A DNA stretch of 33,811 nucleotides, taken from an uncultured Bacteroidales bacterium (lineage in GTDB: Bacteria; Bacteroidota; Bacteroidia; Bacteroidales; Muribaculaceae). Of the stretch, positions 1-33,811 are shown piece after piece. The first letter of the stretch is position 1, and each line of letters starts with the position of its first letter. The stretch covers positions 1 through 33,811 of the forward strand of contig CANPDU010000036.1 of assembly GCA_947573135.1 (NCBI GenBank), read 5' to 3'. The notes under the pieces are model-generated. The model ran no database searches, was not told the origin of the DNA, and saw only the letters and a list, made by a program, of their open reading frames with translations. A program made the translations under genes and the position numbers.

Positions 1-23
1 TTATTTTATAAAGGCGCTTCAGA

Positions 24-55
24 TTTCGAATATTTGCAGAAAAGTCGTAACTTTG
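24..55 (+). promoter_or_regulatory. Promoter for the TetR-fabG operon
   Basis: TAACTTTG at 48-55 matches the Bacteroidetes sigma-ABfr -7 consensus TAnnTTTG. A TTTC at 24-27 lies 20 bases upstream, the normal distance for the -33 TTTG element. The first gene begins about 44 bases downstream, leaving room for a short leader. Only the -7 box is a full match. Confidence 0.6.
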
Positions 56-98
56 TCCCAATAAAAAGAATACAGTCGCAAAAGAACTTTCGAAAAGA

Positions 99-686
99 AT
101 GGTATACAAGACTCGTGAAAAGCTGATCGAAGTGGCGCGCCAACTGTTCGTGCACAAAGGTCTTGAAAACACGACGATGAACGACATCGCCAACGCCTCT
201 GAAAAAGGGCGCAGGACGATTTATACCTATTTTAAAAACAAGAAAGAGATCTATAATGCCGTTCTTGAGCATGAAAGCGACCGTATGGTGGCGGCGTTGA
301 AAGAGATCGCCGAATCAAACATGCAACCTGATGTCAAACTGACGCGTTTTCTCACTCTGCGACTTGAACAAGGGTCGGCGATCAGTTCGCCAAATCTGAA
401 GTCTCTCTTCAAATTTGATCTGCGACGCATGGAACGTATACGCCGTATGGTTCTCGACAAGGAATTGATCCTGCTAAAAAATATACTTGACGAAGGAATA
501 ACGACAGGTTATTTCGATGCAGAGCGTTCGGCTCTCGCAAGCCGATTCCTGTTAAGAGGAATAAGCGGTCTTGATCTGGCCGAGCTCACGAGCGACAATC
601 CTAACGAGATCACTGAAGTGCAGTCATATTTCGTCAGATTTGTGGTGTCGGATCTCACATATAAACAAAAGATAACACAACCTTAA
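99..686 (+). CDS. TetR/AcrR family transcriptional regulator
   Basis: This is a 195-residue one-component repressor-type protein. The N-terminal TetR DNA-binding domain spans about residues 7-52, with the helix-turn-helix at about 26-47 (TTMNDIANASEKGRRTIYTY) followed by the usual F-K-N-K-K-E-I helix. Residues 60-190 form the variable all-helical ligand and dimerisation domain, with no recognisable ligand signature. Length is normal for the family. It sits 30 bases upstream of fabG on the same strand with no terminator between, so the two are probably co-transcribed; such a pair suggests control of fatty-acid or membrane-lipid genes, which is inference. The effector is unknown. Confidence 0.9.
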   Translation: MVYKTREKLIEVARQLFVHKGLENTTMNDIANASEKGRRTIYTYFKNKKEIYNAVLEHESDRMVAALKEIAESNMQPDVKLTRFLTLRLEQGSAISSPNLKSLFKFDLRRMERIRRMVLDKELILLKNILDEGITTGYFDAERSALASRFLLRGISGLDLAELTSDNPNEITEVQSYFVRFVVSDLTYKQKITQP

Positions 687-716
687 TATTAAACCCTTTA
701 AAAAACTTTCTGAATA

Positions 717-1463
717 ATGAAATTACTTGAAGGAAAAACAGCGCTGATCACCGGAGCCGCCCGCGGCATCGGTAAAGCTCTTGCGCTCAAATTTGCCGCA
801 GAAGGCGCAAATATCGCGTTCACCGATCTCGTCATCGACGAAAACGGCAAAGCAACAGAAGACGAAATCGCCGCTCTCGGCGTCAAGGCAAAAGGTTATG
901 CGTCGAACGCAGCCGATTTCAACCAGACTAAAGAAGTCGTAGCAGAAGTCATGAAAGATTTCGGACGCATCGATATTCTCGTCAACAACGCAGGTATAAC
1001 CAAAGACGGTCTGATGATGCGCATGACCGAACAGCAGTGGGACGCAGTGATCGCTGTCAATCTTAAGAGCGCATTCAACTTTATCAATGCCGTTCTGCCC
1101 GTGATGCTCCGCCAGCGTTCAGGCTCTATCATCAACATGGCGTCGGTAGTCGGCGTCCACGGCAATGCAGGTCAGTCGAACTACGCTGCGTCGAAAGCCG
1201 GTCTTATCGCCCTTGCAAAGAGTATCGCCCAGGAAGTCGGCTCACGCGGCATCCGCGCCAATGCAATCGCTCCCGGCTTTATCGAGACAGCCATGACGGC
1301 CGCCCTTCCGGAAGATGTACGTGCCGAATGGACTAAGAAAATTCCCCTGCGCCGCGGAGGTCAGGTCGAGGATATCGCAAATGTCGCAACCTTCCTCGCA
1401 TCCGACATGTCGAGCTACGTCACAGGCCAAGTTATTCAGGTCGACGGCGGCATGAACATGTAA
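717..1463 (+). CDS. fabG: 3-oxoacyl-[acyl-carrier-protein] reductase FabG
   Basis: A 248-residue short-chain dehydrogenase/reductase, expected to reduce 3-oxoacyl-ACP with NADPH in cytosolic type II fatty-acid synthesis. Visible motifs are the Rossmann glycine motif TGAARGIG (residues 12-19), NNAG (90-93), the catalytic S143, Y156 and K160, and the PGFI segment (187-190). Length and the C-terminal VDGGM-type ending are typical of FabG. The SDR family is broad, so another 3-oxoacyl or sugar reductase is possible, but overall similarity to housekeeping FabG is strong. It is the second gene after the TetR regulator and is followed by a strong terminator, so the operon probably ends here. Confidence 0.92.
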   Translation: MKLLEGKTALITGAARGIGKALALKFAAEGANIAFTDLVIDENGKATEDEIAALGVKAKGYASNAADFNQTKEVVAEVMKDFGRIDILVNNAGITKDGLMMRMTEQQWDAVIAVNLKSAFNFINAVLPVMLRQRSGSIINMASVVGVHGNAGQSNYAASKAGLIALAKSIAQEVGSRGIRANAIAPGFIETAMTAALPEDVRAEWTKKIPLRRGGQVEDIANVATFLASDMSSYVTGQVIQVDGGMNM

Positions 1464-1496
1464 AACATCATTCCGATCAAAAAAACTACGGCACAA

Positions 1497-1539
1497 GAGC
1501 CACGGTCCGGTCAGTCCGGACTGTGGCTCCCGTGTTTTT
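1497..1539 (+). terminator. Intrinsic terminator after fabG
   Basis: Arms at 1497-1510 and 1516-1529 pair over 14 bp with one G-U pair around a 5-base loop, followed closely by a run of five T (1535-1539). It lies 33 bases beyond the fabG stop codon and isolates the fimbrial locus downstream. Confidence 0.88.
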
Positions 1540-1624
1540 ACAGGGTCAATTCATAACACACATACAGATAATGTTGTCCATCGGATAGACCGGACAATGG
1601 ACAAACGCATCAGCGGCTGTTTGC

Positions 1625-1677
1625 TTTAACAAGTTTTAACAATGGGGGGGTAATTTATATAGTATTGCCTAACTTTG
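1625..1677 (+). promoter_or_regulatory. Fimbrial locus promoter with a G7 tract and a direct repeat
   Basis: TAACTTTG at 1670-1677 is a full -7 match. Counting 19 bases upstream, where TTTG is expected, there is instead a run of seven G (1644-1650). Just upstream TTTAACAA occurs twice, at 1625-1632 and 1635-1642, ten bases apart (one helical turn), as for a dimeric regulator site. An 8-bp inverted repeat (1574-1581 with 1597-1604) lies further upstream. The position of this promoter makes ATG 1716 the first usable start of the next gene. Confidence 0.6.
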
Positions 1678-1715
1678 TAACGCAATCAAGCAGTTTTGAG
1701 AACTATTTCAGATTT

Positions 1716-3035
1716 ATGCCGCGATATATCCATATTATTTTATTGACAATATCAGCTTCGTTCGGACACTTCGGTGCAGCCGGCGCTACCAACACAGACG
1801 AGATCACAGTCAGGTTCAGGGTCAACAGCAGCGCTGTCGACACGACCTATTGTAGCAATGCCGACGCGCTCTCACTTCTGCTTAACAAGATTGATTCTAT
1901 AAACGGAAACGGGTCGATAAAACTTGAGCAGATAGTGCTGGCCGGTTCGGCATCGCCCGAAGGACCTACGGAATATAACCGCCGGCTGTCAGACCAACGA
2001 CTGAAGGCGCTACGGGAGCACATACTTTTGAAAACCGGCATCGCAGATTCTCTCATCAGAGAGACGCATCGTCTCACCGACTGGGGGCTGCTTGCCGAAA
2101 TGGTCGAAGGATCGGATATGCCTCAAAAAGAAGAAGCGCTTTCGTTGATACGCAAAATGCCGGAATACATAACCGAAGCCGACGGCCGTGAAATCATAGA
2201 GCTACGGAGCAAGCTGACCGGACTCAGTGACGGAAAAGCATGGAGATATATGATGCTACACTATTTCCCTACTCTACGTAACGCCTGCGCGGTCATGATA
2301 ACGTCGGCCGAAGAGCCAGCCACGGTGAATGAAGACAAAGAATGCGCCGTGGCGGCAACGGTTAGCGCTTCGGAGACCGAACTAAAGCTCGATACAGTCG
2401 CAGAGTCAACAGTCAGTCAGCCGGCCGAACTGCCTGCCGCAAACGGAGAAATGAGGCATCCGCGCAAACCGTTCTACATGTCGGTCTACACTAATATGCT
2501 CTATGACGCGCTGCTGACGCCTAACATAGGCGCAGAAATCTATCTCGGCCACAACCGCTCTATCGCTGCAGACTGGAAACACGGCTGGTGGAAGTCAGAC
2601 CGCCGTCACCGCTACTGGCGCATCTACGGAGGAGCGATAACGCTGAGACAATGGTTCGGAAGCGCAGCGGCCGGAAAACCGCTGACCGGTCATCACCTCG
2701 GGATCTACGGCGAAATGTTCACATATGATTTCGAATTCGGCGACCGCGGACAGATGGGCGGCGAACCCCGCGGAACGATATTCGACCGGGCCAACTATGC
2801 CGCCGGCATAGAGTATGGCTATTCGTTGCCGGTTTCAAAGCATCTCAATATTGATTTTTCGCTCGGTATAGGCTATCTCGGCGGTAAATACTACGAGTAC
2901 AAACCGTCCGACGGACATTACGTCTGGCAGACTTCGAAACAGCGCCACTGGTTCGGCCCGACACGGGCGAGTGTGTCACTGGTATGGCTGATAGGCTGCG
3001 GAAACATCAACCGGAAAGGAGGACGAGAGCTATGA
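1716..3035 (+). CDS. OmpA-like/DUF3575 outer-membrane protein of a fimbrial locus
   Basis: A 439-residue protein when read from ATG 1716. An earlier in-frame ATG at 1665 overlaps the -7 promoter box and would place 17 residues before the signal peptide, so it is unlikely. Residues 1-25 form a signal peptide. About residues 30-200 resemble an OmpA-type periplasmic domain (beta strand, then AGSASPEG and RLSDQRLKAL). About 245-430 match DUF3575, with NMLYDALLTPNIGAEIYLG and many aromatic residues ending in a short beta strand, as for a small outer-membrane beta-barrel. In Bacteroidales such proteins open fimbrillin operons and are thought to help anchor or assemble fimbriae. The stop overlaps the next start (ATGA), indicating translational coupling. 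Confidence 0.82.
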   Translation: MPRYIHIILLTISASFGHFGAAGATNTDEITVRFRVNSSAVDTTYCSNADALSLLLNKIDSINGNGSIKLEQIVLAGSASPEGPTEYNRRLSDQRLKALREHILLKTGIADSLIRETHRLTDWGLLAEMVEGSDMPQKEEALSLIRKMPEYITEADGREIIELRSKLTGLSDGKAWRYMMLHYFPTLRNACAVMITSAEEPATVNEDKECAVAATVSASETELKLDTVAESTVSQPAELPAANGEMRHPRKPFYMSVYTNMLYDALLTPNIGAEIYLGHNRSIAADWKHGWWKSDRRHRYWRIYGGAITLRQWFGSAAAGKPLTGHHLGIYGEMFTYDFEFGDRGQMGGEPRGTIFDRANYAAGIEYGYSLPVSKHLNIDFSLGIGYLGGKYYEYKPSDGHYVWQTSKQRHWFGPTRASVSLVWLIGCGNINRKGGREL

Positions 3036-4075
3036 AAAAGAAGTTCGTCGCCATTCCGCTGCTCACGATTCTGCCGTCGATATCGTCGTGCGTCCACAAA
3101 GACATCTGCTTCGATCATCCTGAACATGCCTCACGTTATGCCACAGATGTGTCGATCAGCTATGACCTGCAGTGGGAAGAACCCTACGAGAACCGCACAG
3201 ACTGGATCTCATCGTGGAGCGGACTCGGACTCGGATTCGGATATGACGCACTGCGTCCGACAGTGCCCGAAGGAGTGCGTATGAAAGCCTACAATGCCGA
3301 CGGCGCAAACATAGAGACCAATATGCCGTCCACGGGTCAGGAGACATACCTGACCCCGGGTGAAAATTCACTGCTCTTTTATAATAATGACACCCAGTAT
3401 ATCGTCTTCAACGACATGGGATCGTACTATGAGGCTTCGGCGACTACGCGCAGCCGCAGCCGCTCGACATATACGGGCAACCCCTGCTATATGCCGAGCC
3501 GCGACGACGGCAAGGGAGAGACGACGGTCGCGACGCCCGACGTGTTGTTCGGCCACTTCACCGACAGCTACTTTCAGGACCGCGTCACCACTCCGCAGTC
3601 TCTCTACATAACGATGAAGCCGCTTGTCTTCACCTATGTGATACGTTACTTATTTGACAAAGGCTACGACTATGTCGCTCTTGCCCGCGGAGCAATGGCC
3701 GGTATGGCCGGGTCGGTCTATCTTCACAACGGCCGCACGTCGGACAAGGCAGTGACGCTGCTCTACGACTGCACGCTCGAAACGTGGGGAGTCATGGCTG
3801 AAGTCAGATCGTTCGGCATCCCCGACTTCCCTAATCCGTCATATTCGCGCGGCGACAGCGACTTCGGGCTGACTCTCGAAGTGATGCTCAAAAACGGCAA
3901 AATTGTCAATTTCAACTTCAATATCACTGATCAGATGCTCAAGCAGCCCCACGGCGGCGTCATCACGGTCGACGGCATCAAAATCTCAGACAGCGACGGG
4001 TCGTCAGGCGGATCAGGCTTTGATGTAAGCGTCGACGGCTGGGGCGAATTTGAAGATGTCACTATAGATTTTTAG
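3032..4075 (+). CDS. DUF5119 domain lipoprotein
   Basis: Read from ATG 3032 this is 347 residues. The start is fixed by a good Shine-Dalgarno (AAAGGAGGA, about 3015-3023), by the ATGA overlap with the upstream gene and by a signal sequence beginning MKKKFVAIPL. Cys20 ends a lipobox (SISSC), so it is a predicted lipoprotein. The segment C-V-H-K-D-I-C-F-D-H-P followed by a beta strand and W is the usual opening of DUF5119 proteins. These accompany fimbrillins in Bacteroidales and may be minor or anchor subunits; their exact function is not established. A Ser/Arg-rich patch occurs around residues 140-150. Confidence 0.8.
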   Translation: MKKKFVAIPLLTILPSISSCVHKDICFDHPEHASRYATDVSISYDLQWEEPYENRTDWISSWSGLGLGFGYDALRPTVPEGVRMKAYNADGANIETNMPSTGQETYLTPGENSLLFYNNDTQYIVFNDMGSYYEASATTRSRSRSTYTGNPCYMPSRDDGKGETTVATPDVLFGHFTDSYFQDRVTTPQSLYITMKPLVFTYVIRYLFDKGYDYVALARGAMAGMAGSVYLHNGRTSDKAVTLLYDCTLETWGVMAEVRSFGIPDFPNPSYSRGDSDFGLTLEVMLKNGKIVNFNFNITDQMLKQPHGGVITVDGIKISDSDGSSGGSGFDVSVDGWGEFEDVTIDF

Positions 4076-4110
4076 AAACAAATTATTCAATAACCTAAAA
4101 TTTTTAATTT

Positions 4111-5175
4111 ATGAACAAATTTCATTATTTCGCAGCTCTTGCAACAAGCGTCTTGATGCTTGCAGGCTGCTCGACTGACGAAGTTCTGTCGTCAGCTGAA
4201 AAAACACAGGCTATCGGTTTTGACGCCATGGCAAACAAACCTTCGCGATCCGAAGTTACGACCGCCAATATCGAGCGATTCCGCGTGTTCGGCTGTGCAA
4301 CAAACAACAACGATCCGACCACCGGTCATGTTATCGTCTTTAATAATACTACTGTCGCAAAGGATATTACAAACCCCGATCAGACAAATACAGTCTGGGA
4401 TTACCTAGGTACTCAATATTGGGCACCCAACAAGGACTATTACTTTATTGCGCTTTCCACTAATGTCGGTAATCCTCAATGGTCATTCACACTGCCCACT
4501 ACACATGACACTGAACTCAAAGCAGATGACAGCTTTAAAGGTTACGGAACAGTGGTCCTTAATATGAATGATAATAATAGAGCAGACAACGATCTTGTAT
4601 ATGCATACGCGACCCGCGTTATAGACGCAGATATTTCAAACAGTTCGGTTGTATATTTTTCGTTCAATCATATGCTTTCACGTATAGGTTTAACATTTAC
4701 CAATACCATTACAACGTCGGGGTATTCACTCTCAATATCTAACGTCTATATTAATGGTATTGCTAATAAAGGCACAGTTACTCTTGGAAGCGAGCCCAAG
4801 GATCTCCAATGGACAAAAGAGGGCTCAATAAATGTCCCTGTAGTCATTCCTAACAATAACAATCTCACTCAATTATCTCCTTCTACGAAATCCACAGAAT
4901 ACAAATATATTATTCCCGGAAATCAAGAGCTGACAATTTCTTTTGATGTTGAAGTTAAACTTAACAATGTTACATATAGTACCCGAACTATGTCAGGTAC
5001 AATTGCCGCCAAAGATTATCTGCCTGGGCACAGCTATATGCTTACTGCAAAGATTGACCAGTCAAATGTCGCTCCCGGCGGCGCCAAGCCTATCGAATTC
5101 ACGGTTACCGCAGTCGCAGGCTGGGGCGATGATGAAAACGGTGATATAAATTTCCCCGAACCGTCTAATCCCTGA
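4111..5175 (+). CDS. Fimbrillin family lipoprotein (probable main shaft subunit)
   Basis: A 354-residue predicted lipoprotein: signal sequence MNKFHYFAALATSVLMLAG followed by Cys20. After Cys come S-T-D-E, compatible with surface export of a Bacteroidetes lipoprotein. The fold resembles Mfa-like/FimA fimbrillins: an N-terminal domain opening AIGFDAMANKPSRSE, then alternating Ser/Thr/Asn-rich beta strands, and a C-terminal strand near residues 325-345 (FTVTAVAGWGDDENG) like fimbrillin tails that take part in donor-strand polymerisation. It lies 35 bases after the DUF5119 gene and is followed by a terminator-like hairpin, so it may be made in excess over the next gene. Its mid region is richer in A+T than its neighbours. 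Confidence 0.82.
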   Translation: MNKFHYFAALATSVLMLAGCSTDEVLSSAEKTQAIGFDAMANKPSRSEVTTANIERFRVFGCATNNNDPTTGHVIVFNNTTVAKDITNPDQTNTVWDYLGTQYWAPNKDYYFIALSTNVGNPQWSFTLPTTHDTELKADDSFKGYGTVVLNMNDNNRADNDLVYAYATRVIDADISNSSVVYFSFNHMLSRIGLTFTNTITTSGYSLSISNVYINGIANKGTVTLGSEPKDLQWTKEGSINVPVVIPNNNNLTQLSPSTKSTEYKYIIPGNQELTISFDVEVKLNNVTYSTRTMSGTIAAKDYLPGHSYMLTAKIDQSNVAPGGAKPIEFTVTAVAGWGDDENGDINFPEPSNP

Positions 5176-5201
5176 AATTAATTTCCAATCTTCAATAATC
5201 T

Positions 5202-5234
5202 GAGTGTCCCTGCTTTCGTGCAGGGCACTCGTTT
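5202..5234 (+). terminator. Hairpin between the two fimbrillin genes, probable partial terminator
   Basis: GAGTG (5202-5206) pairs with CACTC (5226-5230) and CCCTGC (5208-5213) pairs with GCAGGG (5220-5225), with one bulged T and a 6-base loop, followed by GTTTT. No promoter box was seen between it and the next gene at 5262, which suggests read-through of a leaky terminator. Confidence 0.7.
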
Positions 5235-5261
5235 TAACCGATCTCCTCTAAATATCAAACT

Positions 5262-7355
5262 ATGTTTAAAGCAATGCAAATGTCACGTCAGAGCCTTTGG
5301 GTTATGTCACTGTCGATAATGACGCTCATGTCATGCACCAACGACGATTTCGAGTCGTCGGCCATAAGCTGTGGCCGAGAGATAAGTTTCGGTGTGTCGA
5401 CGCAGAGCGTCGGGTCGCGAAGCAATGCACCAGCCGAAGCCACTGATACGTTCCGGCTCGTCGCTGATGACCCACAGGCGCAGACGCTGCTTTGCACCGC
5501 TGAAACGGCTCCGATGTCGGATGCAGTCTCCCGCGCTACGTCGGTCACATCGGCCGACCGTATTACCGAGATAGGCGTTATAGCCCATGCTTCGTGGTAC
5601 ACTCCGCTGCTGATGGCCAACGACCTCTATAAGCGTAACGCCGATGGCGTATATCAGTCAACAGATGTCAGATATTGGATTGACGATGCAAGCGCGACAG
5701 TAGATTTCTATGCGTTTGCGCCCTACTCTCCATCAGGAATGACCTTCCCGACGTCGAAAGACGACAGACAGGTCGAATATACCGTGCCGACTGAATCCGA
5801 AAACCAACAAGATGTAATGCTCGCCGTCAGCAAGGGCATCAAAGGCAACCATAATAAGGCTGTCGGCCTGCCGTTCAAGCATCTGCTTGCAGGAGTGAGA
5901 GTTAACTTCTTGTCAATACCCGACAACTGGACAATCAAGTCGGTTGAGTTAGAGGGAGTGTATAGCAATGGTTCACTTGATTTTACCGCCGATTCGCCAA
6001 CGTGGGCTCCATCCGGCGCGACGACAACCGTTACATCGACCAACGGTGACAAAACCGAGACGCTTTTTATGCTGCTGCCGCAGACCGGCGGAGCAACACT
6101 CAAAATTGTGGCCAATGACGGCACCACAGACAAAACCTACACCAAGAACCTCGGATCATCCAACTGGTCAATGGGGAATATAACGACGTATTCGATAACG
6201 ATAACCAACTACAGCTTCGAAATCGAGGAAACGCCGTTGCTTGACGCTTATTATATTTTATATCACACAAGTATAACGGCGAATAATATCCCGGCAAATA
6301 TAAGTTGGACCGTCAGTTTCAAATCAACTGATAATGCCGCTATCACTATACAGCGAACAGAAGACATCAACACATATGCAATGCAAGGTTTTTGGACCGA
6401 CAAGTTAATTGACGGTAATACAGAGACAAGCGCCCGAGGTGAGAATAGTCTGACTCTAACGGGATCCGGGACTTTCCCTGTGTCGATATTTATTCCTGAA
6501 AACATCAATGATGACAAACGCATAATAAACATGACAATAACACCCGAAGGCAGAGAGCTACCTGAAAAAGAACACACCTTTACTCAATTATGTCCAGCGT
6601 GGACATCATCCGGATTCGGCTGGGAGCAAATTGATGACAATGAAACTGATGAGTATGGGTTCCGATGGAACAGGGTTGTTTATTATGGATATCTTTATAC
6701 AGCTTCATTAATCGGAGGAAGCGAATATAGAAATTATTGCCAATCAGTAATCGATCAAAATAATGCCGGCTCATACGCATCTGTTGAAACTTATGATTAT
6801 GGTTTGGCCAGACGTCGTTTCTGCATAAAGATAGATTATGGTAAGCTTAATAATCTCAATGGAATCGCAGATAACAGGAATGACGGACTAACAAACACAA
6901 GAAATCTATATAGCACGGCCGGAGCTGCTACTACCAACTCATTTGAGGAAACAGTAAAATTAATATTAAAAACTGAAGCCGGACACACTACCGAACCAGC
7001 ATTTCGTCTTGGCAACGGCCAAAATAACGAAGCTCCTGCTCCGACTGGAAATAATATAAACGGTTCACCTGCAGTTGGGTATTGTATTAAAAAGAATCGG
7101 TTTAACCTATACAAAACAACTTCATCGGAGGGTGATATATCTGTTACTCCTATAATAAATGAATCGGATATAAATTGGTATTTACCAGCCATAGACCAGT
7201 TTTTAGATATTCCGACAAATATACAATCATCTATTGTCACCGGAGATTGTTGGTCATCAACTGCCGTACTTAATGCTTCTGACGCTTATCTCGGTAACGG
7301 TACAGTTTCATCCCGTCTCTCAAATCACAAAGTCAGAGCTGCGCGCAACAGATAA
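5262..7355 (+). CDS. Large fimbrillin-like lipoprotein, probable tip adhesin
   Basis: A 697-residue predicted lipoprotein; signal sequence ending LMSC with Cys25, then T-N-D-D. Starts at M1, M5 or M7 would all keep the signal sequence. Residues 30-320 look like a fimbrillin (Mfa-like) module, with REISFGVSTQS and RYWIDDASATVDFYAFAPYS typical of the family. About 325-440 form a second beta-rich domain, and about 440-697 a C-terminal domain ending in a W-Y-L-P-A-I-D-Q, C-W-S-S-T and K-V-R-A-A-R-N-R pattern, like the lectin-like DUF1566/FISUMP ends of Bacteroidetes surface proteins. Roughly twice the size of the preceding subunit and last in the operon, it is best read as a tip or adhesin subunit. 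The ligand is unknown. Confidence 0.75.
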   Translation: MFKAMQMSRQSLWVMSLSIMTLMSCTNDDFESSAISCGREISFGVSTQSVGSRSNAPAEATDTFRLVADDPQAQTLLCTAETAPMSDAVSRATSVTSADRITEIGVIAHASWYTPLLMANDLYKRNADGVYQSTDVRYWIDDASATVDFYAFAPYSPSGMTFPTSKDDRQVEYTVPTESENQQDVMLAVSKGIKGNHNKAVGLPFKHLLAGVRVNFLSIPDNWTIKSVELEGVYSNGSLDFTADSPTWAPSGATTTVTSTNGDKTETLFMLLPQTGGATLKIVANDGTTDKTYTKNLGSSNWSMGNITTYSITITNYSFEIEETPLLDAYYILYHTSITANNIPANISWTVSFKSTDNAAITIQRTEDINTYAMQGFWTDKLIDGNTETSARGENSLTLTGSGTFPVSIFIPENINDDKRIINMTITPEGRELPEKEHTFTQLCPAWTSSGFGWEQIDDNETDEYGFRWNRVVYYGYLYTASLIGGSEYRNYCQSVIDQNNAGSYASVETYDYGLARRRFCIKIDYGKLNNLNGIADNRNDGLTNTRNLYSTAGAATTNSFEETVKLILKTEAGHTTEPAFRLGNGQNNEAPAPTGNNINGSPAVGYCIKKNRFNLYKTTSSEGDISVTPIINESDINWYLPAIDQFLDIPTNIQSSIVTGDCWSSTAVLNASDAYLGNGTVSSRLSNHKVRAARNR

Positions 7356-7362
7356 CTGAGAT

Positions 7363-7393
7363 TTTGTAATTCGGGAATTTTGGAGTAACTTTG
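7363..7393 (+). promoter_or_regulatory. Promoter of the DUF4290-rimM operon
   Basis: TTTG at 7363-7366 and TAACTTTG at 7386-7393 match both elements of the Bacteroidetes promoter with a 19-base spacer. The gene starts 17 bases downstream, so the leader is very short. This is the cleanest promoter in the window. Confidence 0.8.
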
Positions 7394-7409
7394 GGCGTAG
7401 AATCAAATA

Positions 7410-8003
7410 ATGATTATGCTCACATATACAACCCATCTCAAGAAGCTTGTACTTCCCGAATACGGACGCAACATACAGCGCATGGTCGACCATTGCCTGA
7501 CAATCGAAGACCGCGCCGAGCGCACACGCTGCGCGGCAACTATCGTCAAGACGATGGAGCAGCTCTTCCCTATCCAAGGCAATGCCGACGCTTACCGCCG
7601 CAAACTGTGGGATCATCTCGCCATAATGAGCGACTTTTCACTCGATGTCGATGTACCGTTTGAACTTGTCGGCCGCGGTTCGCTCGACGACAGACCTCAG
7701 CCCATCGAATATGATCAGGCTTATTTCGAACACCGTCATTACGGACTGTTGCTGCAACGGGCTATAACAAGGGCAGCAGAAATGGACGCCGGCGAAGAGC
7801 GCGACGCTCTGATCATGCTGCTGGCCAACCATATGAAAAAGATCATGCTCGCGCTGAATCCGGAGGGAGTTGAAGATGCGAAGATATTTAAAGATCTCAA
7901 GATCCTTTCCCGCGGAGCGATCAGTCTTGATCCGGAGACTGTGAGTCTGCTTGAATTCAAGGTAGCTCCCGCCCCGACCGGGAAAAAGAAGAAGAAAAAA
8001 TGA
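7410..8003 (+). CDS. DUF4290 domain-containing protein
   Basis: A 197-residue soluble protein matching the Bacteroidetes-specific DUF4290 family: opening LTYTTHLKKLVLPEYGRNIQ, a helical middle, and a lysine-rich tail (GKKKKKK). ATG 7410 and ATG 7416 are both possible starts. The function of the family is unknown; the conserved link with rimM suggests a role near ribosome or envelope biogenesis. Its TGA overlaps the rimM ATG (ATGA). In Bacteroides genomes, as I recall, murA often sits between these two genes; here it is absent. Confidence 0.85.
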   Translation: MIMLTYTTHLKKLVLPEYGRNIQRMVDHCLTIEDRAERTRCAATIVKTMEQLFPIQGNADAYRRKLWDHLAIMSDFSLDVDVPFELVGRGSLDDRPQPIEYDQAYFEHRHYGLLLQRAITRAAEMDAGEERDALIMLLANHMKKIMLALNPEGVEDAKIFKDLKILSRGAISLDPETVSLLEFKVAPAPTGKKKKKK

Positions 8004-8530
8004 TCGTCGAAAGCGAAATAAGCGTAATCGGCCGCACACTGAAGCCCCACGGCATCAACGGCGAGATCGCGGCAACAATTGACGCGCCGGTCAATCTCGA
8101 CAGTCTGCAATGTATAATTCTTGACATCGACGGCATATATGTGCCTTTTTTTATAAGATCTTACAGATACAGAGGCAGTGAGGCAGTTCTGATCAGTATT
8201 GACGGAGTAAGAGACGAGAAAGATGCGGCCGCTCTTTGCGGTCTTGATATCCACGCTCTGAAAAGCGATCTCGGCGAGGACGATGACCACGGCGGTGACG
8301 ACGGCCTCTATCTGTCGGATCTTGTCGGCTACACTCTTCTCGATCAGGACGGCCGGAAAATCGGTGAGATCGACGGATACGATGACTCGACGGCAAATTC
8401 ACTTCTGACAGTGTCACTGTCTGACGGAGCGACTGTTTATGTTCCTATTGCCGATGAACTTGTCGAAGATGTCGACACTGACCAACGAACTATTTCACTT
8501 CAAATACCGCAAGGGCTTCTTGATCTATGA
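8000..8530 (+). CDS. rimM: Ribosome maturation factor RimM
   Basis: A 176-residue cytosolic factor for late 30S subunit assembly that binds protein S19 and helps 16S rRNA processing. The N-terminal RimM domain has the conserved RTLKPHGINGEI motif (about residues 11-22); a PRC-barrel occupies about 95-176 (YLSDLVGYTLLDQDGRKIGE and a VYVPIADELV-type strand). Length is normal. A short acidic stretch (about 90-100, E-D-D-D-H-G-G-D-D) links the domains. Start and stop both overlap neighbours by four bases, so translation of the DUF4290, rimM and downstream small gene is coupled. Confidence 0.92.
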   Translation: MIVESEISVIGRTLKPHGINGEIAATIDAPVNLDSLQCIILDIDGIYVPFFIRSYRYRGSEAVLISIDGVRDEKDAAALCGLDIHALKSDLGEDDDHGGDDGLYLSDLVGYTLLDQDGRKIGEIDGYDDSTANSLLTVSLSDGATVYVPIADELVEDVDTDQRTISLQIPQGLLDL

Positions 8531-8814
8531 AACTGTATGACGAAAAAGAAGCTGTAAGATTTATCCGCAGTCGCTGCGACGCGGCTGTCCTTACCGATGA
8601 CGACATTCTGGATATTATCGATATGATTTTCGATTATTATGACGAAAACGGTGATCTTGATCTCGATTTTGATGATGAGGATGTGCCAGACGATGATGAT
8701 GCGGCGAAAATCACAGAATATATATCAGAAAATGTGGATGACGAACGTCTGACACACGATCTGATCGGCGATATAGTAAAAGCAGAACTCGATTACGAAG
8801 ATTCTCTGCTATAA
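8527..8814 (+). CDS. Small, highly acidic hypothetical protein
   Basis: A 95-residue protein, more than a quarter Asp/Glu, with an almost uninterrupted acidic middle (about residues 38-60). Predicted secondary structure is helical at both ends; there is no signal peptide, membrane segment or known motif. The start is tied to rimM by an ATGA overlap, a strong sign that it is a real coupled gene. It is not recognised beyond resembling short acidic hypothetical proteins of Bacteroidales. An RNA- or protein-mimic role near ribosome assembly is conceivable but unsupported. Confidence 0.75.
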   Translation: MKLYDEKEAVRFIRSRCDAAVLTDDDILDIIDMIFDYYDENGDLDLDFDDEDVPDDDDAAKITEYISENVDDERLTHDLIGDIVKAELDYEDSLL

Positions 8815-8826
8815 CCAATAAAACCT

Positions 8827-9435
8827 ATGAACATAAATTTTTTACGTAACACTTTGCTCGTCTGCGCACTGGCGACGGCATCACTGACAGCTGCTGTCGG
8901 AGCCGAACCAACGGATCCCGATCCGTTCGAACTCGATTTCGAAAATAACATCAATACACCGGAAATACCTCAGAAAAAACGTTCATCGGTCAAGGCCAGG
9001 ATTGACGAACTTCAGGCAGATCTCGAACGCGCCGGATTTAAGACATCGAAAGTGCGTCAGGGAGAGGTTCTGATGGTAACCATAGCCTGTGAACGGCTGT
9101 TCAGAGCTAATGATGTGACTTTGACCGATCAGGGCAAGGCATTGCTTCGGAAATTCAGGCTTAGTGACGGTGCCGCGTCAAAATATAAGATAATCATTGC
9201 CGTCCACACAGACAATACAGGCGAGGACGCATATGCCGACAGCATAACAGCCTCACGTGCCAACTCGATAGACGATTTCCTTAATGGACGTATGGCGGCG
9301 ATCGATATAACTACAGTTCCATACGGTCTTGGCCGCGACGAGCAGCTCGTGAGCAATGATTCTCTTAAAAACCGTGCGAAAAACCGCAGGGTTGAAATCT
9401 ATATCGTTCCGACGAGCGCTATGTTTGCGAAATAG
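8827..9435 (+). CDS. OmpA family periplasmic protein
   Basis: A 202-residue exported protein. A signal peptide (MNINFLRNTLLVCALATASLTAAVGA) ends near residue 26. A short linker with an acidic patch precedes an OmpA C-terminal domain (about 80-195) with the expected strand-helix order, H-T-D-N-T-G (127-132), A-S-R-A-N-S-I (142-148) and the closing NRAKNRRVEIYI (182-193), the region that binds peptidoglycan in OmpA/Pal proteins. There is no lipobox or beta-barrel, so it is probably a free periplasmic or loosely wall-bound protein. It follows the acidic protein gene by 12 bases and is probably in the same operon. Confidence 0.85.
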   Translation: MNINFLRNTLLVCALATASLTAAVGAEPTDPDPFELDFENNINTPEIPQKKRSSVKARIDELQADLERAGFKTSKVRQGEVLMVTIACERLFRANDVTLTDQGKALLRKFRLSDGAASKYKIIIAVHTDNTGEDAYADSITASRANSIDDFLNGRMAAIDITTVPYGLGRDEQLVSNDSLKNRAKNRRVEIYIVPTSAMFAK

Positions 9436-9437
9436 TA

Positions 9438-9493
9438 CAGCCATATAACGATTTTTTCGTAACTTCGCGAAAAATTGTAACCGTATATGGCTG
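9438..9493 (+). promoter_or_regulatory. Long hairpin covering the prfA promoter and start codon
   Basis: CAGCCATATA (9438-9447) is perfectly complementary to TATATGGCTG (9484-9493), which contains the prfA ATG (9487). Inside, 9453-9459 pairs over 7 bp with 9468-9474. The loop side holds TAACTTCG (9460-9467), one base from the -7 consensus. RNA reading through from the upstream gene would hide the prfA start; RNA starting at the inner promoter would lack the 5' arm. Confidence 0.55.
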
Positions 9494-10596
9494 ACTCATC
9501 TCTATTGTCACGGCTCGACGGCATCGAAGCCCGTTTTGAAGAAATAAGCACACTGATCACCGACCCGTCTGTGATCGCTGACATGAAACGCTACGTGCGT
9601 CTCACCAAAGAATATAAGGAACTTGAAAAACTTACGGCTGCGACCCGCAGTTATCGCGAGTTATTGGCCAATATCGACGAGGCGCACGAAATACTCGCGT
9701 CAGAAAACGATCAGGAGATGCGTGAAATGGCACGTGAACAGCTTGACACGGCTACCGGAAGTCTGCCCGGACTTGAAGAGGAGATAAAACTGCTGCTTAT
9801 ACCGGCTGATCCTGAGGACGGCAAGAATGCTATTCTCGAGATACGCGGAGGCACAGGCGGCGACGAGGCCGCGATATTCGCCGGCGATCTCTGCAAAATG
9901 TATATGAAATACTGTGAAAGCCGCGGATGGAATGTGGCGATCACTTCGGCAAGCGAGGGTGCTGCGGGTGGTTTCAAGGAAGTTGTGCTGTCGGTTACCG
10001 GTGACGGTGTCTACGGAACACTTAAATATGAAAGCGGAGTGCATCGCGTCCAGCGCGTACCGGCTACTGAAACGCAAGGGCGTGTACACACCTCGGCAGC
10101 GACTGTTGCCGTACTTCCCGAAGCCGAACCGTTTGACGTCGAGATCAACGAAGGTGAAATAAAGTGGGACACATTCCGAAGCGGAGGCGCCGGAGGTCAG
10201 AACGTCAACAAGGTCGAATCGGGCGTGCGTCTGCGGTATATGTGGAAAAATCCCAATACCGGCGAGACAGAAGAAATACTGATCGAATGTACGGAGACCC
10301 GCGACCAACCCAAGAATAAGGAGCGGGCCCTCAGCCGTCTGCGCACATTTATCTATGATAAAGAGCATCAAAAATATGTCGACGATATAGCGTCGCGCCG
10401 CAAGACCATGGTATCGACCGGAGACCGATCGGCAAAAATACGCACTTACAATTATCCCCAGGGGCGTATAACAGACCATCGCATCAACTATACGATATAT
10501 AATCTACAGGCATTTGTCGACGGTGATATTCAGGATGTTATCGATCATCTGATCGTCGCTGAAAATGCCGAGAAGCTAAAAGCCGCTGAACTCTAA
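9487..10596 (+). CDS. prfA: Peptide chain release factor 1
   Basis: A 369-residue class I release factor that recognises UAA and UAG in the ribosomal A site and triggers peptidyl-tRNA hydrolysis. Both diagnostic motifs are present: the P-A-T stop-codon reading tripeptide at about 192-194 (in RVPATETQGRVHTSA), which marks RF1 rather than RF2, and the universal GGQ at 236-238 (SGGAGGQNVNK). An N-terminal helical domain (1-100) and normal length complete the match. No frameshift site of the RF2 kind is present. The start codon lies inside a long inverted repeat. DUF4153 and pyrF genes follow closely. Confidence 0.96.
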   Translation: MADSSLLSRLDGIEARFEEISTLITDPSVIADMKRYVRLTKEYKELEKLTAATRSYRELLANIDEAHEILASENDQEMREMAREQLDTATGSLPGLEEEIKLLLIPADPEDGKNAILEIRGGTGGDEAAIFAGDLCKMYMKYCESRGWNVAITSASEGAAGGFKEVVLSVTGDGVYGTLKYESGVHRVQRVPATETQGRVHTSAATVAVLPEAEPFDVEINEGEIKWDTFRSGGAGGQNVNKVESGVRLRYMWKNPNTGETEEILIECTETRDQPKNKERALSRLRTFIYDKEHQKYVDDIASRRKTMVSTGDRSAKIRTYNYPQGRITDHRINYTIYNLQAFVDGDIQDVIDHLIVAENAEKLKAAEL

Positions 10597-10616
10597 CACT
10601 CTTAAATATCATTATC

Positions 10617-12443
10617 ATGGAAGTCACTCCTCCGAAATATGAGCCATCGGTCGATGAAAGACCGCGTACACGCCGTATTTCTTTTAATCATGTCATTGAC
10701 GCATTTCTGAAAAGCGTTGAACGTTTTCCTGTCACATTATGCTATCTTCTGGCATTTATTGTATGGGGCGTTACAGACAGCTGGTGCTATGACCTGTTTT
10801 ACCATGCTCCTCAGACAATACAGAATTTACAGCCGGCATTATGGTTTCTGACTGTCAACGGTATGTTGCTCTCGCTCGCTGTGAACCTTTGGTGCGAGCA
10901 GATATGCAGACAACGGTTTTGCAACAAAATCCAGTTGGCGGCCAATCTGTTGTTGCTGGCTGATTTTGTAAATATGATACTGAATTTCAATAGTTTCAGC
11001 GACAGTGTATGGGTAGGACGAATGGCGGTTGAAACCGCGCTTGTAGTGGCGGTTATCTTCGTCCCGGCACTAAAAGCCACTTCACAGCGTCACAGACTGA
11101 TGTTCAGTTTCATGCAATTGGGCAATATGATTGTTGCCGGCGCGATCGCGGCAATAATGACAATAGCAGTCAGCATAATCTACGGAACCGTCACCCTGCT
11201 GTTCGGAGATATCAGATCAGAAATCTTTATCAGCTGCCTGATAATATTTTCAGCAGGACTCGGCATACTGATTTTTCTGGGAAGTATACCGACTTACTGG
11301 CAAACCGCAGCGCTCGCAGCCGACTATCAGCCTGAGAAATTCCAGGTCGCTATAGTCAGATATATTCTCTTGCCGCTCACAGCGATATATACGCTGATCT
11401 TATATATCTATGGCCTGAAGATCATCGTTACCGGTGTAATGCCCAAAGGTGAAATATGTTTTATGGTTGCGGCGCTGACGGCGGCGGTCTATCTGCTGCT
11501 CTTCCTGCTTAAAGCTCTTGACGGCAGTCAGAATGCTGAAGACAGACTGACACGCCTCTCGCTTAAATTTTTCCCGCTCGCCATGCTTCCGCTGCTTGTG
11601 ATGATGAGTGTCGCGATCGGAGAAAGAATAGAACAATACGGCATGACGGTTGCCCGGCTTTATGTGCTGACGTTCAATATATGGGCTTACATAACGGCTA
11701 TTTATCTCTTCGCGACGCGCTCGCGAAACACCAATGCTGTGGCTATGTCTTTCGCTATTATATTCCTGCTGACATCAATTATTCCGGGAGTGAATTATAC
11801 ATCATTGGTTCAACACTATATGCGCAACAGAGTCTTCAGCTTGCTTGAGAACGCAGGCGTTGATAAATCGCAATTACCCTTATCCCACAAACAGTTTGAG
11901 GAAATCCACGATAAAATGGATGCAGAAGACTGGCGGGACATCACCTCGAAACTCCGTTACCTCGACGACAGGGACGACCATTCACTCGTCTCGGACATCG
12001 CCGACTTTAAGATACAGACAGGCTATTATGAATATGATCATCTGTTTGATGATCTGACTGGAACAGACGAAGTTGTAGTCGAAGAAGTAGAACTTCTTCC
12101 CGAATTGCATTTCAGCGATGACAACCGTATGGTTGAGATGCCTGAAGGATACAAAAATGTAAGATATTATTCTACCGCCAAATACGGTATGGTTGTTGAC
12201 GGTGACCATATCCTTACATTCCCTGTCACTTCAGACATCAGAATCAGACTTGATATGGACAGCATACGGAGTCTTGATCAGAAAGTGAACCATAAACCGC
12301 TTGTGCGCTCAATCGAAGGTATACCTACTGACAGCAGCGTATTTGTTATCAGCAAAATTGACTATTTCATCAGCGACGAAAACTATAATGAGAACAAAAA
12401 AGTCAACAACATCACCGTCAATGGCTACTTGTTCACAAAATAA
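10617..12443 (+). CDS. DUF4153 polytopic membrane protein
   Basis: A 608-residue inner-membrane protein. About ten hydrophobic helices run from residue 40 to 395 (examples: [52 protein letters not shown]), after a short charged cytosolic N-terminus and before a soluble C-terminal part of about 200 residues. The pattern fits DUF4153, a family of unknown function. The soluble tail has an acidic patch (about 475-500) and beta strands. It lies 20 bases after prfA and 26 before pyrF, so it is probably co-transcribed with them. Confidence 0.8.
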
Positions 12444-12469
12444 CAATTAAACCAATCCGGATATATAAC

Positions 12470-13300
12470 ATGAAACGAACCGAACTTGTCGAGAATATTC
12501 GCCGCAAAGGGTCTTTCCTCTGCGTCGGACTTGACACCGACATCAAGAAAATTCCCGAGCATCTGCTCGGCGAAGAAGATCCTATTTTTGCCTTCAACAG
12601 GGCGATAATCGACGCTACAGCGCCCTACGCTATCGCTTACAAACCCAATCTGGCATTTTATGAAAGTGCCGGTGCGGCAGGCTGGACATCACTTGAGAAA
12701 ACAGTGAAGTATATTCGGGAAAACTATCCCGATCAGTTTATCATCGCCGATGCCAAGCGCGGCGACATCGGCAATACCGCAGGCCTCTATGCCCGCAGCT
12801 TTTTCGAGCATCTCGACGTCGACGCACTGACAGTAGCGCCGTATATGGGTGAGGACAGCGTGACACCGTTTCTCGGTTACGAAGGCAAATGGGTGATTCT
12901 GCTGGCACTGACTTCAAATCCAGGAAGCAAGGATTTCCAGATGATCGAGGACAATCACGGACACAGAGTGTTTGAGGATGTGATCAAGAAATCAAGCCGG
13001 TGGGGATCGCCGGTCAACATGATGTATGTTGTAGGAGCGACCAGAGGCGAAATGTTCAAGGATATCCGTGCCGTGGCGCCGCGCAGCTTCCTGCTTGTTC
13101 CCGGTGTCGGAGCGCAAGGCGGCAGTCTCGAAGAGGTTGTAAAATACGGCATTATTGACGAATGCGGCCTGATTGTGAACAGTTCGCGCGGCATCATTTA
13201 TGCATCTAAAGGCGAAGACTTTGCAGAAGCGGCCGGCAATGAAGCAGCCAAACTGGCGGCTCAGATGAAAGAATTGTTGACGCAGCATAACATCATTTAA
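12470..13300 (+). CDS. pyrF: Orotidine 5'-phosphate decarboxylase
   Basis: A 276-residue cytosolic enzyme converting OMP to UMP, the last step of de novo pyrimidine synthesis. The active-site motif is DAKRGDIG (residues 94-101) with catalytic Lys96; LCVGLDTD near the N-terminus and a phosphate-binding segment VPGVGAQGG near residues 208-216 are also visible. Length and motif are those of the longer group typical of Bacteroidetes and Mycobacteria. It ends the prfA-DUF4153-pyrF group. Confidence 0.95.
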
Positions 13301-13311
13301 TGCGACAAGCG

Positions 13312-13341
13312 TTGAGGTCTCGTAATAATTGATTATCTTTG
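13312..13341 (+). promoter_or_regulatory. Promoter of pgk
   Basis: TATCTTTG at 13334-13341 matches the -7 box, and TTG at 13312-13314 lies 19 bases upstream as a partial -33 element. pgk starts 53 bases further on, as expected for a strongly expressed glycolytic gene with its own promoter. Confidence 0.68.
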
Positions 13342-13394
13342 CATATCAAAAGACAAATAACTAATTAACATAACTCTCTAATTTACACAACGAA

Positions 13395-14642
13395 ATGACA
13401 ATCGACCAATTTAACTTCGCAGGCAAGAAAGCCATTGTGCGCGTTGACTTCAATGTGCCTCTGGACGAAAACGGTAACATCACCGATGACACCCGTATCC
13501 GCGGCGCACTCCCTACCCTTAAGAAAATCCTTAATGACGGTGGCTCGCTCATCATCATGTCGCATATGGGCAAACCCAAAGGCAAAGTGAACCCCAAAAT
13601 GTCGCTGTCTCAGATCCAGGCTGCAGTAGCCAAGGCACTCGGAACTGAAGTGGAATTCGCCAATGATGCAGCTGACGCAAGCGCAGCTGCCGCAGCTCTG
13701 AAACCGGGTCAGGTTCTCCTTCTCGAAAACCTCCGCTTCCATCCTGAAGAAGAAGGCAAGCCCGTGGGCATTGACAAAGAAGATCCCGCTTACGATGCAG
13801 CCAAAAAAGAGATGAAAGAACGTCAGAAAGACTTTGCCAAGAAACTTGCAAGCTATGCAGACGTATATGTAAACGACGCATTCGGCACAGCTCACCGTCG
13901 TCACGCGTCGACAGCCGTTGTTGCCGATTACTTCGACGATGATCACAAGATGCTCGGCTATCTTATGGAAAAAGAAGTGAAAGCTGTTGACAATATCCTC
14001 AGCGACATCAAGCGTCCCTTCACTGCTATCATGGGCGGTTCGAAAGTATCGACCAAGATCGGTATCATCGAAAACCTTATGGACAAGGTTGACAACCTCA
14101 TCCTCTGCGGTGGTATGACTTATACATTCGCTAAAGCACAGGGCGGTAATGTAGGCCAGTCGATCTGTGAAAACGATAAACTCGATCTCGCACTCGATAT
14201 CATCCGCAAGGCTCAGGAAAAAGGTGTTAACCTCGTTCTCGGCACAGACTGCGTGGCAGCTGATGCATTCAGCAACGATGCAAACACAATGGTATGCTCA
14301 GTAATGGAAATTCCCGAAGGCTGGGAAGGACTTGATGCAGGTCCCGAGACCCGCAAGCTTTTCGCCGACACTATTAAGGGTTCGAAAACCATACTCTGGA
14401 ATGGTCCTGCCGGTGTGTTCGAATTCGACAACTTCACAGCAGGCAGCCGTGCAATCGCTGACGCTATCGTTGAGGCAACAAAAGAAGGCGCGTTCTCACT
14501 CGTCGGCGGCGGTGACTCTGTAGCGTGTGTGAACAAATTCGGCGTTGCAGACAAGGTATCATATGTATCGACAGGCGGCGGCGCACTCCTCGAAGCTATC
14601 GAAGGCAAAGTGCTCCCCGGCGTTGCTGCAATCAAAGGCTAA
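13395..14642 (+). CDS. pgk: Phosphoglycerate kinase
   Basis: A 415-residue cytosolic glycolytic enzyme transferring phosphate from 1,3-bisphosphoglycerate to ADP. The N-terminal signature [13 protein letters not shown] (about residues 16-28), the substrate-binding SHMGKPKGK (about 56-64), [11 protein letters not shown] (about 114-124), the hinge and nucleotide domain with [10 protein letters not shown], and the C-terminal [13 protein letters not shown] are all present. Length is normal. It is monocistronic, with its own promoter and a terminator 20 bases after the stop. Codon use is strongly biased, as expected for high expression. Confidence 0.97.
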
Positions 14643-14662
14643 TAGACACATTTAATATAATA

Positions 14663-14704
14663 AGAATCTTGGAGCTCAAAAGGCTTCAAGATTCTTTGTT
14701 TTGA
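14663..14704 (+). terminator. Intrinsic terminator after pgk
   Basis: AAGAATCTTG (14663-14672) pairs perfectly with CAAGATTCTT (14688-14697), extended by a few more pairs towards the loop, and is followed by TTTGTTTT. It ends only a few bases before the next start codon at 14711, so that gene depends on read-through or on a promoter inside this region. Confidence 0.82.
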
Positions 14705-14710
14705 CCGGTA

Positions 14711-15916
14711 ATGGAGGAACTGAACAGTGAATTTTACAAATGGATCGACGAGCACGCAAAAGATGATCCATTGAAACTGCGGCTGAAGTATGTCAAACAG
14801 TCAGGCGGATTTGATTATGATGCTGCGATCAGACAGATCGAATGCCGACGTCAGTTCAGAAAGAAGCTCGCCGACACACTTGCACGTGCTCCCCGGTTTT
14901 ATTTCCCTACCCGACTTTCAGGCGAGCAGTCGACATCGGATCTTCTCGCCGACTATCACAAGACACTCGTCAAGATAAACGAATCGCTTATCGATCTTAC
15001 AAGCGGCCTCGGCATAGATGTGTTTCATTGTGCGGAAGTATGCAGCCGGGTTGTGGCGGTAGAGTGGTCTGAGAAGCTTGCACGTGCGCTCCGGATAAAC
15101 GCCGCTCAGCTGGGCCGCGACAATATCAGGGTCATATGCGGAGATTGCAGAGACGTTATCAGTCATCCTAATACAGAAATGTTCGGCACTGCTTTTATTG
15201 ATCCGGCGCGAAGAGACGCAAACGGCGGCAGAGTGTTTTCGCTTGCCGACTGTGAGCCTGACGTTACGGCAATGCTGCCCTCAATATCAAAGATCTGCAG
15301 GCGTCTGATTGTAAAAATGTCGCCAATGCTCGACATCAGCCATACGATCAATGCACTCGACGGATGTTCGCAGATTATATCTCTCGGAACCGCAACTGAA
15401 TGCAAGGAACTGATCGCAGTAAAGGATTTTGACAGAAAATCATCAGAGATAGAAATCAAAGGCATAACACTTTTGCCGGACGGAATTTCAGATTTTTCAT
15501 ATACAAAAGAAGAGGAACAGGGAGCCACTATGCCTAACTACTCCATTCCCGAGAGCGGCGCATATCTGTATGAACCGTTTCCGTCTGTCATGAAACTGAG
15601 TGCAAACAAGCTTCTGGCGGTAAGATACGGTCTTGATGCTTTCCATCCGAATTGCCGGCTGTATCATTCAGCTGAAATCGCTGAGGCTTTTCCCGGAGAA
15701 ATATTCGAAATTGAAAATGTAATCGAATATAGCTCAAAAAATATCAAACGCTTCAAAAAAGATTTTCCTTTGATATGCGTGACTGCCCGAAATTTCGGCA
15801 TTAGCTCCGAAGTTCTGCGAATCAAATTAGGGGTAAAAGAAGGCGGAGAAAGGAGAGTAATCGGACTCACAAGCTATGATAACAAACGTCTGTTGCTGAT
15901 TGTAAAACGAAATTAA
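14711..15916 (+). CDS. Class I SAM-dependent methyltransferase with THUMP-like C-terminus
   Basis: A 401-residue protein. The SAM-binding motif I is LIDLTSGLGIDVF (about residues 93-105), followed by VAVEWSEKLARAL (motif II, acidic residue for the ribose), G-D-C-R-D (144-148) and the catalytic-region D-P-A-R-R motif at 164-168. The C-terminal part (about 320-400: VTARNFGISSEVLRIKLG, then a beta strand) fits the THUMP-like domain of Bacteroidetes methyltransferases. An N-terminal helical domain (1-80) is family specific. The substrate is probably RNA, but none is demonstrated and no gene symbol is justified. It converges on rplT. Confidence 0.85.
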   Translation: MEELNSEFYKWIDEHAKDDPLKLRLKYVKQSGGFDYDAAIRQIECRRQFRKKLADTLARAPRFYFPTRLSGEQSTSDLLADYHKTLVKINESLIDLTSGLGIDVFHCAEVCSRVVAVEWSEKLARALRINAAQLGRDNIRVICGDCRDVISHPNTEMFGTAFIDPARRDANGGRVFSLADCEPDVTAMLPSISKICRRLIVKMSPMLDISHTINALDGCSQIISLGTATECKELIAVKDFDRKSSEIEIKGITLLPDGISDFSYTKEEEQGATMPNYSIPESGAYLYEPFPSVMKLSANKLLAVRYGLDAFHPNCRLYHSAEIAEAFPGEIFEIENVIEYSSKNIKRFKKDFPLICVTARNFGISSEVLRIKLGVKEGGERRVIGLTSYDNKRLLLIVKRN

Positions 15917-15970
15917 TCATTATATAAGACCCCAGCGTTAACAAATATTGGGGAACGGCGTCTAAATGAG

Positions 15971-16004
15971 ATAACGCCGGCCGCATCACTGCGACCGGCG
16001 TTAT
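15971..16004. terminator. Shared bidirectional terminator between the methyltransferase gene and rplT
   Basis: ATAACGCCGG (15971-15980) pairs perfectly with CCGGCGTTAT (15995-16004), with a few further pairs inside. T-rich sequence follows on the plus side; on the minus side the tract is weaker. Lying between convergent genes, it probably ends both transcripts. Confidence 0.8.
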
Positions 16005-16026
16005 TATTTAGTTGCAATAAAACCTA

Positions 16027-16377
16027 TTATGCGTTTTTGACTTTGTCAACGATGGCTTTGAAAGCAGCGGGATCGTTGAGGGCGAGATCGGCGAGAACTT
16101 TACGGTTGATCTCAATACCGCTCTTGTGGATCAAGCCCATGAGTTTGCTGTAAGAGAGGTCTTCGAGACGGGCAGCAGCGTTGATACGCTGAATCCAAAG
16201 AGCGCGGAAGTTACGTTTTTTGTTTTTACGGTCACGATAAGCGTAAGTAAGACCTTTTTCCCAAGTATTTTTGGCAACGGTCCAAACGTTACGACGGCAA
16301 CCGAAATAGCCACGGGTGAGTTTTAAGATTTTCTTACGACGAGCGCGTGATGCTACGTGGTTTACTGATCTTGGCAT
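16027..16377 (-). CDS. rplT: 50S ribosomal protein L20
   Basis: A 116-residue basic protein that binds 23S rRNA early in 50S assembly. The opening [20 protein letters not shown], the Tyr/Arg-rich long helix ([10 protein letters not shown]) and the C-terminal globular domain with R-I-N-A-A-A-R are conserved L20 features. It is the last gene of thrS-infC-rpmI-rplT. L20 represses this operon in enteric bacteria and Bacillus; whether it does so here is unknown, but a hairpin lies just before its start. Confidence 0.97.
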
Positions 16378-16393
16378 TTTCTTTGTAGATTTT

Positions 16394-16433
16394 GAATGTT
16401 AGCGGCACATTGCGCTTTTTGAGCTAAACATTC
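16394..16433 (-). promoter_or_regulatory. Hairpin in the rpmI-rplT spacer
   Basis: GAATGTTAGC (16394-16403) pairs with GCTAAACATTC (16423-16433) with one bulged base. It lies about 16 bases before the rplT start in a 129-base spacer that is long for this operon. It may be an L20-binding or RNA-processing structure; nothing else was seen in the spacer. Confidence 0.4.
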
Positions 16434-16506
16434 GGTTAATAAAAAGAATTATAAAATCACGAATTAAATCTGATGCTTGTGACGTTTTCAGCAATACAAG
16501 TCTCAA

Positions 16507-16704
16507 TTACTTGAGTCCGAGAAGAGCCTTAACGTTGCCTTCATCAACTTTGGCGATCAAACCAAAGTGTGTCAGATTTCTTTTTTGTTTTTTTGTTTTC
16601 TTGGTCAAGATGTGGCTCTTGAACGCATGTTTTCTTTTGATCTTTCCTGATCCGGTAAGGGCGAACCTCTTTTTGGCACCGGAATTAGTTTTAATCTTAG
16701 GCAT
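16507..16704 (-). CDS. rpmI: 50S ribosomal protein L35
   Basis: A 65-residue, very basic ribosomal protein. [20 protein letters not shown] and the [14 protein letters not shown] segment are the L35 signature. Length is exactly typical. It sits between infC (66-base gap) and rplT (129-base gap) on the minus strand. Confidence 0.97.
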
Positions 16705-16770
16705 TTTGTTTACTTTTAAAAATTAATTCGAGTTATTATAATGTGTGTCAACTCGTGACACGTTTTAAAA

Positions 16771-17385
16771 TCATTTCTTTTTCGGCGAGAGCATTATTAT
16801 CATGCGTTTGCCCTCGAGGACAGGCATCTGTTCGACCTTGCCATAATCTTCAAGATCGTTAGCAAAACGAAGGAGAAGTACCTCACCCTGCTCCTTGAAG
16901 AGGATCGAACGGCCTTTGAAGAACACATAAGCCTTGACTTTAGCGCCTTCCTGTAAGAAACCGATCGCATGCTTGAGCTTGAAATTGTAATCGTGATCGT
17001 CAGTCTGAGGTCCGAAGCGGATCTCTTTCACAACGATTTTTGTCGACTTCGCCTTAATCTCCTTGGCTTTTTTCTTCTGCTGATAGAGATATTTCTGGTA
17101 GTCGAGCACCTTGCATACAGGAGGCTCGGCGTTGGGCGAGATCTCGACGAGATCAAGCTCAAGATCTTCGGCAATCTTAAGAGCCTCATGAATGGAATAA
17201 ATGCCGACGGTAACGTTGTCACCAACCAGACGTACTTCGCGTGCACGGATGTGCTCGTTGATATTGTTAGGGTAAGCGTTCCGCTCAGGACGGCGTTGCT
17301 GCTGTTGCTGCGCACCGCGATTAGCGTTGTTGTTACCGTTGGGGTTTGCGGGACGTGATCCCGGATTAAAGGGCTTTTTATCCAT
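16771..17385 (-). CDS. infC: Translation initiation factor IF-3
   Basis: A 204-residue factor that binds 30S subunits, prevents premature 50S joining and checks the start codon and initiator tRNA. Residues 42-110 are the N-domain ([18 protein letters not shown], then an [11 protein letters not shown] linker motif) and 113-200 the C-domain ([20 protein letters not shown]). Residues 1-41 are a low-complexity Asn/Gln/Pro-rich extension. It starts with ATG rather than the ATT that gives infC autoregulation in E. coli, so that control is not indicated. Spacing to thrS is eight bases. Confidence 0.96.
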
Positions 17386-17393
17386 TCAGAGGG

Positions 17394-19331
17394 TTATTGA
17401 TTAATGCTCTTTTTGACTTCATCGGCCAAAAGCTCTGCAAAGGTAGTGATTTTCATCGAACCTTTATCACCTTCGCCCTGTTTTCTTACTGAAATTTCAG
17501 CATTTTGTGCTTCTTTTTCACCAACTATGAGCAAATAAGGTATACGCTTGAGCTCGTTGTCGCGAATTTTACGTCCGATTTTCTCGTTGCGGTCATCGAC
17601 GATGGCGCGGATATCATATTGGCCAAGCTGCTTGGCGACATCAAACGCATAGTCATTGAATTTCTCGCTGATAGGCAGAACAACGACCTGGTCGGGAGCA
17701 AGCCACAGCGGGAAACGTCCGGCAGTATGTTCGAGAAGAACGGCGACGAAACGCTCGAGCGAACCGAAAGGTGCACGGTGGATCATCACCGGACGGTGCT
17801 TCTGGTTGTCGGCGCCAGTATATTCGAGCTGGAAACGTTCGGGCAAGTTATAGTCTACCTGAATTGTACCTAACTGCCAACGGCGTCCGAGAGCGTCCTT
17901 TACCATAAAGTCGAGCTTGGGGCCATAGAAAGCAGCCTCGCCGAGTTCCTTACGCGCATTGAGACCTTTCTCCTCGCAAGCCTCGATAATGGCCTCCTCG
18001 GCAAGGTGCCAGTTTTCATCGCTACCGATATATTTTTCTTTGTTTTTAGGATCGCGGAGCGAGATCTGAGCCTCGAAGTTGTCGAATTTAAGAGCCTTGA
18101 AGATATAGAAAATAATATCCATAACTTTAAGGAACTCGTCTTTGATCTGCTCTGGAGCACAGAAAATATGGGCATCGTCCTGCGTAAAGCCACGCACACG
18201 AGTCAGACCGTGGAGCTCGCCGCTCTGTTCGTAACGATAGACGGTGCCAAACTCAGCGAGTCGCATAGGCAATTCGCGATATGAGCGCGGATAAGCCCGG
18301 AAGATCTCGCAGTGGTGAGGACAATTCATCGGTTTAAGCAGGTACTCCTCCCCTTCTTCAGGAGTGTGGATAGGCTGGAACGAATCCTTGCCGTATTTAG
18401 CATAGTGACCGGAAGTAACATACAGCATCTTATTGCCGATGTGCGGAGTGATCACCTGAAGATAGCCATACTGCTTCTGAATTTTACGCAGGAACTGCTC
18501 GAGACGGTCACGCAAAGCGGCTCCTTTCGGTAACCAGAGAGGCAGGCCGGCGCCAACGTTCTGAGAGAACGCAAACAGCTCCATTTCCTTGCCAAGCTTG
18601 CGGTGGTCGCGTTTTTTTGCTTCTTCCAAAAGGACGAGATACTCGTCGAGCATCTTTTTCTTGGGGAAAGAGATACCATAGACACGCACAAGCTGGTTGC
18701 GCTTTTCATCACCGCGCCAGTAAGCGCCGGCAAGCGATGTAATCTTTACAGCCTTAATAGCAGACGTGTTAGGGATATGCGGGCCACGGCAAAGATCGGT
18801 GAAGTTACCCTGAGTGTAGGTCGTAATGTGACCGTCCTCAAGTTCGGAAATCAGCTCACATTTGTACTCCTCTCCTCTGTCGCCAAACATTTTCAGCGCG
18901 TCGGTCTTAGTGATATCACGACGGATGATATCGCTCTTCTTCTGAGCGAGCTCGAGCATCTTTTTTTCTATTTTGGCGAAGTCATCGGCTGTAAGCTGAT
19001 TGTCGCCCGGATCTATGTCATAATAGAAACCGTTATCTATTGCCGGACCGATGCCGAATTTCACTCCTGGATACAACTCCTGAAGAGCTTCGGCAAGCAG
19101 ATGGGCAGAACTGTGCCAGAAAGCATGTTTGCCCTCCGGATCTTCCCATTTGAAAAGTTTGATCTCGGCGTCGCTGTCGATAGGACGCGTCAAATCCCAC
19201 TCCTGTTCGTTGACAGAAGCGGCCAAAACATCCTGTGCAAGACGAGGACTGATAGACTCGGCAATCTGAAGCGGAGTTACGCCGACTTCAAACTGCTTAA
19301 CGCTTTTATCAGGAAAAGTTATATTAATCAT
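17394..19331 (-). CDS. thrS: Threonine-tRNA ligase
   Basis: A 645-residue cytosolic class II synthetase. ATG 19331 is chosen: the further upstream ATG at 19385 lies only nine bases from the -7 promoter box and adds 18 unconserved residues. Domains: TGS (1-62), editing domain with H73 and H77 (HSSAH) and C181-R-G-P-H185, the catalytic core with MNCPHH (335-340) and [11 protein letters not shown] (381-391), which give Zn ligands C336 and H387, motif 3 [11 protein letters not shown], and an anticodon-binding domain at the C-terminus. It leads the infC-rpmI-rplT operon, a conserved gene order. No T-box leader is apparent. Confidence 0.97.
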
Positions 19332-19393
19332 TTGTATTACTTTAAATATCAATTGGTAAGATGCCGAAACAATGGGCGACGGCATATCGACCG

Positions 19394-19401
19394 CAAAGAT
19401 A
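19394..19401 (-). promoter_or_regulatory. -7 promoter box for the thrS operon
   Basis: On the minus strand this reads TATCTTTG, a full -7 match; no clear -33 element is seen. The transcript would start near 19387, giving a leader of about 55 bases before thrS. Confidence 0.65.
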
Positions 19402-19496
19402 CGAAAAAATAATGAAATTCAGGCTCTAAAGCAATGCAAATGTTAACAGCAATTATTTATAAATCTAATTTTAATGTGGACCTAAACCGTCGAGAC

Positions 19497-20192
19497 CTAT
19501 ATTTGCGACTCAGTATCAATTGAATTGTCGACATTTTCATAAAATATAGCGATGCGGTACAGACCGTTTGTATCTTCTACAATGGTGAACCATACCGGTT
19601 TCCTACACATTGCTTTCAGTTTGTTGATTGCATAGGTTCTGTCAAATTCGGATCTCAACTCGGTTTCAGTCAGTCTATCAAGGTCTCCGGATATTTTTTT
19701 TAAAATCATTTCACGTATTGTACACCACCCAACTTTATCTTCATAAGGAGCCTGATAAAAGACGGCCTGATATTCTTTCTTGTTGATCGATATTTCATGT
19801 TCAATGTCCTCATCCTCCGATATTGAATCATCTGACAACGACATATATTCAGGGGAGTTTCCGAAATAGCGACATAATTCATTATACCGTGACAATATTA
19901 TATGACCGTCACTTGGTGTAACATCAAACACGGCAACTCTGAATACTTTGCCGCTTCTGATATGTAGATCAATATATACATCAGATCCGTTAAAAAGCCC
20001 TTTAAGCATTCTCTTTCCACCAAATCGGATTGTAGAGAAACCTTTCCTTTTAATGTTATCAATCATGTCCTTGCGCGCTCCGTCAACAGGAATGCCAAGA
20101 AAAGATGTAACATCTACCCGCAAATCATTATTCCGTAAGCCGGGAAAGCCGGTCAACATTTTTTTTATCCCCAAATCTGATGATTTACTCAT
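19497..20192 (-). CDS. Hypothetical protein next to the element
   Basis: A 231-residue protein from ATG 20192 (an upstream ATG at 20234 would add 14 residues). No family recognised. It is soluble, with no signal peptide or membrane helix; an N-terminal basic part with short beta strands (about 40-105), an acidic spacer (about residues 115-135, S-D-D-S-I-S-E-D-E-D) and a mixed C-terminal domain. It is more A+T-rich than thrS and reads away from the integrase. A possible -7 box (minus-strand TATATTTG, 20317-20324) lies about 125 bases upstream of the start. It could be an element gene at the left edge or an older chromosomal insertion. Confidence 0.6.
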   Translation of the reverse strand: MSKSSDLGIKKMLTGFPGLRNNDLRVDVTSFLGIPVDGARKDMIDNIKRKGFSTIRFGGKRMLKGLFNGSDVYIDLHIRSGKVFRVAVFDVTPSDGHIILSRYNELCRYFGNSPEYMSLSDDSISEDEDIEHEISINKKEYQAVFYQAPYEDKVGWCTIREMILKKISGDLDRLTETELRSEFDRTYAINKLKAMCRKPVWFTIVEDTNGLYRIAIFYENVDNSIDTESQI

Positions 20193-20410
20193 GGCAATAA
20201 TCAATTTGTGACGCCCCAGTTCCATAAGCGTCATTTACCACGAAGTGTGGAACTGCAATATGTGTTTCAAAAAGAGGAAAAAGAAGTAAGAATTGAAAAG
20301 AAAAACATAACAAAAGCAAATATAACCACTAATTCACAGTACTTTATATGGTATCAGTTTTGGGGATAACTTCTTAATTTGTTTTAATCCGTTTCAAGTT
20401 TCTTCGGGAT

Positions 20411-20445
20411 ATATGGGAACATATACGGGAATTTATATACCTTTG
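20411..20445 (+). promoter_or_regulatory. Integrase promoter with nearby short repeats
   Basis: TACCTTTG (20438-20445) matches the -7 box 26 bases before the first integrase. No TTTG is seen at -33. ATATGGGAA (20411-20419) and TACGGGAA (20424-20431) form a short imperfect repeat and could be recombinase or regulator sites. The sequence TACCTTTGC also resembles the core of CTnDOT-type attachment sites, which coincide with -7 boxes, so it cannot be assigned to one role. Confidence 0.42.
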
Positions 20446-20471
20446 CGATGTAAACCAAAAACGCATTACCG

Positions 20472-21770
20472 ATGAAAGTTTCCGTCTATCTGAAAAAGTG
20501 TTCCTTGACGACCTCGAACATCTGCTTCCGTGTCCGTGAGAAGAATGTGGATATAAAGGTGGTTTCGTCTCTTACAGTTCATGACAAGTACTGGGATGCA
20601 GATACCCTAAGTTATAAACGCACGACAGCCGTACCTGCCACCGACCAAAAACGCCTGCCCGAGCAGATTGCCACCATCATCGAGAAAGTGGAGAAGACCT
20701 TTTCGGACAAGGCGGACAGCAAATGGCTGAAGCAGGTTATCGAAGATGTGCTGTATCCTGCACGCGCCTTCGAACGCAACCATCCAACTCTGCTCTATCG
20801 TGTTCATGAATATTTGGAGAAGTACGAAGGGGCTGATAGAACCAAAGAGCATATCATACGTTTCGAGCGCAAGATGTCCCGCTATCACGACTACCAACGG
20901 GAAATACTGGGTAATCGTGACTTCACGCTCTTTGTGGAGACTGTCACACTGGAACAGATGAACGGTTTCCGGGATTATGTCGCGAATGAGTACCTGCTGC
21001 GTCAGGAGCATCCTGAGTTCTATGTTCCCCGTATGCTTATCAACCACAAGCCCAAGCCGCTCTCCAACACGACCGTCATCAACATTATGAACTTCTTCTG
21101 TACATTCCTGCACTGGTGCAAGAGGATGAAGTATTCCGACAACGAGGTGTATGCACTCTACGGCTGCAAGGAACCGACATACGGGGACCCGTTCTACCTT
21201 ACTTCGGAGGAAAGGAATGTCCTGTACGATGCGGATTTGAGTGACAATCCTAAACTGGCGGTCATCCGGGATATATTCGTGTTCCACTGCTATATCGGCT
21301 GTCGCGTTGGAGACCTTTACCGGCTGACAAGGGAAAACATCAAGGACGGCTTTCTGGAATACATGCCACAGAAAACGAAAAAGTGTCAGGCAAAGACAGT
21401 CAGAGTCCCCTTGCACGAAAAGGCCTTGAAGATACTGGAACGCTATGATGTAAACGCGGACAGGCTGTTTCCTTTCAAGCCCATACATACCTATAATCTT
21501 GGCATACGAGAACTTTTGAAGTATTGCGGCATTGACCGTATGGTCACCATCCTTGACACGCACGGCTATAATACCGTACAAAAACCATTGTATGAAGTCG
21601 CCAGCAGCCATACGGCACGCAAGACCTTTGTAGGCAACCTGTACAAACAGGTCCCCGATCCGAATCTGATCGCTTCCCTGTCGGGACACGTGGAAGGAAG
21701 CCGAGCGTTCAGGCGATACCGCACCATAGACGATGACATGAAGCGGAAACTGGTAGAAATGATAAACTAA
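20472..21770 (+). CDS. Tyrosine recombinase/integrase, first of two
   Basis: A 432-residue site-specific recombinase expected to integrate and excise the element. An arm-binding N-terminal domain (about 1-100), a SAM-like core-binding domain (about 105-220) and a catalytic domain (240-432) are seen. Catalytic residues appear intact: R278 (G-C-R-V-G-D-L-Y), a Lys near 301-304, H380-x-x-R383 (SSHTARKTF), H406 (S-G-H-V-E) and nucleophile Y416. The size and the GDPFYLT and NLYKQV..DPNLIAS blocks are typical of Bacteroides integrases. The second recombinase begins 13 bases later. Confidence 0.92.
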   Translation: MKVSVYLKKCSLTTSNICFRVREKNVDIKVVSSLTVHDKYWDADTLSYKRTTAVPATDQKRLPEQIATIIEKVEKTFSDKADSKWLKQVIEDVLYPARAFERNHPTLLYRVHEYLEKYEGADRTKEHIIRFERKMSRYHDYQREILGNRDFTLFVETVTLEQMNGFRDYVANEYLLRQEHPEFYVPRMLINHKPKPLSNTTVINIMNFFCTFLHWCKRMKYSDNEVYALYGCKEPTYGDPFYLTSEERNVLYDADLSDNPKLAVIRDIFVFHCYIGCRVGDLYRLTRENIKDGFLEYMPQKTKKCQAKTVRVPLHEKALKILERYDVNADRLFPFKPIHTYNLGIRELLKYCGIDRMVTILDTHGYNTVQKPLYEVASSHTARKTFVGNLYKQVPDPNLIASLSGHVEGSRAFRRYRTIDDDMKRKLVEMIN

Positions 21771-21775
21771 GGAGG
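21769..21775 (+). promoter_or_regulatory. Strong Shine-Dalgarno before the second integrase
   Basis: AAGGAGG lies eight bases before ATG 21784 and overlaps the first integrase stop codon. Such a full match is unusual in Bacteroidetes, where most genes here lack one, and it supports coupled translation of the second recombinase. Confidence 0.7.
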
Positions 21776-21783
21776 AAATATAT

Positions 21784-23115
21784 ATGAAAGTAACGGCATT
21801 CATCAGAAAGACATCGGCCAAGAACAATGTGACGGATCTGGCACACGTCTATTTCCGTGTCCGGGATATTGGCGGAGTCGATATAAAAGCGGCAAGCGAG
21901 CTTTCCATCAGCCCCAATCACTGGAGCGCGGAGAAACAGGGCTACAAGCCACGTGTGGCTCTGGTATCGGAAGAGAAGCGGATGAACTTTGACAGGGACA
22001 TCCAGCAAATCACCCACCTTATCACAAAGGAGTACCACCGTGGTGTGGACGGGAACTGGCTGAAAAGACTGATAGAGGAATACCACCATCCCGACATCAA
22101 CGCAAGGGGCGGCAACAAAGCCGAAGAATACCATCTCGTCTATCAGATCAGCCGGTATATCGCAGAAAACACTTTGGCGGACGACAGCTACAAGCACCAT
22201 CTTGGCAATATAGACAAGATAAGCCGTTACGAGCGTTTCCAGCATGAAGTACTGCACCGCAGAGGCTTTAAGTTGTGTATTGACACGATTACCGCCGATG
22301 ATTTGCGGGAGTTCAAGAGCTGGCTACAGGAGGAACATAATCTTGCCGGACAATATCCATTGTTCTATAAGGATGTGGAAAAGCAGAAATACGAGCAGAT
22401 CCGCTCCGAGAACAGCATTACAGGCTATTTTTACCGGATAAGGACGGTTGTCAAGTGGTGCATCAAGCGCGGGCTGACAAGAAACAATCCGTTTGACCAG
22501 TACCAGATAACCCAACCTATGTACGGCGACCCGTTTTATCTGACCCTCGAAGAGAGGGACAGGGTTTACTATGCCGACCTGAGCGGTCTGGGGGCCACCC
22601 ATCCGGTCTATCGGGACATATTCATGTTCCAGTGCCTGATCGGTTGCCGCGTCAGCGACCTGAACAGACTGACCAAAGCCAATGTCGTGGACGGATGTGT
22701 GGAATATATTCCACAGAAGACCAAAATGGAACACGCCAATACAGTTAGAGTTCCGCTCAACCAAAAGGCTTTGGACATACTGGAGAGATATAAGGACTTG
22801 GAAGACGCATTACTTCCCCGGTTCTCTCATTTCGGTTACAACAAGAAGATAAAGGAGATTCTCAAATATGTGGGCATAGACCGCATGGTGAGAGTCCTCG
22901 ACCCGAAGACACGCGAGGATGTGGCACGGCCTTTATACGAGGTGGCAACCACCCATACGGCACGAAAGACTTTTATAGGCAACTTATATAAGCAGGTCAA
23001 AGACCCGAACCTGATCGCCTCCATGTCGGGGCATTCGGAAGGTAGCCGGGCTTTTGTACGATACCGCAAGATTGATGACGATATGAAAAAGGAACTGGTA
23101 AACCTATTGGATTGA
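21784..23115 (+). CDS. Tyrosine recombinase/integrase, second of two
   Basis: A 443-residue paralogue of the upstream integrase with the same domain order. Catalytic residues are intact: R289 (G-C-R-V-S-D-L), a Lys at about 312, H391-x-x-R394 (HTARKTF), H417 (S-G-H-S-E) and Y427. The last 55 residues are very close to the first integrase (E-V-A-x-x-H-T-A-R-K-T-F, N-L-Y-K-Q-V, E-G-S-R-A-F), while the arm-binding domain differs strongly, so the two probably recognise different arm sites or work as a pair, as reported for elements that need two recombinases. Confidence 0.92.
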   Translation: MKVTAFIRKTSAKNNVTDLAHVYFRVRDIGGVDIKAASELSISPNHWSAEKQGYKPRVALVSEEKRMNFDRDIQQITHLITKEYHRGVDGNWLKRLIEEYHHPDINARGGNKAEEYHLVYQISRYIAENTLADDSYKHHLGNIDKISRYERFQHEVLHRRGFKLCIDTITADDLREFKSWLQEEHNLAGQYPLFYKDVEKQKYEQIRSENSITGYFYRIRTVVKWCIKRGLTRNNPFDQYQITQPMYGDPFYLTLEERDRVYYADLSGLGATHPVYRDIFMFQCLIGCRVSDLNRLTKANVVDGCVEYIPQKTKMEHANTVRVPLNQKALDILERYKDLEDALLPRFSHFGYNKKIKEILKYVGIDRMVRVLDPKTREDVARPLYEVATTHTARKTFIGNLYKQVKDPNLIASMSGHSEGSRAFVRYRKIDDDMKKELVNLLD

Positions 23116-23170
23116 CCGTTTCCCTCTTTTCTAATATCCCTTTTTATTCTTGATAATAATATAATACACT

Positions 23171-24319
23171 ATGAATATGGATGAACGAAAATTGACATAC
23201 GACCAGTTCAAGGCGGATATCCTTCATTGGAAGAACACGCACAGAGAGGAATACAACCGTTTCGCGCGACTGATGACAAACGGGGACGAGAGGCAGTACC
23301 TTGACATCTGTAAGGCCATATTCAGACAACTGCCCAGAATCAAGACTGAATGGGAGTTATGTTGGGATGATGACAATAAGGGGAATTTTGAGAATATAGA
23401 CCTCATGTTCAAAGAGGATGCAGTACCCAAGCGGATAGTGGAGTTATACCATGAACAGAGGGAGGGGAGTAATCCTTTGCATGATACAGCTCCGGCCACA
23501 TTATGGGACAGGATAAAATCCATTTTCAGCAGCAAGCCCGAAGAACCGCGCATTATCCTTTCAGCACCTCTTGTGTTGAGCTGGCTGTACTACGGAAAGA
23601 GTTTCGAGGCGATGGTCAGCATGGTTAGCAAACAGGCAGGGAATCCGGAAGTAGACGAAGCGGACAGACAAAGCTGTTCTTTTGTTACCCGACAAATCAT
23701 TAGCGTCTCCATCAAAAGTGGTTTCCGTACCCGTACCGACTGGGACGAATATTTCGCCATGAACGAAGCCGTTAAAGAAAATCGCATCGGTGAATGGGCC
23801 TTGCAATCCGCAACAGCCGAAATGGAATCCGATACAGACAGTAACGTTGGTGGCGCGGAATCAACAGATTCCGGCATTGATGCAACATCAAAGATACAGC
23901 GTACAGCCGGAAGGAAAAAGATACAGGAAAGCCCTCTTATAGATTATCTTAATTGCAAGAACAAAACGGAGGTCCTGCAATGTCTCCGCAGTTTTGTTTC
24001 CATTAACAGGAGTGCCGTCCATCAGGCATTGCCGTACTATGTACTGAAAGAATTGCGGCTGGTGGATGGTATGCATGCCGCCAAAGAATACAGCGTTGGA
24101 TTGACCCTGCAATTTCCGGATTTGCCGTCTTTGAAGAGCGAAAGTGCCATACGACAGGCCGTCGGGTCCCTGAAAACGTCAAGGCACATAATCAAGGACG
24201 GGAAAGACCAGTCCGCACCACTTATAGAAAGTGACGAAAACCGGGAACTGTTCCGGACATTGGCAGAGGAAATCAGAGGCATTATCAGAACAGATGAAGA
24301 AACAGATATTGCGGAATAA
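23171..24319 (+). CDS. Hypothetical protein of mobile elements (possibly DUF6043)
   Basis: A 382-residue soluble protein with ATG 23171 and, two codons on, 23177 as alternatives. The N-terminus (about 1-190) is helical, opening with L-H-W-K-N-T-H-R-E-E-Y-N-R-F, a form I associate with DUF6043 proteins found beside Bacteroides integrases; this assignment is from memory. A low-complexity Ser/Asp/Gly/Thr linker (about 210-240) is followed by a second helical domain (about 255-380). There is no signal peptide, membrane segment or catalytic motif. Position between integrase and excisionase genes suggests a role in control or DNA processing of the element. Confidence 0.65.
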   Translation: MNMDERKLTYDQFKADILHWKNTHREEYNRFARLMTNGDERQYLDICKAIFRQLPRIKTEWELCWDDDNKGNFENIDLMFKEDAVPKRIVELYHEQREGSNPLHDTAPATLWDRIKSIFSSKPEEPRIILSAPLVLSWLYYGKSFEAMVSMVSKQAGNPEVDEADRQSCSFVTRQIISVSIKSGFRTRTDWDEYFAMNEAVKENRIGEWALQSATAEMESDTDSNVGGAESTDSGIDATSKIQRTAGRKKIQESPLIDYLNCKNKTEVLQCLRSFVSINRSAVHQALPYYVLKELRLVDGMHAAKEYSVGLTLQFPDLPSLKSESAIRQAVGSLKTSRHIIKDGKDQSAPLIESDENRELFRTLAEEIRGIIRTDEETDIAE

Positions 24320-24340
24320 GGTAAAATAAGGCTGTTTTAT

Positions 24341-24379
24341 ATTGTCATGCAGTCTTAAATCGTCATGACAATTTAAGAC
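24341..24379. repeat. Two interleaved perfect inverted repeats
   Basis: ATTGTCATG (24341-24349) is complementary to CATGACAAT (24364-24372), and GTCTTAAAT (24352-24360) to ATTTAAGAC (24371-24379). The order is A-B-A'-B', so the pairs cannot form one nested hairpin: the RNA could make a pseudoknot or switch between two stems, or the DNA could hold two overlapping palindromic binding sites. It lies 20 bases after the hypothetical gene and about 160 bases before the HTH gene. Confidence 0.7.
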
Positions 24380-24414
24380 AAAGCATTATATATCAAATAG
24401 TTTCAATTCATACA

Positions 24415-24465
24415 TACTTTTGCACCGTCAATCCTTTCCCCGAAGGTTGGCGGTGCTTCTCTTTT
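24415..24465 (+). terminator. Promoter-like box followed at once by a terminator-type hairpin (possible attenuator)
   Basis: TACTTTTG (24415-24422) fits the -7 consensus. The hairpin uses 24422-24436 and 24443-24456, pairing 14 bp with one G-U pair and one bulged base around a 6-base loop, then TTCTCTTTT. If transcription starts near 24429 the hairpin would be partly lost; if it comes from further upstream, the hairpin would end it about 70 bases before the HTH gene. Confidence 0.65.
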
Positions 24466-24535
24466 ACAAGCCATCGGAAGTGAGGCATCAGGGAACTTTT
24501 ACAGATGGTCGTGATAAATTTCAAAACTGACATTT

Positions 24536-24889
24536 ATGATTACCATAGAAACTCTGGTCGAACAGGGAGCTAATGTAAAACTGGAAATTACTCCCTCGGA
24601 CCTCAAGATGTTTGCCGAATCCATCGTACAGCGTACCATCCTGGCACAGCAGGAAGAGCATAAGGCAGTAATGCAGCGTGAAGCGGAAGAAGTCTATCTC
24701 AACACGAAGCAAGTCCGGGAACTGCTGAACGTATGCGAAGGCACGCTCAACCTGTGGGCGAAGCGCGGCTACCTCGTGCCTGTCAAGGTAGGCAATAAGA
24801 ATATGTATGCCAAGTCGGATGTACGCCGCGTGCAGACAGGGGGCAAGTCCGAAAGTGTAATATCCTATTGCAAGAAGAAAAATGGCTGA
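24536..24889 (+). CDS. Excisionase-like helix-turn-helix protein
   Basis: A 117-residue protein. Residues 1-55 are helical and acidic. About 55-105 form a winged HTH of the MerR/excisionase (HTH_17) type: Y-L-N-T-K-Q-V-R-E-L-L-N-V, then TLNLWAKRGYLVPVKVGNKN and a final Y-A-K-S-D-V. Such proteins in Bacteroides mobilizable elements regulate or assist excision by bending DNA with the integrase. It overlaps the next gene by eight bases, indicating coupling. Confidence 0.85.
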   Translation: MITIETLVEQGANVKLEITPSDLKMFAESIVQRTILAQQEEHKAVMQREAEEVYLNTKQVRELLNVCEGTLNLWAKRGYLVPVKVGNKNMYAKSDVRRVQTGGKSESVISYCKKKNG

Positions 24890-26309
24890 CATGAAAAACA
24901 GCCGGCTTGAACTGTGTAACCGAATCCGCATGGAGGCGGAGCATACCGAAGACACAGGTTTTCCTTTGGACACATTCCCTCAGGCCGTACAGTCCGTTAT
25001 ACTTGACATGACCAAATACGAGAACTACATGATTGAGTTCATCGCGACGTCCATGCTGTCGGCAGCATCGACAGCCTTGGGCGGTACTTACCGTATCCGT
25101 ATCAAAAGCGACTGGCAGAGCAACGGCGCACTGTACATCATTCTGGTGGGCCGTCCCGGACTAGGCAAGACCCCACCGCTGGAAGCCGCATACCGTCCAA
25201 TCCGTAAACATGACTATGCCCTTTTCAAGGCGTATGAGGCAGAAGTGGAAGCATGGAAAGCGGCAGGAGAAAACGGAAAGAAACCTGTTCTTCACCGTAC
25301 CATCGTATCCGACTTCACACCCGAATCGCTTCTACAGACACATAACAACAATCCACGGAGTGTTGCCATTCTGGTGGACGAGATTATGGGCATGTTCAAT
25401 TCCGCCAACCGCTACACGAACGGGCAGCTCATAGAGCAATTGCTGACCGCATGGAGTGGCGGGGCCTTGGATGTAATAAGGGTAAGCAATTCCACTCCTG
25501 TACACATAGAACGCCCATGTATCAATATCATCGGGACTGCACAGACCAAACGTATGCACGAACTTCTCAAAAAAGGATTCGAGGAAAACGGACTGCTTGA
25601 CCGTATCCTGTTCGTGCTTCCCAAATCCCGGGAAGTGTCAAAATGGACAAACCGGGATGATGACGGAGAAAAGACCTCTTTAGCAGCAAAACGTTGGGAA
25701 AAGATACTGAACAAGGTGCTTGCCTTGGATTATAATGCCGAAACGGAAGGAGATGGAATGGAAGAACACGCCGCCCATGTGCTTTCCATGAACAGTGAAG
25801 CCAAAGAGTATTTCTTCTCCTGGTGGAACGAAAAAGTGGAACGTATCAACCGGATAGAGGATGATGCCGACGTTGACAGCCGGGAGATGAAACATCCGGC
25901 TCATGTGGCACGGATGGCTCTGATTATCCAAGTCCTGAGGTATGCTTCCGATGAAAGCCACCTGCAGTTTGTGGATCCGGTGTCGGTGAAAGCCGCTATC
26001 CGACTGAATGACTATTTCGAGGATTCATACATACGAATCCGTTCCTTCGTGGCAGACAATACTTGTGAAGAGCCTCCCAAAGTATTGTTGTCGTTGTTAC
26101 CCGATACCTTCGATACGAAAACGGCCATAGCGGTCGGTAAGGAACTGCAGAACATCAGCGAGCGCACGGTGATGAACTATCTCAGGGAGTTGTGTCACAG
26201 CAGGCTCTTGAAAAAGTCCAAAGCCGGGCATTACGAGAAAATGGTGTATGGATCCGGTAAATATTCCATAAACGAAAATGAACCATCAACCCAAAACTGC
26301 AATGAATGA
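24882..26309 (+). CDS. DUF3987 P-loop ATPase (primase/helicase-like)
   Basis: A 475-residue protein. Walker A is GRPGLGKT (residues 90-97) and Walker B is VAILVDE (161-167), followed by a sensor-like NIIGTAQ (215-221), in the arrangement of DUF3987 proteins. A helical C-terminal domain (about 380-460) includes a probable winged-helix segment (A-V-G-K-E-L-Q-N-I-S-E-R-T-V-M-N-Y-L). These proteins are standard in Bacteroidetes integrative elements and probably work with the downstream TOPRIM-like protein in element DNA replication; direct evidence for the family is limited. Its stop overlaps a spurious ATG at 26306. Confidence 0.88.
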   Translation: MADMKNSRLELCNRIRMEAEHTEDTGFPLDTFPQAVQSVILDMTKYENYMIEFIATSMLSAASTALGGTYRIRIKSDWQSNGALYIILVGRPGLGKTPPLEAAYRPIRKHDYALFKAYEAEVEAWKAAGENGKKPVLHRTIVSDFTPESLLQTHNNNPRSVAILVDEIMGMFNSANRYTNGQLIEQLLTAWSGGALDVIRVSNSTPVHIERPCINIIGTAQTKRMHELLKKGFEENGLLDRILFVLPKSREVSKWTNRDDDGEKTSLAAKRWEKILNKVLALDYNAETEGDGMEEHAAHVLSMNSEAKEYFFSWWNEKVERINRIEDDADVDSREMKHPAHVARMALIIQVLRYASDESHLQFVDPVSVKAAIRLNDYFEDSYIRIRSFVADNTCEEPPKVLLSLLPDTFDTKTAIAVGKELQNISERTVMNYLRELCHSRLLKKSKAGHYEKMVYGSGKYSINENEPSTQNCNE

Positions 26310-26423
26310 CCCCGCGTTGCAGCTTGCAGTTTCTTCAGTCTTGCAGTCTTGGGGCTCTGAAAACGATGTTTTCCTGCAAAACTGCAAGGACTGCAGACTG
26401 CAAATGGCGTTTTGGATTTGCAG
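26297..26423. repeat. Cluster of CTGCAA/TTGCAG motifs with interleaved inverted repeats
   Basis: CTGCAA is at 26297, 26374, 26382 and 26398, CTGCAG at 26391, and TTGCAG at 26317, 26324, 26341 and 26418: nine copies in 127 bases. Longer pairs exist: CTTGCAGTTT (26323-26332) with AAACTGCAAG (26379-26388), and TTGCAGTCT (26341-26349) with AGACTGCAA (26395-26403), again in A-B-A'-B' order. Spacings of 7-9 bases occur inside each half. This resembles an iteron array, a replication origin or a multi-site operator. Confidence 0.75.
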
Positions 26424-26443
26424 TAATCAAAAACGAAAGCATT

Positions 26444-27493
26444 ATGAGTGAGTACAGATTCCATCTTCAAAAATACAGACCGGGCAGTAAAAAAGTGTGC
26501 CCAAAGTGCGGCAGAAAATCCTGTTTTACCCGATATGTTGACGGGAATGCGCAAATTACATTCCCTAACCATGTGGGCAAATGTGATCATATCAACAGCT
26601 GTGGCTACCATTATACCCCGAAAGAGTATTTTCAGGATAATCCAACCATCAAAGAAACCATGATTGAACAAAACAACAGAAGCGACACCCCATCAAGAGC
26701 CGTCAAGCCAATAGCGAAGCCATTATCTAGTTCTGCACCACAGACTTCTTATCTTCCCTCTGATTGGGTTAGCCAGTCCATGCAGAAGTTTGACGTCAAT
26801 CCTTTATACCGATATCTAACCAAAGTGGCAGGCAAGGAGAAGACTGACAGGCTGTTCAATCTTTATAAGGTCGGTACATCCAAGATGTGGAACGGGGCAA
26901 CCGTTTTCTGGCAGATAGACATCAACGGTAATGTGCGGGCAGGCAAGATTATGGGTTATGATGCTAAGACCGGGCATCGAATCAAGCATCCGTTCAATCA
27001 GGTAAATTGGGTACACTCGGTTAAGAGGGTTCCGGATTTCCACATGAAGCAGTGCCTGTTCGGTGAGCATCTGTTGGCTGATGCTTTGACTTTGCCAAGG
27101 ACTGTTGCCATTGTAGAAAGCGAAAAGACAGCACTGATTGCCTCCCTTTTTATTCCGGATTTTGTCTGGCTTGCCACCAGTGGAATGCACGGCAGTTTCA
27201 ATAGTGAAGCCATGCAGGTGTTGCAGGGGCATGATGTTATTCTTTTCCCTGATCTCAGGGCTACAGAAGAATGGCAGCGTAAAGTACCCATGCTTCACTC
27301 CATTTGCAAGCGTGTCACTTGTTCCGACCTGTTGGAGAAGATGGCGACCGACAGGCAGCGCGAAGTCGGGTTGGATATTGCCGACTTCCTCCTGATGGAA
27401 GATACGCCGCAGATGGTTCTTGCAAGGATGGTAGAACGCAATCCTGCATTGCGGTTGCTTATTGACGAACTGGATCTGGCACTGGTGGAGTAA
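26444..27493 (+). CDS. Zinc-finger/TOPRIM-like primase-type protein (DUF6371)
   Basis: A 349-residue protein from ATG 26444. An ATG at 26306, overlapping the DUF3987 stop, would add 46 residues encoded entirely by the repeat cluster, so it is rejected; the opening MSEYRFHLQKY followed by cysteines is the normal DUF6371 start. Cysteines at C19, C22, C27, C47 and C53 suggest a primase-type zinc ribbon. A TOPRIM-like part follows, with V-A-I-V-E-S-E-K-T-A (catalytic Glu) and V-I-L-F-P-D-L-R (Asp). It is probably the element's primase or an accessory to it, coupled with the DUF3987 ATPase upstream. Confidence 0.8.
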   Translation: MSEYRFHLQKYRPGSKKVCPKCGRKSCFTRYVDGNAQITFPNHVGKCDHINSCGYHYTPKEYFQDNPTIKETMIEQNNRSDTPSRAVKPIAKPLSSSAPQTSYLPSDWVSQSMQKFDVNPLYRYLTKVAGKEKTDRLFNLYKVGTSKMWNGATVFWQIDINGNVRAGKIMGYDAKTGHRIKHPFNQVNWVHSVKRVPDFHMKQCLFGEHLLADALTLPRTVAIVESEKTALIASLFIPDFVWLATSGMHGSFNSEAMQVLQGHDVILFPDLRATEEWQRKVPMLHSICKRVTCSDLLEKMATDRQREVGLDIADFLLMEDTPQMVLARMVERNPALRLLIDELDLALVE

Positions 27494-27521
27494 TCTGAAG
27501 GCTTGCGTCTGGAATTTAGAG

Positions 27522-27596
27522 AAAAGTCCATAACACAATAAGGACTTTTTGCCTGACAGCAATAAAGTCCAGTCTGAATCCAGCAGAATCTGAATC
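27522..27596. other. Candidate origin of transfer (oriT)
   Basis: AAAAGTCC (27522-27529) and GGACTTTT (27542-27549) form a perfect 8-bp inverted repeat. On the minus strand the loop reads TTATTGTGTTAT before GGACTTTT, resembling, from memory, the pMV158 MobV nick region (TGTG|TTA before ACTTTA). Further on, TCTGAATC occurs twice (27573-27580, 27589-27596), 16 bases apart. It lies about 50-120 bases before the relaxase gene, where MobV origins usually are. It could instead be a weak terminator after the DUF6371 gene. Confidence 0.5.
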
Positions 27597-27644
27597 GGAG
27601 TGAGCAAGCTCAAACACCAATTATTTATCAAAAGAACATTTATT

Positions 27645-29186
27645 ATGACAACAGATAAAAAACAGGCCATGCACGTCGAAGCTGGTAAATCTTTCAGCAC
27701 GGCAGAGGCCAACGAGAACGAACGGCGTTGGAACGAGGACAAGATTGACTATAAGAATCAGGATCCGACCAACCACTATGACAAAACTAGAATGAAACTG
27801 AATTTCGAGATTGGCTCTGATGGTAAAATCCATCCGTTGGGCTATCATGAGAAACCGCTTGAAGTTCGTCTGCAGGAACGGCTGGTTACATTAGGTTGGA
27901 AACCATTCAAGCCGGACAGCAAAATTCAGCCGAACTGTTGTGCAAAGTTTATCTTTGGCGGCAACCATGACCGGACGCTTGAAATAGCGTTCGGAAACCA
28001 GACCGTCAGCTTGGAGAAAGATGCAGACAACAGCCACTTGCATCGGTGTGAAGAAGTCGAACATTGGGCAAAGGATGTCTATGACTGGTGTGTCCGCAGA
28101 TACGGACAGGAAAACATTGTAGGATTTCAGGTACACCTTGACGAGAGTAGCCCGCATATTCATGCTCTGATTGTTCCGGTCGGAATCCGCCGAAAAAGCG
28201 GACGAGAGTGTGTGATGTGGTCGGCAAAGTTCGGGAAAGACAGGTTTGAGTATGGAAAGATTTTAAAAGATATGCACACTTCTTTGTATGAAGATGTCGG
28301 CAGCAAATACGGCCTTGAACGTGGGGACAGTATTGACGGACGTAATGTGCAACATCTTCACAAGCGTGATTATATCCGCAAGTTGGCCAAAGAGGCAAAA
28401 CAGGCTGAGAAAGCGGTCAAGGGGCTTCAATCCATGATACGGAATCTGGAATCAAAGGTTTTCAGTTATAATCAACAGCTTGAAAAGGCGGAGCAGGAAT
28501 TAGTATCCGGCAGGATTACACTTGACAGATATAAGGAGCAGAAAGCGGATATACAAAAACTCATTGCAGAGTATCAGACCAAACTTGAAGACAAGGCTGG
28601 CAAACTACACGCAAAGGAGCAGGAATTGGAGCGACTGACTGAAGATGCGGCAAAAGTCCGTTCAGTTGTCCAGCCGTTCCGTAATCACAAGGTCGATTTC
28701 ACACCACCTCAAATTACCGAGAAAGTACCCTTGTTCGGTACGGACAAATGGGTTGAACGTCAGAATCATCATATCGCCAAGCAGTTTACCGAAATTATCC
28801 GCAAAATAGAATCCCTGTATAGGAATGATGCGGCACGGCAGGTTGAAGCCGCCCAGCATAATGTACTGGTGAACTACGGGGAACTTTATCAGTTGAGACG
28901 GGAGAACAAATTGCTTTCTGACGCAAATGAAAATCTGGAATCCGAGCTGAATGCATTGCTTGATCAGTTGGCTATACCGTCAATTCGCAACTTGATTTTT
29001 GCCGTTGCCGATGCGCTCATCGGTGGACAACCCGTACCGGTTTCTTCCGGTGGCGGAGGCTCAACCTCTGACCTGCCTTGGGATGGCCGAAGACCTGACG
29101 AGGAGGAAGAGACATATCGTCGTAGATGTTTACTTCAAACGTCACGAATAGTAAAACATAACAAAATTCGAAGTAGAAATAGATAA
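27645..29186 (+). CDS. MobV family relaxase (Mob/Pre)
   Basis: A 513-residue mobilization protein; ATG 27645 is preferred over a GTG at 27600, which lacks conserved sequence. It should nick the element at oriT and lead the strand into a conjugation channel supplied in trans. N-terminal motif: N-H-Y-D-K-T-R-M-K-L-N-F-E-I (about 43-56). The metal-binding histidine motif is H-L-D-E-S-S-P-H-I-H (164-173), the MobV/Pre signature. Residues about 245-345 are a long coiled coil, and the C-terminus ends in a Gly-rich linker and a basic tail. No tra genes accompany it. It converges with the defence-type operon at a terminator. Confidence 0.92.
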   Translation: MTTDKKQAMHVEAGKSFSTAEANENERRWNEDKIDYKNQDPTNHYDKTRMKLNFEIGSDGKIHPLGYHEKPLEVRLQERLVTLGWKPFKPDSKIQPNCCAKFIFGGNHDRTLEIAFGNQTVSLEKDADNSHLHRCEEVEHWAKDVYDWCVRRYGQENIVGFQVHLDESSPHIHALIVPVGIRRKSGRECVMWSAKFGKDRFEYGKILKDMHTSLYEDVGSKYGLERGDSIDGRNVQHLHKRDYIRKLAKEAKQAEKAVKGLQSMIRNLESKVFSYNQQLEKAEQELVSGRITLDRYKEQKADIQKLIAEYQTKLEDKAGKLHAKEQELERLTEDAAKVRSVVQPFRNHKVDFTPPQITEKVPLFGTDKWVERQNHHIAKQFTEIIRKIESLYRNDAARQVEAAQHNVLVNYGELYQLRRENKLLSDANENLESELNALLDQLAIPSIRNLIFAVADALIGGQPVPVSSGGGGSTSDLPWDGRRPDEEEETYRRRCLLQTSRIVKHNKIRSRNR

Positions 29187-29204
29187 TTGAACTAGCACTT
29201 GCAT

Positions 29205-29242
29205 ATCAGAAAATGGAGAAATATCTTGCTCCATTTTCTGAT
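29205..29242. terminator. Bidirectional terminator between the relaxase gene and the convergent operon
   Basis: A 14-bp perfect stem: 29205-29218 with 29229-29242, loop of ten bases. A-rich and T-rich flanks serve both directions. It separates the relaxase gene (plus strand) from the small gene ending at 29304 (minus strand). Confidence 0.85.
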
Positions 29243-29303
29243 TATATTTCATATATATGCCAATATGGGAGACGCTACTTCGTTTACTATGCATATTCAA
29301 ATA

Positions 29304-29549
29304 TTAATTAAAAAGACTCATCTCGCCATTTTCTCCTTCGGGATGTACTTTTTTCCATATGGCATCATTTAAACTTTTTATTTGTTCTTGTTCTTCTGGG
29401 GTTATCCCTTCACCATATTCACATTCGATAGGCTGTCCATCAAGAAGGGCGGCAATCATTTTGATGTACGAGAACACCTCCTGCTTTGTATTATCAAGAA
29501 TTACAGCAGCAATATCACCGTCCTCTGTTTTATTGAATTTCAGTTTCAT
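29304..29549 (-). CDS. 81-residue hypothetical protein, last gene of the hsdR-ATPase operon
   Basis: A small acidic protein opening MKLKFNKTEDGDIAAVILDN, with a beta-strand start, a helix (Y-I-K-M-I-A-A-L-L-D-G) and a C-terminal helix after G-I-T-P-E-E-Q-E-Q-I. Its ATG begins one base after the stop of the ATPase gene, so its translation is almost certainly coupled and it may be a partner or regulator of that protein. An upstream in-frame start at 29627 would lie inside the ATPase gene and is rejected. It is not recognised as a member of any known family. Antitoxin, adaptor and inhibitor roles are all possible and untested. Confidence 0.68.
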   Translation of the reverse strand: MKLKFNKTEDGDIAAVILDNTKQEVFSYIKMIAALLDGQPIECEYGEGITPEEQEQIKSLNDAIWKKVHPEGENGEMSLFN

Positions 29550-29550
29550 A

Positions 29551-31854
29551 TTAATTGTATTTTTTAAAATTATACTTCTTGACTCTTTTTTTAATTGATG
29601 TCCTACCACCATCAGTCTGATCAGCAATATAGTCCAATACTTTTTGTCCGAAGACCTCGCTTTCTAATGATGCAGAGCGAATGGTTATCTTGTTTCCATC
29701 GTTTTCACAAACAACAATTGTTTGGGCATCTGCCATCATAGGTATCGTTGCATTGTGGCTTACCATAATCACTTGCTTACTCCATTTTACAGCTTTGATA
29801 GTTTCTGTTAATGTCGAATTTATATATTTCACAGCCAAATTATCCTCTGGCTGATCAATAATAATGGGCGCAGTATCTTGTTCATACCCTAGTATTAAGT
29901 CCAACAAAATTGCCGTTTTCCATCCTGGACTCAAATTATTAAAATCTTTTCCGTCTTTTGTCACAATCTTATACGAACGTGTATTTAACTCCATCAATTT
30001 CGTATATACTTTCTGAGTCATATCGTTGTATGATTCGACATTGGGATTTTTCTTGAAATAACGGCTCATCAAATTCCACGGAGTAACATCTACAATAGTA
30101 TTGATATTAGACTTTAAACAGTATTTCAATGCATCTACTAGTACCTTCTCGTTAAAACTAAAGTTATTAATAACAGACAATTTATGTCCTCTTGCTTCTA
30201 TCTCTCTAGTCTGAAAAGAGTATTTTGTTTTAATCAACTCTTGTTTACAGTGCTTAAAGCCCGTAAGAGCTTTTATATATTCACCTACAGTTTTAAGTAA
30301 ACTATCCTTGTTTGTGATGCGGGATTGCTGCTGTCCAAGTTCATCTTTCAGTATTCTGTCTACAACTTGTTTATGTTCTTTTACGACCATAGACACATCA
30401 TCAAACACAGTATAGGCTTTTGCCGCTAAGGCAAGTTTTGTTTTTATGGAGTTAATCTCTTCATTTGCACCTTCAACCAAAGGATTATTCTCTAAAAAAG
30501 TTCTAATAGTCTCTATTGCTTCTAAATCGATTTTATATTGATTCGAAGGATACTTAACGAGACTTTCTTCTTCTGCCGTTGGCATCAATATATTCAACGC
30601 ATTTTTCTTCACTATGCCAGTAACAATCAACTGTCCTGGATTAGGTAATGCATTCAAGGTTCGCTCACAGTCCTCTATTTTCTCCACGTACTGCAACATT
30701 TCACTAATTACCTCATGCAATTTATTTAGCCCCGTTGTAATGCTACGATTTATTACATCGTCTGCAGGAAAAATATTCCTTAATATCTCTATTTTATCAA
30801 CACTTTTTTCGTTATTATCCGAGATGTTTTCTGCTATGAAGTTTTGAGATATATAATATGGGGTCATTCCGCTTGTATTCTCTACAATCATATTATCTAC
30901 ACCATAACGCTCTATATACTTCGAACCCTCAAAATCCTGATGAATATTTCTATATAATGAATCCACAAATAAAGTTTTCCCGGATGAAGATCCGCCAATT
31001 ACGACATTCAGACCTTCGGTTAAGTTTACATTCACGTCTATATGTTCATTCTGCAATTCTACATGCCCAATATAATCACTTCGTCGTATTGGTTTCTCAT
31101 GACTAGCCACAAGTCTTGTACTTTCAGAAAGCGAAAGTCGTAATCCATCAAATGTTGGTTGCGCAAACATCCATGTTGGGATGAAATCATCATCATTACC
31201 GCTATGCGAGCGAGGATATATACTGGGAGAATAGTTGTCAGAGCAAGTCACAAGATTAATGAACTCCGATATTCCGAGTCGTTCAAAATATCGATGAGTT
31301 GCCTCCAGCCCTTTGGTACTTCTTGATGTAAAACCATCAAATTGATTATAATATATACTTCTATTGATTGCGTTGTCTAAATTTTCACCATCGTTGATGC
31401 TATAATTAAATGCTCCATGTTTTTGTGAGCCGTGTGGTAGTAAAATGAAATCAAATGTATCAAAACTATTAATGATTTTTTGGATATCTGGCGTATTGGG
31501 GTCATTTCGGTCAGGTAATTTATTAGGATATAGCTCATCTAGAATCTCGTTTAGCGAATCTATTACAGCATCTTCTATAGGAGCATTAAAATATATATGA
31601 CAATGGTACGATTTTGCCTCAGCCCGATTTTGAATGTGTAATTCTACACCAATAATTAAGTTAAGACCCAGGTTTTGGGCCTTCAAATAGGCTGATTTGT
31701 TAATGGTGTTGTGATCTGTTAACGAAATCATAAATGGACTGTCTCCATTTAGTTTCTTTATTTGACCGACCAATTCTGCTATATCGTAGTTAGTATTCAG
31801 ATTATTTGCATTCTCTGAAGTATGTATGTGTAAATCTATGTATATTGGTTGCAT
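29551..31854 (-). CDS. PHP-domain/SMC-like ATPase fusion (TrlF-like), probable defence protein
   Basis: A 767-residue protein. The N-terminal PHP phosphoesterase domain (about 1-250) has D-L-H9-I-H11, T-D47-H48-N, E71, H84, H141 and a C-S-D206 near its end, the expected metal ligands. An ABC/SMC ATPase follows: Walker A GGSSSGKT (287-294), a helical insertion (about 350-620), signature LSPGWKT (641-647), Walker B PIIIDQPED (663-671) and H-loop His700 (MVSHN). NCBI names similar proteins TrlF family AAA-like ATPase; that name is from memory. It starts 20 bases after hsdR on the same strand and is followed one base later by a small gene. It is markedly A+T-rich, suggesting separate acquisition. 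A nucleic-acid target is inferred from domain and context. Confidence 0.85.
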   Translation of the reverse strand: MQPIYIDLHIHTSENANNLNTNYDIAELVGQIKKLNGDSPFMISLTDHNTINKSAYLKAQNLGLNLIIGVELHIQNRAEAKSYHCHIYFNAPIEDAVIDSLNEILDELYPNKLPDRNDPNTPDIQKIINSFDTFDFILLPHGSQKHGAFNYSINDGENLDNAINRSIYYNQFDGFTSRSTKGLEATHRYFERLGISEFINLVTCSDNYSPSIYPRSHSGNDDDFIPTWMFAQPTFDGLRLSLSESTRLVASHEKPIRRSDYIGHVELQNEHIDVNVNLTEGLNVVIGGSSSGKTLFVDSLYRNIHQDFEGSKYIERYGVDNMIVENTSGMTPYYISQNFIAENISDNNEKSVDKIEILRNIFPADDVINRSITTGLNKLHEVISEMLQYVEKIEDCERTLNALPNPGQLIVTGIVKKNALNILMPTAEEESLVKYPSNQYKIDLEAIETIRTFLENNPLVEGANEEINSIKTKLALAAKAYTVFDDVSMVVKEHKQVVDRILKDELGQQQSRITNKDSLLKTVGEYIKALTGFKHCKQELIKTKYSFQTREIEARGHKLSVINNFSFNEKVLVDALKYCLKSNINTIVDVTPWNLMSRYFKKNPNVESYNDMTQKVYTKLMELNTRSYKIVTKDGKDFNNLSPGWKTAILLDLILGYEQDTAPIIIDQPEDNLAVKYINSTLTETIKAVKWSKQVIMVSHNATIPMMADAQTIVVCENDGNKITIRSASLESEVFGQKVLDYIADQTDGGRTSIKKRVKKYNFKKYN

Positions 31855-31874
31855 GTCAACTTGTTCTATTTAGT

Positions 31875-33811
31875 TTATTCATGTTTCTTATAATTCTCTA
31901 CTTGTTTCAGAACTTTCTGGAAAACTTCTTCATCCCATTGAGGAGGATAGTCCTCTTTGTAGAGAAGATAGGTAAGCTGGCTGGCGAGTTTGCTTTTCAG
32001 GTTGTCGTTATTTAGCCAATCGGCATAAATAGCGGTATCATCTATCAATGTCTTTATTTTTTTTGCCAATTCAATACAACGATCATCCGCATACTCAAAA
32101 CCGTGTTTATCCCTAACTTCGACAAGGACATCAAAGAAAGCTTTCTCTTCGAAAGTGATACCTAAAACCCTGAATTTCTCGCTGTCAGATTTAAGTTCTT
32201 TCAGGATATTCATCAGCTTGTTTGACAGTCCGTTAATTTTGTATGAAACGATATCACATACATCATTCACTACGTTTTGTGTCACTTCATTGGTGAATGT
32301 CAGCTTATCACGGGTATTATATGCGTTAATCGTTTCCTCGAGCATCTTCTGGAAATGCTCAGCCTGTATCTTGTTCGTCCGGCTGTATGCTCTAATGGCC
32401 TTGGCTACGAGTTTGCAGAGAATCTGAAATTTGGTGAACGGCATCTTTATCTCTTCCACCTCTTTGGTGAACGAGTCGCTGAAAATGTTTTCTTCAACAC
32501 CTTCGTTCATAACTCTCTCCACACCACTGGCGAGGATAGCTTCCTGAACCATCTGTTCCACGTGCCTGTTCATGTTCTCCGTATCATGCTCCGTGATAGT
32601 CATTTTGTTCACGTATGAGCAGATACCCATAAAGCATTGACTCCACGTTACCTCTTCTTCTGTCAGAATGCCGGCCGGGTTACAGATATTATAAGCAGAA
32701 CGCAGGCGTTTGACATGTTCTTTGAAAAGTTTGAGGAAGGAAACCTCTCCTTTCCGTTCAACACTGTTGGCAAGGATATATTCTGCCGCTTCCTGAATAA
32801 ACTGAAGTCGGGCAAGGTCATTGTTTCCGAAAAAACGGTCAAATACCAATCCAGACAATCGCTCTTGCAAAAGTTGCAGTTCGTTCTGCAATACTTCATG
32901 TGCAACCTCCAAATCTTCCTGAGGTCCAACTTCACCACCATATTTTTTCATGGCTTTTTTCATCTCTTCGCGAATACCTATGTAGTCGATGATAAAGCCA
33001 CACTCTTTTGTGCCGAATTTACGGTTTACTCGCGAAATGGTCTGAATGAGAGTATGTTTCGATAACGGTTTATCGTTATAAAGCATCGTCAGGCAAGGCA
33101 CATCAAAACCGGTAATCCACATGTCTACATTGATGGAGATATGGAAATTCGATTTTTCCGATTTGAACTCAGTATCAAGGAATTTACGATATTCCTTGTC
33201 TCCAAGCAGATTGTAAAGTTCCTTTTCATCGTCCTTGTCGCGAGTCATGACCATATTGACAAATGCGATGTCATGCAGCTTGTTCTTTTCGTCTGCGGTC
33301 AATACAAGTTCGTTCAATGCTTTCTTCTTCTCGAACCAGTCGGGCTGCATTTCCCGCATGATTTTATACAACCTGAATGCTATTTTGCGGTCTGCACAAG
33401 TAATCATAGCCTTTTGCAAACGGTCTGTGGTCTCTGTTCTTCGTTTATAGTCTTCGATAATGTCTTTGGCAACACGATGCAAGACATCTTCATCACCGAT
33501 AATCACCTCCATACTCGACATGGCGGCTTTGCTTTTGGCAATATCCTCCGGCATTGCCCCTTCGTCTGCACATAGACGATAATATTCTTCTACTTTCTCT
33601 GCCTGTTCTTTATTGAGGAATACACGAGCCAATCGGGGATCATATTTGATTGGGACAGTGATGCCGTCATCCTCCGACTCCTTCATCGTATATTGATCTA
33701 CAACCTTTCCAAATACATGTACGGTCTCGTCAATGGGTGTTCCCGTAAAACCTACGTATGTGGCGTTAGGCAATGCATCCCGCAGATATTTGGCAAAGCC
33801 GTATGTGATTT
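31875..33811 (-). CDS. hsdR: Type I restriction enzyme HsdR, 5' end beyond window
   Basis: The frame stays open to the right edge, so 644 C-terminal residues are seen and the N-terminal nuclease domain and helicase motifs I-II are missing. The first residues read I-T-Y-G-F-A-K-Y-L-R-D-A and run into N-A-T-Y-V-G-F-T-G-T-P (motif III), so a start at 33773 would be false. Later come motif V (D-M-W-I-T-G-F-D-V-P) and motif VI (LIQTISRVNRKFG), followed by a helical DUF3387-type C-terminal domain. HsdR translocates DNA and cuts it when the HsdS target is unmethylated. The hsdM and hsdS partners are not in the window and would lie beyond the edge. Confidence 0.93.
   Translation of the reverse strand, partial: ITYGFAKYLRDALPNATYVGFTGTPIDETVHVFGKVVDQYTMKESEDDGITVPIKYDPRLARVFLNKEQAEKVEEYYRLCADEGAMPEDIAKSKAAMSSMEVIIGDEDVLHRVAKDIIEDYKRRTETTDRLQKAMITCADRKIAFRLYKIMREMQPDWFEKKKALNELVLTADEKNKLHDIAFVNMVMTRDKDDEKELYNLLGDKEYRKFLDTEFKSEKSNFHISINVDMWITGFDVPCLTMLYNDKPLSKHTLIQTISRVNRKFGTKECGFIIDYIGIREEMKKAMKKYGGEVGPQEDLEVAHEVLQNELQLLQERLSGLVFDRFFGNNDLARLQFIQEAAEYILANSVERKGEVSFLKLFKEHVKRLRSAYNICNPAGILTEEEVTWSQCFMGICSYVNKMTITEHDTENMNRHVEQMVQEAILASGVERVMNEGVEENIFSDSFTKEVEEIKMPFTKFQILCKLVAKAIRAYSRTNKIQAEHFQKMLEETINAYNTRDKLTFTNEVTQNVVNDVCDIVSYKINGLSNKLMNILKELKSDSEKFRVLGITFEEKAFFDVLVEVRDKHGFEYADDRCIELAKKIKTLIDDTAIYADWLNNDNLKSKLASQLTYLLYKEDYPPQWDEEVFQKVLKQVENYKKHE

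Follow-up and report, generated by a model that had tools for sequence, protein, structure and literature searches.

A PHP-ABC ATPase gene and its small partner gene beside hsdR in a Bacteroidales contig: a candidate two-gene defence module

Introduction

Is a PHP-ABC ATPase encoded directly behind hsdR a second layer of type I restriction, or does it work with a partner of its own? The question is raised by three minus-strand genes at the end of a contig of an uncultured Bacteroidales bacterium: hsdR, a gene for a PHP domain joined to an ATPase, and a very short gene. The original prediction read them as a candidate three-gene backup for blocked restriction and named PrrC and RloC as precedents linked to restriction-modification (R-M). 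In the accessible part of PMC3874168, this linkage is invariable for PrrC and only rare for RloC; the precedent thus stands for the former and not for the latter.

PrrC and RloC resemble the protein studied here in the fusion of an ABC/Rad50-like ATPase to a nuclease, and PrrC lies beside type I R-M (PMC3710099 and PMC3874168, portions available). They differ in the nuclease part, a C-terminal HEPN RNase according to the available portion of PMC3710099, in contrast to an N-terminal PHP domain here. The analysis of homologues, partner genes and neighbourhoods shows which of the three genes belong together.

Gene order and the truncated hsdR

The predicted three-gene layout on the minus strand was borne out, and all coordinates agree (Table 1). 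The hsdR stop at 31875 and the start of the PHP-ATPase gene at 31854 leave a gap of 20 nt. The small gene (ATG, 29549-29304) follows the PHP-ATPase gene (31854-29551) after 1 nt. The list of open reading frames places the small-gene start at an upstream TTG, not at the ATG. The ATG is supported because the small protein begins with MK in 19 of the 20 members, window included; the remaining one (L071) begins with MR.

Table 1. Features at the hsdR end of the window, with the adjoining mobile element.
Feature	Position	Strand	Description
Small gene	29304..29549	-	81 aa, acidic, pI 4.45; PHP-ATPase partner; no Pfam/NCBIfam/PADLOC family
PHP-ABC ATPase gene	29551..31854	-	767 aa; assigned by profile matches and motif alignment
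hsdR 3' part (type I restriction subunit R)	31875..33811	-	Cut by contig end; assigned by profiles and match to P. muris HsdR
Downstream flank with inverted repeat	29188..29303	-	Terminator-like by eye only
Integrative mobilizable element genes	20472..29186	+	Two tyrosine integrases, DUF6043, HTH, DUF3987, DUF6371, Mob_Pre relaxase

The window, i.e., the whole stretch of 33,811 bp that was analysed, is the entire contig C36 of an assembly of 2.85 Mb in 56 contigs, and hsdR is therefore truncated by the contig end. The remaining frame corresponds to residues 432-1075 of the 1075-aa HsdR of Palleniella muris with 95% identity. It matches PF11867 (T1RH-like C-terminal, 244 bits) and PF18766 (SWI2/SNF2, 66 bits); the N-terminal nuclease domain falls off the contig. 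Searches of the assembly at E 1e-10 detected neither HsdR residues 1-431 nor a close HsdM elsewhere, only distant paralogues. Thus, either the assembly has missed part of the R-M system, or the strain itself lacks a complete one.

On its other side, the cassette borders on a mobile element that encodes two tyrosine integrases, next to the Mob_Pre relaxase of this element. The flank downstream of the small gene is common to the window and Bacteroides muris, with 97% identity over a 1045-nt alignment reaching 29188. Sequence alignment did not find this flank in P. muris; the homology between the window and P. muris ends within a few nucleotides of the small-gene end. A Bacteroidota promoter consensus was present upstream in one of 20 loci (L008).

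A separate subfamily of PHP-ABC ATPases

Judged by profiles and motifs, the middle protein combines a PHP domain with an ABC/SMC-type ATPase. Its relatives are TrlF, Spaf_1101 and Ppl, an anti-phage protein. The PHP domain covers approximately residues 1-245. The ATPase part has a Walker A at 287-294, a Q-loop with Q337, the signature at 641-647, a Walker B at 663-669 followed by E670, and an H-loop with H700. The expectation of intact ABC/SMC motifs was confirmed in the family: key residues are invariant in all 20 members, except for a T/S exchange at Walker A position 294. A CxxC zinc hook is absent from all 20. This is a difference to RloC, which has a CxxC zinc hook in its ATPase insert.

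The PHP ligands had also been described as intact. This is correct for eight positions, H9, H11, D47, H48, E71, H84, H141 and D206, which are invariant in 20/20 members and whose ligand roles are predicted from PHP enzymes. It is not correct for the last canonical histidine of the SDxH motif, which is Tyr208 in every member. Among 21 aligned TrlF-like proteins, 17 kept this histidine and four lost it. His73, His86 and His146 are also invariant among the 20 members. In the D-loop, all 20 have Ala674, where the aligned TrlF-like proteins have an aspartate. With Tyr208 and Ala674 present throughout, the activity of the PHP-ATPase may differ.

Family profiles place the protein at a distance from the characterised types. 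In Pfam, SMC_N and PHP were the top matches, both below the gathering scores (PHP with 23.4 bits versus 26.4). Pfam gave no HEPN match, in contrast to the HEPN nuclease domain of a PrrC-type guard. The best curated NCBIfam match was TrlF (NF045780) with 194.2 bits, short of the cut-off of 350. Spaf_1101 (NF045781) reached 97.4 bits versus a cut-off of 475, with an alignment that spans the entire ATPase part (residues 233-762). Ppl (NF042955) reached 73.2 bits versus 1000 and aligned to residues 628-759 only, and yet Ppl was the best PADLOC match. The PDB sequence search gave weak matches only, five of six to Rad50, and also the AriA ATPase; it gave nothing for the PHP part. That the protein misses the TrlF, Spaf_1101 and Ppl cut-offs counts against reading it as an anti-phage effector.

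A subfamily profile was built from the first 16 ATPase sequences. It scored the 19 whole members with 1090-1307 bits and split or cut copies with 358-848 bits; for L074, the ATPase score is that of its truncated copy L073 only (642 bits), so that the whole members scored number 19. Outsiders scored far lower: 59-114 bits for 23 TrlF-like proteins of viral contigs and 67-112 bits for 14 TrlF/Ppl proteins of plasmids. The ATPase family is thus a sharply separate subfamily.

The resemblance to TrlF comprises the order of an N-terminal PHP and ABC ATPase halves, the Walker B LIIDQPED and a C-terminal motif, EGG..AF..R..KY in TrlF and DGG..SI..R..KY in the window protein. TrlF differs in its SDxH and DNLD motifs and has no small partner gene in the loci inspected. 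Ppl shares the combination of PHP and ATPase in one protein. It is a single-gene system in the accessible sections of the review PMC12904381, whereas the pair described here has two genes. The ATPases AriA of PARIS, to which there is a weak sequence match, and PtuA of Septu are SMC-like and also come with a second protein. Both lack a PHP domain, and in both systems the nuclease is the partner (for AriA, the Toprim nuclease AriB). In the pair, the nuclease-like domain lies within the ATPase protein, and the partner matches no known domain.

Among the matches listed, literature searches found no paper on the TrlF ATPase and none on the pair of PHP-ATPase and small gene, phage assays included. 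We know of no phage assay for this PHP-ATPase subfamily.

Distribution of the pair

A genome scan detected 17 loci in 16 genomes: 15 uninterrupted genes and two (L009, L021) that are halves of one split gene. Whole-genome searches added four loci, G417 with the ATPase profile and G733, G881 and G1720 with the small-protein profile; each carries the ATPase gene and the small gene together. The total is 21 loci, window included. L009 and L021 belong to one genome and one interrupted gene; they form one locus, which is outside the counts on 20 members. G762 and G417 have the same contig number and position and were counted once. Repeats of counted loci were left out (L023, L048-L069, L076-L080; L073 overlaps L074). 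L024 and L075 represent the TrlF-like gene of G180 and were not counted as members.

According to record titles, the pair occurs in Bacteroidetes and relatives, Planctomycetes, Nitrospirae, Komeilibacteria, Parcubacteria, Acholeplasmatales and Erysipelotrichaceae. One of 394 further genomes from the window's phylum had it, and none of 195 relatives, with G180 as a partial TrlF-like match. In the phylum of L022 (379 genomes) and the order of L018 (160 genomes), the centre genome was the sole match. The pair is rare, with a patchy distribution over several phyla as judged from the record titles. A tblastn search with the ATPase against plasmids and phages yielded partial matches only, largely annotated as TrlF or Ppl. 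PHP-ATPases of the TrlF/Ppl type are common, with a match in 749 plasmid records; 14 plasmid loci were hand-picked from the best and the spread lists of these records.

A conserved small partner

The small gene is truly attached to the ATPase gene, as had been proposed. It lies directly 3' of it in 20/20 uninterrupted copies, with gaps of -26 to +6 nt, and is also present after the second half of the split ATPase gene in B. muris. In the 16 genomes tested, it occurs once per genome. Used as the sole query, the small protein matched 4 of 395, 2 of 247 and 1 of 36 genomes, centre genomes counted in. Neither these three genome sets nor the 16 genomes had a copy away from the ATPase gene.

Outside the subfamily, the small gene was absent from all 23 TrlF-like loci of viral contigs, several of which are near-identical and one of which (L030) has no downstream DNA, and from all 14 TrlF/Ppl plasmid loci inspected. 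In plasmids, tblastn with one small protein found nothing at E 0.01. No Pfam, NCBIfam or PADLOC family matched the small protein up to E 1. Matches to PHROGs (best E 0.012) and to PDB sequences were at chance level only.

Both proteins evolve together. The Mantel r of their distances is 0.90, and 0.79 on 13 non-redundant members; none of 9999 permutations reached such a value. For pairs with measurable dS, dN/dS is 0.04-0.11 for both genes; the exception is a value of 0.24 for the small gene in the comparison of the window with L010, at near-saturated dS. These low ratios indicate that the genes are more than chance reading frames and that the small gene is under purifying selection. The small gene is a conserved partner that co-evolves with the ATPase gene.

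The small protein consists of a conserved core of approximately 70 residues and variable tails. It is acidic in 19 of 20 members (pI 4.05-5.33). The one from L020 is basic (pI 9.19), which counts against the brake function considered below. A pattern in the C-terminal tails was noticed after the fact. The small protein of L017 ends in EEEINPDDIPF, and one of the two single-stranded DNA-binding proteins (SSBs) of its host ends in EEEISIEDIPF. That of L022 ends in DDMPF; a search of the L022 genome detected no SSB. DDIPF and DDMPF resemble an SSB tip, and the endings SLFN, SLFGK, SLF or RLF of the four gut Bacteroidales small proteins resemble a clamp motif. In L007, the host SSB ends in DDLPF while the small protein ends in SLF.

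Genomic neighbourhoods and the link to restriction

By tblastn and HsdR, HsdM and HsdS profiles, hsd genes adjoin the ATPase gene in four of 21 loci (window, L006, L009, L018). No hsd gene was present in the examined DNA of the other 17, of which L012 and L020 have less than 1.6 kb upstream. The four represent two lineages. As far as the window reaches, window, L006 and L009 share one cassette. L006 and L009 have HsdM and HsdR with 96% and 95% identity, and their homology starts just before the gene ahead of hsdM. L018, a metagenome-assembled genome (MAG) of Acholeplasmatales, has an unrelated type I system with an HsdR of approximately 24% identity and a TIR gene; its hsdR and ATPase gene are 345 bp apart.

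The conserved three-gene backup for blocked restriction is not supported by these counts: the small gene co-occurred in 20/20, as predicted, while hsd genes were nearby in 4/21, in only two lineages. With the coupling and the varied contexts, which include defence islands, the conserved unit is a two-gene module, not a three-gene hsdR cassette. In this respect, the PHP-ATPase also differs from PrrC, as R-M linkage is not the rule.

The wider expectation of a defence gene in a defence cassette remains plausible. In P. muris (L006), the order is hsdM, a DUF1016 nuclease gene, hsdS, hsdR, PHP-ATPase gene and small gene, followed by Septu PtuB/PtuA on the opposite strand. Other defence neighbours are Hachiman (L008), type II R-M (L017) and a pair of AbiL-type AAA and RloB proteins (L074); a DUF3644/HEC-08-like protein (L015) is a weaker case. 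Nearness to defence genes in general was thus seen in part: a recognised defence neighbour is present in 8/21 loci, or 6/19 after merging the three cassette copies, and no firm one was found among the matches listed in 13/21, an upper bound. The latter number, as an upper bound, counts against the anti-phage effector reading. Some copies lie among ordinary genes, such as those for enolase, urocanase or a transporter.

The scans behind these counts took in, on each side, at most three genes with 100 aa or more, and the counts draw on the best 25 families out of 123 matched in one scan and 106 in the other. One match among those listed (PDC-M37B) has no traced locus, and weak or candidate labels in L007 and L012 were not counted. 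The scan of 91 neighbour proteins omits window, L006, L009 and L018; for window, L006 and L018, part of the neighbours was scanned directly, and the type of L009 comes from its alignment with L006.

Within the cassette, divergence changes near the hsdR/ATPase border. Between window and L006, dS is 0.672 for hsdR, 0.095 for the ATPase gene and 0.315 for the small gene, the last with 12 synonymous changes. Between window and L009, it is 0.346 for hsdR and 0.033 for the first 540 ATPase codons. Divergence falls near the border and climbs again in the small gene. The sevenfold contrast and the shift at the border suggest that recombination of the ATPase gene is partly independent of hsdR.

The ATPase gene of B. 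muris is apparently split by an insertion sequence, which, as read from two contig ends, has inverted ends of 13 bp and an apparent target duplication of 3 bp. The hsdM, hsdS, hsdR and small genes stay open. This event fits the ATPase as the dispensable, active partner.

R-M linkage recurs in the wider superfamily. On plasmid pNDM-KN, a TrlF gene inside a type I operon overlaps the hsdR end by 4 nt. It is the only one of 14 plasmid TrlF/Ppl loci inspected with hsd genes. Restriction-type genes are annotated near L086, L089 and L090, and none was present among the genes listed for the remaining plasmid loci.

Together, these observations bear on a PrrC-like guard, in which HsdR or the holoenzyme silences the ATPase and phage anti-restriction releases it as a second layer of type I R-M. 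The 20-nt gap, the cassette common to three genomes, the second, unrelated hsd operon upstream in L018 and the pNDM-KN operon speak for it. So does PrrC as a guard precedent for type I R-M, as described in the available portions of PMC3710099 and PMC12707154. We consider it unlikely. Most loci have no hsd gene within reach, the hsd neighbours come from two systems, hsdR and the ATPase gene have different histories at synonymous sites, and B. muris has kept hsdR open while its ATPase gene is apparently interrupted. Adjacency to hsdR alone does not make an R-M guard.

Proposed function

The PHP-ATPase and its small protein probably make up an anti-phage effector of the Ppl/TrlF kind that is complete in itself, an ATPase-gated nuclease with an obligate small subunit; we give this reading a probability of about 0.58. 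Consistent with it are the adjacency in all uninterrupted copies, the co-evolution of both genes, their purifying selection, the conservation of catalytic motifs, the modularity of the pair and the defence neighbours in a minority of loci. The pair would then probably protect on its own rather than as a restriction backup.

The related Ppl is anti-phage in the accessible text of PMC12904381 and PMC13152194. According to the available text of the former, Ppl is an ssDNA 3'-5' exonuclease whose activity requires 3'-OH ends and a depletion of nucleotides. By homology to Ppl, we infer a nucleotide-gated PHP nuclease. An ABC/SMC-type ATPase dimer would sense a phage-made state, for example an altered pool of nucleotides or DNA ends that have become exposed. 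Sensing would free the metal-dependent PHP nuclease, and nucleic acid would be degraded. The small protein would bind the ATPase as an obligate subunit and control its activity. Adjacency, acidity and the one insertion event suggest that it is probably a brake, or else a licensing subunit.

Tight coupling and co-evolution are also expected from a toxin-antitoxin-like addiction module, in which the PHP-ATPase is toxic, the small protein is its antidote, mobile elements are stabilised and an effect on phages is secondary. The patchy distribution (1/394 other genomes of the phylum), the window copy beside an integrative element and the apparent inactivation of the large gene by an insertion sequence fit this function. 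It appears improbable: the supposed toxin gene is long and encodes several domains with a full set of ABC motifs, some copies are located among chromosomal housekeeping genes, and in the genomes searched, a small gene without an intact large gene was found only in the insertion case.

A role in DNA repair or nucleotide housekeeping, with a Rad50-like ATPase and a PHP phosphatase or exonuclease hitch-hiking in defence islands, is quite improbable. PHP domains do occur in polymerases and phosphatases, the weak PDB matches are mostly Rad50 (5/6), and most loci have no defence neighbour among the matches listed. The rare and patchy pair is unlike a housekeeping gene, and the related Ppl is associated with defence in the available portions of PMC12904381 and PMC13152194.

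Very doubtful is an adaptor function, by which swappable C-terminal docking tails of the small protein would bring the PHP nuclease to the replication machinery or ssDNA, with an SSB-tip copy in Komeilibacteria/Parcubacteria and a clamp-motif-like ending in the four gut Bacteroidales; it is held as a minor reading only, because 14/20 tails show neither an SSB-tip-like nor an SLF/RLF pattern. Also against it are the post hoc nature of the pattern, the lack of an SSB match in the L022 genome and the mismatch between SSB and small-protein tails in L007.

From gut Bacteroidales to Parcubacteria, this PHP-ATPase subfamily has an ever-present, fast-evolving small partner that matches no family library. 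The pair offers a direct handle on how nucleases of the TrlF/Ppl type are restrained or aimed.

Genomic context

The pair here means the PHP-ABC ATPase gene and the small acidic-protein gene directly 3' of it. A family search of 91 proteins encoded beside the pair, at loci other than the window, L006, L009 and L018, gave three DUF6261 matches; in L013 and L072 the gene is close to the pair. In L071, an ORF of 71 amino acids precedes the PHP-ATPase gene by 12 nt; L072 shows, at the corresponding place, the end of a sequence similar to it.

The window hsdR is cut by the contig end. Neither a match to HsdR residues 1-431 nor a close HsdM was found in the remaining assembly of this genome. In Palleniella muris, a DUF2971 gene is located ahead of hsdM, and a DUF1016/YhcG PDDEXK nuclease gene between hsdM and hsdS. 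The Acholeplasmatales MAG encodes a TIR-domain protein, SpbK-like by PADLOC, between hsdS and hsdR; this type I system is unrelated to that of the window-type cassette. On pNDM-KN, the hsdR end and the TrlF ATPase gene overlap by 4 nt inside a type I operon, which also includes RNA-binding-domain and AAA genes. One side of the mobilizable element in the window carries two tandem tyrosine integrase genes, near thrS and infC.

Coordinates of the features
Feature	Locus	Position
hsdR	window	31875-33811
Tandem integrases	window	20472-23115
DUF2971 and nuclease region	L006, P. muris	2221-5612
TIR-domain gene	L018, Acholeplasmatales	5835-6662
71-aa ORF	L071	10690-10905
DUF6261 gene	L013	8176-8916
DUF6261 gene	L072	8664-9365
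Type I operon with TrlF	L082, pNDM-KN	2340-13110
Small protein	L017, Komeilibacteria	12347-12634
Insertion in the PHP-ATPase gene	L009 and L021, B. muris	11626-11941 and 1-179

Small-protein tail and interrupted ATPase gene

The L017 small protein ends with EEEINPDDIPF, similar to EEEISIEDIPF (L099), the end of one of the two SSBs of the same genome. In Bacteroides muris, the PHP-ATPase gene appears to be split by an insertion sequence. The inverted ends of this element measure 13 bp, and 3 bp of the target seem to be duplicated. The hsdM, hsdS, hsdR and small genes are all open.
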